Source of the DNA: Taxillus chinensis | Taxonomy: Eukaryota > Streptophyta > Magnoliopsida > Santalales > Loranthaceae | Reading direction: 5' to 3' | Length of the DNA stretch: 64,000 nt | NCBI GenBank assembly: GCA_023512835.1 | Contig: CM042087.1 | Span: forward strand, 11,445,715-11,509,714 | Part shown: positions 1 to 64,000 of the stretch, one piece after another | Position numbering within the stretch: position 1 is the stretch's first letter | Layout of the letters: each line of letters begins with the position of its first letter | Program-made: the position numbers and the translations under genes | The notes under the pieces: generated by a model | The model's database searches: none | What the model was told of the DNA's origin: nothing | The model's input: only the letters and a program-made list of their open reading frames with translations

Positions 1-574
1 TATTAATTGATGATTTCAGTAGACTGACCACTATTATTCATCCCAAGCACAAGAGTGATGCATTCAGATGCTTCAAGGACTCCAGGAAGAGAGTAAAAAC
101 ATCAGCTTGGGGTTAAAATCAAAGCATTGAGGTCAGACCATGATAATGAATTCACTTTTGGGGAGTTTGAGGCTTATTTTGCGAAGCATGGGTTCTCTAT
201 CAAAAATCTAGCATATGAACACCATAATAGAATCGAGTGGTAAAAGGGAAGAATAGAGTAGTTGTGGAAATGCCAAGAACTATGATAATAGATAATGATT
301 TTCCACAAAGATTTTGGAAGGAGGCCACCTAGGTTACAGTGTATATGTAAAATAGAACCTTGTTAAGGTCTAATTCTACAAAGACTCCATATAAATTATG
401 GTATGGGAATAAATCAAGAGTAAAACACTTTAGGTTATTTGGAAGCCCATGCTAAATTTAGAGGATGAATCCTATCGGCAAGTTTGATAATAAAGCCAAT
501 AAAGGGATGTTTTTCGGTTACTTTTACACTAGGAAGGCATACAAGGTTTATAACTAAAGGTTATAAAAGCTAGT
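1..574 (+). pseudogene. Decayed Ty1/copia integrase remnant
   Basis: Translation in shifting frames shows copia integrase landmarks in order: IDDFSR near the left edge, LRSDHDNEF (context of the second catalytic Asp) near 150, then a stop where the family has its catalytic Glu segment, and further on FGSPC and a GKFDNKANKGMFFGY-like block typical of the region after the DDE core. The copy has many stops and frameshifts and is cut by the window edge on the left and by the LTR-like start at 575 on the right. It is the oldest layer visible and cannot make a protein. Confidence 0.75.
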
Positions 575-1008
575 TGATAACTGTGGAATTTGTCATTTAA
601 TTTGCATTTAATTTAAAGGCTTTAATTTAATATTCTATTGAATTAATGCATTTTTATATTAGTTTTCCTCAATTTTAATTATTTAATATTTAATATTAAT
701 TTTGGTAATTTTTAATGTTAAATTGATTATTCTAATTTTAATTCTCCTGTGGGTTAATTATTTGTTACAATTATATTGGTTAATGGATCAATTAATTAAA
801 GCGGCATGCATTGATTATTTTTCCGTATGCATGCATACATGGGAGGATGTTGCGTGGAGAAGAAAAGTTTAATGTTAGGCATTTAATCAGGTGGGCCAGC
901 ATCAGGAATAAATAAAAGGGAATTTCTTCCATCCTTCTTTGTTATTACGTGGTTGGAGGTGTAAATTTTCAAGTAGGGCTCGTGAGCAACTTATTATTCA
1001 AGCATTAT
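575..1008 (+). repeat. LTR-like AT-rich segment, left of Harbinger
   Basis: Begins TGATAACTGTGG, is very AT-rich and without coding potential, and contains an ATAAATAAAAGGG stretch near 909 that could be a TATA-type promoter. It is best explained as the first part of the LTR of the Athila-like element that continues at 43449. The alternative is that it belongs to the copia remnant on its left. Confidence 0.4.
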
Positions 1009-1200
1009 GGCTTAGTTTTGTAATGTTGTGCTTTTAAGAGAAGTTGCTTTTAGCTGTGCTGGAAAAAAAAGTCTTTGGAAAAAAAAGCTGCTGTGAAAAA
1101 AAGCAGGTGAGTGTTTGGTAAAATATGATTTTAAAAGTGTTATAGAATTTAAAAGCAGGTAATAGGTGTTTGGTAAATTAAAATAAATTTGCTGTTGAGA
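1009..1200 (+). repeat. Left terminal inverted repeat and subterminal region of Harbinger
   Basis: Starts GGCTTAGTTTTG and continues with A-runs, AAGCTGCTGTG and two GTGTTTGGTAAA copies (about 1112 and 1168). The same word order appears in reverse complement at 43260-43448. Thirteen of the first 17 bases agree between the two ends. Confidence 0.55.
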
Positions 1201-1269
1201 TATGAAAAAGTCAAAAATAGCCTTTTATTATTATAATTTCAATATATTTTTTAATCTCATCCTAATAAC

Positions 1270-1680
1270 CTACCCCCTAAGCCGGTCGCCTAACGCCCCC
1301 TCCCCATCGCCCCAAGCTCGCCGCCCAACCCTCCCCTCCCTGTTGCCCAACACTGTCACTGCCCAACACTGTCCTCCCCGCTGCCCAAACCTGTCGTTGC
1401 CCAACCCTGCCCCCTCTTCCCCGCTGCCCAATCCCGTCCTCCCGAGTCTGCCACCCATCACTGCCTCCCTTCCTCACTGCTCAAGCCCGTCACCCAAGCC
1501 TCCCAAGCCCATCGCCCAAGCCCGCCCGCCCCCCCCCCCCCCCCTGCCCACCCAAGCCATCGTCCATCATGCCCCCTTCCTCGCTGCTCAAGCCCATCGC
1601 CCAAGCCTCCCAAGCCCACCGCCCAAGCTTGCTCAAGCTCGTCGCCCAAGGTTTGCTTGCTACCCTCAACCTTGAACACA
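1270..1680. repeat. C-rich degenerate minisatellite
   Basis: A strongly C-rich tract built from degenerate copies of words such as GCCCAAGC and GCCCAACC, with a run of about 17 C near 1530. It opens long frames on both strands, but these encode only low-complexity Pro/Ser or Gly/Arg protein and are not considered genes. It lies between the left Harbinger terminus and the transporter-gene fragment. Confidence 0.6.
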
Positions 1681-1753
1681 CGAACAAGGCAACAAAATAT
1701 CTACATTTTGAAATTAATGTGTAGTGCGTGTATATTAGTGTCTTCCTTATGTT

Positions 1754-2030
1754 TTGATAACATGCTATGGGAGTATTAGTTTCTTATTGAAGGGTTTGAG
1801 TGTGGCATTTAAAAGTGTAAATCATTATACTCAAGGAATGGATCTGCGTTATTGTTACAGGTTTTTGGATAAAGCATTGCTTGCTCCAGATGGTTCAAAG
1901 GATTATAGGAAGGTGTGTAGCATCATAGATGTGGAAGAAGCGAAGGCAATCCTAAGGCTTGTTCCCATATGGATCTCAAGTTTTGGTGTATTCTATTGTG
2001 TTTGCACAGAAACCCTCTAGCATAACAATG
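1754..2030 (+). pseudogene. NPF (NRT1/PTR) transporter gene fragment, upstream piece
   Basis: The translation matches the middle of plant NRT1/PTR FAMILY proton-coupled transporters: YRFLDKA, then a segment ending VEEAKAILRLVPIW, the motif that precedes a membrane helix in this family. Family members are usually near 550-600 residues; under 100 are present here and the start is not a real gene start. The frame runs into the hAT insertion at 2031-2038 and resumes after it (5634). The fragment sits between the left end and the transposase of a Harbinger, so transduplication into the transposon is likely. The family is plain; the subfamily cannot be told. Confidence 0.7.
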
Positions 2031-2040
2031 CTTCAAAGCA

Positions 2041-3152
2041 GGGCGGCGCTACATAGGCCGAGGGTGTGCGGTTGCACACCCTGGCCCGTTTTTTTTTTTT
2101 TTTTTATTAATAATATTTAATTAAAATATCAAAAAAAATAAATTGACGCACACCCTAACCTAGCCGCCGCACACCCTTCATTCTTCTCAAAACAAATTGA
2201 CGCAGTTCTTTCCCTTCATTCTTTCCCTTACGCTGCGTCGCTGCGGACGCTCCAACGCCCCAACACCAAACGGCAAACGCAGCTTGCCGGTGGCCCAGCG
2301 CCCGTCGCCCGTCGCCGTCGCCTGCTTGCAACGCCGGCGACCGTCGCCCTCGGCCCCTCACTTCGACGCTCCAGGATCCAAGACCGGCAGTCCGGCCGTC
2401 CCGTCACACGCCGCCCCGGCAACTTGCCAGCGGCCCAGCGCCCGTCGCCCGTCGCCTGCTGCAACACCGGCGACCGTCGCCCTCAGCCCCTCACTTCGAC
2501 GCTCCAGGATCCAGCACCGGCAGGCAGTCCGTCACGCTTTCGGTTCCAGAACACGACACTGTCACCTGGTACGCGTACGCCTACGCCCTGTTGTTTTTTG
2601 TTTTTTTGGGTTCCTGTAATCCTATTAATTTTACAGATTTAATAAGCTTTGTGTGCCAATTTTGAACTTATGTGTATTGGTGCTCTCTCAATCTCTCTGT
2701 ATAGTTCATTATTGACAATTTTTGGGGTGCGAGGCGGAGGCGGGTTGATTAGCTGTCTGTAAACCTTGTGCTTGTTCAGTTGTTCTCCTAAGTGTTTCTT
2801 GAATCGATTTATCGCTTCCTAGGTTTGTCTTAGACTCTTAGCTCTCACTGCTCTTTTTTAATAAAATTTACAATAATTTTAAAATGCATAGTTAATAATT
2901 TGATTTTTATAATTGATAATTTCATAATTCATATTGTCTTGCTATTCAATAATTTCATTTGGATTTTAATTTAGAAAATCCAAAAGGGATTTTCTAGATA
3001 TTTTCAATAAATATCTAGACATGTTTGATGTTTGTAAACTTGTAGTGTTTAATGTATTGCTTATTTGTGGTTGTACTAGTGTTTGATGTAATGAATTTTG
3101 TGGTGTTTGACTATCTACTATAACTATTATATTTTCACTATTTCCGCTAGAG
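2041..3152 (+). other. hAT 5' region with GC-rich duplicated block
   Basis: The untranslated part before the transposase. It has a poly-T run near 2090, then a GC-rich block with a direct duplication of more than 100 bp (about 2290-2400 and 2430-2540; both copies share GGCCCAGCGCCCGTCGCC and CACTTCGACGCTCCAGGATC). After 2640 it is AT-rich. The block may be the transposon promoter and first exon region; no gene is supported in it. Confidence 0.5.
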
Positions 3153-5480
3153 ATGGATAAATTTGTGATAAGAAAACCAAAAGATTCTTCTTCCGGTTCT
3201 TCTAAGCGAATTTGTGTTGACTTGAACAATCTTCCTTCGGATCCTGGGCTACGAGAACCGATGTCATCTTATTTTCCTAATGATCAAGATAATATAAGAA
3301 GAGCTTATATACAAAAGGGTCCTTGTCAAATTGTTCCTACTAATTTACCTCAAACTGAAATTGCTGGATCAATGCGTCGGTTTAATCCTGATTGGTTTAT
3401 TGAATACAAAAATTGGTTGGAATATAGTATAGAAAAGGATGCAGTATTTTGTCTATGTTGTTACCTATTTAGACAAGATGTTGGTAAGCAAGCGGGAGGT
3501 GACACTTTTGTAAGAACGGGATTCAGATTGTGGCATAAGAAAGAAAAGCTTCGAATCCATGTTGGAGGTGTTAATAGTGCACATAACCAAGCTCTCAAGA
3601 AGTGTGAGGATTTAATGAGGCCAAATCAACACATTAACAATGTTTTTGTTAAGCAGACAAATGAAGAAAAGATGAAGTATCGAATTCAGTTAAATGCAAC
3701 AGTTGATTGCATAAGATTCCTTTTGCGTCAGGGATTAGCTTTTCGTGGCCATGATGAATCTTCAAGTTCAAGTGATAAAGGAAATTTTCTTGAGCTTCTA
3801 CAATTTTTGGCTGATCACAATGGATCCATCAATGAAGTGGTACAAAAATGTCCGAAAAACAACAAGTTAACTCACCCTGATATTCAAAAAGACATTGTGA
3901 ATGCAGCTGCTTGTGAAACTACCAATGTCATCATCAAGGATCTTGACAATGAGTTCTTTTCAGTTTTAGTGGATGAGTCTCGTGATATATCAATTAAAGA
4001 ACAAATGGCAATTGTTTTGCGTTATGTGAACAAGAAGGGAGATGTTACAGAGCGGTTCCTTGGTATTGTACATGTAACAGATACCACTGCTTTGTCACTC
4101 AAAGTTGCAATTGAATCTCTATTTTCAAAGCATGGATTAAGTTTATCAAGACTACGTGGGCAAGGTTATGATGGGGCCAGTAATATGCAAGGTGAGTTTA
4201 ATGGTCTTAAAGCTTTGATTTTAAGAGAGAATGAATCAAGCATATTATGTTCATTGCTTTGCTCATCAACTTGATTGACTCTTGTAGCCGTTGCTAAGAA
4301 TCATAATGTCATTGCTGAATTTTTTTGCTTGGTTGCTAAATTGATAAATATTATTGGAGGCTCTTGTAAGAGACGAGATGCTCTTCGAGATGCACAATTG
4401 GGCAAAATTGAAAAAGCATTAGACATGGGTGAACTTCAAAGTGGGCAAGGTTTGAATCAAGAGACAAATCTTAAACGTGCAGGTGATACACGTTGGGGGT
4501 CACATTATGGTACAATTATCAACTTGATTTTGATGTTTTTGCCATTGTTGAAGTACTTGAGATTATTATGGTGGATGGCACAAGTTATGAGCAAAAAGGT
4601 GATGCTCGGTCTACTTTGAAGTTAATCTTATCTTTTGAGTTTGCCTTTGCTCTACATTTGATGAAACATATTCTAGGAGTCACAAATGAGTTGTCAATAG
4701 CATTGCAAAGGAAAAATCAAAATATTGTAAATGCTATAACACTTGTTGACATGTCTAAGAAACGACTACAGATGATGAGAGACAATGATTGGGAATCTTT
4801 GTTGGCTGAAGTATCATTATTTTGTAACAAACATGATATTCCCATATTGAACATGGATGAAATTTTTGTAATTGGTGGGAGGCTACGACGCCAAACCCCA
4901 CAAATTACAAATTCACATCACTTTCGTGTTGAATTATTCTACACAGTCATAGATATGCAACTTCAAGAGCTCAACAACCGTTTTTCAGAGGGGAATACAG
5001 AGTTGCTACTTTGTATGGCTTGCTTAAATCCGAGTAATTCATTTTGTGCTTTTGATAAGCAAAAGTTGATTCATCTCGCAGAGTTATATCCATATGATTT
5101 TTCTGGAGACAGATTTACTTGCACTTGATATTCAACTTCAGAATTACATTGTTGATGTGCAAGCTAATGACATGTTCATGGAACTACATGGAATTGATGA
5201 GCTTGCGAGAAAGATGGTAGAGACAGAGAAGGATGTCACATATCCTTTAGTTTATCTGCTTGTGAAGTTAGTGCTGACCCTTCCTGTTGCAACTGCAACA
5301 GTAGAAAGAAGTTTTTCAGCAATGAAATATATAAAGAATCAACTGCGCAATCGAATGGGAGATCAATGGATGAATGATTGTTTGGTAACATACATTGAGA
5401 GTGATGTATTTGATAACATTGATAATGAAGCTATCATGCAACGTTACCAAGCTATGAAGACCCGCAGGAGGATTTTATGA
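3153..5480 (+). pseudogene. hAT transposase (TTF zinc finger / DUF4371 / hAT dimerisation type), frameshifted
   Basis: Would cut and paste the surrounding transposon in the nucleus. Domains in order: a TTF-type zinc-finger region (NPDWF...WLEYS...CLCCYLF, residues about 75-110), a DUF4371-like catalytic core with VLVDESRD and GYDGASNM supplying two catalytic Asp contexts, a CFAHQL-type motif at the first break, and the C-terminal hAT dimerisation domain with the Glu-containing ATVERSFSAMK (near 5295). The frame is lost at about 4240-4275, 4500-4620 and 5095-5128, so four pieces are needed to cover it. It resembles the ZMYM1-like zinc-finger transposases common in plants. Family assignment is firm; the gene is dead as it stands. 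Confidence 0.88.
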
Positions 5481-5633
5481 CATTTCATGTATTTTTTTTA
5501 GTGGTGTTATATTTAAAGACTTCTATGATTTTATAACATTTTATGTAATATTTTATTAATGATATTATTTTTAATTTTTATAATAAATATTGAACACTCG
5601 AAAATAAATTCTAGAGTCGCCCCTGCTTCAAAG

Positions 5634-5880
5634 AACTGGGACTGGAATATCTTTTTCAACCATTTCCATGCTAATGACAACTTTGGTGGAGATGGAATGC
5701 CTTAAGACTGCTCGTGAACATGGGGTGGTTGACATGCCCAAGGAAACCGCTCGTGAACATGGGCTGGTTTTCACCATGGTTGGTTTGCAGGAATTTTTCT
5801 ATGATCGGATGCTAGCTGATATGTGGAAATGTGCATCTCATTGCGGTCCCAATAGAGAGCCTTTGTTGTATTTTTTATAA
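5634..5880 (+). pseudogene. NPF (NRT1/PTR) transporter gene fragment, downstream piece
   Basis: Continues the fragment interrupted by the hAT. Across the junction the frame gives MLQRTGTG, then VEMECLKTAREHG, then VVDMPK, and after a duplicated TAREHG the segment FTMVGLQEFFYD. All are landmark sequences of the C-terminal half of NPF transporters. The family normally has some 15-25 residues between DMPK and the FT..GLQEFF segment, so part is missing, and the ending is unrelated to the family. It is a rearranged, non-functional copy. Confidence 0.75.
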
Positions 5881-6029
5881 ACAAGAAAATGTCCTGTATA
5901 ACCAAATTACCTCTATAAAGTGTCAATTTTTTTAATAGTTTGCTTTTGCTCAATTATTTCCTGCATTTTTAATCCACGGTTCCTTCTACATGTTTGCTAG
6001 TTCAGCTACAAGTAATCGCATTTACAAAA

Positions 6030-6310
6030 AGAAATATCAATGAACCGAACATATAAGCTTAAAATAATCGTAGGTAGTCCTAAAATCCCATGACACAGGC
6101 TTTTTAAAGTCCACTTCAATTGCACGCTTTACTTTAACTAAAGCAGAGCTTTTAACAGGCCCTTCAGGGAGATGGGTAAATGCTGACACATCAATATTTC
6201 ATTGGGGCTGTCCTCTGCAATTAACATAAAGATTGATTGATGGCTCAGGATCTTCTAGGTTATTAACTTTAATGCAGACTAACTTTCCAAAAACTGCAGT
6301 TATTCCAAAA
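6030..6310 (-). pseudogene. Unrecognised coding-like fragment with one in-frame stop
   Basis: On the minus strand one frame stays open for about 85 codons apart from a single TGA, with protein-like composition (for example KLVCIKVNNLEDPEP, INLYVNCRGQ, SSALVKVKRAIEVDF). I do not recognise the family. It is downstream of the Harbinger transposase and close to the NPF fragment, so it may be a second captured host-gene piece; it could also be old transposon sequence. Confidence 0.35.
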
Positions 6311-6955
6311 AACTACATAAAAATTCTATGACATAGCACTTAGCATAAATGCATAAAAAAATTCTGTTACATAGCATCTTACAAAACTGCATAAAAATGC
6401 TATTACATAGCATGTAGCAAAATTCTATAAAAATATCTATTAAAAAAATAAAAAAAACATCAACACTCAACAAACATATAAGATCTAATGTTAATAATTA
6501 ATATAAATTCTTACATGATTAAGAAAATTGTTTTTAAGCCAGTCAAAAAACTTTTTCCTGAGAGTAGATAAAAAAGATGATGCATTGACACGGTTCAACA
6601 CTATGCTTTGACAGCCCCTTCCTTATTAACAACCTGAGACTTCATAATATAAATGATGCATATATAGATGATAGAGCATACACAAAAAATCCAAATCTAT
6701 CCAGCCCGTTGGCACTACAACAAAATATGATCCACACTCTTTAGTGTATGCTTGCAAAAAAGGTCAAAGGTGATATGCCACCTATCCCAAAACACAGTTA
6801 GAAATGAAGAATAGCCAAAAAATTGTTACACAACATCTATCAAAACAATTAAACAAAATCGTTACATAGCATGTCTCTTAAAATCTTCATAAAAAATCTA
6901 TTACATAGCATATAGAAAAACTCTATAAAAATATCTGTTACATAAAAATTAAAAA
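6311..6955. repeat. AT-rich spacer with dispersed TTACATAGCAT repeats
   Basis: Noncoding region 3' of the Harbinger transposase. The word TTACATAGCAT or close variants recurs around 6330, 6370, 6405, 6862 and 6901, each next to AAAATTCTATAAAAATAT-like sequence, giving degenerate units of about 40-50 bp in two clusters. No gene is seen. Confidence 0.5.
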
Positions 6956-8160
6956 TCACAACCCCATCAAACTTTTAGCAATAACATCTCTCAAGGCATC
7001 CATTTCAAGTGATCTTGTCACCCCGGTAGTAAGAGGTTCAACATCCTCATTATCTTCAACTCTTCCATAATTATTGATGATTTGGGTAAAATGTCGATCA
7101 TGCTCGGTATGCCTCCTTATGTAGTTATGCAGAGTCATAGTTGCAATAACGATTTTAACTTGCTTTTCAAATGAATAAGAAGGCATGTCTCTTAAAATCT
7201 TCCATTTTTTCTTCCATACACCAAAAGTACGTTCAATAAAACTTCTAAGAGAAGAGTGTGCATGATTGAAGACTTCTTTATATCCTTCGGGTTGACCACT
7301 TTGACGAAACACTTGAAAATGATACTGTTCATTTTTATAAGGTCCTAGAAAACCTTTAATTTGTGGATATCCTTCATCCACTAAATAATAATTTCCTGAC
7401 AAAAAAAAACAAATATTAATCAACATCATTAAAAATTCAGATATGTTTGAAGAGAACATTCTTACCTTCTGGTGGTTTAGAAAAATTTGCACTTGGATCA
7501 CGCAAAGCGGATAAGAAAATCTAGGCATCATGAGCATTGCCTTCCCAACTAGCCAATGCATATATAAATTGCATATCAAAATTGCACACAGCCAATATAT
7601 TTTGTGTTGGTGTTCCTTTCCTACCAATAAATGGTACTTGATGTTCAGGAGCTATACGAGCCTGGACATGTACACCATCTATTGCACCAATGCAATCCTA
7701 CATTATTTTGACAAGTTAATAAAATATAAATAAAGTAACAACAATCAAGGAACAAATTGGTAATTAATTTTACCTTAAAGTGAGGCATATATCTATGGTC
7801 ATTTGATATCTGAATAGGAGTATCCTTAAATTCTAGATCTTGTGGCTTCAAAACATCAACACTCAACAAACATATAACATCTAAATCATTACTGAAATAT
7901 GTGCACACAGTCCAAGCAGAGTGTTAAAAACGTTCTTGTGCTAATCTATTTCTAACACCATGTCCTACGATGTGCAAAAACATCCCTAACATTTCAGTCA
8001 TATTTGTACTTCTTGATCCTCGTAACCCATAGTTGGCTTGTAAGTCGTTGCATAAATTGTAAAAACAATTTTTATCCATTCTAAGCATCCTAAAACATCT
8101 ATCATCATTTCCATCAAGTAGTTCTCTCAACCACTTATTTCCTATTTGGGAAGAATTCAT
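6956..8160 (-). pseudogene. PIF/Harbinger (DDE_4, HARBI1-like) transposase, two nonsense mutations
   Basis: Would catalyse transposition of the surrounding element. Three exons fit the minus strand: 8160-7774, 7697-7466 and 7395-6956, joined across GT-AG introns at 7773-7698 (76 bp) and 7465-7396 (70 bp). Motifs in order: KWLRELLDGNDDRCFRM and GLRGSRSTN (N-terminal region), CIGAIDG with the first catalytic Asp just after intron 1, YYLVDEGYPQ with the second just after intron 2, and SFIERTFGVWKKKW with the Glu. A TAA near 7925 and a TAG at 7521-7523 interrupt it where relatives have sense codons. The triad itself is kept. Family confident; the start codon is less sure because an upstream exon could exist. 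Confidence 0.87.
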
Positions 8161-8492
8161 GCAAGGATTTTTATAAATAAATGTATTGTAATAGTATTAT
8201 ATAAGTTCAATAGCCCCACATACAACTTGTAATTTGGCCTCCATGAGCTTGTCTACCATTTTCACCTTAAGAATTTGAACCTGCCAAATATTATTTTAAA
8301 AAAAAATTAATGAACCAAAACATATATATATATATATATATATAACTTAATGTAGCTAGTTCAGAATCATAACACAAATATTAAAAAACAATACTTGTAT
8401 AGTTCAATACCAAATTCAAAAGTACTAACATAACAACTAAAGCAAATACAACAAAATGACAATAAATAAAGTTCTTGAGTCATGTTGAAACT
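8161..8492. other. Harbinger intergenic spacer
   Basis: AT-rich sequence between the transposase and the Myb-like gene, with a (TA)n microsatellite at about 8323-8344. No other feature seen. Confidence 0.5.
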
Positions 8493-9292
8493 CTATCCTG
8501 CATGTGCATGCGCATGCTCATGCTCATACTTGAGCCAACTAAGTTTATCAATTTCATCCATGGCCATAAACACTTCTCTCTTCTCTTTTGCACAAAATAG
8601 GTCACATACAAAAAAATATAGAGGTTTATCTAGCCCTGGGATATCTTTGAGAACCTCTATACATTTTGTTATGGTAAACTCAGGTGTCTTGTTAGAACCA
8701 GAAGATACTTCAGAACTTTTACAGCCCTCAACTGCATCTACAGGACGATTAATTTGTTGAGAAAGCATTGTTGCACCTCCCACATTCGCCTTATTTTTCC
8801 TTTTCATCCATCTTGTGGATTGTTTTCCTAGTTCCTCCCTTGATCTTTTTCTTTGAATATGTTTTGAAGGTTCTTGAATATTGTTTTCATCAGAATTACC
8901 ACTACTCTCAATTAGAGAAACTTCCACAGTAGATACTTTTTCAGATTCAGATGGAACAAATCCTGATGCAGGAGTCCAAGCATAATCCCCTGTTGCTATG
9001 GTATTCATAAACATCCTGTCAAACTTTTCTTCCATATCTGGTGCAATGCCTTCTCTGCGGAACTTTGATGCTTGTGGATATTTCTGTACATATTATAATA
9101 ATTTAGAATATGACAACATGGAAAAAAATAAAAAATGAGGAAAATGAAATACAAAGACAGCAATATTACCTGTAATTTACTTTGCCACCAATCATCAGAT
9201 GCATCAACAGTCTTCTTATTTGAATTCCATCCAAGTCCACTTTCTTTCCCAATTAAATCCTTCCACATTTTCCAATCAGTCTTAAGAACATC
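8493..9292 (-). pseudogene. Harbinger Myb/SANT-like protein (ORF1), 3' portion
   Basis: Second protein of PIF/Harbinger elements, which binds DNA and helps bring the transposase to the nucleus. On the minus strand the segment from 9292 carries the end of a Myb/SANT-like (Myb_DNA-bind_3) domain (DWKMWKDLIG, GWNSNKK, DDWWQSK). A GT-AG intron at 9169-9084 (86 bp) follows, then an acidic/basic linker (KRKRSREE-like) and a C-terminal stretch ending in a His/Ala-rich tail at 8493. The 5' part of the domain lies 30 kb away at 39503-39745, because the Ogre retrotransposon inserted inside the exon. Reading frames agree on both sides. Confidence 0.82.
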
Positions 9293-12126
9293 TGTCATCA
9301 CTGGTTTTCGTCCGGGCTCGTTTTGGGGTGAGCTCAAACTAAACCAATGGTGAGAAGTTTTAGAGTCGCCACCAACTGTTTTTGGGGTACAGTTGGATAC
9401 CCTCTACTTTGAGTAGTTTAAAGTGTGTGGTCTGCGTCATCAGAGAAGGGTTCGGGAGTTGGTTACGTGTAGGGAAGGATTAGCACCCCTACAGTGCCCT
9501 TTCGGTATCTAATTTAGGAGGAGGAGGTTTTATTTTATTTATACTGCCATAACTGGGTTAAATTTCCTCAAAAAGTCTATGATTTTTATTTGGCTAAGTT
9601 ATTTATTAAAGTCATGGTTAAAATGGATTTATCCTAAATTTCTAAAGGGAATCCTAATGGTTTTGGATTTTTGAAGTGGATAATGAGATCCTAGGGATTG
9701 GTTTGTTTTTTGGTTTTGCTCTTGAAAATTGAAGTCCTAAAAAATGTTCTTTTATTTTTCCCCTTTTTTTTGGTTTGGGTTAGAACATACATTTTGTGTT
9801 TGTTTTTCTATATTTTTTTTGTTTTTTTTTGTTTTTGTTGGAAGACATTTGGAAAACATTTTATGAAAACATTTTCAAAATATGTTGTTAAAGAGATTTT
9901 GAAAAAAACATTTTATTGCAAAACGTTTTGTTTTTTTTTTTTTGCTTTTTTTTTTTTGCTTGTTTGTTTGTTTGTTTTGTTTTTTTTTTTGAAAACATTT
10001 TGAAAATTATTTATTGAAAACGTTTTGAAAAACATTTTTGTTTTTTTGTGTTTTTTTTTGAAATTGAAAATGCATATATCAAAATAGATGTGGAGTGTGT
10101 GAGTGTGACATCCACAAAATAAAATCACTCTTTTTTTTGTATCTTTTCATCTTCTCCCTTTGCTCTCTCCTTTTTTCTTTTCTTTCTTTCTTCTTTTTTT
10201 TGTTTTTCTTTTCTTTTTACTATACTTTACATATTACAACATACACATAGGAAGAAATACAGGAAAACACAATGAAAAAGGCTGAAAAGTAATTACACCA
10301 AATATAGATAAGCTTAAAACAAAAACTAGAAAATGCTAAAAAAACAATTACACTAAATATAGATACAAATAAGCTGAAAAAGTAGTGAAAAGATAAGGGC
10401 TGAACCGACTTTGAAGCTTTGCAATGCCAATCTTCTACTTGAGCTCCCACTGGCGCTGATAGTCACTTGCTCGACTCAAAATCGACAGATCTGACAGTGG
10501 GACTTATGAAGAGACTTCCCTGGTATTTGGAGATAGGAGGGCTGGAGTGGGTGTAGGAGAAAGAAACGGGTGAAGTTGGAGTTTGCAAGGAGTGGACGAG
10601 TGATCTCTTATGATGATGATTGTAGGATTCTGTGTTTTTTCTTTGTCTGGGTTTACAAAGAGGAAGCTGGGGCGTTTTTTTTGATGATGAGGCTAGGGCG
10701 TTTTTTTTGATGATGAGGCTGGGGCGTTTCTCTCCTTTCTTTCTTCTTCAATGATCTCTTTCTTCTTTTTTCTCAATGATCTCTCTCTCTCTCTCTCTTT
10801 TTCCGCACTGGAATGATGGAGGGTTCCCTCTTCCTCTTTTTTTTTTTAACGAATTGTCGCCCTCTGTTTGTATATCCCCTCCCGCAGGGACTGACGAATG
10901 CTTCTTAAAGTGCTGCAGAAGAGTTTTTTTGGCTGGACTATCATTAATTGCAGCATTTAATGCTGCATTATTGATTTCCTCATTTTCGTCCAGGTCTTGT
11001 GCAATTTGTCGGATGGTCTGGCGATTTGTAGCTCGTGATTGCCCTTTTTAATGCTTTTGTTTAGCACATGTGACCGACAGGTACTTAAAAGAATGCTTTG
11101 TCAGATGGCCAGTGCATAAAACAAGCCCCGTGAATAAACAGCGAGAGAGATAAGCCAGCGAGGAAGCCAGCGAGAAAAATCAGCGAAGGCAAAAAAGGGT
11201 CGGAGGTTTGAAGTGTCGGCAGGTCGAAGTGTTGGAAGCGAGGCTTCGAGGGTCGAAGGGTCAGAGGTGGAAGGCGTACGGGTGCCGCGGGTCGAAGGCG
11301 TCGTAAGTCGGCGCCGTAAGTCGCGGCGTCATAAGTCGCGGGCGTCGTAAGTCGCGGGTCGAAGTGTCGGCAGCGAAGCTTCGAGGAACAACGGTCAAAG
11401 GGCCAAATGGTCAGAGTGTCGGCAGCGGGGCTTCGAGACTTCGAGGCTTCGAGGCTTCGGGGCTTTGAGGCTTCGGGGCTTCGAGGCTTCGGGGCTTCGA
11501 GGCTTTGGGGCTTCGAGTCTTCGGCTTCGAGGCTTCGGCTTCGGGGCTTCGGGGCCTCAAGGCTCTGAAGGTCAACAGGTCGAAGTGTCGGTAGGTCAAC
11601 GGTCAATGGTCAACAGTCAACCCCAAAGTTTTTTTTTAAAACTTTTAATTACCTTCTTACCCCTCACCTAAGATGCAAAAATGGATAACCTTCTAGGGAT
11701 TATTTGGGGAGATCCGTATTCGCCTACATAGGCATTTTGAAGAGTTTGGCATGATCACTTTTGGGGGCAGTTTGACCAGGGGCATTGACCGTCTTTTGGC
11801 AAGTTTGACTTTTGCAACGAAAGTTGTTTTGGCCAGAACTTCTTCATTTTAAGTCCGATTTGAGCTCGGTCAAGTGCGTTGGTCTCCAATTTTCATCCTC
11901 CATCACCTGGTGTTGGTCGTGGGGCGCTTCAAGGACTTGTAGCAGAAGTCATTAATTTTGAACTCCCTCATCTGTGTCAATTGTATCCATCTCGTGCAGA
12001 TTGGGGTAGACCATTCCTTGGAAGTATGGGATCATTGTGGACCTGTTCAACAAGGTATATGGCATGGGCAGAAAGGTATATCAAATGGGGTTAGTATGTC
12101 CAACCCGGACAAAATGGGGTCCAACA
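9293..12126 (-). repeat. Ogre 3' LTR (2834 bp)
   Basis: Matches 36706-39502 nearly base for base over long stretches, with small indels in homopolymers. It contains a T-rich segment at 9700-10230 with AAAACATTTTGAAAA words, CT-rich runs near 10740-10800 and the TTCGAGGC array at 11405-11560. An open frame at 10776-11051 is repeated in the other LTR and is not a gene. Confidence 0.93.
11405..11560. repeat. GGCTTCGAGGCTTCGGG array in the Ogre LTR
   Basis: Degenerate tandem array of 9-10 bp units built on GGCTTCGAG and GGCTTCGGG. The right LTR has a shorter version at about 38850-38945, so copy number has drifted between the two LTRs. Arrays of similar words occur in unrelated LTRs at 41490, 46520, 51360 and 60285. 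Confidence 0.75.
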
Positions 12127-12139
12127 GCTGCCTCTCTTT
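12127..12139 (-). other. Ogre polypurine tract
   Basis: Minus-strand sequence AAAGAGAGGCAGC directly before the 3' LTR start TGTTGGACC, the place where plus-strand DNA synthesis is primed. It is purine-rich and correctly placed; the exact limits are inferred. Confidence 0.6.
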
Positions 12140-12370
12140 GTGCACTGTTTGTATACAAACAACGTACAAAGATAAAAAGGGAGTCATTTTGGACGGGTTG
12201 GAGGACTTACCTGACTTACCTAGAGGAAGAAGTGGCGGTTGGGTCTCTCCCGAGAAGAAAAAGCAGCTTCACAGGCTGGTTGACTTGGATAATACTTTGA
12301 TGTGGTATCTGAGGTTGCCTACAATGCAAGGATATCGGAGATTGAAAGCCTTCTACAATGACAGGCTTGA
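12140..12370. other. Ogre 3' untranslated segment
   Basis: Between the polypurine tract and the tandem array. Short open frames overlap here but none matches a known family or continues into the array. Treated as noncoding. Confidence 0.4.
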
Positions 12371-13197
12371 ACTGGAAGATGGAAAGTCCACGGCAACGAT
12401 AGACTGGGGTTAAAATAAAAAGCCCACAGCAACGATAGGCTTGAACTAAAAGATGGAAAAGGCCCACAACAATGATGGGTGTGAACTAAAAATTGAAAGG
12501 CCCACAGCAACGATAGGCTTGAACTGAAGAATGGATAGCCCACAGCAACGATAGACTTGAATTGAAAATGGATAGCCCACAACAACGATAGGCTTGAACT
12601 AAAAATGGATAGCCCACAGTAACGATAGGCTTAAATTGAAAATGGAAAAATGAAAGGCCCACTGTAACGATAGGCTCGAATTGAAAATGGAAAGCCCACA
12701 GCAACGATAGGCTTGCATTGAAAATGGAAAAGTGAAAGGCCCACTGCAACGATAGGCTTGAATTAAAAATGGAAAGCCCACAGCAACGATAGGCTTAAAT
12801 TGAAAATGGAAAGCCCACGGCAACGATAGGCTTAAATTGAAAATGGATAGCCCACAGCAACGATAGGCTTAAATTGAAAATGGAAAGCCCACAACAATGA
12901 TAGGCTTAAATTGAAAATAGATAGCCCACAGCAACGATAGGCTTAAATTGAAAATGGAAAGCCCACAACAACGATAGGCTTAAATTGAAAATGGATAGCC
13001 CACAGCAACGATAGGCTTAAATTGAAAATGGAAAAATGAAAGGCCCACTGCAACGATAGGCTCGAATTGAAGATGGAAAGCCCACAACAACGATAGGCTT
13101 GCATTGAAAATGGAAAAGTGAAAGGCCCACTACAACGATAGGCTTGAATTAAAAATGGAAAAGCCCGGACAACGATAGGCTTAAATTGAAAATGGAA
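12371..13197. repeat. Tandem repeat, about 21 units of 37-49 bp, in the Ogre 3' region
   Basis: Every unit carries GCCCACAGCAACGATAGGCT or a close variant followed by TAAATTGAAAATGGA. Spacing is mostly 37-38 bp, with periodic longer units of about 45-47 bp where GAAAAATGAAAG is added. This longer form recurs, which suggests amplification of a higher-order block. Open frames through it are periodic by-products. Ogre/Tat elements are known to carry hypervariable tandem repeats near the 3' LTR that can seed satellite DNA. Confidence 0.92.
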
Positions 13198-13641
13198 AAA
13201 GACTTGTTGGAGACATCAATTGGAAAATGGGGAAATGCTTTAAGGAATTGGTGAGTTTGCGAAGTAACCCAATTTGGGCTCCCTCTACGAGTTCACTCAA
13301 GGAGATCGCTCTACGAGGTGACCCAAAAGGGGAAAAGTTTGTCAATTGCCAAAAGGATGCGTTTAGAGCTTTGGGAATTTGCAAAGAAAGAGTTATACAG
13401 TTGAACAAAGAAAGCTAGGATAGCTTGATGAGAAGTTTGCTGAATATGAGCTCCTAGGATCTCCAGAGGTAGCAACATTCCTGCAATTACAGAGTATGTT
13501 GAATGTATGCCAATGATGCATGAAATGCAATGTGCTGTATGCGGGGACGCATAAACCTCAACTTGTGGTGAAATATGATGCAATGCGATGTATGCATTGA
13601 ATGCCATATGATGTATTACTGAGGGTTGGCCAGGATGGAAT
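13198..13641. other. Ogre 3' region up to the copia A insertion
   Basis: No convincing gene. A short imperfect repeat, CTCTACGAG followed by TGACCCAA or TTCACTCAA, is seen near 13281-13330. The segment continues on the far side of copia A at 26458. Confidence 0.35.
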
Positions 13642-13894
13642 TGTTGGATCAAGCCCAGAATTTGGATAATGCTAATAAAGCCTTATGTAATTTGATCTGA
13701 GATCTTTTGTGTTTCTTTGATCGTTGCAGAAGATATGTTATTAATCCGGAAATACACTCGTGAGAGCAAAGCTAAGGACAGGATACATAATCCTGATCCG
13801 GACAAGAGTGAGTGTCGTCAAACACTTGGTAAATAACCAAGTCACCAATACATACGAAATAAGGAACATTCATGCGGACTAAGTCAAATTGACG

Positions 13895-14290
13895 CTAAGT
13901 AAGAGTCTTGGTTTACAAGGTCACACAAAGTAAAAGAAGACACGGAGTAAGGCATCCGAGTCTTCCATACATGCGGAGTAAGGAAGTACTAATGCGGAAT
14001 AAGGACCCGAGTCTTTATTAGACATGGAGTAAGGAAATTAGATGCGAAGCAAGGAATCTGGGCCACTCACTTATACGGAGTAAGGAACTTATATACGGAG
14101 TACGGAACTTACATATGGAGTAAGGAAGCGCCGATACGGAATAAGCACTCCGACCTTCTCGTTCACACGGAGTAAGGAAGCGCCGACACGGACTAAGGAT
14201 TCCAGTACCAAAGAGATACGGAGTAAGCAATCACTAACACAGAGTAAGGTTCCGAGCCTCATTATCTACGGAGTAAGGAAAATTACACCG
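13895..14290. repeat. CGGAGTAAGGAA repeat cluster in the A LTR
   Basis: About fifteen copies of ACGGAGTAAGGAA or variants (CGGAATAAG, CGGACTAAG), spaced mainly 17-40 bp. The same cluster is in the 3' LTR (25460-25850) and, reverse complemented and rearranged, in A' (61925-62330). Its place upstream of the TATA box suggests U3 enhancer-like repeats; function is inferred. Confidence 0.75.
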
Positions 14291-14581
14291 GACCAAGAAG
14301 ATCCGCTTCAACTCAGCCGCATTTAAAGTTATCGGCTCGCAGTGTCCCGATGTAAGACAAACTCATTGAGAACCTGAAGAATCTTACACGTGGATCACCC
14401 GGATATGTGGACACAACCTTAATTATATTTGGGAACTCATAAAGACACTTATACTCTTCAAACCCAAGATCTTGAGCTCCACAATCTGCAGCAGTCAAGG
14501 CAGAGAGATTACCGAGGGATAGTTAGTGCTGAACGCATTCCGGAACTACAAGTTCCAAGGCTGTCTCTTAGGAATGTTTTG

Positions 14582-14589
14582 TATAAATA
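14582..14589 (+). promoter_or_regulatory. TATA box of copia A 5' LTR
   Basis: TATAAATA about 315 bp before the LTR end, kept identically in the 3' LTR (26141-26148) and in A' (61619-61626, minus). Position and conservation fit the LTR core promoter. Confidence 0.65.
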
Positions 14590-14900
14590 TTCATACTTGT
14601 ACATTTGTGAAAGAGTGTGTGTGCATTTGTAAGCAAAGATTAACCCTGTGTATGCACAAGTGTTTTTGGGAGATAGAATTTGGCTAGTGTGTGAGTTCAT
14701 TTGTAAACAGAGTGTAAGAGAGTCTTGCTTCTATTTTATTGTATTTTTCTTGTGATAATAAAACAAAATATTTCCACTATCTGGTTATCTTCCGCAGTGA
14801 TTTTATCACTTAACTAGATAAGTGTTTGTGTCTTAAGAGAAAGAAAAGAGTTTCGATAAGAGCCTATTCACCCCCCTCTAGGCTCCAAGGGACCATCAAG

Positions 14901-14912
14901 TGGTATCAGAGC
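14901..14912 (+). other. Copia A primer binding site
   Basis: TGGTATCAGAGC two bases after the 5' LTR, the standard plant copia site complementary to the 3' end of initiator methionine tRNA. Confidence 0.9.
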
Positions 14913-14958
14913 AGTTCTATTTGTTCTAAGTAGAGATCCCACTCTTTCAATCTCAGAA

Positions 14959-16229
14959 ATGGCCGAAGAAAGCAGTATGTTATTCAACACTCGCCTTAAC
15001 TCCGGAGGTGCACAGGAGCCCATCCCGAATCGAAGCGGCAGTGAAAATGTCGACCCACCTCAACCTGCTGCTGCCGCCGCTTCTCAACCACGGAGTTCTG
15101 GCTTTACTCTGACGAAACCGCCCAAATTCACACCTGAGCTTTTCTCCCGAGTGGAAAGCTCGCATGAAGATGTTTATGGTATGCCATGATCATCTTATGT
15201 GGCCATGTCTTCATCAGGAGATTCCAATTCCGATGACTATCGGAGAACATGGAGTTAGGAGGCCAAAGACGGATGCTGAACTTACCAACGATGAAAGAGC
15301 CTGGCAGTGCGCTAGTGAAAAGGCTCTGGCTTATGTTACATCCTCTTTGGATTCCGAGGCTTTCACGGACGTCCAGGGCTGCACGACAGCAAAATTTGTT
15401 TGGGACAAACTGACAATCCTCTATGAGGGGAGTCAGTCCCAGATGCGAACGTTATCTTGTACTCTCAGACAGAACTTTGAGAGTTTCAATCATAAACCGG
15501 GCGAATCACTCGAAAGCATCTATCGGAGATTCAGCAAGCTCATTCTTGAGCTAAAGACTGTCAATGAGCACTATTCTCAATCCCAGATCAATAACAAGTT
15601 CTTTCGCTCCTTGCCGGATCGCTACTACTCCAAACAACTCCAGATGCAATCAGAAAAGAACTGGCAGTATGTTCCCCTTGAAGAACTATATAGAGAGCTG
15701 CAGACTCACGAAGTCAGGTTTAAGTACTCTGACCGGGATGAGAAAATAGCTCGGAAAGAAAAGGGGGTAGCTCTCAAAGCTACAGAATGTCTAAACATAC
15801 TGAGGAATGATGATACGGACGTGTCCGAGAATTCGATTCTCGACGAGGAGGAGGAGATAGCACTTCTTGTCAAATCCTTTGTGTGATTCCTACGAAAAGC
15901 GAAAAGGGTTCGGGAGACGCTCATCATCATCTTTCCAAAGGAAGGAGCGACCGGAGTCCAGTTCCCAGGAATGCTTCAACTGTGGGAAAACCGGTCACTG
16001 GGCCAAGGAATGCAGGTCCAAATCAAAAGTGGCCGAGAAAAGTGACAAGGTAACTCCTCGCCGCTCCACCTCAGACAACAGCAAGAACAAGAGGAAGGCG
16101 CTCGTGACAAAATACATGAGTGGCTCGGAAGAAGAGGAGGAATCCTCGGATGATGAGCCAACCACAAAGCCGAACGTGTGCCTCATGGCAAATACCGAGG
16201 TACCTTCTATCTCTCGAGCTACCGAGTAA
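14959..16229 (+). pseudogene. Copia A gag (capsid/nucleocapsid), frameshifted
   Basis: Structural protein of the virus-like particle. It starts with ATG at 14959, 47 bp after the primer site, with an Ala/Pro-rich N-terminus. A frameshift near 15165-15185 leads into the UBN2-type gag domain (15164-15886; WQCASEKALAYV, TAKFVWDKL, ESIYRRFSKLI). A second frame change near 15870 leads to the zinc knuckle CFNCGKTGHWAKEC (CX2CX4HX4C, about 15972-16013) and an acidic/Ser-rich tail. All family landmarks are present in order; two frame breaks inactivate it. Confidence 0.88.
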
Positions 16230-17293
16230 ATTAGAATCTCTTACTACCGCATGTGATCATGAAAAGAATGAGAGACTAATAATTACTCAAATGTACAAAG
16301 ATATGGAAAGTCGAATAAACGTCTTGAATTTACAATTAATAGACTCGAAAAGGACATCACCGACTTTAGAGGAAAAGAAGCTTGGTATCACGATCTAAGA
16401 GCTGAAAATCATTTGATATATACCAATCTCTCAGGCCTAAAAGTTATAGTAAAAAGTCTCGAAAATGAACTGGAACAGAAAAAGAAATAAATCGTAAGTG
16501 GCTAAAATCCGGGGAAATAGCCTCTACCTTTAGGACCGATCCCTGACGACATCCGAGTCAAACTTGGCTTAGGTTCCGAGTCATCAACATCCATAGCTCA
16601 AGCTACCGAGTGTCCTCTTGGATTTCACTCCTAAACTAACCAACTTATATCCCTGTTAGTACATCTAAACCATTGGATGGTTTCATTTCAGGTGGAACCA
16701 TAGTTTATGATTGTGGAGTTGAGGTCATTCTGCACTTCCCGAAGCAGTAGCACCCGTAACTAAAGATGAAGGGAAGGTGCTCACAGTTAAAGCCAAAACC
16801 GTAGCACCCAAAAAGAAAGACAAGGCTAAGGCCGATGCATCTAGGGCCAAGAGCGCGTCACCCAAACGCAATGGATTAGGCCACAGGGAACAGAGTAGAA
16901 AGTCTATAAAATCTAAGAGACCGTATCCCTGTTTGTACTTCACATTATAGTGTCTGTTCCATCCGTAGGGAAATTGGTCATTATCACTATGAATGTTGGA
17001 GTTTATCCGATAACCGGCTTTGTAATCAATTTCATATCGATAAAGATCGGTTAAACAAAAAGGGTTCTTCGAGCAAAACAAAATCTAAAACTCGAAGGAG
17101 TATCTCTCCCAAGAAAATCCAAATAAAAGAGGTAGTTGAAACTAACAAGCTAAAGTCAACTTGGAGAGCTAAAAGTCCTAGCAAAATCAAATCCGTAAAT
17201 GTTGACAATAATGCTGCTCTCTCTAACCGCCCGAAACAAGTTTGGGCACCAAAAGTGTAATCTGTTGTCTTTGAGGAGCATCTCTGGAATGCA
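16230..17293 (+). other. Copia A gag-pol linker, degenerate
   Basis: The region between the zinc knuckle and protease has only short frames on the plus strand. Some (16120-16398) look like the remains of a coiled-coil stretch, and 16760-17260 is Lys/Ser-rich in one frame. Sirevirus gags are long here, so this is probably decayed gag sequence. Confidence 0.4.
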
Positions 17294-18571
17294 TTGCCGG
17301 ATCACTTGAAGTTAAAGATCAATAAAAGCAAGTGGATCCTTGATAGTGGATGCTCCGGACATATGACGGGTGATCGGACTCTGCTTGTAGAAGTTAATGA
17401 TAAACAAGGTCCATCCGTTTCATGTGGTGACAACAGCAAAGGTAAGACTATCGGGTATGGCACCTTAACTAACGGCTGTGTATCAATCACTAGAGTTGCA
17501 CTAGTCGAAGGTTTAAAGCATAATTTGCTAAGTGTCAGTAATTTATGTGACAAAGGATTTACTGTTTCCTTTTTGTCCAACACTTGTACAGTAAGAGAAA
17601 ACTTATCCGGAGAAGTTAAGTTATCCGGATCAAGAGATGGGGACATTTACTCAGTGGTCTTAAGAAATAATTCTTCTAACCCTGTATGCTTCCTCACTAA
17701 AGCATCAGATGAAGACAATTGGCTATGGCACAAGCGATGCGCACATTTAAACTTTAAGACTTTGTTTAAATTAGCGTCACTTGATCTTGTCACTGGTCTA
17801 CCTAAACTCAAGTTCTCTAGAGACTCTCTGTCGAGAATGCCAATTGGCCAAATGGACCAAACATAGCTTTAAGAGCAAATCGGTTAATTCAATAATCGCT
17901 CCTCTACAACTTCTTCATATGGACCTATGTGGTCCTATATCTGTTCCATCACTAGCTAGTGCGAGATATACCCTAGTGGTTATCGATGATTTCACCAGAT
18001 ACACATGGGTGATGTTCCTGAAATCAAAGGATCAAACTTTTGAGCATCTAGTAGATCTCTTCAACTGGATAAGCAACTCACAAGGACTGAGCATAAAGTG
18101 CATCAGGAGTGATCATGGTACGGAATTTGACTTTTCGAAATGAGATCATATTGTTCTCGAACAGGGCATATAGCATGACTTCTCTGCTCCCCGGAACTCC
18201 ACAACAAAATGGAGTAGCTGAGCGCAAGAATCGTACTTTAGTTGAAGCTGGTAGATCCATGTTAGCGGGGGCAACGCTTCCTCTCGCCTATGGGCTGAAG
18301 TCGTGTCCACCGCCTGCTATGTTCGAAACGAACTCTAATAAATAAATCTACCATGAAAACACCCTATGAGATGTCGAGAGGACGAAAACCTTCAATTTCA
18401 CATTTCAGAGCTTTTGGGTGTACTTGCTATATATTGATAAATGGCAAAGAGACCCGGAATAAATTTGAACCAAAATCGATGATGGGATTTTTGTTGGGTA
18501 CTCATTACATAGCAAGGCTTATCGGGTCTTTAATAGAAAACTTTTCAAAGTTGAAGAATCTATCCATGTGA
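17294..18571 (+). pseudogene. Copia A protease and integrase, frameshifted
   Basis: Protease: WILDSGCSGHMTG (near 17330) carries the aspartic-protease DSG. The gag-pre-integrase region (WLWHKRCAHLNFKTL) follows, broken at about 17840. The integrase core has HMDLCGPIS (first Asp, near 17920), IRSDHGTEF (second Asp, near 18110) and, after a frame change, GTPQQNGVAERKNR with the catalytic Glu (near 18200). FGCTCYI, FEPKSMMGF and the C-terminal segment follow to 18571. All catalytic residues can be found, but at least three frame changes separate them. It would process the polyprotein and insert the cDNA. Confidence 0.88.
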
Positions 18572-19024
18572 CTTTTGATGAAGCTAACCTTGATTGGTCA
18601 AAAGTCGGTTCTTCAAGTTCTAATGTGCAGGTCATGGACAGCAACGTCGATTATTCGAAGTTTATGAATGTTCCTGTTACACATCTTGACCAACCACGTG
18701 GCATCGGCGAAGCACAAAGAAATTATATGGATGATGCTACGGATGACTCGGACTCCGGACTACCATTTAGCTCCGGATATACTCCTACGGATACCCAAAA
18801 TTCGAAGCACCTTCAAGTCCGTCCGGACTAGTTAACACCGAAAGAAACAGTGTTGAAGAACCATCTAGTTCAACCGTACCTCTCAATACGGAAACATCTA
18901 GCCCGGACGAAGCTCAACCAGCGGATACAACCAACCACCTAATCTGGAAGAGCTTCAAATTGTTCAAGATCATCCATCACATGCACGTAATTACAGATGG
19001 ACTCGAAACCATCCCTCGGATCAA
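18572..19024 (+). other. Copia A integrase C-terminal linker
   Basis: Asp/Ser/Pro-rich coding-like sequence joining integrase to RT (an open frame at 18568-18831 has a stop at its end). It is low in conservation in this family and there is no separate gene. Confidence 0.5.
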
Positions 19025-20640
19025 GTGATTGGTGATCTTACTGTTGGTGTAAGAACAAGAGCAGCCACCTCCAACATGAGTCTTTACTCGTGTTTTCTAT
19101 CTCAAATAGAACCAAAGGTGGTAGATGAAGCTCTTCAGGATTCGAATTGGATAGAAGCCATGCAAGAAGAGCTGAATCAATTTAAGAGAAATAATGTGTG
19201 GACCTTAGTATCAAGGCCTAAGTCTCAGCAAGTCATTAGCGTTAAATGGGTGTTCCGGAACAAGCTTGATACGGATGGAATAGTAATCCGGAACAAAGCC
19301 AGACTGGTAGCCAAAGGATATCGTCAAGAAGAAGGAATAGATTATGATGAGACCTTTGCTCCGGTAGCAAGACTTGAGGCAATCCGAATGTTTCCGGCGT
19401 ATGCTTCATATGAAAACTTCATAGTTTATCAAATGGACGTCAAGAGCGCATTCCTGAATGGAGATCTTCAAGAGGAGGTGTACGTTGAACAACCTCCCGG
19501 CTTCATTGAACCTAAGGCAGGACATCTTGTCTACAAGCTTCGGAAAGCTTTATATGGTTTGAAGCAAGCTCCAAGAGCCTGGTACGACACACTGTCAGAA
19601 TTCCTACTTGTTCACAACTTCCAAAAAGGGAAGATAGACACCACCCTATTTCTACGAAAAGAGAAAGGACACACCCTGATCGTACAAATATACGTGGATG
19701 ATATCATTTTTGGATCAACGAATCCGAAGCTTTGTGAAGAGTTTGCTAAGTTAATGACAGGCAAGTTTGAGATGAGCATGATGGGAGAACTGTCCTACTT
19801 CCTTGGAATAGAAGTTAAACAATTAAAGGAAGGAATCTTCATTAATCAAGCTAAGTACACTCGCGATCTTATTAAGAAGTTTGGTATGGAAGATTCATCT
19901 CCCGTCAAAACTCCCATGCCTGTCAGTGCCAAGTTAGATCCGAATGTTGACGGCATATTAGTAAATGTGACTGACTACAGAGGGATGATCGGATCCTTAC
20001 TGTATCTTATAGCAAGTCGCCCAGACATTATGTTTGCAACTTGCATCTGTGCACGATACCAGGCGAATCCCAAGGAGTCACATATGCTTCATGTTAAACG
20101 GATATTAAGGTATCTCAAGGGAACGATGAATTTGGGACTCTGGTACCCAAAGGAGTCCAACTTCACCTTATCCAGGATACTCGATGCCGATTTCGCTGGA
20201 TGTCGCATCGACAAGAAAAGCACAAGTGGTACATGTCGGTTTCTTGGAAATAGATTAATTTCATGGTTCAAGAAGAAGCGAAATTCCGTATCAACCTCTC
20301 TCTTTGAGCGGAATATATAGTCTGGGAGTTGCTGCGCACAGCTACTCTGGATGCAAAGTCAACTTACTGACTACGGTTTCAACATGTCATCTATTCCACT
20401 CTACTGCAACAACACTAGCGCTATTGCTATCAGCAACAATCCTGTCATGTATCCTAAGACGAAGCATATTGAAGTCCGGTAACACTTCATACGTGATCAT
20501 GTTCTTAAAAGTCACATCTCAGGTGGAACACGTTGCTTCCCGAAGATCAACCGGCCGACATTTTTACAAAGCCCCTACCTGATGCAAGATTCTCGAACTA
20601 CTCTTCCGTTTAGGTATGCTCGACTTTTCGCATAGTTTCA
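19025..20640 (+). pseudogene. Copia A reverse transcriptase (open) and RNase H (frameshifted)
   Basis: The 431-residue frame 19025-20320 is an uninterrupted copia [57 protein letters not shown] and the catalytic IYVDDIIF (YVDD about residues 223-226). LSYFLGIEV and the start of RNase H ([15 protein letters not shown]) follow. The frame then shifts at about 20285, and the RNase H remainder (YCNNTSAIAISNNP, PKTKHIEVR) is found in other frames to about 20640. It copies the element RNA into DNA; RNase H removes the RNA. The RT is the best preserved part of this element. Confidence 0.92.
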
Positions 20641-22306
20641 CATTTAATTTACCCAACAAGATTACTTACTATCAGCATGGATTGTGCTTTTATTGAAAGT
20701 GGAAGATACATACCGATTTTAATGCTGATCATACTTATCGATTAACGGCTTCATGCTTCGATATTAATATCAACTTCATTATGGGAGGATGCTTGCGTTT
20801 CCCGATGAAGTCGTTTAAGCTAACATGATTAAAGCTTATATGATTTACCTCTTTTCGGCTTCATGATCTTAAATTCCACTAATCACCACATGACAACAGA
20901 TGTTCATTTAGATTACTCTATTAACATGTATAGTTGAAGAAGTGAAATGGGTTAGCTCGGAATGCCTGGTGGATGAATACTCAATCGCAGTCTGGTCAGC
21001 TTCTGAAGTATAGTTTTCTAATAAGATAGACAGTGCTGAATTCTACAAACTGGAAATGTCAATCGAGAGGATTGCACAATCTACGGGGGAGAAAATGCTT
21101 TATATATTATTCAGTAATACCCCCCGTATATGTCTCATGACCTCTTTTCTGGCTGTCTATTTAAGGGGGAGCTTTTCATTGAGAGGATTAAATGATCTAC
21201 GGGGGAGCAGTAATGAACCCCTAATATGTCTCGGATACTCCCTCCTCTAAACTTTTACTTCCGGATCTGACAGGACATGCTGTTTTGGATCAGAAAAGTG
21301 GCCTGCTTGGATGTATTTTCTTTCTTCAACCATGCATTTTAATCGGCTAATCACCTGCTACATTTGACATGTGTTCGCTTCCCCATTTTTCACTCATGAA
21401 TCCTAAATTGGCCAAATCATATGATCTTTAATTAATCTTAGCTACGTTGTTCAGCAAGACGGTTTCGCTATGTTGACCTATATGAACTTGTGTATGATTA
21501 TCTGACAAATGCCCTGAGTCAGTAATATTGCTCATTCTCACGTATGTATCTGTCTCTTACATGCTTTGCAATGCATAAGTTCTGTTTCTCATTAGTTCGG
21601 ATTATGTCGTTTTTCACTGATTATTTTCCCTAATCCGTACTAATCCTTGCCTGTTAAGCTTTTGTATTTTCAGTTCATTTCTTTTTTTAGCTACAGGTTC
21701 AGATTCTCTTTGCAACCGTATCGATAAATCTAGTCCATAGTCTTGTATTTGAAGTGTTGTGGTACTTCTCTTCTCTTCGACTTATTGACTGCAAAGAAAT
21801 CTACTTTACTCTCTCACCGAACTCGTCTACTACGGGCACGGTCTACTTTTCATCCGGATACTCTTCCTCGACTATTATTTACTCCAGGATGATTGTCGGT
21901 TCATTCCTCCGGACCCCTGACACGGTCTAATTGCGACGATCCAAGTCTTCCTATATGTCGCGTGCTTTTGAGGAGGAATCATGATGATTCATTAAATGCA
22001 AATCTCGGGATGCACACACACTTCTCTGGATGGCAACCAGCTGTTACACTTACTTAGTCATGCGGTCTCCACGACATCGTTTCATTCGGAGGCGCATCGA
22101 TATCCGGACTAATGACATCACCTGTCAAGCGGGTCCCTATTTCACTCGCCAATTCCTAGACCCACCGACATTTATGGATTCGGTCTTATATGTTCCGATC
22201 ATTCTGCGTAGCACGAGTATTGCTCATTTCAAATCCCTAAACTTCTCGTTGCTCCTTCCATCGCCAAGACCTCACCTTTCCTCTTGTCCTTCAAATTTCA
22301 TTTGCA
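20641..22306 (+). other. Spacer between RNase H and the extra ORF of copia A, with three polypurine-like tracts
   Basis: No coding frame of note. Three GGGGGAG-type tracts resembling the element's real polypurine tract occur at 21084-21095, 21163-21172 and 21201-21210. Sireviruses are known for multiple polypurine tracts. Here they lie upstream of the extra ORF. Confidence 0.55.
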
Positions 22307-24203
22307 ATGGCACCCATAATCTCTCTTTCCGGTGTTAATCCTGGCCATCTGGTTGATTGGAATGCTGTCTCTAATCCACCGGATTGGTTTTTCCAGCTTC
22401 GCCCTCTCCTTGAAGCCTCGCATATACTTAACCTGATCTCCAATCCCGTTGATCTTCTTATCGAAGACATCATTGAGTATTACCAACGGATTCGCTGCAC
22501 CACCGATTCTATACTCTCCTATGTCCGCGGTGAATCCACCACCATCACTCGGCCGTTCTCCGCGCCTTCTCTCCATCTACCCCCCAGTGAACCACAAAGA
22601 CCCCGATGCTGCTCTAATGGCGGTTTCTATGGGTTGCACCCACAAAGGCAAGGAATACAAGGTGAAATCCTTCCAAGGTCGCTATCGCTGTATGGCGACC
22701 ATACTGAGTCGCTGTTTACTGGCTCGCACTTCAGCTCTGGACTCGGTTCCTTATGATCTTCTCCTGGCCATGTATGGCGTTTTTGAAGGTCTTCCGCTGG
22801 ATTGGGGGACATTTTTGTTCCGACTGCTGCAGACTGGTCCTAAGAACCATTCTTTCGGGCGCATACTAAGCATCGTCTTCCGGCATCTCAATCCGGACCA
22901 TTTCGCCCGATATGATGCTGTTCCATTTCCCTCGGCTTACTACCTCCGTCATCTTACACCGGGATGGGAACATGACGGCCCGCCGTCCCTCTGCGGCTCT
23001 CCGCATTCTCCCTACCTCGGAACAACAAGGCGGTTCGTTGGTGACCCCTCTGACAGCCAAGCCCCTGACGTCGATTCCGCACCCGATCCTCCCGGATTCG
23101 GTCCGTTAAAGACACCTTCTCATTCTCGGGCCTCCCAAGACAAGATCCGTGCCGAACCGTCCGAGGTTGCGGGACCATCTCAGCGCAGTGCTCCTAAAGC
23201 CGTTTCCTCATCCCCCTCTGTCGCCGATGTCACCACTCCCTCCACCTCCGCTTATTGCTTGCCGCGGTTGATACCGCCATTCTTTGTCGCCATCGCCGAT
23301 GTCCCGGCATCTCCTCCGGAAGCTCCTTTGCCTCCCCTACCTCAACCCCGAGATTATCTTGCCTATCTCACCACCGACACCTTAACGGACCTTTGGCTCC
23401 GTTTCAGCCTAGTCCACACCTCCTCTATTCCTGACACCGATCTCCGGGTGTTTTACACACGCAATACCCAATCCCCGGAGACCATGATCATCTGGAACTT
23501 GGACCAAGGCTTTCTTACGCCGGCCGCCATTCCCGATGTGCCGTTCCCTACACCCTCCGGCCCAGTCCCTGCCGTATGGAGTCCTTCCCCTGCTAAGGCT
23601 GGACCCTCTTCTCCTGCCGCCGCGATTCCCGTGGTTGACTTATCTGGTCAAAGCGGGTCCATTGCTCCGGATGCCTCCGATGCTCCGGATGCCTCTGATG
23701 CTCCGGATGCTCCTGCTACTGCTGATGCTACTCCTGCGGACTCCTCTGCCCCGCGCCCTCCTGCTCCTGTTCATGCGGGGGAGTCCTCCAAAGCCCCGGA
23801 GTTGGTCCTTGGGCGTGCTTCTTTTGGCACGGTTCACTCCGACGCTGTGCTCTCCGCTCAGCTGGACCGACACGCTCACGCTCATAGCGCCCAAATCTCC
23901 GCTATCACCACTAAGGTTGATGCACTTGGCGCCCAACTCCTCTCCACTCTCACTGATTCCTCCACTTCCATGGAACAGAAGATGGATCTCGTCGCCTCGT
24001 CTGTACATTCCTTGTCTACCTCCTTCTCGGACCTGGCGCACACGATGGCCCGCCCTCCCGTTGCTTCCCGGCGATCTGCCCAACCGGGGGAGAGAGTGTC
24101 ATCTGATCCTTCTGCTCCTCCTCCTGCACCACAACCATCGACTCGTGCTGAAAAGCGGCCCGCCTCTTCATTCCTTCAGGGGAGTTCAAATTCCCAAACG
24201 TAG
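22307..24203 (+). pseudogene. Extra ORF of copia A, N-terminal and linker part (transposon-associated/envelope-like)
   Basis: ATG at 22307 opens a frame with VDWNAV, then LLIEDIIEYYQRIRC and YVRGESTTIT, which resembles the putative plant transposon protein domain (Pfam Transposase_32-like; recalled, not searched). A frameshift near 22560 passes to the frame ending at 24203, which has YKVKSFQGRYRCMATIL, NHSFGRILSIVFRHLNPDHF, about 300 residues of Pro/Ser/Ala-rich linker with Asp-Ala-Pro repeats (near 23660-23720), and a hydrophobic heptad stretch (LSAQLDRH, ISAITTKVDALGAQLLSTL). An in-frame CAG and one extra G near 24177 separate it from the Ulp1 part. No membrane segment or signal peptide is evident, so a true envelope role is doubtful. 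Confidence 0.75.
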
Positions 24204-25056
24204 CCGCTTCTCTCGCCCAAGCTCCTCGATCGCAGCCTGCTCCTCCTCCATCCTCCTCATCCCAGCCTGATACCTTCCTCCCATCATATGTGGCGTTTGA
24301 CCCTTCTGATGCGGATAGAAGCTTGCGCAAGGCAATGAAATCCTATGTTGCGTCTTCTGCTGAGAGAAGATGTCTTTCTGAAATGTACCCTTTCTCCCCG
24401 GCCGACATTCAGACTCTTTGTTCGGAGAAAGGACTCTTTACTACGAAGACATTGACAACTTCTCGAGGGTCGCTAAAATGGAGATGAGGCTTTTCGTCTC
24501 TCTACAAGGATGGGCACTTGTTTGAAGTTTGCCGTGTTGGAATGAAGGCTATCTTCCCAGTGTGGATCTAATTCAGTCCTTCATCGACGGAACTGATGAG
24601 GATAGCAAGCCATGGAAAACTCTCTCAACTATCCTCATTCCGTACCGGATCATGTCGCCACACTTCATGATGGCTGTCTTCATGATTCAGTCCAAGCAAA
24701 TGATTCTCATTGATTCTCATCAGATTGTGGAGCACTTTGTAAGAAAGAATCAATGGGAACCTCTGTGTCTCAAGCCGATCAAGGCTGTGAAGAAAGCTGG
24801 ATTATATGAAGAGTTAGGCATCACACCCTTGCGTCCGACTGAGAAACTCAAGGCGACATTCCGGGGCAAAAAGCAAGTGCCACAACAGCCGGATGGAGAT
24901 AGCTGCGGAGCCTTTGTCTGTCACTTCATCAAGTCATTCTTAACTGTGGACAAATATTGGAGCCAACACACTACTTTTACGATGAAGCAGACAATGGAGC
25001 TTAGAGAGAAAGCAGCAACTATGATCTTCAAGTATAGTAAGCCTTATGTTCCTTAG
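24204..25056 (+). pseudogene. Ulp1/C48-like cysteine protease domain of copia A extra ORF
   Basis: Resembles the SUMO/ubiquitin-like protease fold. The segment begins around YVAFDPSDADRSLRKAMKSY (24290), has a frame break near 24440-24490, and then stays open 24529-25056. In that 175-residue piece the Ulp1 catalytic set is visible: His45 (MSPHF), Asp62 (MILIDS), Gln120 and Cys126 (QQPDGDSCGAFVCHF; TGC at 24904-24906). The spacing His-Asp 17 and Gln-Cys 6 equals that of yeast Ulp1 (H514, D531, Q574, C580). The usual Trp after His is Phe. It might deconjugate SUMO from host or element proteins, or cleave the element's own proteins; this is inference. Related C48 domains are known in plant MULE (Kaonashi-type) DNA transposons. 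Confidence 0.85.
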
Positions 25057-25190
25057 TGAAAATCTTGTATTAAGGCAGATTTGTATTTTGTTGCTGATTA
25101 ATGAAAATTGGTTGTGATGCGTATTCTGTATGTTATCTTTTTGCACTGCTTACCAGATAAGTTTACAAAGGGTTTGGGCATATCCATAAT
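25057..25190 (+). other. Copia A 3' untranslated segment
   Basis: Short noncoding stretch between the Ulp1 stop codon and the polypurine tract; the same sequence is recognisable in A' (62556-62688). Confidence 0.5.
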
Positions 25191-25200
25191 TGGGGGAGAT
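25191..25200 (+). other. Copia A polypurine tract
   Basis: TGGGGGAGAT directly before the 3' LTR; identical in A' (62546-62555, minus) and nearly so in B2. Confidence 0.9.
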
Positions 25201-26457
25201 TATTGGATCAAGCCCAGAATTTGAATAATGCTAATAAAGCCTTATGTAATTTGATCTGAGGTCTTTTGTGTTTCTTTGATCGTTGCAGAAGATATGTTAT
25301 TAATCCGGAAATACACTTGTGTGAGCAAAGCTAAGGACAGGATACATAATCCTGATCCGGACAAGAGTGAGTGTCGTCAAACACTTGGTAAATAACCAAG
25401 TCACCAATACATACGGAATAAGGAACATTCGTGCAGACTAAGTCAAATTGACGCTAAGTAAGAGTCTTGGTTTACAAGGTCGCACGAAGTAAAAGAAGAC
25501 ACGGAGTAAGGCATCCGAGTCTTCCATACATGCGGAGTAAGGAAGTACTAATGCGGAATAAGGACCCGAGTCTTTATTAGACACAGAGTAAGGAAATTAG
25601 ATGCGGAGTAAGGAATCCGGGCCACTCACTTATACGGAGTAAGGAACTTATATACGGAGTAAGGAACTTACATACGGAGTAAGGAAGCGCTGATACGGAA
25701 TAAGCACTCTGGCCTTCTCGTTCACACGGAGTAAGGAAGCGCTGACACGGACTAAGGATTCCAGTACCAAATAGATACGGAGTAAGCAATCACTGACAAG
25801 GAGTAAGGTTCCGAGCCTCATTAGCTACGGAGTAAGGAAAATTACACCGGACAAGAAAATATTGCTTCAACTCAACCGCATTTAAAGTTATCAGCTCGCA
25901 GTGTCCCGATGTAAGACAAACTCGTTGAGAACCTGAAGAATCTTACACGTGGATCACCCGGATATGTGGACACAACCTTAATTATATTTGGGAACTCACA
26001 AAGACACTTATACTCTTCAAACCCAAGATCTTGAGCTCCACAATCTGCAGCAGTCAAGGCAGAGAGATTACCGAGGGATAGTTAGTGCTGAACGCATTCC
26101 GGAACTACAAGTTCCAAGGCTGTCTCTTAGGAATGTTTTGTATAAATATTCATACTTGTACATTTGTGAAAGAGTGTGTGTGCATTTGTAAGCAAAGATT
26201 AACCCTGTGTATGCACAAGTGTTTTTGGGAGATAGAATTTGGCTAGTGTGTGAGTTCATTTGTAAACAGAGTGTAAGAGAGTCTTGCTTCTATTTTGTTG
26301 TATTTATCTTGTGATAATAAAACAAAATATTTCCACTATCTGGTTATCTTCCGCAGTGATTTTATCACTTAACTAGATAAGTGTTTGTGTCTTAAGAGAA
26401 AGAAAAGAGTTTCGATAGAAACCTATTCACCCCCCTATAGGCTCCAAGGGACCATCA
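25201..26457 (+). repeat. Copia A 3' LTR
   Basis: Same length as the 5' LTR and about 97 percent alike where I compared. It starts TATTGG (G to A change in the terminal TG) and ends GGGACCATCA. TATA box at 26141-26148; CGGAGTAAGGA cluster at 25460-25850. Confidence 0.93.
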
Positions 26458-27227
26458 GGAAATGTCGTTGGAGAGGTTGGCTAACATTCAACTTGTTGGG
26501 GAACAACGTTCTCTTTGGATGGAGAGCCCGTCCTGTCTTTCTTTGGGGAACTCCCTGTTGTGCATGAAGGGTCTGTTAAATTTCGCCTCGCCATATTGAG
26601 GAGCTTGATTTGACGGCTTCTCTAGGGATAGTGATATCCCGTGGAGATATGAGTACTCCGAGTTGGGGGCCTTAAGTTGTTTGGGGATTTTGAGCTTGGC
26701 CCTACTCATAAAGCAATGCTAGAAGAGCTCTATGGGGATTTAAGATGTTCTACTTAAATGTGAAATGAAGACGATGTAACATGATTAAAGAGATAAAAAG
26801 ATTTTTGTTGGTTTAATTCCACAAAACATATTTGAATCATAAAAAGTGTCCTATTGTCATAATCTGATAAACAGAATCACAAGTCTTTAAAAGCATAATG
26901 TACAAATTTGATTCGAACGTGCCGCAGGTTTGACCAAGTCTTCCACTGTTTGCGGTCATTGTTTTTGGATGATGTTGTCTCTACCGCTTGCAACAGACCC
27001 TATTTGTTGTGGTCCTGATCCTTTCAGTTTCTGACTGAACTGATTTCACCCATCAAGATTTATTGTTGGCTTTGTATTTTACCCTTGGTGCCCTTTCAGG
27101 TTTTCACCAAGTCCGCCTTTTTTTTTTTTTTTTTTGTCTTTCCTTGGAGCTTTGTATTTTACCCTTGGTGCCCTTTCGGGTGTTCACCAAGTCCACTCAT
27201 TACAGGGATTGTTGGGAGGTATGAGAA
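26458..27227. other. Ogre region downstream of integrase
   Basis: Noncoding Ogre sequence continuing from 13641. A stretch of about 45 bp containing TTTTACCCTTGGTGCCCTTT and TTCACCAAGTCC is present twice (about 27072-27115 and 27150-27193), separated by a T-run near 27120-27136. An open frame at 26488-26709 has no recognisable content. Confidence 0.45.
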
Positions 27228-28109
27228 TTAAGCATGAAACTTTTTGACGGTGTCACTATTCACTGGATTAGGAAGCTCATCTCCGTCCATTTTGGCAAGG
27301 ATCAATGCGCCTCTTGAGAATGCTTTTTTCACAACATATGGGCCTTCATAATTGGGAGTCCACTTGCCTCTATGGTCGTGTTGAATTGGCAAGATCTTTT
27401 TGAGGACAAGATCACCCTCTTGAAAGCTTCTGGGCTTCACCTTTTTATTGTAATTGTTCATCATTCTCTGTTGATACAGCTGTCCTCTGCAAACTGCTGC
27501 CAGGCGCTTGCCCTCAATTAAACTTAACTGCTCATAACAACTTTGGCCCCATTCTGCTTCTTCGAGCTGAGTATCCTTAAGTACTCGGAGGGAAGGTATC
27601 TCCACTTCGACCGGTAGAACTGCTTCCATGCCGTAGACCAAAGAAAATGGAGTTGCCCCGGTCGATGTACGCACTGAGGTACGATAAGCATGCAAAGCGT
27701 ATGGTAGCTTCTCATGCCAATCTTTGTACGTTTCAGTCATCTTTCTGATAATGTTCTTGATGTTCTTGTTGGCGGCCTCGACTGCTCCATTCATCTTTGG
27801 GCGATAGGGGGTCGAGTTACGGTGTTGAATTTTGTATGTTTCACACAACCTCCCTATCATCCGGCTGTTCAAATTGGCAGCATTGTCCGTTATGATCTGC
27901 TCGGGAAGCCCATATCGGCATATGATGTTGTTCCGCATAAATTGAAGTACCACAGCCTGTGTGACATTAGCATATGATGCTGCTTCTACCCACTTGGTGA
28001 AGTAATCAATGGCTACCAAAATGAAACGATGACCATTAGAAGCTTTTGGAGATATTGGTTCGATAACGTCAATGCCCCAAAGTGAGAACGGCCACGGGGA
28101 AACCATCAC
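27228..28109 (-). pseudogene. Ogre integrase catalytic core and C-terminus (open frame)
   Basis: The 293-residue frame is intact. Catalytic residues are Asp14 (WGIDVI), Asp75 (IITDNA) and Glu111 (NGAVEAANK), the D-D-35-E arrangement. GATPFSLVYGMEAVLPVEV follows, then a GPY/F-like C-terminal module (NYEGPYVV) and a basic end. It inserts the cDNA into the host chromosome. The N-terminal zinc-binding part is in another frame at 28106-28507, so the protein is split by a frameshift near 28172. Confidence 0.92.
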
Positions 28110-28507
28110 GTGTAGTTTGGACGGCAGTACTTGGATCTTATCGCCATAAATTTGACACTTGAGGCATTGTGCACATATTCAATGCAATCTTTTTCCATGG
28201 TGACCCAATAATAGCCCATTCGCATGATTTGTCTTGTTAATGCATGTCCATTTGCATGTGAACCACATTCCCCTTCATGCACTTCTTTCATTATTTGTGT
28301 CGATTCTTCTTTTGCCACACACCGTAATAACACCATGTCATGGTTTCTCTTGTCCGGAATCGAGCCATCAAGATAATAGTTGGATGCTGACCTTCGGATA
28401 TTTCTTTTATCAGACTCAGAGGCCTCAGCTGGATACTCTTGTTTAAGCAAGTATTGTTTGATATCATTGTACCAAGGCTTTTCTTCGGTATTTTCGTCAA
28501 TGGCCAT
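28106..28507 (-). pseudogene. Ogre integrase H2C2 zinc-binding part
   Basis: Contains the linker after RNase H (WYNDIKQYL) and the H...H half of the H2C2 zinc site (VHEGECGSHANGHAL). The two Cys (CAQCLKC-like) appear only in the next frame around 28150-28172, showing a small indel there. It joins the catalytic core directly downstream. Confidence 0.82.
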
Positions 28508-28525
28508 GCAATGTGCAGGAGCATC

Positions 28526-29032
28526 TTATATGCGGATATCAAAAGACTGAACTTCCAACTTTGTGTCTAGCCGAAGGAGGGAGGCTAGAGTTGCCAGCGC
28601 GTCAGGGAGCTCATTGTATTCCCTGGGCATATGCTCAAACATGATGTCTTCGAATTGCTCGGCTAACTCTGCAACGTACTTCCGATATGGGATTAATTTG
28701 TGGTTTCGAGTCTCCCATTCACCCCTTACTTGAAAAATGATGAGTGCCGAATCGCCGAACACTCGTAATTTTTTGATTCCTTTGTTAATGGCTTCTTGAA
28801 GTCCCATCACACAAGCCTCATATTCTGCTACATTGTTTGTACAAGGGAAGGTTAGCTTCGCCACCATGGGAAAATGTTCGCCTCTTGGGGATATCAGGAT
28901 GGCCCCAACACCGTGACCTAAAAGACCGGGGGCTCCATCGAACCACATCGTCCATATATCCGATACTTCGGCCGAAATGATGTTGATGTGCTCATTTGGG
29001 AAGCTAATAGTCATGGGCTCAAAGTCTTCCAA
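28526..29032 (-). pseudogene. Ogre second, archaeal-type RNase H
   Basis: 168-residue frame with the RVT_3/aRNase H signature: WTMWFDGAP (first Asp), NVAEYEACVMGL (Glu), FGDSALII (Asp) and a final LPDALATLAS (Asp). In the Tat/Retand clade this extra domain sits between the ordinary RNase H and integrase, as here. It is the best diagnostic of the lineage. The frame is open, but separated from its neighbours by frame changes. Confidence 0.9.
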
Positions 29033-29126
29033 CGCTCTATCTGCCAGGATAGTTGGCTATTGCACTTCCTTTTATGGCTTTTTGAGGTACGTAGATGATA
29101 TCGTACTCCGATAGGATCAATCGCCA

Positions 29127-30260
29127 TTAAGCGATTCTTCTAGAAATGGATGGTTTTTCCAAGAGATATCTAAGTGGATCATGCCTCGAAATCAGCCATG
29201 TGGTATGATAAAGAGTGTATTGCCTCAATCGTCTTGTTATCCAAACAAGGGCACAACACGTTTTCTCCAAGGGTGTGTAGTTTTCTTCATTGATGGTGAA
29301 CTTCTTGCTGAGGTAATAAGTGGCTTGCTCCTTCTTGCCTGTAGAATCGTGTTGCCCCAAGACACAACCCATCGCTGACTCCTGAACGGTCAAGTATAAG
29401 ATCAGAGGTCTATCCGGTCCTGGTGGATTAGACAGATATTGTTTGATCTTGTCGAAAGCTTCTTGACACTTGTCATTCCAAATTTCTGCGTTGTTCTTTG
29501 GTAAAGTCTTGAAAATGGGTTCACGGTGTGGTGTCAATTGGGAAATAAATCGGGCAATGTAATTCAGTCGCCCTAGGAATCCTCTAACCTCCTTGATGGT
29601 CCGTGGTGGCGGCATATCTTGGATAGCTCGAACTTTATCTGGATCGATTTCAACTCCCTTTTGGGTCACAATGAAACCTAACAGTTTTCCCGACCTGGCT
29701 CCGAAAGTGCACTTTTCAGGATTCAATTTCAGCTGATATTTCCGTAGCCTGTTGAAGAGCTTGCGGAGTACTTTGATATGATCTTCAGTGCTTCGTGATT
29801 TGGCTATCATGTCGTCCACATATACTTCGACTTCCTTATGCATCATGTCGTGGAATAGGGTCACCATGGCTCGCCGATAGGTTGCCCTGCGTTCCTCAGA
29901 CCAAAAGGCATCACATTATAGCAGAAAGTGCCCCAAAGTGTCGTGAATGTGGTCCTCTCTTTGTGTTCGGGGGCCATATGAATTTGATTATAGCCCGAGA
30001 AACCATCCATGAATGAGAACAGGGCGTGTTTTGCTGTATTATCCACTAGCGTATCAATGTGAGGAAGTGGGAAGTTATCCTTCGACCGGCCCGGTTCAGA
30101 TCTCTATAGTCGACACACATGCGTACTTTGCCTCCTTTTTTCGGTCATGGTACAACATTGGCCACCCATTCTGGATAATGGGAGACACTTAAGAAACCTA
30201 CATCCCATTGCTTTTTGACTTCTTCTTTAATCTTCAATATCATCTCCGGTCTCATTCTTC
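29127..30260 (-). pseudogene. Ogre reverse transcriptase and ordinary RNase H, frameshifted
   Basis: From right to left: a degraded RT start (30047-30260), then FSFMDGFSGYNQI and FTTLWGTFCYNVMPFGL (29861-30046), a frame change near 29868, then YVDDMIAKS with the catalytic Asp pair (about 29808-29828), KCTFGARSGKLLGF, VRGFLGRLNYIARF and the RNase H part (GCVLGQHD, YYLSKKF, TPLEKTCCALVW) ending at 29127. A stop after SRRIA cuts the end off. It copies the genomic RNA of the element. Confidence 0.9.
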
Positions 30261-30669
30261 TCAATTTCGCTGACCGGCTTGCATTCCGGCCTCACTGGTA
30301 TGTGATCTTCGTATTATATCTGTGTCTATTCTGGGCATATCTTGGTATGACCATGCAAAAATGTCGATGTAGCTTCTTAAGAGCTCGATTAACTTCTTCT
30401 TGATGTCGGTAGCTATTAAGGATCCCATCCTCAATTCTCTTGGTTCGGCAACTATCCCCAAATTCACTATTTCTACTGGGTCTTCACTTGAAATGGAGAA
30501 ACGGTCTTCCCTTTCCAATAGGCGTATAATCTCCCCTGGTAGTTCCAGTGTCTCCTCTATCTCATTCTCGTCAGCTTCAAACACGGGCTGCTCCTAGTTT
30601 GGACTTTGGTCAAACCTTTGCCATCTCGTTTCGCCTTCGCATACTATGTTTTCATTGAGATTGTGATAC
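30261..30669 (-). pseudogene. Ogre pol segment before RT (putative exon 2 start)
   Basis: Coding-like from the putative splice acceptor at 30670: an acidic stretch, PGEIIRLLEREDR, PVEIVNLG, then YIDIFAWSYQDMP, the conserved segment just upstream of RT in Tat elements. A stop near 30597 and a frameshift near 30300 break it. Confidence 0.75.
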
Positions 30670-30851
30670 CTGCTTATAAGAAAATGACAAGTTGGTAACC
30701 AAATATGATATGCATATGTTATGAATGGAATGCACCATGAAAGATTTTGAAAAACACATTTTATTGGAAGGTTTAAGGATAAACAAATGTTCACAGCTTC
30801 AAAGTACATTAAACTAGAATACATTAAATCCCAGCAACCCATAAGCATTAC
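30670..30851 (-). other. Putative spliced intron of Ogre between protease and RT
   Basis: On the minus strand coding similarity stops at an AT|GTAATGC donor-like site (30851) and resumes after TTTTCTTATAAGCAG (ending 30670). The 182 bp between have several stops. Ogre elements are known to have an intron removed by splicing between protease and RT. The sites are inferred from sequence only. Confidence 0.5.
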
Positions 30852-31465
30852 ATTATGGGGAGGTCCAGGCTGGTCCAATTGTTCAATGGCTGGTTGGGAT
30901 CCTCTCGCACTAACTGAACCATCTCGCTTGGTGCATGCTCATTTGTGTCCAATACGGCTACAGTCCCCGTCTTGGGCTCAGGTTGGCTCTTATGGATAAA
31001 CCCTCAACTCCGGAATGTAACATTCAAGGTGGGGAAGCTTCTCCTTTCTTCTTGTACTGGCTTTTCCTGCAATCTTTCCATTCTAACTTCCCTCTTCCTG
31101 ATAGCTTCCCTCTATCTATCAGCTTTCGTAGGGACGTAGCCTAGCCCAAACTTTCCGGTATTTTCTCGGATGGTCAGGGGTTTCTGAATCCCTTGAGCCT
31201 TTGGACCTAATCCCTGCCCTGACTTGTACCCTTGTTTGATCATGGTGGCTGCAACCATTCTTTCAGCCTTCGAGAGACAATGATCTGGGGCAGAAGTGAC
31301 ATTCACCATCTCAAATGCCCGATAGGAGCATTCTGGCACATCTTCGTTATTTGCGACATAAGGTACTGATGCCGGTTTGGTGACAAGGAAGCTTGTCTCT
31401 CCAGAGATGCAAATGAGTTGGTCCCCCATTACAAATTTCATCTTTTGGTGGAGGCTTGACGGCAC
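30852..31465 (-). pseudogene. Ogre polyprotein segment with G-patch-like motif
   Basis: Starts with SSLHQKMKFV, the sequence following protease in Tat elements. It then has a G-patch-like block (ATMIKQGYKSGQGLG with later Gly-rich FGLGYVPT, about 31115-31230), then Arg/Glu-rich sequence in frame beyond a TAG near 31112, to the putative donor at 30851. G-patch motifs bind RNA and are known in Ogre-type elements. Confidence 0.7.
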
Positions 31466-32129
31466 GCCCCTGCCGTGTGGATCCAGGGTCTTCCCAACAG
31501 ACAGCTGTAATATGGCGTGATGTCCATCACCTGAAATTCCACCATAAAAGTAATTGGCCCAATCGTGAGGGGAATATCCAGAGTTCCCACTACGTCACGC
31601 TTTCCTCCATCGAATGCCCGTACCTTCATCGTACAGGACGCATATAGGATGCGTCCATTGGAAGTTGTCCAAGTATATGCAAGGGCATAATGTTCAATGC
31701 CGAGCCGTTGTCAATGAGTACGCGGGCTATGGTGTGCTCCTTGCATTTGACCGTGATATGCAAAGCTTTTATATGTGCCTTCCCTTCCTGGGGTAGCTCG
31801 TCATCTCCAAAACTGATGACGTTGTTCATAATGAGGTTACTAGTGAGCCCATCCACATTTGCCAACAGGATGGTTGGGGGAACATAGGCTTGGCTTAGAA
31901 CCTTCAGCAGTGCTTCCTGGTGAGGTTGGGAGTCCATCATTAATGAGAGCAAGGAGATGCGAGCCGGTTGCCGACTTAATTGATCCACAATATTATACTC
32001 GCTCTGCTTCATGAGTTTCAGAAATTCTGTGGTTTCTTCTTCAGTGATCGGTGTTCCCTTCTTTGTTGCCTCCAGTGTTGGCTCAATGTCTTGTTCTACG
32101 ACTTTTTCTTTCCTTGCTTTGTCAACCAT
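31438..32129 (-). pseudogene. Ogre aspartic protease, frameshifted
   Basis: VLIDNGSALNIMPL (about 31680-31730) is the retropepsin active-site block, with DNGS in place of DTGS/DSGA as usual in this lineage. The frame changes near 31630, and VRAFDGGKRDVVG and a LLGRPW(I)H block follow. It would cleave the gag-pol polyprotein. One frameshift separates the active site from the flap and C-terminal part. Confidence 0.85.
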
Positions 32130-33002
32130 CTCGAGGCGTAAGCCCGACCGCTCCTGGTTTTCTTTTCGGCTGCGGTGGCTCCCTGTACTACTTCACAACT
32201 GTAGTTCCATGGGATTGCCTTATCAGTCTTATAAGGGAAAGGAGTAGGAACACCTATGGTGAGAGGTGCAATTCCCTGCGATAGTTGTGGGCTTTCGATT
32301 CTCCCCCTCTTGTCTGGCACGAGACTTGAGGCATGGATAGTGAGAGGCTTGATTCCATGTGGCAGTAACGGGATCTCTGCAGCCTTAACTAATGTTTAAG
32401 ACAAGGGGTGTTGGCACCCATGGCGATTTGAGGGAATCATCTCCTTGGATCATGTGGCTTTGGTTGTCCATTCCTCCTCTAGAGAATTCAATCATCCTTT
32501 GGTCCATGAGCTTTTGCACCACCTTGGAAAAATCAGTACATTCTGCGATGTCATGTCCCCGTGACATCTTGTGATAAGGGCATTGTTTTTCCCCATATGT
32601 TCCTTTTCCTACCTTTGGCGTGTCTTTAGCAAGTATATAGCCATGTTCCTGTAGCAGAGTGAACAAATGTGTTTTCTCCATTTGTACTTGGGAGACCCTT
32701 TCCAGCCGTGCTTCATTTTCGATACTAGCAACATTATTGGAGTGTTCTGGGAGAGGATTGCTATTCACATTTGGCGTCCCAGACAGTGCGGAAAAATCCA
32801 GCCATTTTGCATCCTTTAATGCCTGAACCTTCCTTTTGAATGTTATACAATTCTCAATATCATGTCCAGCTCCACCTGCATGATACTCACATATGGCATA
32901 TGGCTTATACCAGGCCGGGGGAGGAGTCTTTATTTCTCCCAAGGGTATAGGGGTTACCATCCTGGCTTCTAAGAGCTTGGGATATAATTCTGCATAAGTC
33001 AT
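32130..33002 (-). pseudogene. Ogre gag C-terminal part with two unusual zinc-knuckle-like motifs
   Basis: Frame 32385-33002 has CEYHAGGAGHDIENC and CPYHKMSRGHDIAEC, two C-X2-H-X5-H-X4-C motifs about 125 residues apart, in place of canonical CCHC knuckles. This is typical of Tat/Ogre gag. The segment 32130-32384 is a degenerate bridge to the protease. Confidence 0.78.
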
Positions 33003-33012
33003 TGGAATAAGA

Positions 33013-34407
33013 TCAAACTCTTGTCGTGGTCGACGAGAAGCCTGATTCGCTCCTACTTGCTGGGTCGGGGCCCTTGGTTGCCCCTGTCCTTGGAATGAGG
33101 CTCCTGGTCCTTCCTGAGTTGTTGGCCTTGGTTGCTGCGTAAGGCGCTCTTGGTTGAAACGGATTAGGTGTCATTGGATATGGAAATGGAACCCCTCCCT
33201 GTGGCAAGTATGGCATGAATTGGGGAGGTGGTACAAGTGCGGCATACGCACTACCGGTGACCCTCTCGTAGCACCCTGGCGCTTGGTAGAATGTTGGTTG
33301 TATTGACTGGTGCGCTTGGTATACCAGGTTGCTCTCATTTTCCTTCTTCTTTGCTGGTGGTTGAAACCGTTTTGATGCCTCAGCCGCATCACCCTTTAGC
33401 TTTCCTCCTTTAATTCCACTTTCTACGCGTTCACCGGATGCAACCAAGTCTGCAAAGCTGTTGGAGACGTTACCTATCAGCTTCTCGTAGTATACGCCTT
33501 TTAGTGTGTTGATAAAAAGAGTGGTGAGTTCTCTTTCGGTAAGAGGAGGTTGGACCTCCACAGCGGCCTCTCTCCATCTTCGTGCATAATCTTTGAAATT
33601 CTCCTCGGATCCCTTTTCCATGGACTACAGGGTTAATCGATCCAGCGCCAGTTCGGTGACATGTTTGTACTGTGCCAAGAAGGAAGTAGCTAATTCTTTC
33701 CATGTCTTGACGCGGTTTCCATTTAGCTGAAAGTACCAGCGAAGGGATGCCCCAATTAGGCTTTCCTGGAAACAATGCATGAGGAGCTTGTCTTCACCAG
33801 CATAAGCAGCCATCTTCTGACAGTACATGGCCAAATGTGTCTTTGGACATCGGGTCCCGTTGAATTTTTCAAACTCTGGCATTTTGAATTTTGGTGGTAG
33901 CACCACTCCAGGGACTAAGCATAAGTCTTGTGGGCTGGTCATGCCAAAGCTGTCGGTGCCTTCTACGGCTTTCAATCTTTCCTCGAGTCGGCGTAGAGCG
34001 AAAGACTCAACATTTTCCTAAGGAGCCGGGGAACCCATTGCTTCCATTACATTTCCCGGTGCAGGCATAGTGAAATGAGTTTGATTTGGGGTTGGAGGTT
34101 GTGCCATAGCAGGATGGTATGTGGGCGCTTGGCTTGGAGCCAGGTTGGGTGACTGAACGGCCTCCTGTCCCTGCTCTTAATGGTGATTGGTAGTTCCCCC
34201 TATCGGACGTCTTCCTCTTTCTTCAGTCAATTTTGTGAGCATTTCCATTATTGCAGACATTTGCCCCTGTAGGGTTTGTTGTGACTGTTCCAACCCCATG
34301 AGTCCGTTTCTCTTTTTCTTCGCCATTGGGCTGCGGTTAAGGTATTTGATTGCGTCGGGATCCGAGATTGTAAGAGTGCGCAATCTTGGAGGGAGGCTGC
34401 TACCCAC
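33013..34407 (-). pseudogene. Ogre gag N-terminal and capsid part, frameshifted
   Basis: Three frames read in order: 34177-34407 (predicted helical, QSQQTLQGQMSAIMEMLTKL), 33625-33975 (FEKFNGTRCPKTHLAMYCQKM, then ASLRWYFQL and WKELATSFLAQYK, the retrotransposon gag core) and 33013-33621 (ENFKDYARRWREAAVEVQPPL, then a Pro/Gln-rich tail). A TAG at 33624-33626 separates the two halves of the capsid domain. It builds the particle that packages element RNA. Confidence 0.85.
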
Positions 34408-34620
34408 TTGGGTACAAGGGAACTTTTATTTGATTTTTCATTTGATATGCATGTACGCATGAATGTCTATGCAGAGGGTTAAAGGAACAAACAACTTTAT
34501 TGCAAACAAAACACACAATATAAACACTCAATACAAACATACAATCTTTGAAATGTCATGTAAAATGAAAGCTATCACTACATGATCTTAAGGCATTCTT
34601 CCGGTTATCTCCTAAGGAGC
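34408..34620. other. Ogre spacer between the extra ORF and gag
   Basis: AT-rich, no gene seen. Confidence 0.35.
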
Positions 34621-36040
34621 ACGACGCCTCTTTCTCTGGGGTGGTCGTTTACCCGCTTCCTCCCTCTGCTTCATTATCGTCTCGATCTGTTTTTCCCTCG
34701 CCTACAGCTTTTGAAGAGCTCCTCTAAATGCTTCTAGCCTTTAGATCTGTCGCCTTAAAGTCCGATTCTCCTGGAGGATAGCCTTCATGTCGAAGTTAGC
34801 CGTGGCTTGTGTTGTGCCCTCTAAGATATGTATGCTAGGAAAACACCAGGTTTTGAACCGTTGGGTTGGATCTTGTGTGGTGTGGACCATGCTTGATACA
34901 TCTTTTTGCCTTCTTCCGTGAGCATGGTTCTTCCGTAAGTGAAGTCACACTCTTCCATGCCAAAGAGCACGAGAATAATCTGATGACGCCCCACTTGTCT
35001 TCCCACCTGCAATGGGCGCATATGCACTTCCTCCCCAGGGACCTAAAAGTGGAACCCAATTGTAGTCCCCCAGCCTATATGTCATGGAGACCACCGGCAT
35101 CCAAGGAGCAATCCAGGTAATGTCAACTTTTGTGAGGTTTTCCAACTTCTTTTCCAGCCTCTCAAAGACTTTTGGTAGGCTCCACTTGCCCGAGCGAGAA
35201 TATCTAGTAGTGTTGTGGCTGGTACTTGATAAACAGCAGGGAAACGATGAACACTACAGCTTGCAACTAGGTACACAGGAGAGATAGGCACCCCATGAAC
35301 TGTCCCGAGCCTTTACTCCTCAGGTAAGTAAGAGATCGGATGGTTTAAGCTAAGATAGCAGGAGTAGGGTCACATTCTTTGAGAACCTACTGGACCAAAT
35401 CTACAATTGCCCCATCGATGTGGGCCGGTATCCTCGGGAAAATGACTAGCCCATATATAGCTAGTGTAAGCAGTTTGTGTGCCTCTGCTTCTGTTGCAGT
35501 TTGTATTATTTCTTTGATTGTTGCCCATGGAAGATATTCTCGCCCACCGTAGGTTGTGACCGCCGGTGAGTCTCATACTGGCTTTCCCATGATCTCAGCA
35601 AAGGCCCTTCGACATGACCTTCTGGGCTCAGGTAGATAGATCTTCATTTTGTTTTCCATGGGGATGTCCAATAATCTTCTGTATTCTTCTATTGTGGGAA
35701 CCAGATCTATGCTGTTGAAGTTAAAGCACCGCCGTCGAGGCTCCCATAAATATATGGCTGCTCCAAGCATATCTGTATCGGCGAGTAGCTCGGTCACATG
35801 GAGCAAATCCCCAAACTGTTGTATGTATGTGCTTTTCCTTTCATCTGACCACTACCTCCATATTGTTTGCACCTCCTTAGTGTAGTCCAGGTGATCTTCT
35901 ATGATAACACGTTCTGCCTTGTGGGTTTTCCCTCGCGGAAAGTCTCCAAGGCGGAGTTGAATGTCTCCAGATGCTTGGGCCACCACTGCGACAGCCTCCT
36001 TGTCCTGAGGGCCTTTTAGGAGATGACTGAAAGTTGCCAT
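34621..36040 (-). pseudogene. Ogre extra ORF upstream of gag (DUF7745-like), fragmented
   Basis: Frames 35852-36040, 35573-35806 and further pieces to about 34620 together cover a protein upstream of gag. The clearest block, FNFNSIDLVPTIEEYRRLLD preceded by LWEPRRRCF (about 35655-35745), matches the plant DUF7745 protein found as ORF1 in Ogre-type elements (recalled, not searched). Its role is unknown. The C-terminal part near 34730 may be a Leu/Arg coiled coil. Many stops and frameshifts. Confidence 0.6.
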
Positions 36041-36685
36041 GCCTATATGAATGTTGTGTTATGCATGGTGACAGGTTAGGATGACAGGTTAATATATATC
36101 AAGGCAGTTAGACAGGAAAAAGAATAAACCAATAGTAAAAACAGCTAATATGTGCCGGGAATGACTTAAGGACTACCCTGCAAAACAAGGGTTAGCATGG
36201 AATGAGCAAACAAAGTGTGGGTCAATGCCCCTGATGGGCTTCTATTGCTACACCTATCTTATTCGTTGGTTCCCAAACTTCCTCAATAGAGGGCTCCGTA
36301 CACCATGGGATTTACCGGAGGGGGATCTTAAAAGGACGTCCCTTAAAAGAACCTCAAGCTTGAGTAAGGAGTCCGAGGCCCCATTGCGGATAATGATCAA
36401 CGTTACTGGGGACCGTACTGAACCTCGCTAACCTAAATTGTGCTAAACCTGGGTATAGGGTTATGCATGAATGCAACAAGTATGGAAAGCGGTAAATCAC
36501 AACTATCATGGTAATTAAAGCATACAAATAAATCACAGTTCAAACGACAATTGTATAAAAAATAGGTAAATCACAATTATATCAAAAAAAATAACTTAGC
36601 ATGACAGTTAACTATGTACAACAGTACAATTAAATATAACCTTCTAATCCTAGTGCTAGACCTAACTCTCTAAAGTGTTCATTTA
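36041..36685 (-). other. Ogre 5' leader
   Basis: Noncoding leader between the primer site and the extra ORF; no recognisable motif. Confidence 0.45.
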
Positions 36686-36703
36686 TCCCCAGCAGAGTCG
36701 CCA
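36686..36703 (-). other. Ogre primer binding site
   Basis: Two bases inside the 5' LTR the plus strand reads TCCCCAGCAGAGTCGCCA, a tRNA-like 3' end with terminal CCA; the element strand is its complement. From memory this resembles the tRNA-Arg site used by Ogre/Tat elements. Confidence 0.8.
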
Positions 36704-36705
36704 GC

Positions 36706-39502
36706 TGTCATCACTGGTTTTCGTTCGGGCTCGTTTTGGGGTGAGCTCAAACTAAACCAATGGTGAGAAGTTTTAGAGTCACCACCAATTGTTTTTGGGG
36801 TACAGTTGGATACCCTCTACTTTGAGTAGTTTAAAGTGTGTGGTCTGCATCATCAGAGAAGGGTTCGGGAGTTGGTTACATGTAGGGAAGGATTAGCACC
36901 CCTACAGCGCCCTTTCGGTATCTAATTTAGGAGGAGGAGGTTTTATTTTATTTATACTGCCATAACTGGGTTAAATTTCCTCAAAAAGTCTATGATTTTT
37001 ATTTGGCTAAGTTATTTATTAAAGTCATGGTTAAAATGGATTTATCCTAAATTTCTAAAGGGAATCCTAAAGGTTTTGGATTTTTGAAGTGGATAATAAG
37101 ATCCTAGGGATTGGTTTGTTTTTTGGTTTTGCTCTTGGAAATTGAAGTCCTAAAAAATGTTCTTTTATTTTTCCCCTTTTTTGGGTTTGGGTTAGAACAT
37201 ACATTTTGTGTTTGTTTTTCTATATTTTTTTCGTTTTTTTTTGTTTTTGTTAGAAGACATTTGAAAAACATTTTATGAAAACATTTTCAAAATATGTTGT
37301 TGAAGAGATTTTGAAAAAACCATTTTATTGCAAAACGTTTTGTTTTTTTTTTTTTGCTTGTTTTTTTTTCTTGCTTGTTTGTTTGTTTTTTTTTTTTTTG
37401 AAAACATTTTGAAAATTATTTATTGAAAACGTTTTGAAAAACATTTTTGTTTTTTTGTGTTTTTTTTTTTGAAATTGAAAATGCATATATCAAAATAGAT
37501 GTGGAGTGTGTGAGTGTGACATCCACAAAATAAAATCACTCTTTTTTTTTTTTTGCTTTTCATCTTCTCCCTTTGCTCTCTCTTTTTTTCTTTTCTTTCT
37601 TTCTTCTTTTTTTTGTTTTCCTTTTCTTTTTACTATACTTTACATATTACAACATACACATAGGAAGAAATACAGGAAAACACAATGAAAAAGGCTGAAA
37701 AGTAATTACACCAAGTATAGATAAGCTCAAAACAAAAACTAGAAAATGCTAAAAAAACAATTACACTAAATATAGATACAAATAAGCTGAAAAAGTAGTG
37801 AAAAGATAAGGGCTGAACCGACTTTGAAGCTTTGCAACGCCAATCTTCTGCTTGAGCTCCCGCCGGCGCTGATAGTCACTTGCTCGACTCAGAATCGACA
37901 GATCTGACAGTGGGACTTATGAAGAGACTTCCCTGGTATTTGGAGATAGGAGGGCTGGAGTGGGTGTAGGAGAAAGAAAGGGGTGAAGTTGGAGTTTGCA
38001 AGGAGTGGACGAGTGATCTCTTATGATGATGATTCTAGGATTCTGTGTTTTTTCTTTGTCTGGGTTTGCAAGGAGGAAGCTGGGGCGTTTTTTTTGATGA
38101 TGAGGCTAGGGCGTTTTTTTGATGATGAGCCTGGGGCGTTTCTCTCCTTTCTTTCTTCTTCAATGATCTCTCTCTTCTTTTTTCTCAATGATCTCTCTCT
38201 CTTTTTTTTTCTCTCTTTTTTCGCACTAGAATGATGGAGGGTTCCCTCTTCCTCTTTTTTTTTTTTAACGAATTGTCGCCCTCTGTCTGTATATCCCCTC
38301 CCGCAGGGATTGACGAATGCTTCTTAAAGTGCTGCAGAAGAGTTTTTTTGGCTGGACTGTCATTAATTGCAGCATTTAATGTTGCATTATTGATTTCCTC
38401 ATTTTCGTCCAGGTCTTGTGCAATTTGTCGGATGGTCTGGCGATTTGTAGCTCGTGATTGCCCTTTTTAATGCTTTTGTTTAGCACATGTGACCGACAGG
38501 TACTTAAAAGAATGCTTTGTCAGATGGCCAGCGCATAAAACATGCCCCGTGAATAAACAGCGAGAGAAATAAGCCAGCGAGAAAAATCAGCGAAGGCAAA
38601 AAAGGGTCAGAGGTTTGAAGTGTCGGCTGGTCGGAGCGTCGGCAGGTCGAAGTGTCGGCAGCGAGGCTTCGAGGGTCGAAGGGTCGGAGGTGGAAGGCGT
38701 ATGGGTGCCGCGGGTCGAAGGCGTCGTAAGTCAGCGCCGTAAGTCGCAGCGTCATAAGTCGCGGGCGTCGTAAGTCGCGAGTTGAAGTGTCGGCAACGAA
38801 GCTTCGAGGAACAACGGTCAAAGGGCCAAATGGTCGGAGTGTCGGCAGCGGGGCTTCGAGACTTCGAGGCTTCGGGGCTTCGAGGCTTCAGGGCTTCGAG
38901 GCTTTGGCTTCGAGGCTTCGGCTTCGGGGCTTCGAGGCCTCAAGGCTATGAAGGTCAACGGGTTGAAGTGTCGGCTTGTCAACGGTCAACCCCGAAGTTT
39001 TTTTTTTTTAAAAAAACTTTTAATTACCTTCTTACCCCTCACCTAAGATGCAAAAATGGATAACCTTCCAGGGATTATTTGGGGAGATCCGTATTCGCCT
39101 ACATAGGCATTTTGAAGAGTTTGGCATGATCACTTTTGCGGGCAGTTTGACCATGGGCATTGACCGTCTTTTGGCAAGTTTGACTTTTTCCAACGAAAGT
39201 TGTTTTGGCCATAACTTCTTCATTTTAAGTCCGATTTGAGCTCGGTCAAGTGCGTTGGTCTCCAATTTTCATCCTCCATCACCTGGTGTTGGTCTTGGGG
39301 CGCTTCAAGGACTTGTAGCAGAAGTCATTAATTTTGAACTCCCCCAACTGTGTCAATTGTATCTATCTCGTGCAGATTGGGGTAGACCATTTCTTGTAAG
39401 TATGGGATCATTGTGGACCTGTTCAATAAGGTATATGGCATGGGCAGAAAGGTATATCAAATGGGGTTAGTATGTCCAACCCGGACAAAATGGGGTCCAA
39501 CA
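36706..39502 (-). repeat. Ogre 5' LTR (2797 bp)
   Basis: Reads TGTTGGACC to GATGACA on the element strand. Compared with the 3' LTR it is 37 bp shorter, with differences in T-runs, CT repeats and the TTCGAGG array. The element transcript would start in this copy; no TATA box could be picked with confidence. Confidence 0.93.
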
Positions 39503-39745
39503 ACATCCCATTTGTTCTTCGATTGTGGCTTTGTATACATTCTTCCGATTGCTTTATTAAAATTTTCACACAAGTTTGACCACCCTACTTTATCAAAATG
39601 AGTTCCTGGGCGGTGTCCAGCCTCCACTTCTTTGATGCATAACTCACAAAATGCATTAGTGCTTTCAACATCCCATATAGCCTTAACTCTTGGGACACTT
39701 GACTTAATTTCAGAATAGTTACCACTATTTTTCTCATTTTCGATC
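39503..39745 (-). pseudogene. Harbinger Myb/SANT-like protein (ORF1), 5' portion
   Basis: Minus strand coding from about 39745 (after a CTAATTAG acceptor-like site) to the Ogre junction: VKAIWDVESTNAFCELCIKE, AGHRPGTHFDKVGW, then PQSKNKWDV. This is the first two-thirds of a Myb_DNA-bind_3 domain. It continues in the same frame at 9292 once the Ogre and one copy of ACATC are removed. The start codon was not found; another upstream exon is likely. Confidence 0.82.
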
Positions 39746-40280
39746 TAATTAGAAAAATCATAATATTAAAATATTACAAAAGAAAATAAACACTTAAAAA
39801 ATTAAAATAAGTTGGGAAATTATTCATGCATAATTGGGACAGCCGACTATTTCGACGCAAGGTGTTTAATTGGGTGTCTTAGTGAGATAGTTAAACTTCA
39901 GATCAAGGTGTTGAAGATGGGTTAGTTCACCATACTGCTTGGGAATCTTTCACGAGAAAGAATTCCTACTCAGGAGAGCAATAATCAAACTCCTGAGAAC
40001 ACGAACTTCAGCCCAAAAAATATATGCTAAACCGAAAATATTTCCATTGGAAAAACAGTTTAAATTTGTGCACATGCAGTTCTGTGGAGGTGGTATAGCA
40101 TTGTGGGTGGAATACAAACATTAAGATTCAGGTAAAAGGGAAAGAAAAGCATGACAACAGTGAAAAAGTTCAAAAAATCATTATATCAATACATAGAACT
40201 AATTGTCAACACGTCATTCCCCAGATTTGAAATCCCTCAAGCTTTAGTACATGAACAATCAACACAACTACATGTTAAAC
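39746..40280. other. Harbinger noncoding sequence, left of solo LTR
   Basis: AT-rich intron or upstream region of the Myb-like gene; no gene or repeat seen. Ends with one copy of the TAAAC target duplication (40276-40280). Confidence 0.4.
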
Positions 40281-41489
40281 TGTCACGCCCCCGAATTCCA
40301 GGGAACCTGGAACCGGGTACATGACTTCCCCTTGCCCGCACCCGATAGGTCAAGGGGTTGCTGACTAGCACCAATGGATACTACACCGCGGGTGCTGTCT
40401 CAAATATGCAACCCTGTACAGTCATACATCAAGGGTAATCCTGTACTTTCCCATATATCATCATGCATACAATGAGTCAAACAATCATACAGATATCACA
40501 TCACAAACAGTATGCAAATACAAGTCCACGGACCCATGTCCGGGATATAATACAAACAATACAGAATACAGCACTGTATCATACATCAGAGTAGTGGGCA
40601 CATCCTCCTGGAAGAAAGTTCTCCACTAGTCTCGACTCACACCTGAAAAAGGTAAACAACAAGTAAGGGTGAGCAACAAGCTCAGTTGGTGACCCCAACA
40701 CTCCACATCATGCAAACATACAAGTCTATGCTACATGCTCTGTGTACTCGTGCACTGTGTAGTGTGTGCAATCATCAAGACTCAGCCTGCAAACAAACAT
40801 CAGGACCCGACCTGCCCCACACAGATGACTTGTCCATGATCCTCCATGGGATCCCAGCTCAGGGCACTCAGCCCTAGCTCCACGAGCTCAACGGCTCAAC
40901 TCAGGCCTTAGCCTGTCCACAGTGCAATATGCCCGGCCACAGTCGCCACACAGGCCTTCCATCGGCGCATATGCCTGCCACGTCAACAACATAGCACCAT
41001 CAGTGCACCACGGTGAGAACCCAAACAAGTCACGGAGTCCATGCCCCAATACCTCACACCAACATACTAACATTAGTATGGCATGTCATTCTCTACATTT
41101 CCTTTGGAACTGTAGCCAGTCTTCACAAGTAAATCTTCAATCCTTGATTTATGAAGGAAGTACCCATAGCAGCTATTTTCTTGAAATCAAAAGTCCGGCA
41201 TTGGGTTCTCATATCATAAATAAGATAATCTGATTTTTGGGGATTTTTCTGAGATGTCTAACCCCACTTTCCGAAAATTCACCACTACGAAGTTTTGGGT
41301 TTTTCCGAGATTTTACACTAAATCCCAATTTTCACATTTTGAAAAAGTGGGAATTAATTTTTCTAGTATTTTTCTTTGAATCCAAATGGGGGGTATTTCG
41401 TTATTTACATAGTAACTTAAGTAGTACTTAAAAATGTGTAGATGGGTATAGGTTACGATGTAAATAGGTCTAGTCCAGTGCTGTCCAGT

Positions 41490-41810
41490 GTCCAGTTACA
41501 CTGTTAGAGCTGCGACTCGTAGCTCACAACCTACGACTCGTAGCTGCGGAACGGCGACTCGTAGCTGCGGAGTGCGGAGTTGCAGCGCACCTCGAAGACT
41601 CGAAGCGAGGCTACGATCTTCGACCTTCGGACTACGACCCTACGAACTACGAACCTTCAAACTACGAACTTCGAACCTTCGAACCTACGAATTATGAACC
41701 TTCAAACTACGGGTCTACGAACTACGACCCAACGAAATACGAACCTTCGACCTAGGAACTACGGGTCTACGAACTACGACCCAGAACTTCGGATTTTCGT
41801 CAGTTCGACC
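41490..41810. repeat. ACTACGAAC / GACTCGTAG array in solo LTR
   Basis: Degenerate array of 8-10 bp words (CTACGAACTACGAACCTTCG and, at the start, GCGACTCGTAGCTGCGG). Similar arrays are found in the B LTRs and the Ogre LTR. Confidence 0.75.
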
Positions 41811-42390
41811 CAGTAACGCGCCCAAGGTACTGTTCATCGTTGTTTTTGCCTGTTCTTCGTCTGGAACACGCCCAGAAACTCCCAGACGCTCACTAACACT
41901 CTTGTTTTGCAACAAACTACGATATCTACCTCAAAACGCGTCCAGAACGCCTCTAAATCGCGCAGAAACAACAGAAACACGTATAAAATTCCAGATTTCC
42001 AGAAATCTAGATCTAAACCCAGATTTCCATGGTTGATTTATCAACCCTCATGAAAAACACAGTTAATCAACCCCAAAATCACGAAACATATATCCACAAT
42101 GATATAAAACAGTTTCTAACCAACAGATCTTATGCTAAACCATTAGATCTAACCCAAAATTGGTTTTCCCCAAATTCTAGGGTTCATGCTCAATTTCATA
42201 AATCATGATAAATTCGTGCAGATCCAAAACAAGAGAGAGATAAGAAGTTCAAGGACACCAACTTGAAGTGAATCTTTGAGCTCCACGAACCCAAATCGCC
42301 CCAAATCGCCAAGGCCTCCAAGCTCCTCAAGCTCTCCCTCTCAAACGCACAAACGTGAAACGTAAAGTGAAAGCTTCTTCTTTTTTTTGG

Positions 42391-42398
42391 TATTTATA
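42391..42398 (-). promoter_or_regulatory. TATA box of solo LTR 40281-42749
   Basis: TATAAATA on the minus strand, about 352 bp from the LTR start on that strand. Confidence 0.5.
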
Positions 42399-42754
42399 TT
42401 TTCGCTAGTCAACTGACCTAGTCAACCATTGACCTAGTCAATAATTGACCTCCCAACACAAAAATTGACCTCCAAGGCCCCGAACTCCAAATTGAGTCAA
42501 ACTACAGTCAAAACGCTCGAAATGATGAGCACAACACTAAACAGATATTACTACACCCAAATAACCGCTCAAATGCAAAGTCAACCAATAAACCCCAAAA
42601 AGTCAACAGTCGAGTCAAACGGGGCCCCGACTCGGAATCGGGCCCAAGTACAGTCAAAATGCTCACATCAACGACTACACTACCGTCCAGATAGTTACAT
42701 TCCCATAGAATGGCTATCTCTCAAAACTACCCAAATACGAGTCTTTACATAAAC

Positions 42755-43259
42755 ACTATGGCTATACTTAACTCAATTTTGATAAACCAATCAACTTATT
42801 AAATGGAATAAACATTCAACAACCCAATATGCATAAGCAGATGGAATGAAGAACACAAAACATTCTATATTGCAAGTTGTTTATGCCCAGACAGAAAAAT
42901 CAAATTAACAATCCAATAAAAATCAATCAAAACACTCATTTTTCATCACTATAATTTGTAATATACACACGATAGAGTTTGCTTGGAGACAAGAGATGAA
43001 CTGACCATACAGAGTCTCAGCTGAGGAGCGGGGTGCACTAAGGGAGAAAGAGAAGGGCTGCCATTGCTACTGTGCTTGGTGGAGGCGTTGAGGGGCTGCC
43101 GTTGCCGCTGTGCTTGGTGGTGGCGTTGAGCTTGGTGGAGGCGTTGAGGGGCTGCCTGGTGCGAGGAAGGCTGAAGGAATTGGGAGCTCTAGGGTAGCTG
43201 ATTTTAAAAATAACAATTATTAAAAATTGGGGTGGGGAGAGGAGATAATTGTCATTTTT
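42755..43259. other. Harbinger 5' region, right of solo LTR
   Basis: Noncoding; contains a small repeat at about 43052-43165 (GTGCTTGGTGGAGGCGTTGA twice and a GTGGTGGCGTTGA variant). On the element strand this is C-rich, like the tract at 1270-1680 near the other end. Confidence 0.45.
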
Positions 43260-43448
43260 AAAATTTTAAAATTGCTTCTTGTTTAAGCAGTTTTTGAAAG
43301 CAACCCTGAAATTGCTTTTGGTTTTTATCTAAAAAAAGCAAAAAAAATAATTTATAAGCACTTTTAAAAATTTTACCAAACATCTTTTGCTGCTTCTGCT
43401 TATTTTATAAGCAGAAGCAGCCTCCAAGAAGCATTTGCAAACTAGGCC
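43260..43448 (-). repeat. Right terminal inverted repeat and subterminal region of Harbinger
   Basis: Reverse complement begins GGCCTAGTTTGCAAATGC, followed by an AAGCAGAAGCAG palindromic block and TGTTTGGTAAAAT, matching the left end in order. Flanked by TAT. Confidence 0.6.
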
Positions 43449-44932
43449 TATGTTTCCAATTTTTGGGTCTTTTAACGTAAGAAGAAGGGGCATGCATTGT
43501 GTGGTCGATCTCTTTAAAAACAACGCGGTGCTCTTCTTCTTTTCACGATGCCTCCATTGTTCCATCTCCTCACTATTCCTCCAATCGCTCCAGTGCAGCC
43601 CTCATCATTCCATACGCAAGAGACCCAATGTCGTCAGCGTTGCATCCATCACGCCTAGTCCAGCCTTCACCGACCACCCATCTCGTCCATGCCAGAGCCA
43701 GCATAGCAAGAGTCCCATCAAGCCAATTCATTCCTCCATCACGCTGCCTTATCACATGCAGCAGAACCAGGCGTGAACCATTCCAGCGCAGCAGTTATTT
43801 TTCCCAGCAGTAATTAGAGGGGGGTAGTGCGGCGAATATTGAAGATTCGGATCGAGTTCAAGATCGTATATTTATTGTTTGCATCCTATTTTCCTTAATT
43901 CTGTTCTAATTCTGCTTTTAAATTTTTCCAAATAGACTTGTGATTTTTTAACCCATGTAGGGCTAAGTACTCTGTAATCGGTTTAGCGTAGCACTTTGGA
44001 TGCTTGTTTTGAATTCATGTTTTAATATTTAATTCAGTATTTTATATGCTATGAATTAATTCTCTATCTCTTTGATTTGTTAATTTAATATCTCGGTTGA
44101 GTGTTGATTTAGCAATTCATCGTGTGTTAATATTTTAATTGAGTGGAAAGATTTGTTTTATAGGGAATGGGCAGTCTTTTGAGAATTAATTCATAATTAT
44201 TCTGGTTGGAATAAATTCATAATTTAATTGTATTCATGGTGTCTTGGTGCATTTAAATTATGAGGCCATAATTTACCTAATTTATCTTTTGGGATAATGA
44301 TAAACAACATTCAGGTGTGAAGTTAAATCAGTTACATTCTTTAATTAATTGAATTTCATAGTTTAAAATCTTTGCTTTAATTTGTTTTAATTCAATCAAA
44401 AATCTCCCAATTTCATATCTGTTCTTTTTCATTCGTTTTTGTTACAAGTAATTAAATAGATTATATTGAATTGCATAAGTCCTCCGGTAGAGAACGATCT
44501 AGGTTAAGCCACTAGCTATACTTAGTTTAAATTTTATTTGGAGTGCATGTGTGACAAACGCCCTTTCCAAATTAGTGGCTCTTGGGGAGGCATTAAATTT
44601 GATTCAATTTATTTTCTTGCTTGTTTTATTATTTGTTTTGTTTTTAATTTATTTAGTATTTTTTTTGGACTTACCCAGTAGTTTCTTGTTTTTGTTTTTG
44701 CAGGTTTCCTTTTTATTTTATTTTATTTTATTTAAAAAAATCAAAAAAAAAAGTTTCCATTTTTCTAAAGTTTTCTTTTTTGCAGGTTTCCTTTTCTAAT
44801 AAGTTTCCTGTTTTGTTTTATTTCCTTTTTTCTCATAGTTTTATTTTTTGCAGGTTTTTCTTTTTCTTTTCTTTTATTTTATTTTCTCTTCTCTTCCTCT
44901 TAATTTTTTTTTTTTTCCGTTTTATGACATGA
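43449..44932 (+). repeat. LTR and leader of the Athila-like element, right of Harbinger
   Basis: No coding content. AT-rich, with GTAGAGAACGATC and CACTAGCTATACTTAG near 44485-44525, words common near the end of gypsy LTRs, then T-rich tracts with four TTTGCAGGTTT-type repeats (about 44698-44855). The primer site was not identified. Confidence 0.45.
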
Positions 44933-46497
44933 TCCACTTCAGGGGAACTATTAGATTTGGATCCAGAGGTTGAGCGAAACTTAAGGACTTGTCTTCGACA
45001 CACTCAAGTAAAGGAAGAAAGCCCCTCACAAACAATGGCAGGGCACAACGGAGAGTACAACCACACCATCCGAGATTTGGTAGCACTAGACATCAACTAT
45101 CAACCGACGTGTATTGCCTACCCAGCCTTGGAGACTGACTTTGAGCTCAGATCTGGCCTTATGCATCTTCTTCCCAAGTTCCATGGACTATCTGGAGAAG
45201 ACCCACACAAGCATCTTAAAGAGTTCAATGTGTTATGTTCCACCATGAAGCCCCGAAACATCTCAGAAGATCAGATCAAGTTGAGAGCTTTCCCATTCTC
45301 ACTTGTTGGAGCTACAAAAGACTGGTTATATTACTTGCAACCAGAAGATGTCACATGCTGGAACGGGTTGAAGAAATTATTCTTGAATATATTCTTCCCA
45401 GCATCAAGGACCACATTGATCCAGAAGGAGATCTCAGGCATCAAACAGGGACATAGCGAGACGATGTACGAGTATTGGGAGCACTTCAAGAAGTTGGTTG
45501 CTAGTTGTCCACATCACCAAATTAGTGACCAACTCCTCATTCAGTACTTCTATGACGGTCTCACATCTATGGAGAGGATCATGGTGGATGTAGCTACAGG
45601 AGGAGCCCTAGTTGATAAAACACTAGTGGATGCAAGAGCTCTCATTGATAAGATGGCACAAAATACGTAGCAATTTGGAGATCGAGCATTGCCTATATAG
45701 CGAGGAGTCCACCATGTGAACCCTAGCACACAGCCTAATCTTGAGGTGCACAAGCTTGATGAGATCTCTATTATGATAAGGCAGATGGCCTTAGCCTTAC
45801 CAGCCCTCGCTAGTCCTACAAAAGTTTTTGGAATTTGCACCGCCACCGATTACCCTACTGATACATGTCCACAACTACAGGAGACAGAAGTATGCAATGG
45901 CATCTTTCCAGGTCACCCATATGAGCAGCAGCAGCAGTGTCCCCCTCAGCAGAAATATGATCCATTCTCACAAACATATAATCCAGGGTGGAGAGATCAT
46001 CCCAATCTTCGCTATGCGACAGGCAACCCCAAAGACCTCCATATCCACAAATTTTTCGGAAGATGTCTGAGGGGCCAACATCGAATGGTCAATAGTAAGC
46101 TTATCCTCAACAAAAGGCATAACTAGATAACTTTAATCTCCTTCAGCCGATTATGCTCAACCAACAGAATGAGTTGAAGGAACTCAAGATGCAAATAAGT
46201 CAGATGGCCACTACTGTACATGAGATCACTAGTCAGCAGCAGAATACACTTCCCTCTTAAACTACTCCCAATCCTACGGGGAATGTTAGTTCTATCACTT
46301 TGAGGAGTGGCAAGCAAACTAGAGATGCACAGGTTCCATCTACTCCACTAGGATTTGCACCACTAGCCAAGGGGCCATCCCCTACTTCAACCATTGAGGA
46401 ACCAAAGATCAAGTAAAAAGAGCTGAAGAAGGAGAAGGAGACCACCTCTAGAGCTCTTCCATTCCCATATAAGGCTATTCAAAATAAGAAGATGACA
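44933..46497 (+). pseudogene. Athila-like gag, disrupted
   Basis: The frame open from 44933 (no ATG until about 45034) to 45670 carries the Athila-type gag core: LLPKFHGLSGEDPHKHLKEF, AFPFSLVGATKDWLYYL, WNGLKKLFL and ISGIKQGHSETMYEYWEHFK. Stops at 45670 and after interrupt it, but related sequence continues through a Gln/Pro-rich part and ends with the SSITLRSGKQ motif of the gag-pol junction near 46290. Copia B1 cuts it at 46498. It would form particles; it is dead here. Confidence 0.82.
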
Positions 46498-46519
46498 TGT
46501 TGGGAATATAGGATTTGAT

Positions 46520-47600
46520 GAAGCTGCGAAAATATAGTCTAAGTCTGGAGACTCGAAGAACCGAAGGTCGTAGGGTCGAAGAGTCGAGTTCATAGAAGTG
46601 AAACTGTCATAGGACGTATTGGCAAGAGACTCGTAGACTTGTAGGGTCTAGAGACTCAAGGCGAAATAGTGACAGAACATTGCGACTCGTAGATCCAGGG
46701 TCGAAGGTCTCAGAGTCAAAGCACGAAAGAGAGAGTTACTGCAAGCACCAATATGTTCAGAGACTCGTAGAGTTGAAGAATTCTAAACAACAGTAACCAA
46801 TGTTAAATGACTCGTAAACTCATAGCCCGTAGAATTGTAGAGTCCCTAAAAACACTTAATTCAATTAACAGAACTTAAACTGCCACTAGACTCGAAGACT
46901 CGTAGAGTCGTAGAGTCGAAGCCGTCGAACACTGTTAAAAAAACAGGACTCGTAGACTCGTAGGTTGAAAGTCGTAGAGTCGAAGCCTTTGAACACCTTT
47001 AAGAAAACAAGACTCGTAGACTCATAGATTGAAAGTCGTAGAGTTGAAGCCTTTGAACACTGTTAAGAAAACAGGACTCGTAGACTCGTAGGTTGAAGGT
47101 CGAAGAGTCGATGCTATAAAGACTGGCAAACAAATGAAACTGTAACTCAAGGGTCATCGAGTCATTGACTCAAGGGATACAGTTATTCTAAACAAATTAC
47201 CAAACTTACAGACTCGGAGATCGAAGGCTGAGAGTTATAGCTGAATGGTCGTAGCCATACGGAGACTCAGTTTATGAGCATCTGCGAAAGACTAAGGAAG
47301 AAAAGCGAAGTTTAAGACTCGTAGAGTTGAAGATTTTCAAAGCCACTTAGTCAAATAAAGTAAACTGAGAGACCCGAAGGTTGTAGACCCGCAAAGCTAG
47401 GGTCGTAGACTCGTAGCTATAACAATAGGTAGACTAGGCGGACTACGAAGAAGTCACTCTAAGCGCCGTTTGAAGAGTCGCAGACTCGTAGAGTCGTAGA
47501 CTCGCAGAGTCGTAGACTTCAGTTAATAGAGTCACACAAAAGACTAATCCAACCTGAACTCTAGCCTCGAAGACTCAAAGATATGAGTCGTAGACTTGCA
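46520..47600. repeat. GACTCGTAG array in the B1 LTR
   Basis: Dozens of GACTCGTAGA and GTCGAAG-type words, locally tandem, within larger degenerate units of about 80 bp (for example around 46930-47110, where AACAGGACTCGTAGACTCGT recurs). The B2 LTR has the complementary array at 51360-52420. Confidence 0.85.
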
Positions 47601-48391
47601 GAAACACTATAAAGCCTGAAGCAAACTTTTGCAACTTCCAACAGGTTCTAACTGAAATCTTCGAGTCACCAAACCTACGAAGCATCTACCTTCGAGGCAA
47701 ACTTACAACCCTAAACATATTCACTTAGCGATATCATCAGCTAGGGTTTTTATAGTAAGCCTGCGCTGTCCCGAGCAGTTGAGCGCATTTAATGACACAT
47801 TAATTGCTACCAACTACCATCCACGGATGAACGACCAAGAACGACTACATGCCAAATACGCAGTATGGGCATCGATCTGTAAATCATAGCAGATCAACCC
47901 ATACCTTGAAAGAAATATCTTCTGGCATACTTTGAAAGAAATATCTTCTGCAAAACCAAAAATGTAAGGACCCGTACCTTGAGTTAGTCAGTTTTGCCTC
48001 CTGAGTAGAGTTTTTCTAGATTTTGACCTAGTAAATGGACTCCAATGAATTCACGTGCAAAAGGAAAGATGCTTAGAATGGTGTCCTCTATCTACCACGA
48101 AGTTTTCAGGCCAAATGGACATGTATGTGAGGTGCACGTGATATGGGTCCAATTCACGTGCAAGTGTGGTTGTCTTCTAAATGATGCAAGGAGGCTAGGG
48201 GTGAAGTTTGAAAGCATTTGGAGTGCATATGGAGTTGCACGTGAATTGGGGAATTCACGTGCAAATTCGTCGTCGCATATTTTTGCATGGTTCCCTTGGT
48301 TTTGTCATTCTAATGAACTTTCTCCAAAGGACCATGTTGAAATTCTGAGTATTTTGGCCTATATGGGTGCGGAAAGGTGCTAACTTGTGTG

Positions 48392-48449
48392 ATCAAAACT
48401 ACGTCGTTTTGATGTGGGATTCACTTAATCAAAACTACGTCGTTTTGAT
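48392..48449. promoter_or_regulatory. Two palindromic ACGT elements upstream of TATA
   Basis: Two copies, 36 bp apart, of a 22-bp near-palindrome with core AAAACTACGTCGTTTT, at 48392-48413 and 48428-48449. The TATA box (48461-48468) begins 12 bp later. The ACGT core is the contact sequence of plant bZIP factors; binding is inferred. Confidence 0.7.
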
Positions 48450-48460
48450 GTTGTGTTGTC

Positions 48461-48468
48461 TATATAAG
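48461..48468 (+). promoter_or_regulatory. TATA box of solo LTR 47963-49732
   Basis: TATATAAG directly after the ACGT palindromes; the other family copy has its counterpart at 59965-59972. Confidence 0.7.
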
Positions 48469-49063
48469 GAGGAGAAGCTCTGTTTTAGGTTTAGGGTTCA
48501 CTTAATGCTTTCGGCCGTCGGGAGAGAGAGAGAGCTAAGAGAGAGAAGGAAGGGGAGTTCTTCGGTTCTTGCCGGAGCATCTTGCGTGGAGAGGACGGCG
48601 TTTAGCGCAGGAGCAAGGAAGATCGTTGTAAGGTAGGGATTCCGTTCTTCCTAAATCCTCCTCTGTCCTAGGGTCCTAGGCGAATATGGGTTATATCCGT
48701 TATATTATTTATATGTAAATTCATATAGGTGTGACCTCCTATATGAATGTTGGCCTTCAATGGCGATTTTGGTGTTTCTGGTGTTTGGGTGATGCATGAA
48801 AAGTGTTTGATAAAATGCCTGTATGACATGCCTGCTACATGTTTGATGAAATGCCTGTGTGAACTTAGCTGTGTATATGCCCATTAAGTGTTTGGTAATA
48901 TGTCCGGGTGACTGGACTTGTGGTTTAGTGTATGTATGTATGCTGGATGTTTGCTCTATGGCCTGAATGGTTGGATTTGTGCGCTTGTGAACGGGTGCAC
49001 ACCAAGTGTTTGGTTGTATGCTTGAGTGACCATGTGTGTTGTGTGCTTGACTGTGGTATCTTG

Positions 49064-49217
49064 CCTGAAGAGGCGGTTAAATCACTTGGCCTGAAGAGGC
49101 GGTTAAATTACTTTGCCTGAGAGGCGGTTAAACCAGTGGCCTGAAGAGGCGGTTAAATCACTTGGCCTGAAGAGGCGGTTAAATAACTTGGCCTGAAGAG
49201 GCGGTTAAATCACTTGT
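49064..49217. repeat. Six-copy 26-bp minisatellite in solo LTR
   Basis: Units start CCTGAAGAGGCGGTTAAATC at 49064, 49090, 49116, 49140, 49166 and 49192. It lies about 515-668 bp from the TGTCACGCC terminus. Confidence 0.93.
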
Positions 49218-50152
49218 GGTTAAAGTGTTAGCCTGTGTGGTAGTGGAAGATTGTTAATTGTTGATGTGGTTGTTATTATGTCTGTTGAAAATTATTGTAT
49301 CACGACACTGCACTTGTACACATGGCATGTAGATGCTAGGAACGTGGGATGGGTTGGGGAGACATGATCCCTACTGAGCTGTGGTTGCTCACCCCTCCTA
49401 CTGTGTTTGTTTTCCAGGGACTTACAGGCGTTAGGTGGATACACCGAGGTGGAAGACCCTCTCCACTTTATTGTTCATTTCAGTAATGTACTTTTATGAT
49501 TTATGTAACCCCAGGGAGGGGAATGTACTAAGGGATTGAACTGTAATCAGGGACTTGGTTGTTTTGTGAACCTTTGATGTTTTGGAATTAAATAAAGATG
49601 TGGCTTATTTGATTTATTGTAATTGTTAGACTTGCTTGTGTGGCATCCAGTAATCCAACCCCATTGCCCTCCGTGTGGGTGAATGGGGAGTCACGTACCG
49701 GTTTCCTCGGGTTGGAAATCCGGGGCGTGACAAAAAATGAGTGAGTTAATAGAGAGAGAGACTCTGAGAGAAAATTTCCGAAGTGCTGTGCGCCGTGTTG
49801 AACCAAGATCAAGATCAAATCTTTCGATCTACCATATCATCTTGCTTGTTCAAGATCCAGCATAAGCATTGAGTTTAATTTATGTGTTGCTTTCCACAAT
49901 CCAAACTATCACAAATCATTCCTTTCACATCTGAGATTTGTTAAGCAAAGAGCATTTACTCACATCCCAGATTTGGCTGATAGTTCATTATATCTCTCTT
50001 TATCACCCATAGTCCGTATTGTCATCTTCTCCATTAATACTTCCATCAAAGTTATCCATAGAAGAATCGAAGAATCCAGGTGACAGTCTAGCTTCCGCAA
50101 ATGAAGAAAGTCTATTCACCCCCCCCCTCTAGACTCACTTTGGGACGTACAA

Positions 50153-50165
50153 TTGGTATCAAAGG
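50153..50165 (+). other. Copia B1 primer binding site
   Basis: TGGTATCAAAGGA follows the LTR end by one or two bases, a variant of the initiator-Met copia site TGGTATCAGAGC. Confidence 0.65.
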
Positions 50166-50193
50166 AGTTCTACAACTCCGTAGAGATCCTTAA

Positions 50194-50450
50194 ATGGCCG
50201 ACATGTCCAGCAGTGCAGCTCCAGCTCCCGAGGAAGCTCCAGTTCCTATTGAGGAACTTGAAGCCAGTCGTGCTCCAGAAGAAGGAGCGACTGGAGACCA
50301 GGAGCAAGAAGAACCGAGTACTAGCAGCAACAAGAAAGAACAAAAAGACTTCTACGACGTTCTCCCTAGCTCATCATCCCAAGTACCTATGTGCACATCC
50401 GCACGTTTTTCAAAATGGAAAGCGAGAATGAGAGCATACCTAGACATGCT
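50194..50450 (+). pseudogene. Copia B1 gag, 5' end, truncated by insertion
   Basis: ATG at 50194, 29 bp after the primer site; Ala/Pro/Glu-rich N-terminus, then FSKWKARMRAYLDML, the start of the copia gag domain. B2 interrupts it at 50451; codons shown after that point are LTR sequence. Confidence 0.8.
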
Positions 50451-52445
50451 TGTAGGTCCCAAAGTGAGTCTAGAGGGGGGGTGAATAGACTTTCTTCGTG
50501 CACAGAAGCTAGACTGTTAGCTGGTTCTCGGTTCTTGCTACAGATGACTATGATGGAAGTATTTATGGAGAAGATGACAGAAGTATTATAGGGATAAGGT
50601 GAGTGATAATGAACTATCAGACAAAACTGAGATAAGAGTAAATGCTCTTCTCTCACCAGATCTCAGTTGTGAAAGAGATGGTTTATGATAGATCGAAGTG
50701 TGTAAAACTAACAACACTAAGATCAAGACTTAATGAAAGTGCTAGATCTTTGATGAACAAGAGATTCGTGAATACTCAAATAGATTGCTCTTCTTCTTGA
50801 CTTTCATGGCACACAACACTTCTTTAATTTCTCTCTCTGAGTCTCTCTCTCTTGTGTTGGAACTGTCTTCGTTAGTTCTGCAAAAGATTATTTTTACTAA
50901 GTCCTTCAGAACCAATATCTTGTGCTCCGTGTGTTTCCTTCTTTTTAGAGAGAGGTTAAACTCTTGATTTTGTCATTAAGTGCGTGAGAGATATATTTTT
51001 AAGATTAAAGTGCTCGTGCGCCAAGATGTCCATCCCAACAGACTGACTTCCCGCCACTGAAAATATAGAATGTCAAGGGATGGGTTGATCTGCTTTGATT
51101 TGCATATCAGATACCCATACTGCGTATTTGGCATGTAGTTGATCTTGGCCGTTCATCCGTGGATGGTAGTTGGCAGCAATTAATGTGTCATTAATGTGCT
51201 CAACTGCTCGGGACGGCACAGACTTGTTGTACAAACCCTAGCTGACAATATCGCTAAGTGGTTGTGTTTAGGGTCGTAAGTTTGCCTTGGAGGTAGATGC
51301 CTTGTAGGTTCGGTGACTCGAAGATTTCAGTTAGCACATGTAGAAAGTAGCGAAGTTTTGTTTCAGGCTTTATGGTGTTTCTGTGAGTCTACGACTCACA
51401 TCTTCGAGTCTTCGAGGCTAGAGGTCACGTTGGGTTAGCCTTTTATGTCACTCTAATAACTAAAGTCTACGACTCTGCGTGTCTACGACTCTATGAGTTT
51501 GCGACTCTTCAAATAACGCTTAGAGTGACTTCTTCGAGTTCAGCTAATCTACCTGTTATTGTAGCTACGAGTCTACGACTCTAGTTCTGCGGGTCTACGA
51601 CCTTCGGGTCTCTCAGTTTACTATATTTGACTAAGTGGTCTAAAAATCTTCGACTCTACGAGTCTTCAACTTCGCTTTTCTTCCTTAGTCTTTCACAGAG
51701 GCTCATAAACTGAGTTCCTGTATATCTACGACCCTTTAGCTATAACTCTCCGCCATCAATCTCCGAGTCTGGAACTGTGGCAGTTTCTCTATAGTGACTG
51801 TGTCCCTTGAGTCTACGACTCTACGACCCTTGAGTTGCAGTTTCATTTGTTTGCCAGTCTTTATAGCATCGACTCTTCGACCTTCAACCTACGAGTCTAC
51901 GAGTCCAGTTTTCTTAACTGTGTTCGACGGCTTCGACTCTACGACTTTCAATCTACGAGTCTACGAGTCTGGTTTTCTTTACACTGTTCGAAGGCTTCGA
52001 CTCTGCGACTTTCGATCTACGAGTCTACGAGTCCTATTTTCTTAACAGTGTTCGAAGGTTTCGACCCTACGACTCTACGAGTCTTCGAGTCTAGTGATAA
52101 TTGAAGTTCTGTTAATTGACTTAATTTTTTGTGGGGACTCTACGAGTCTACCAGTCTACGAGTCATTTAGCTTTGGTTACTGTTCTTAACACTTCTTCGA
52201 CTCTATGAGTCTCCGAGCTTATTGACACTTACAGTAACACTCTCTTTTCCGTACTGTGACTCTACGACCTTCGACCCTAGATCTACGAGTTGCAATGTTC
52301 TGAGTCTACGAGTCTCTTGCCAATACGTCCTATGACAGTTTCACTTCTACGAACTTCGACTCTTCGACCCTACGACCTTCGGTTCTTCGAGTCTCCAGAC
52401 TTAGACTATATTTTGGCAGCTTCATCAAATCCTATATTTCCAAAA
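50451..52445 (-). repeat. Copia B2 3' LTR
   Basis: Left end TGTAGGTCCCAAAGTG is the LTR terminus; the right end borders the polypurine tract. It is the inverted counterpart of the B1 LTR, about 1995 bp. Confidence 0.9.
51360..52420. repeat. CTACGAGTC / CTTCGACTC array in the B2 LTR
   Basis: Complement of the B1 array; repeated TCTACGAGTCTACGAGTC with local differences in unit number. Confidence 0.85.
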
Positions 52446-52876
52446 ATCTCCCCCTATTTAATGTAAGCTGACAGCGGGTAAATACATGAAGTCTGAGACT
52501 ACGAGTTTGATGGGCAATTTTAAATTAATCAGAAGAGATCTTTGCATGTAAAGAATGGAGGAGTTCAAATTTTCAAGAATACACACTCCTCTCCCCCATA
52601 GGCATGAAGGTTGCGTTACCTAGCTCCTGTTCTTGTCAAAGATAACTCGTCAAAGATAACTGCCCCTACGAACTTGCTCCCCCTGAGAAATACTCCTCCT
52701 TTTTGGGGTGAGGAACAAGCACCAGAACACAATCCGCATGGGAGTAATACAGAATAAGGCATAGAACAGTAGGCAGCAGAGCAAAGACATACATAAAAGA
52801 TAACTGACAGAAAGTAAGTACACAGAACAATGAAGAACAAGAAATGCAGTGTACAAGGAATGAGCGTACAAGACAG
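52446..52876 (-). other. B2 polypurine tract and 3' spacer
   Basis: The minus strand reads AGGGGGAGAT (52446-52455) next to the LTR, the same as in copia A. Two more GGGGGAG-type tracts lie at about 52591-52600 and 52677-52686. No gene. Confidence 0.75.
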
Positions 52877-53440
52877 TTATGGGTTAAATTCAGAGTACAA
52901 AACACTCTGTGTAAATAGAAAAACAGTAGCTTGCTCGCACAAGAGTCGAGCAGGGGTCAAGTGTAACGAGGCCGCTTGACTGCTCACACGATCAAATTCA
53001 GGCATGAGAGCTGGGAACCCGTTGGTAGTCAGGATGCAGATGTAATGGCAAACATAAAAGCTAAAGCTGTGAGCATCATCCTGAGCAGGAACGCCTTGCT
53101 TGACTCGCGTGATGTCCATCGGTTTGGAGAGATGATAACCACCACACCCATGCGAATACCCCTGCATGACACGAGTGAGAGTGCGATTGAATTCACGCAG
53201 TTGTTCACATCGATGGAGTAGTAAGGTACTGGGTTTGGAGTCGAAGATGACGATCCTTTGGTTCTTGAAGTCAATGTCGAGAAGAAACCAGTGTCGTGAT
53301 GTTGATAAGTATGGAATTAGCACATGGTCTACCTCATCCCAGGGACGGAAGGAGTTCTCATATTTGCGACCTTGTATAATCTCGAGCATCACTGCATCAT
53401 CGATCAGCTGAGCCTGCATGATCGGCAAACAGAGTTCCAC
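52877..53440 (-). pseudogene. Ulp1/C48-like domain of B2 extra ORF, catalytic Cys replaced
   Basis: 187-residue frame. The Ulp1 pattern is clear: PWDEVDHVLIPYL, then RHWFLLDID with the catalytic His, FDS with the Asp 17 residues later, and VPAQDDAHSFSFYVCHYI, where Gln is kept. Six residues on, where Cys-Gly should be, it reads Phe-Ser (TTT, plus-strand AAA 53063-53065). TGT to TTT and GGC to AGC are single-base changes, so this copy looks recently inactivated. The frame joins the upstream part only by a shift near 53430. Roles as for copia A. Confidence 0.8.
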
Positions 53441-55218
53441 CCTGGTATCTCTGCGGTTGCACTTGTGAGTGATGTCATTTCTTGCTGCACCTTGTCAAGG
53501 GTACGGTCTGATGATTCAACTTGAGTTCGTACCTCTTCCATGCTTGACTCCATGGTAGCCATTCGTTCTTCAAAGGCCTGAGATACTGATGTCTTGAGGA
53601 TGCCAGAGGAAATTAGTTTCTCAATGACCTTGCTTGCCAGAAGATCTACTTCTTCGGCCGTCAGAGAACGTGAGTGAGACACAGATGGTACTAGAATAGC
53701 CATTGGGATATTGGCTGCGAACTCCTCACTCACTTGAGTGGCCACCTGATGAATGATATGTGCAGATGGTGTGGCCATCTCAGTCCTTTCCACAGTCTCA
53801 CGGACTTGTGGGACAGCTCCTGCATCGGAGTAACTGGCTGCAGCACCAGGAGTTTCTTTATCTTCTGCTGCCTCTTCTACAACAATGCCTACCAACTCAG
53901 CATCATGTGGAGTAGATGTGACAGGTGAGTCCACCATGATGGGAGATGGGGCAACCACTGATACGGCTTCCACTGGGTCTCTACTTACACGACCCTGCTC
54001 GACTAACCAATTAATCAGATGGTCTCTGTCTACCATCTGTTTACCAAAAGCGATCCATGCCTTTCGAAAATCAGTGGGGGTCATATGAGCCTTGGCATAT
54101 TCCATATAAAACTCTTCTAGCTCAGACTCCCCAAGGGTGCTCAACAGTACAGGTGTAGTACCCCTGTCTTCTTGGGTTTCCTGTGTTGGTGTCTGCCCTC
54201 CAACTGCAGGTTCTCTTACTTCTGCAGTATCCTTGGGCAGCTTGACAGTAGGGGTCTCCTCAGGTGTAAAATCAGTGGGGAGATGAGTTCTGGCAATGTT
54301 CTCCACCACTTCAGTTATATGTACTATTGCGGCGGATGCCGAGGAGCCCCTAGAAGTCTGTGAGACACGAACCGACTGTCGTGGTATGCGAGCTGGGGCT
54401 CGTACAGAGCTGGCTGTGTCTCCTACACGACTTCTTGCACCTGACTCAGTCCTCCTCATCGACTTGATCTCCAGCCGACCATCCTCATAAATACTTTTAA
54501 ATATGTATTTGGTCGGCAGTGGCGCTGAGGGCCTGTTGCAGAATACGTCAGGGTGCAGAAACCTAAGGACTTTGGTGAGAAGAAGTCCAAAGTGTCCCTT
54601 CTTGCTTTTGATCATGGAGTGTATCTGTGTTCCCCAGTCTACTCATCTTCCCTGTAGAACACTGCACATGATCTTCATCTGCTCATGACTTGCAGAGTCA
54701 TAAGCCGTCTTCTTACACAGCAGGCACTGTCCGGTGACTATGAGAGTTGCCAGTGCCTGACCGAAAAAACTGATCTTCAGGGCTCCCTGACCTTGCTTTC
54801 CGGGATTGGAGTACCCAAGAAAAGACTTACACTCCTCTTTGGAAAGACTAGGAAGAGGATCAAAGGTACCTTTTGGGAGTGGAAGTGCATCTCGGATTGT
54901 TTCGGCAGAGATACGAACCTCCACTCCGTGTACAGTTCCCACCAAGTCATCTCCAGCGAATGCCATGGTCTCATACAATTCTAAGACATCTTCTATCAGT
55001 AAGTCTTGCACCCCTGAGCAGACGGATGCAATACCGGTTTCATCGAGGTGGTTTCTAAACTCGTCCAGCCAACTGACTTTGGCGTCGCCTATGGCGTCGC
55101 CTATGGCGTCGCCTATGGCTTCCCAGTCGATGATGAATCCCGAGACGATGTTGCGTAGATCATCGGCCATCGATGAGCTTGGTCCTGCCATTGAGCTTGT
55201 AGAGAGAGAAGGAGACAC
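53404..55218 (-). pseudogene. Extra ORF of B2, N-terminal domain, linker and coiled coil
   Basis: Frame 54643-55218 holds FIIDWEAIGDAIGDAIGDA (a 12-bp triplication at 55079-55117), DLLIEDVLELYETM, RISAETIRDALPLP and ALKISFFGQALATLI. Frame 53404-54615 continues with GHFGLLLTKVLRFLHPDVF and a long Ser/Thr/Val/Glu-rich linker, ending in heptads (ATMESSMEEVRTQVESSDRT). These blocks correspond in order to those of copia A (LLIEDIIEYYQRI, FGRILSIVFRHLNPD and so on), so both families share the gene by descent. A stop or frame change lies at 54616-54642. No signal peptide or membrane span seen. Confidence 0.78.
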
Positions 55219-57111
55219 TCGTAGAGAGAGATTGTAAGGTTCGAAGTTGGTCAGGGGAGAGAGAAAGAGAGAAAGAGACAGAATCGAAGAGAGAGAAGGA
55301 GAGAGTTTTAGGGTTAGGGTTCGAGTTTGAAAATGACGAACTTACCTTTGAGCTCCGTCTCTATCAGTGACTTATATGTGAGTTGAGAAGTGTATCGTAG
55401 AAGTCACTCACTCTGTCAGTTCGTCTTCAGGGTCCGCGTTCTTTTCTCTGACCCGTCTTTCGATCATTCGGATCCACCCAATGGAATATTCAAGCAATGA
55501 ATCCACGTCACCCCTTAAGTCGGTGCAACTCCCATTTTAAGTGCACAATGACGTGCTGACCTGTCTGCGATGCTTGAATAGTGAGTGACAGGCTCCGTCT
55601 CGCTTCGATCCTTTGGACTACGACTCTACGAAGCTGCATTAGGACGCTTCGAGGCTACAACCCTCGAGGCTTCGAAGCAGCAGTCTTCTATCTCGCAATT
55701 CTTCGATGCAGTTTGCTTCAAGGTCAACTACGAATTCAGCGAGCGGTGGATTTCTCTGGACTTTTTCAACACTCAACAACACACATGAGAAGCATATGAC
55801 AATTCACATAATATTATTCAGGATGACCAGTGTTGTTGGTGGAATTGAAATTACATATCCAGAACTTGATTTCTTTCATCCCTAATACCTGGTTTACATG
55901 CATGGCTATTGCATTACTACCATTCAACTCTCCAATTACCTTAGAGATGATTAAGTACTTCATCACACTACATCTTGTGCGTAAAAATGATCACAATGTT
56001 AACATTGCTCTTTCACAATGCTTGAACATTCTTTCACAATGCTTGAAGAATGCTTGAACATTCTTTCACAATGTTAACATTGCCAGTAAACCATGATTTA
56101 TCAATTGTAACAACCCAATCATGAATTCTGAGTCTCCTCACATATTTAGCAAAACTCACTCGGCGGAGGCCTCACCCTCTCACTCTCGGATCAGCATGTG
56201 AGTTTGATCCAGGAACTAGAATTACAATGTTTGGTAAGCTCATGGTCAACCGAATCTTACCACAACCCTGATCCAACAATGATTTTCAGTTCAGCATAAA
56301 TGACTTGAGAGACAAGATGGCCCTATTGAGAATCAGAACACACACTCTATCCTTGTCTAATTTACAACACATTAAAGGTAGAGTTTGGAGTTTGGTCATT
56401 CAGATTGTCTGCGTGAGTTGTCTCTTTTCTTCAGTAGAGCATCAATTTTCAGTGCTTATTCATGAGCCTTATTACAAGGACAGAGCTCAACACAATATCT
56501 TTTTGAATTACATGACCATACAATTTTAACTTCAGCTGTTATTCTAACAGAGACACAAACTGGGAGAATAGTGAGGACTCCCCCTAAGATAGGCAGTCAA
56601 TCTATTGTCTAGCTTTAGCCTTTTTCACCTTGCCTTTTATAGTGAAGGATAGTGGCTCTTCTTAAGTAATAGGCTTTTTATGATTCTCAAATACTACAGT
56701 CTCAGTCATCCTTTGAGTATTAAATCATTGAGGATCCTTTCTGTGCAAGCCAACAGTACCATGAGATACAACAGTTCCTACTAGTTAATGAATGCAATAC
56801 CACACAGGTGATATTCACTCAGAATAAAATAACAAGTAGTGGCAATATCTTCTGATTTAAGCATAAGAGGAATTGCACTCATTTCACTCAAGACTTGAGG
56901 GTTCATGGCAGGTTGCACAAAAGACTTGAACCAGGTTCAGAGGTGGCAAGTTTCATCCATGTGATTTCTCACTTTCACGCAGTAGATATGCATGAATCAC
57001 ACTTAGACATTACTAATTTTCAAGGAGATATAAACGGTAATTAACAATGTCATACGTATGTTCATGCACAGGTAATTAGTTAGAGATGAATCACAAGACA
57101 TGCTGTGAGAC
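55219..57111 (-). other. Spacer between RNase H and extra ORF of B2
   Basis: Noncoding. Contains a GA-rich run at 55255-55310, a short TACGA/TTCGA cluster near 55610-55680, a small repeat of TTCACAATGCTTGAACATTC units bounded by TCACAATGTTAACATTG (55995-56083), and a polypurine-like tract (minus strand AGGGGGAG, 56578-56585). Same layout as 20641-22306 in copia A. Confidence 0.5.
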
Positions 57112-58808
57112 TCATGAATTTAAATCTAGCATGCCAAGTTTTGTCAGAAGTTCATTGAACCTGGCTTCTTGTAGTGGTTTGGTGAATATGTTGGCAAGCT
57201 GATCATCAGTGGATATATACTTTAGACAAATGTCTTTCTTTAGCACATGATCACGTATGAAGTGATGTCTGACCTCAATGTGCTTAGTTTTGGGATGCAT
57301 AACAGGATTGTTGGAAATTGCAATGGCCCTTGTATTGTCACAATACAAAGGAACGGCCTTCAGGTCAAACCCATAATCTGATAATTGACTGGCCATCCAA
57401 AGCAATTGAGCACAACAGCTTCCTGCAGCAATATATTCAGCTTCAGCTGTGGAGGTTCAAACTGAATTCTGTTTCTTTGCTGAACCAGGATACAAGTCTG
57501 TTGCCTAAAAGTTGGCATGTTCCACTTGTGCTCTTTCAATCAATCCTGCATCCAGCAAAGTCTGCATCTGAATATCCTCTCAATTTGAAATTAGACTCTT
57601 TTGGATACCATAGTCCCAAATTCTCAGTTCCCTTCAGATACCGCATGATCCTCTTGACATGTGACAAGTGGGATTCCTTGGGATTAGCTTGGTATCTGGC
57701 ACAGATACATGTTACAAACATTATGTCAGGTCTGTTTGCTGTCAGATACAGCAAGGATCCAATCATGCTTCTGTATTCTGAGATATCCACCTCCTTCCCT
57801 ACTTCATCCATATCCAGTTTGGCGTTTGTAGGAATAGGAGTCTTCATGTGTGTCACATCAGTCATCTTAAACTTCTTCAGAATCTCCTTTGTATATTTGG
57901 CTTGACTGATAAAGATCCCATCCTCTAACTGCTTGACCTCTAATCCAAGGAAGAATGAGAGTTCTCCCATCATACTCATTTCATATTCACTTTCATTAGA
58001 TGAGAGAAGTCTCCACATTGCTTTTTGTCCCTTGATTCGAATATGATGTCATCCACATAGATATGGACTATCAAGGGTGATCCTTTTCCTTCCTTGAGAA
58101 ACAGTATGGGGTCAATTTTACCTTTTCTGAACTTATTTTTGATTAGAAACTCTGACAAAGTTTTATACCACGCTCTGGGAGCTTGTTTTAGTCCATAAAG
58201 AGCCTTTTTCAGTTTGTATACCTTGTGCTCTTGGTTTGGCTCTAGAAATCCGGGTGGTTGTTCAACATAGACTTCTTTTTGGAGGTCTCCATTCAAGAAA
58301 GCACTCTTGACATCCATCTGATAGACTTTGAAGTCCTTGAATGCTGCATATACTAAGAACATGCGAATGGCCTCCAGTCTAGCAACTGGTGCAAAGGTTT
58401 CATTATAGTCGATTCCTTCTTCTTGTCTGTATCCTTTTGCAACCAGCCTGGCCTTGTTTCTAATTATAACACCATCAGCATCAAGTTTGTTTCTGAAAAT
58501 CCATTTCACGCCAATGACTTGCTGTGATCTGGGCCTGTTGAGCAACTCCCATACTTTCTATCTTTTGAACTGATTTAATTCTTCTTGCATTGCATCAATC
58601 CAATGGCGATCCTGAATTGCATCGTCAACTGATTTTGGCTCCACTTGTGATAGGAAGCACATATACAGATTTTCATGAAGTGTGGCAGCCTTTGTTTTAA
58701 CTCGCGCAGCTGGATCTCCAATTATCAGTTCAGAGGGGTGGTCCTTTAACCTTCTTCTTGTCTTTGGAAGGTCTTCTCTTTCTTCATGATGGATGCCCAA
58801 TTGCTCAA
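57112..58808 (-). pseudogene. Copia B2 reverse transcriptase and RNase H, frameshifted
   Basis: From right: [10 protein letters not shown] (58558-58808), a TAG near 58558, then [49 protein letters not shown] and IYVDDIIF (catalytic Asp pair) in 57976-58545. After a frame change near 58000, LSFFLGLEV and [10 protein letters not shown] follow, and after another, RNase H (YCDNTRAIAISNNP, PKTKHIEVRHHFI, ANIFTKPL) to the stop at 57112. All RT landmarks are present; at least three breaks. Confidence 0.9.
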
Positions 58809-59328
58809 TGTCACGCCCCGGATTTCCAACCCGAGGAGACCGGAACGTGACCCTCCCTTTACCCAAGTTGGATAGAGGGGTTAGAATACAACATACACCT
58901 CACATTTTATATTCAGAGAACAACCTTATATTTATTGAGTCCAAACATAGCAAACACGTTCAAAACACACTTTTATTACATTGAACTCCACATTACAATC
59001 TCCCCACTGGGGTTACAAAGTTACAAAAAGAAAAGCAACACAACCCAAAATAATGATGAGCAAGCCACAAGGAGGACTTCCACCTTGGTGTTCCCACCTA
59101 ACGCCTGTAGGTTCTTGTAAAGAAAACAACATGGTAAGAGGGGTGAGCAACCACAGCTCAGTAGGGATCATGTCTCCCCAACCCATCCCATGCACCTAAT
59201 ATCTACATGCCTTGTGTACAAGTGCTGTGTCGTGCTACAATTATTCTACCAGATATAATTACCGGCTATAACAGCAAATACAATCATACACGGGCTGGTA
59301 CATAAACACTCCTGAGCTTCCAACACCC

Positions 59329-59451
59329 GGGTTCCAAGAACAGGCCCGGGCTTCCACAGCCACCGGGTTCCAAGAACAGTCCCGGGCTTCCACAGCCACC
59401 GGGTTCCAAGAACAGTCCCGGGCTTCCACAGCCACCGGGTTCAAAGAACAC
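59329..59451. repeat. 36-bp minisatellite in solo LTR, about 3.5 copies
   Basis: GGGTTCCAAGAACAG starts at 59329, 59365 and 59401 (59437 with one change); exact 36-bp period. Located about 520-642 bp from the TGTCACGCC terminus, the same place as the unrelated 26-bp array in the other family copy. Frames through it are artefacts. Confidence 0.93.
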
Positions 59452-59964
59452 AGCACACATAGCCACTTAGTCACACAGACATAACATCGAACACTTAGCA
59501 TGCAAAGCCTCACAGGTATAAAACCAAGCAATTCGTGTGCATAAATTCACAGACTCATAAACGCAGCCGCACAGGCATTTTCTCAAACATGTAGCAGGCA
59601 TGTCACACAGGCATTTTATCGAACACTTTTCATGCATCACACGAACACTAGAAACACACCAAAATCGCCATTGAAGGCCAACATTTATATAGGAGATCAC
59701 ACCTATATGAATTTACATATAAGTATTATAGCAATAACAATGGAAACTTTACAAAATATCCACAGGGCCTAACCCCGGAACATACTAGAAAAGACAGAAC
59801 CCCTACCTCAAAGATCCTCCACGCTTAATGCCGTCCAACCACGGGAATGACAACGACAGCCACGAACTGGAGCCCTCTCTCTCAATCTCCCTCTCTCTCT
59901 CTCTCTGTGATGGCTGCGGCGGCTGACAACAAAAACCCTAAACCTAAAATAAAGAGAGCTCCTC

Positions 59965-59972
59965 TTTATATA
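59965..59972 (-). promoter_or_regulatory. TATA box of solo LTR 58809-60503
   Basis: TATATAAA on the minus strand, 10 bp from the first of five ACGT palindromes. Confidence 0.7.
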
Positions 59973-59982
59973 GACCTCACTT

Positions 59983-60150
59983 ATCAAAATGACGTAGTTT
60001 TGATAAATGAAATCCCACCATCAAAACGACGTAGTTTTGATAAATGAAATCCCACCATCAAAACGACGTAGTTTTGATAAATGAAACACACCATCAAAAC
60101 GACGTAGTTTTGATAAATAAAACACACCATCAAAACGACGTAGTTTTGAT
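59983..60150. promoter_or_regulatory. Five-copy array of the palindromic ACGT element
   Basis: 22-bp near-palindromes with core AAAACGACGTAGTTTT at 59983, 60020, 60057, 60093 and 60129 (the first with one change), spaced 36-37 bp. They are the exact reverse complement of the two elements in the 47963 copy and lie just upstream of the TATA box in both. Confidence 0.85.
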
Positions 60151-60284
60151 AAATAAAACATGAACTAACCACTCCGCTTCCACACAAGACAAAATACCCA
60201 CAATCCGAACATGGTCATTGTCACATGCAGCCTCTACACGCTCCCACTTGAGCTCATTACACTCTCTAACAACCAAGCCACGAA

Positions 60285-60445
60285 GACTCGTAGAAACACT
60301 CCTTCGAAGATTAGCTGGAAACGCGGCCTCGAAGATTTATCTCGAAGATCTAACTTTCGACCCTCAAACCTTCGAACTTCGACCATCGGTCTTCGACCCT
60401 ACGACCCAAATCTTCGGGTCTTCCACCTTTCGACCCAAGCGTTCG
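60285..60445. repeat. CTTCGAACTTCGACC cluster in solo LTR
   Basis: Degenerate 7-9 bp words of the TTCGA/TACGA type, near the U3 end of the LTR. Confidence 0.6.
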
Positions 60446-60508
60446 CCCAAGGTATTGTTCATCTTCGTTCCAGCTTGTTCTACCCAAAACACGGGTCATT
60501 ACACTCAA

Positions 60509-61073
60509 TGTCAGGTTCTTGGGCTGATACAAGTGGCTGAGTCTGAACAGGTTGAATGTTGAATTCATGGTTTTCTGCTGATTTTTGACTTGGTTCCTCA
60601 GCAACCGGTTCAGCTCTATGTTCATCAGGTTCAGGTGCATCTTCCCTTGTCTCTGTTATAGTGGGATTATCTGTGTCTTGGTCTTCTACAATGACAATGT
60701 CCTGCACTTTATTTACATTTGGGTCTCCTTTATGCATTCCATGGTTAGTCTCATCAAAAGAAACATGAATAGACTCTTCAACAACTTTGGTCCTTCTGTT
60801 AAATACATGATAAGCCTTGCTAGTCATGGAATATCCAACAAGATATCCATCATCTGATTTGGCATCAAACTTGTTCAAGTAATCCTTGCCATTGTTCAGA
60901 ATGCAGCAAGTACACCCAAAGATCCTTAGGTGACCAATGTTTGGTCTCCTTCCCTTCCATAACTCATAGGGTGTTTTCATCGCTCGTTTGTTAATTAGAG
61001 TTCTATTTTGTACATAACAAGTAGTGGTAACAGCTTCAACCCATAGGGATTTTGGGAACTGAGCTCCTATCAA
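60509..61073 (-). pseudogene. Copia B2 integrase C-terminal part, truncated
   Basis: Begins at the junction with the downstream repeat and reads FPKSLWVEAVTTTCYVQNR, MKTPYELWKG, LRIFGCTCCI, FDAKSDDGYLVGYS, then an acidic linker to the solo-LTR insertion. The DDE core upstream is missing because the element is cut at 61074. Confidence 0.85.
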
Positions 61074-61334
61074 TGATAACGTGCATTTATGTCGTTATCC
61101 TAGACCTTATATAGGGTGTTTTAGCGTATGTTTTGTCCCTATTTGCATGATATTTTCCCCATATTTCCTCTAACCCCTAGGAAGACCTTGTTTGGTGTAT
61201 AGTGGTACTTTTTGAGTGTTTTTGGCAGGTTTTGGAGCAACCTTTTCCTGCACACTTTGGCTAGATCACTCTATCAACTCAGGAGGAAGCTATAGGAAGA
61301 AGATAGAAGCAAAATGAAAGCAAAATCAAGGTGT
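61074..61334. repeat. Start of another LTR-like repeat (TGATAACGTGCATTTATG)
   Basis: Begins TGATAACG immediately after the B2 integrase is cut, and contains a GATAACG...CGTTATC inverted pair at its start. It is noncoding and is interrupted by the A' LTR at 61335. Probably the end of a gypsy-type LTR; strand and full extent cannot be seen. Confidence 0.45.
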
Positions 61335-62545
61335 GATGGTCCCTTGGAGCCTAAAGGGGGGGGGGTGAATAGGCTCTTATTCGAACTCTTTCTTTTCTCT
61401 CAAGACACAAACACTTATCTAGTTTAAGTGATAGAATCACTACGGAAGATAACCAGATAGTGGAAGTATTTTGTTTTATTATCACAAGATGAATACAACA
61501 AAATAGAAGCAAAACTCTCTTACACTCTGTTTACAGAATGAACTCACACACTAGCCAAGTTCTATCTCTACAGATGATAAAGCTCCTCACTCATTTTTAC
61601 ATAAAGTATAAGTATGAATATTTATACAAAACATTCCTAAGAGACAACCTTGGAACTTGTAGTTCCGGAAAGCGTTCCGCACTAACTATCCCTCGGTAAT
61701 CTCTCTGCCTTGACTGCTGCGGATTGTGGAGCTCAAGATCTTGGATTTGAAGAGTATAAGTGTCTTTGTGAGTTCCGAGATACAATTAAGGTTGTGTCCA
61801 CATATCCGGATGATCCACGTGTAAGATTCTTCATGTTCTCAATACATTCGTCTTACATCGGGACACCAAGAGCTGATAACTTTAAATGCGGTTTAGTTGG
61901 AGCAGTATCTTCTTGGTCCGGTGTAATTATCCTTACTCCGTAGCTAATGAAGCTCGGAACCTTACTCCGTGTCAGTGGTTGCTTACTCCGTATCTATTTA
62001 GTACTGGAGTCCTTAGTCCGTGTCAGCGCTTCCTTACTCCGCATGTAAATTCCTTATTCCGTATGTAAGTTCCTTACTCCGTATGTAAGTTCCTTACTCC
62101 GCATGTAAGTTCCTTACTCCGGGCGAGTCTTGAAAAGTCTGATAACTTATTCCGTGTCAGCGCTTTCTTACTCCGCATGTAAGTTTCTTACTCCGTATGT
62201 AATTTCCTTACTCCGTATGTAGGTTCCTTACTCCGGGCGAGTAATACATCCGGATTCCTTACTCCGCATCTGGTTTCCTTACTCCGCACTTATCCTTTAA
62301 GTTCTTAGTCCGTAGGAATGTTCCTTATTCCATATGTATTTGTTACTTGGTTATTTACCAAGTGTTTGACGACACTCACTCTTGTCCGGATCAGGATTAT
62401 GTATCCTGTCCTTAGCTTTGCTCACACGAGTGCATCTCTGGATTAGTAACATATCTTCTGCAATGATCAAATAAACACAAAAGATCTCAGATCAAATTAC
62501 ATAAGGCTTTATCAGCATCATTCAAATTCTGGGTTTGATCCAACA
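61335..62545 (-). repeat. Copia A' 3' LTR
   Basis: Reverse complement of the A LTR (TGTTGGATC at the right edge, GGGACCATCA at the left), 1211 bp. It differs mainly in the CGGAGTAAGGA cluster and in a G-run near 61360. TATA box 61619-61626. Confidence 0.93.
61925..62330. repeat. TTCCTTACTCCGTATGTAAG array in the A' LTR
   Basis: Complement of the A LTR repeat, but more regular and tandem here (units of about 18 bp at 62030-62115 and 62165-62235), with a duplicated segment containing ACTCCGGGCGAGT. Confidence 0.85.
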
Positions 62546-62555
62546 ATCTCCCCCA
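62546..62555 (-). other. Copia A' polypurine tract
   Basis: Minus strand TGGGGGAGAT adjoining the 3' LTR. Confidence 0.9.
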
Positions 62556-62688
62556 ATTATGGATATGCCCAAACCCTTTGTAATCTGATCTGGTAAGCAA
62601 TGCAAAAGAATAACATACAGACTACGCAACACAACCAATTTCATTAATCAGCAACTAAATACAATTCAGCCTTAATACAGGTTTTTCA

Positions 62689-63426
62689 CTAAGGTACATA
62701 AGGCTTACTATACTTGAAGATCATAGTTGCTGCCTTCTCTCTTAGCTCCATTGTCTGCTTCATCGTAAAGGTGGAGTGTTGGCTCCAATGTTTGTCCACA
62801 GTTAAGAACGACTTGATGAAGTGACAGACAAAGGCTCCGCAGCTATCTCCATCCGGCTGTTGTGGCACTTGCTTCTTGCCCTGGAATGTCGCCTTGAGTT
62901 TCTCAGTCGGACGCAGGGGTGTGATACCCAACTCTTCATATAATCTGGCTTTCTTCACGGTTTCAGTTAGTCTGAGACACAGAGGTTCCCATTGATTCTT
63001 CCTAACGAAGTGCTCCACAATCTGATGAGAATCAATGAGAATCATCTGGCTTGGACCGAATCATGAAGACAGCCATCATGAAGTGTGGCGACATGATCCG
63101 GTACGGAATGAGGATGGTTGAGAGAGTTTTCCATGGCTTGCTATCCTCGGCGTTCCGTCGATGAAAGTCTGAATTAACTCCACACTGGGAAGATAGCCCT
63201 CATTCCAACATGGCAAAACTTCAAACAAGTGCCCATCTTCGTAAAGAGATGGAAACAGCCTCATCTCCATTTTAGCAGCTCTCGAGAAGTTGTCAATGTC
63301 TTCTGTAGTAAACAGTCCTTTCTCCGAACAAAGAGTCTGAATGTCGGACGGAGAGAAAGGGTACATTTCAGAAAGACATCTTCTCTCAGCAGAAGACGCA
63401 GCATAAGATTTCATTGCCCTGCGCAA
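62689..63426 (-). pseudogene. Ulp1/C48-like domain of A' extra ORF
   Basis: Frame 63076-63426 covers the N-terminal part of the domain without the break seen in copia A (KGLFTTEDIDNFSRAAKMEM). A frameshift after FIDGT and a one-base insertion near 63055 lead to frame 62689-63045, which has MILIDS (Asp) and QQPDGDSCGAFVCHF (Gln and Cys, TGC at 62839-62841) and the same C-terminus KYSKPYVP. The His motif SPHF lies in the short stretch between frames. All four catalytic residues are thus encoded. Confidence 0.85.
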
Positions 63427-64000
63427 GCTTCCATCCGCATCAGACGGGTCAAACTCCGCATAGGATGGGAGGAAGGTATCAGCTGCGGATGAGGAGGATG
63501 GAGGAGGAGCTGGAGGTGCAGTAGAGGAGCTTGGTTGAGAGAAGCGGCTTCGTTTGGGAATTTGAACTCCCTAAAGCACTGAAGTGGCAGGCCGCTTCTC
63601 AGTCCGAGTAGATGGTTGTGGGACAGAAGGAGTAGACGGATCAGATGACACTCTCTCCCCCGGTTTGGCAGATCGCCGGGAAGCAACAGGAGGACGAGCC
63701 ATCGTATGCGCCAGATCCGCGAAGGAAGTAGACAGTAAATGGACGGAGGTGGCGACAAGATCCATTTTCTGCTCCATGGAAGTGGAGGAGTCAGTGAGAG
63801 CGGAGAGGAGTTGGGCGCCGAGGGCATCAACTTTGGCAGCGATGGCGGAAATTTGGGCGCTGTGAGCTTGGGCATGGCGGTCCAGCTGAGCGGAAAGCAC
63901 AACATCGGAGTGGACCGTGCCAAAAGAGGCACGCCCAAGTACTAACTCCGGAGCTTTGGAGGACTCCCCCGTATGAACAGGAGCAGGAGTGCGGTGGGCA
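63427..64000 (-). pseudogene. A' extra ORF, linker and coiled-coil part
   Basis: Minus strand frame with LSAQLDRHAQAHSAQISAIA and AKVDALGAQLLSAL heptads (63780-63900), then a Pro/Ser-rich linker. It ends at a TAG (about 63571) where copia A has CAG; the same frame then runs on into the Ulp1 part. Continues upstream beyond the window. Confidence 0.82.

What the first reader, a model, noticed from the sequence alone, without database searches (positions are those of the whole stretch)
22307..25056. Copia retrotransposon carrying a Ulp1/SUMO-protease-like gene with complete catalytic residues
Downstream of RT/RNase H, copia A has an extra gene whose C-terminal domain shows His, Asp, Gln and Cys in the order and spacing of yeast Ulp1 (His-Asp 17, Gln-Cys 6) with a PDGDSCG active-site block. 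C48 domains are known in plant MULE and some other DNA transposons; I am not aware of one described in Ty1/copia elements. A retroelement encoding a deSUMOylase could counter SUMO-dependent silencing or mature its own proteins. The function is inference.
Basis: partly seen in the sequence, partly recalled or inferred. Interest (0 to 1): 0.92.

Follow-up and report, generated by a model that had tools for sequence, protein, structure and literature searches.

The report
Plant retrotransposon gene with SUMO-protease domain
A large plant jumping gene of the Sirevirus type carries, where relatives have a puzzling 'envelope-like' gene, a gene ending in a SUMO-protease-type domain that natural selection has preserved, which hints that this mystery gene may be a protein-unclipping enzyme and not an envelope.

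Summary
Copia A (LTRs 13642-14898, 25201-26457) is a Sirevirus-type Ty1/copia element. Its third gene (22307-25056) ends in a Peptidase_C48 domain (Pfam E 8.5e-7, above cut-off) with His, Asp, Gln and Cys at SENP1 spacing. In this copy the gene is split over several frames.

New: (1) Copy C of the same family (minus strand, cut by the window end) has the same gene. Over 429 codons A and C differ with dN/dS 0.14 (C48 part 0.11), below 2000 of 2000 random scatterings, so selection kept the protein while the family spread. (2) A diverged second family, copia B (RT 71-75% identical), has a homologous gene in the same place, also ending in C48 (E 4.8e-10), but with Phe at the Cys position. (3) Shared layout: N-terminal domain, coiled coil, C48.

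So in these two families the 'envelope-like' gene is a C48-protease-like accessory gene. Activity, substrate and role are inferred; I favour lowering SUMOylation of host repressors. Structure prediction was too weak to use (pLDDT 42), and relatives in other plants could not be searched. Ten paper searches showed no C48 in a plant copia element; supplementary tables were unreadable.

The parts
13642..14898 (+). 5' LTR of copia A (TG...CA), with poly-C signal CACCCCCC at 14869
   Evidence: direct repeat, sequence, 45 differences in 1258 sites to the 3' LTR, poly-C position
14899..14912 (+). AGTGG + TATCAGAGC: Sirevirus-type intervening bases and primer-binding site
   Evidence: compared with the consensus in PMC2829016 (passages)
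15113..15883 (+). gag (Retrotran_gag_2, E 4.8e-24)
17261..18345 (+). pol: Pol_BBD, GAG-pre-integrase, integrase core, spread over several frames
18902..20320 (+). pol: copia reverse transcriptase (RVT_2, E 1.2e-79)
21085..21207 (+). three extra polypurine-tract-like sites (GGGGGAG at 21085, 21165, 21201) in the linker, upstream of the third gene
22307..25056 (+). third (accessory, 'envelope-like' position) gene; split over several frames in this copy
22307..22955 (+). N-terminal domain, homologous to that of copia B (25% id E 2e-11; 32% id E 4e-9, single comparisons)
23943..24047 (+). likely coiled-coil stretch (crude heptad score)
24526..25056 (+). C-terminal Peptidase_C48 domain; His 24661-24663, Asp 24712-24714, Gln 24886-24888, Cys 24904-24906
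25192..25200 (+). terminal polypurine tract GGGGGAG + AT before the 3' LTR
25201..26457 (+). 3' LTR of copia A; flanks GGAAT (13637-13641) and GGAAA (26458-26462) look like a 5-bp target duplication with one mismatch
61334..62545 (-). 3' LTR of copy C, same family as copia A
62689..63999 (-). third gene of copy C (part; runs off the window end), with at least three lesions in the visible part
62689..63060 (-). C48 domain piece of copy C (PF02902 E 2e-7)
57115..61094 (-). copia B pol remains: SH3_retrovirus 60483-61094, RVT_2 57979-58557, RNase H-like part 57115-57456
53404..55191 (-). copia B third gene: N-terminal domain and coiled-coil part
52877..53494 (-). copia B C48 domain (PF02902 E 4.8e-10); His 53291-53293, Asp 53240-53242, Gln 53081-53083, Phe at the Cys position 53063-53065
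52446..52684 (-). copia B polypurine tracts AGGGGGAG at 52684 and 52455 (a third at 56585), the last followed by AT, before its 3' LTR

Best explanation
Shown: the third gene of a Sirevirus-type copia family encodes a protein with an N-terminal domain, a proline/serine-rich and coiled-coil middle and a C-terminal Ulp1-family (C48) cysteine-protease domain. The gene belongs to the family (two copies) and was under purifying selection while it spread. A diverged second family carries a homologous gene. Inferred: intact copies make an active SUMO (or related ubiquitin-like) isopeptidase. The N-terminal and coiled-coil parts place it on a host chromatin or transcription complex, or on the element's own particle or DNA. 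By lowering SUMOylation of host repressors it raises transcription of the element or eases integration, as an anti-silencing accessory gene. [quoted passage not shown]
For: C48 matches above the curated cut-off in all three loci. Catalytic spacing equals SENP1's. dN/dS 0.108 (C48, 174 codons; bootstrap 0.055-0.181) and 0.137 (429 codons; 0.094-0.193), the other two frames 1.16 and 1.72, below 2000 of 2000 random scatterings. C48 has the lowest dN of three blocks (0.032 against 0.056 and 0.058). Homology of A and B along the gene. CpG ratio near 1 at the gene start in B against 0.07-0.31 upstream; in A it is 0.95-1.18 there, but upstream values also vary from 0.51 to 1.12, so A is weak support; CpG islands are reported at Sirevirus ENV starts (PMC2829016, passages). 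Precedents: in yeast, Ty1 (also copia) activation is traced to decreased SUMOylation (PMC8585004, abstract and section 8 read); Ulp1-bearing VANC genes (KIU) of Vandal MULEs go with hypomethylation of related elements (PMC13317346, passages).
Against: No activity or substrate evidence. The single B copy has Phe at the catalytic Cys position, and B alone matched no PDB sequence at E<=1. In Arabidopsis, MOM1's contact with SUMO is reported as not required for silencing (section heading only, PMC6084981). A simple pattern scan found no nuclear-localisation-like basic cluster (the N-terminal piece of A was misframed there). Closest solved relatives are SUMO proteases and a deubiquitinase/deneddylase alike. 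Both copies of the A family seen are broken.
Confidence: 0.42

Rival explanations
1. The C48 domain is a maturation protease for the element's own proteins (adenain-like): it trims Gag, the third-gene protein itself or a particle component, and does not touch host SUMO.
For: C48-like enzymes include virus maturation proteases such as adenain (recalled). The domain sits at the C-terminus of a long element-encoded protein and is conserved. In A the residue after His is Phe, not the Trp of SENP1.
Against: Copia elements mature Gag-Pol with their own aspartic protease (recalled). The third gene lies apart from gag-pol (ATG 22307; the RT/RNase H frames end near 20600). Nearest solved relatives are ubiquitin-like-protein proteases.
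Confidence: 0.2
2. It is a pseudoenzyme or binding module: the fold is kept to bind a ubiquitin-like protein or partner, and catalysis is optional.
For: Copia B has Phe at the Cys position while His, Asp and Gln remain. Selection is measured on the protein, not on catalysis.
Against: A keeps all four residues; C keeps Asp, Gln and Cys in its open piece, and the PDGDSCG block is identical in A and C. B is one decayed copy, so its Phe may be later damage.
Confidence: 0.17
3. The C48 region is a passenger: a captured host gene piece or a nested DNA transposon (MULE, CACTA) that merely sits in copia A.
For: C48 domains are known in MULE, CACTA, Ginger and Crypton DNA transposons (PMC13317346, PMC8978399, PMC2836005, PMC3212892; passages), and LTR elements can capture genes (PMC7264820).
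Against: Same gene in copy C, whose 3' flank differs, and a homologous gene in family B. Purifying selection. In the gene pieces scanned at E<=10 the only transposase family listed was a sub-threshold Transposase_32 (E 0.16) in B (HMMER's filters drop most matches above about 0.1).
Confidence: 0.04
4. The gene is a true envelope-like gene that happens to end in a C48-like fold, acting at membranes or in cell-to-cell movement.
For: [quoted passage not shown] One B window reaches hydropathy 1.58, just under the usual threshold of about 1.6 (threshold recalled).
Against: In A the highest 19-residue hydropathy is 1.15 (N-terminal part), 1.24, 0.55 and 1.47 (other pieces); that is no clear transmembrane segment. 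Hydropathy alone cannot exclude a weak one.
Confidence: 0.07

Closest known systems
Sirevirus (SIRE/Maximus) copia elements with 'envelope-like' third gene (eORF-3'F)
   Same: PBS, attachment, polypurine and poly-C signals; large LTRs; third gene in sense between pol and 3' LTR; coiled coil
   Different: Here the third gene ends in a C48 domain and shows no clear transmembrane segment. PMC6317226 reports SIRE third genes falling in 19 groups with little or no mutual similarity (passages)
KIU / Kaonashi Ulp1 genes of non-TIR Vandal MULEs
   Same: Transposon-borne accessory protein with Ulp1 domain, linked to anti-silencing (PMC13317346, passages)
CACTA transposons with Transposase_24 + Peptidase_C48 in ORF2
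   Same: Accessory ORF of a plant transposon with C48 placed last (PMC8978399, passages)
   Different: DNA transposon; Transposase_24 not listed for our gene pieces at E<=10
Utopia / NeSL non-LTR retrotransposons with Ulp1-like protease
   Same: Retroelement with Ulp1-like cysteine protease (PMC4640811, passages)
   Different: Non-LTR, nematodes, protease at the N-terminus
SENP1 / yeast Ulp1 / Chlamydia Dub1 (family C48)
   Same: Order and spacing of His, Asp, Gln, Cys; profile match
   Different: Remote relatives (best single-sequence E 0.025, profile E 1.6e-4); His followed by Phe in A; substrate unknown

Membership tests
Peptidase family C48 (Ulp1/SENP) | Match to PF02902 above the curated cut-off | tested here: met
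   A 29.5, C 31.5, B 40.1 bits against 20.7
Peptidase family C48 (Ulp1/SENP) | His-Asp-Gln-Cys in order with Ulp1/SENP spacing | tested here: met
   met for copia A: +17 and +6, all four residues. Copia B fails it: Phe at the Cys position. In C's open piece Asp, Gln, Cys are seen
Peptidase family C48 (Ulp1/SENP) | Papain-like Ulp1 fold | tested here: inconclusive
   AlphaFold2 mean pLDDT 37.8 (2 rows) and 41.7 (3 rows); fold searches with the second model gave no reliable match
Peptidase family C48 (Ulp1/SENP) | Cleavage of SUMO or another ubiquitin-like protein | not testable with these tools
   needs a bench assay
Sirevirus genus of Ty1/copia | CA/ATTGG (or AGTGG) + TATCAGAGC junction | tested here: met
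   A: CA/AGTGG TATCAGAGC at 14897-14912 (consensus from PMC2829016). The 5' ends of B and C lie outside the window
Sirevirus genus of Ty1/copia | AGGGGGAG tract then AT/TG at the 3' LTR, and multiple tracts near the 3' LTR | tested here: inconclusive
   B: exact octamer three times, two near its 3' LTR, but AT followed by TT. A and C: TGGGGGAG+AT, one letter off; C then TG, A then TA. A's three extra tracts (one the exact octamer) lie upstream of the third gene, not near the 3' LTR
Sirevirus genus of Ty1/copia | Poly-C signal about 21 bp from the LTR end | tested here: met
   CACCCCCC at 14869, 26428 and 61367 (-)
Sirevirus genus of Ty1/copia | Inverted repeat around the terminal tract; CGG-CCG repeated motif in LTRs | not tested
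   not computed
Sirevirus genus of Ty1/copia | RT phylogeny inside the SIRE lineage | not tested
   no reference copia RT set at hand; A and B RT 71-75% identical to each other
Retroviral-type envelope gene | Transmembrane segment | tested here: inconclusive
   Kyte-Doolittle 19-residue maxima: A 1.15, 1.24, 0.55, 1.47; B 1.58, 1.07, 1.28. None reaches 1.6 (threshold recalled), but B comes close
KIU/MULE or CACTA C48 genes | Sequence kinship of the C48 domain and partner domains | not tested
   the large protein database was switched off; no plant sequence outside the window could be reached

The most novel reading that the evidence does not exclude
The long-unexplained 'envelope-like' gene of Sireviruses, a major group of plant retroelements, is in origin not an envelope but a fast-evolving Ulp1-family isopeptidase, an anti-SUMO counter-silencing gene whose C48 domain has gone unrecognised in many families because the sequence drifts so fast (71-75% RT identity but 23% C48 identity between A and B here).
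Probability: 0.22. Interest if true: 0.9.

Novelty: new variant of a known kind. Interest (0 to 1): 0.72.

Why it matters
Sireviruses make up about 21% of the maize nuclear genome (start of the abstract of PMC3599292, search listing), and the function of their third gene is reported as unproven and controversial (PMC3414828, passages). A screen of 121 angiosperm genomes reported no domain gain in plant copia elements (PMC9289625, passages). A selected C48 domain in that gene turns an undefined 'envelope-like' label into a testable enzyme hypothesis and would tie plant retroelements to SUMO control, as already seen for yeast Ty1 (PMC8585004).

Tried and rejected

Relatives elsewhere: the large protein database was switched off, so that query could not be made. 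The genome search on the own genome was busy each of nine times. Three viral-contig scans (A C48; A+C C48 alignment; A RT) found no relative. So the spread over plants is untested and the host plant is unnamed.

Weak or contrary sequence results: B's C48 alone matched no PDB sequence at E<=1; the A+C profile listed one unrelated chaperone (Sis1, E 0.65) among 11 hits. LTR control for dN/dS: the three LTR frames gave 0.79, 0.40 and 0.90, so values near 0.4 can arise by composition; the gene's 0.11-0.14 is well below.

Rejected: passenger gene or nested DNA transposon (see rivals). Rfam listed nothing in the window at gathering thresholds. The N-terminal domain as Athila ORF1 or Transposase_32: only a sub-threshold Transposase_32 match in B (12.3 bits, cut-off 45), so not claimed. 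Scans of coiled-coil parts gave only assorted sub-threshold families.

A slip: the N-terminal piece of A was translated one base off; it was redone in frame, and the hydropathy 2.47 for that piece is void. One search failed because I gave a wrong frame.

Several listings were capped (40 of 153, 30 of 53, 8 of 16, 10 of 30, 14 of 15). No listing or passage that I saw described C48 in a plant copia element. Supplementary tables could not be read (among them Additional file 4 of PMC6317226, cited there for third-gene domains), and subscription papers are mostly not held. So 'not in print' is not proven.

Full report
What was checked. The finding claims a Ulp1/SUMO-protease-like gene in a copia element at 22307-25056. 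The frame 24526-25056 is open and its translation matches PF02902 Peptidase_C48 with E 8.5e-7, above the curated cut-off. The four catalytic residues lie at His 24661, Asp 24712, Gln 24886 and Cys 24904 (first base of each codon), that is +17 and +6 residues, the same spacing as in SENP1 in the printed alignment. Against PDB sequences at E<=1, A alone gives 11 of 11 SENP1, SENP2 or Chlamydia Dub1 chains, the best only at 0.025. An A+C profile gives 10 of 11, with one chaperone. B alone gives none. A profile of A, B and C gives 14 of 14 SENP1, SENP2, Ulp1 or Dub1, best SENP1 at 1.6e-4.

The element. Copia A has LTRs 13642-14898 and 25201-26457, flanked by GGAAT and GGAAA. Inside are gag, Pol_BBD, GAG-pre-integrase and integrase domains and a copia RT with E 1.2e-79. 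The junction CA/AGTGG-TATCAGAGC and the CACCCCCC near the LTR end fit the Sirevirus consensus in PMC2829016 (passages; positions). The terminal tract GGGGGAG-AT fits but for one letter of the octamer (TGGGGGAG in A and C), and A's three extra tracts lie upstream of the third gene, where the paper finds most near the 3' LTR. The two LTRs differ at 45 of 1258 sites, K2P 0.037. An RT tree was not made.

The gene in copy A is broken. The third gene starts with ATG at 22307 and ends at 25056, but it is spread over several frames. Copy A cannot make the whole protein.

A second copy. Copy C of the same family lies on the minus strand at 61334-64000 and runs off the window. Its 3' flank differs from A's, so it is another insertion. 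Its visible part of the gene holds the C48 piece 62689-63060 (E 2e-7), with at least three lesions of its own.

Selection. I compared A and C codon by codon in three blocks where the frame is clear; codons touching a gap were dropped, leaving 429. dN is 0.0465 and dS 0.3385, ratio 0.137 (bootstrap 0.094-0.193). For the C48 block alone (174 codons) the ratio is 0.108 (0.055-0.181). The coiled-coil block gives 0.12 and the linker block 0.246. The other two frames give 1.16 and 1.72. When the same differences are scattered at random, the mean ratio is 0.71 (all) and 0.65 (C48), and 0 of 2000 trials reach the observed value in either case. The LTRs read as if coding give 0.79, 0.40 and 0.90. C48 has the lowest dN of the three blocks. 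So the protein was kept by selection in the active lineage before these copies decayed. This is the strongest new result; it rests on one pair of copies.

A second family. On the minus strand lies copia B: SH3 domain 60483-61094, RT 57979-58557, RNase H-like part 57115-57456. It has the exact AGGGGGAG tract three times, two of them near its 3' LTR. Its RT is 71-75% identical to that of A. In the same place as in A it has a gene whose C-terminal part matches Peptidase_C48 with E 4.8e-10. The N-terminal domains of A and B align (25% identity, E 2e-11; and 32%, E 4e-9), as do the C48 domains (23%, E 9e-9). These E-values are for single comparisons. Both have a likely coiled-coil stretch before the C48 part (crude score). 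The gene is therefore shared by two families, while evolving far faster than pol. In B the residue at the catalytic Cys position is Phe; His, Asp and Gln remain. With one decayed copy it cannot be told whether this is a family trait or later damage.

Envelope or not. Sirevirus third genes are called envelope-like for transmembrane and coiled-coil parts (PMC3414828, passages). In correctly framed pieces of A the 19-residue hydropathy maxima are 1.15, 1.24, 0.55 and 1.47, and in B 1.58, 1.07 and 1.28. That is no clear transmembrane segment, though B comes close to the usual threshold. The CpG ratio is about 1 at the gene start of B, against 0.07-0.31 upstream; in A the contrast is weaker. This fits the CpG islands and internal-promoter idea in PMC2829016 (passages). 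That step is inference.

Mechanism. The commitment is to an accessory Ubl-protease that lowers SUMOylation of host repressors. The nearest experimental parallel is yeast: mutation or untethering of Ulp1, inactivation of Ubc9, or loss of Siz1 and Siz2 raises Ty1 RNA, read by the authors as decreased SUMOylation of cellular factors (PMC8585004, section 8). Ulp1-bearing VANC genes in Vandal MULEs accompany hypomethylation of their relatives (PMC13317346, passages). Against it: no activity data, the Phe in B, and the report that MOM1's contact with SUMO is not required for silencing (section heading, PMC6084981). Rivals are a self-maturation protease, a binding-only pseudoenzyme, an envelope-like protein, and, nearly excluded, a passenger gene.

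Novelty. C48 domains in transposons are known: MULE, CACTA, Ginger, Crypton, and the non-LTR Utopia/NeSL (passages). For plant LTR elements, a screen of 121 genomes found 15 unusual domains, all in Gypsy, and states that no domain gain was seen in copia (PMC9289625, passages). PMC6317226 found a third gene in 74% of SIRE elements, in 19 groups with little or no similarity (passages), but its domain table could not be read. The review of additional ORFs in plant LTR elements, PMC7264820 (parts 1 and 2 of 3 read), does not mention Ulp1 there. My ten paper searches, some with capped listings, showed no copia C48. I file it as a new variant of a known kind.

Limits. No plant sequence outside the window was reachable: the protein database was off, the own-genome search was busy nine times, and viral contigs gave nothing. 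Structure prediction was too weak to use. The host plant is not identified.

Noticed in passing
52877-53494 (-): Copia B, a second Sirevirus-type family, has its own C48 gene with Phe at the catalytic Cys position.
   Followed up: yes
9289-12127 and 36702-39502: Long direct repeats about 27.4 kb apart (93-95% identical), perhaps LTRs of a Gypsy element (integrase 27228-28178 -, RT 29130-29915 -) into which copia A inserted.
   Followed up: partly
12341-13200: Tandem array with 37- and 45-bp units beside copia A.
   Followed up: no
3111-4271 (+): ORF with DUF4371 (E 2e-86), probably a hAT-type transposase relative (recalled).
   Followed up: no
6959-7651 (-) and 8496-9092 (-): DDE_Tnp_4 transposase piece and an At2g29880_C ORF side by side, looking like a PIF/Harbinger element (recalled).
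   Followed up: no
46500-47909 (+): Inverted relative of copia B's 3' LTR, 86.6% identical over 1241 columns, near a Retrotrans_gag ORF 44933-45667.
   Followed up: partly
61334: Copy C appears to have inserted into copia B upstream of its integrase: B's pol pieces follow directly below C's 3' LTR.
   Followed up: partly
59305-59450 and 59983-60160: Short tandem repeats within extra DNA between B's integrase and RT; the same stretch has inverted relatives at 48392-49455.
   Followed up: no
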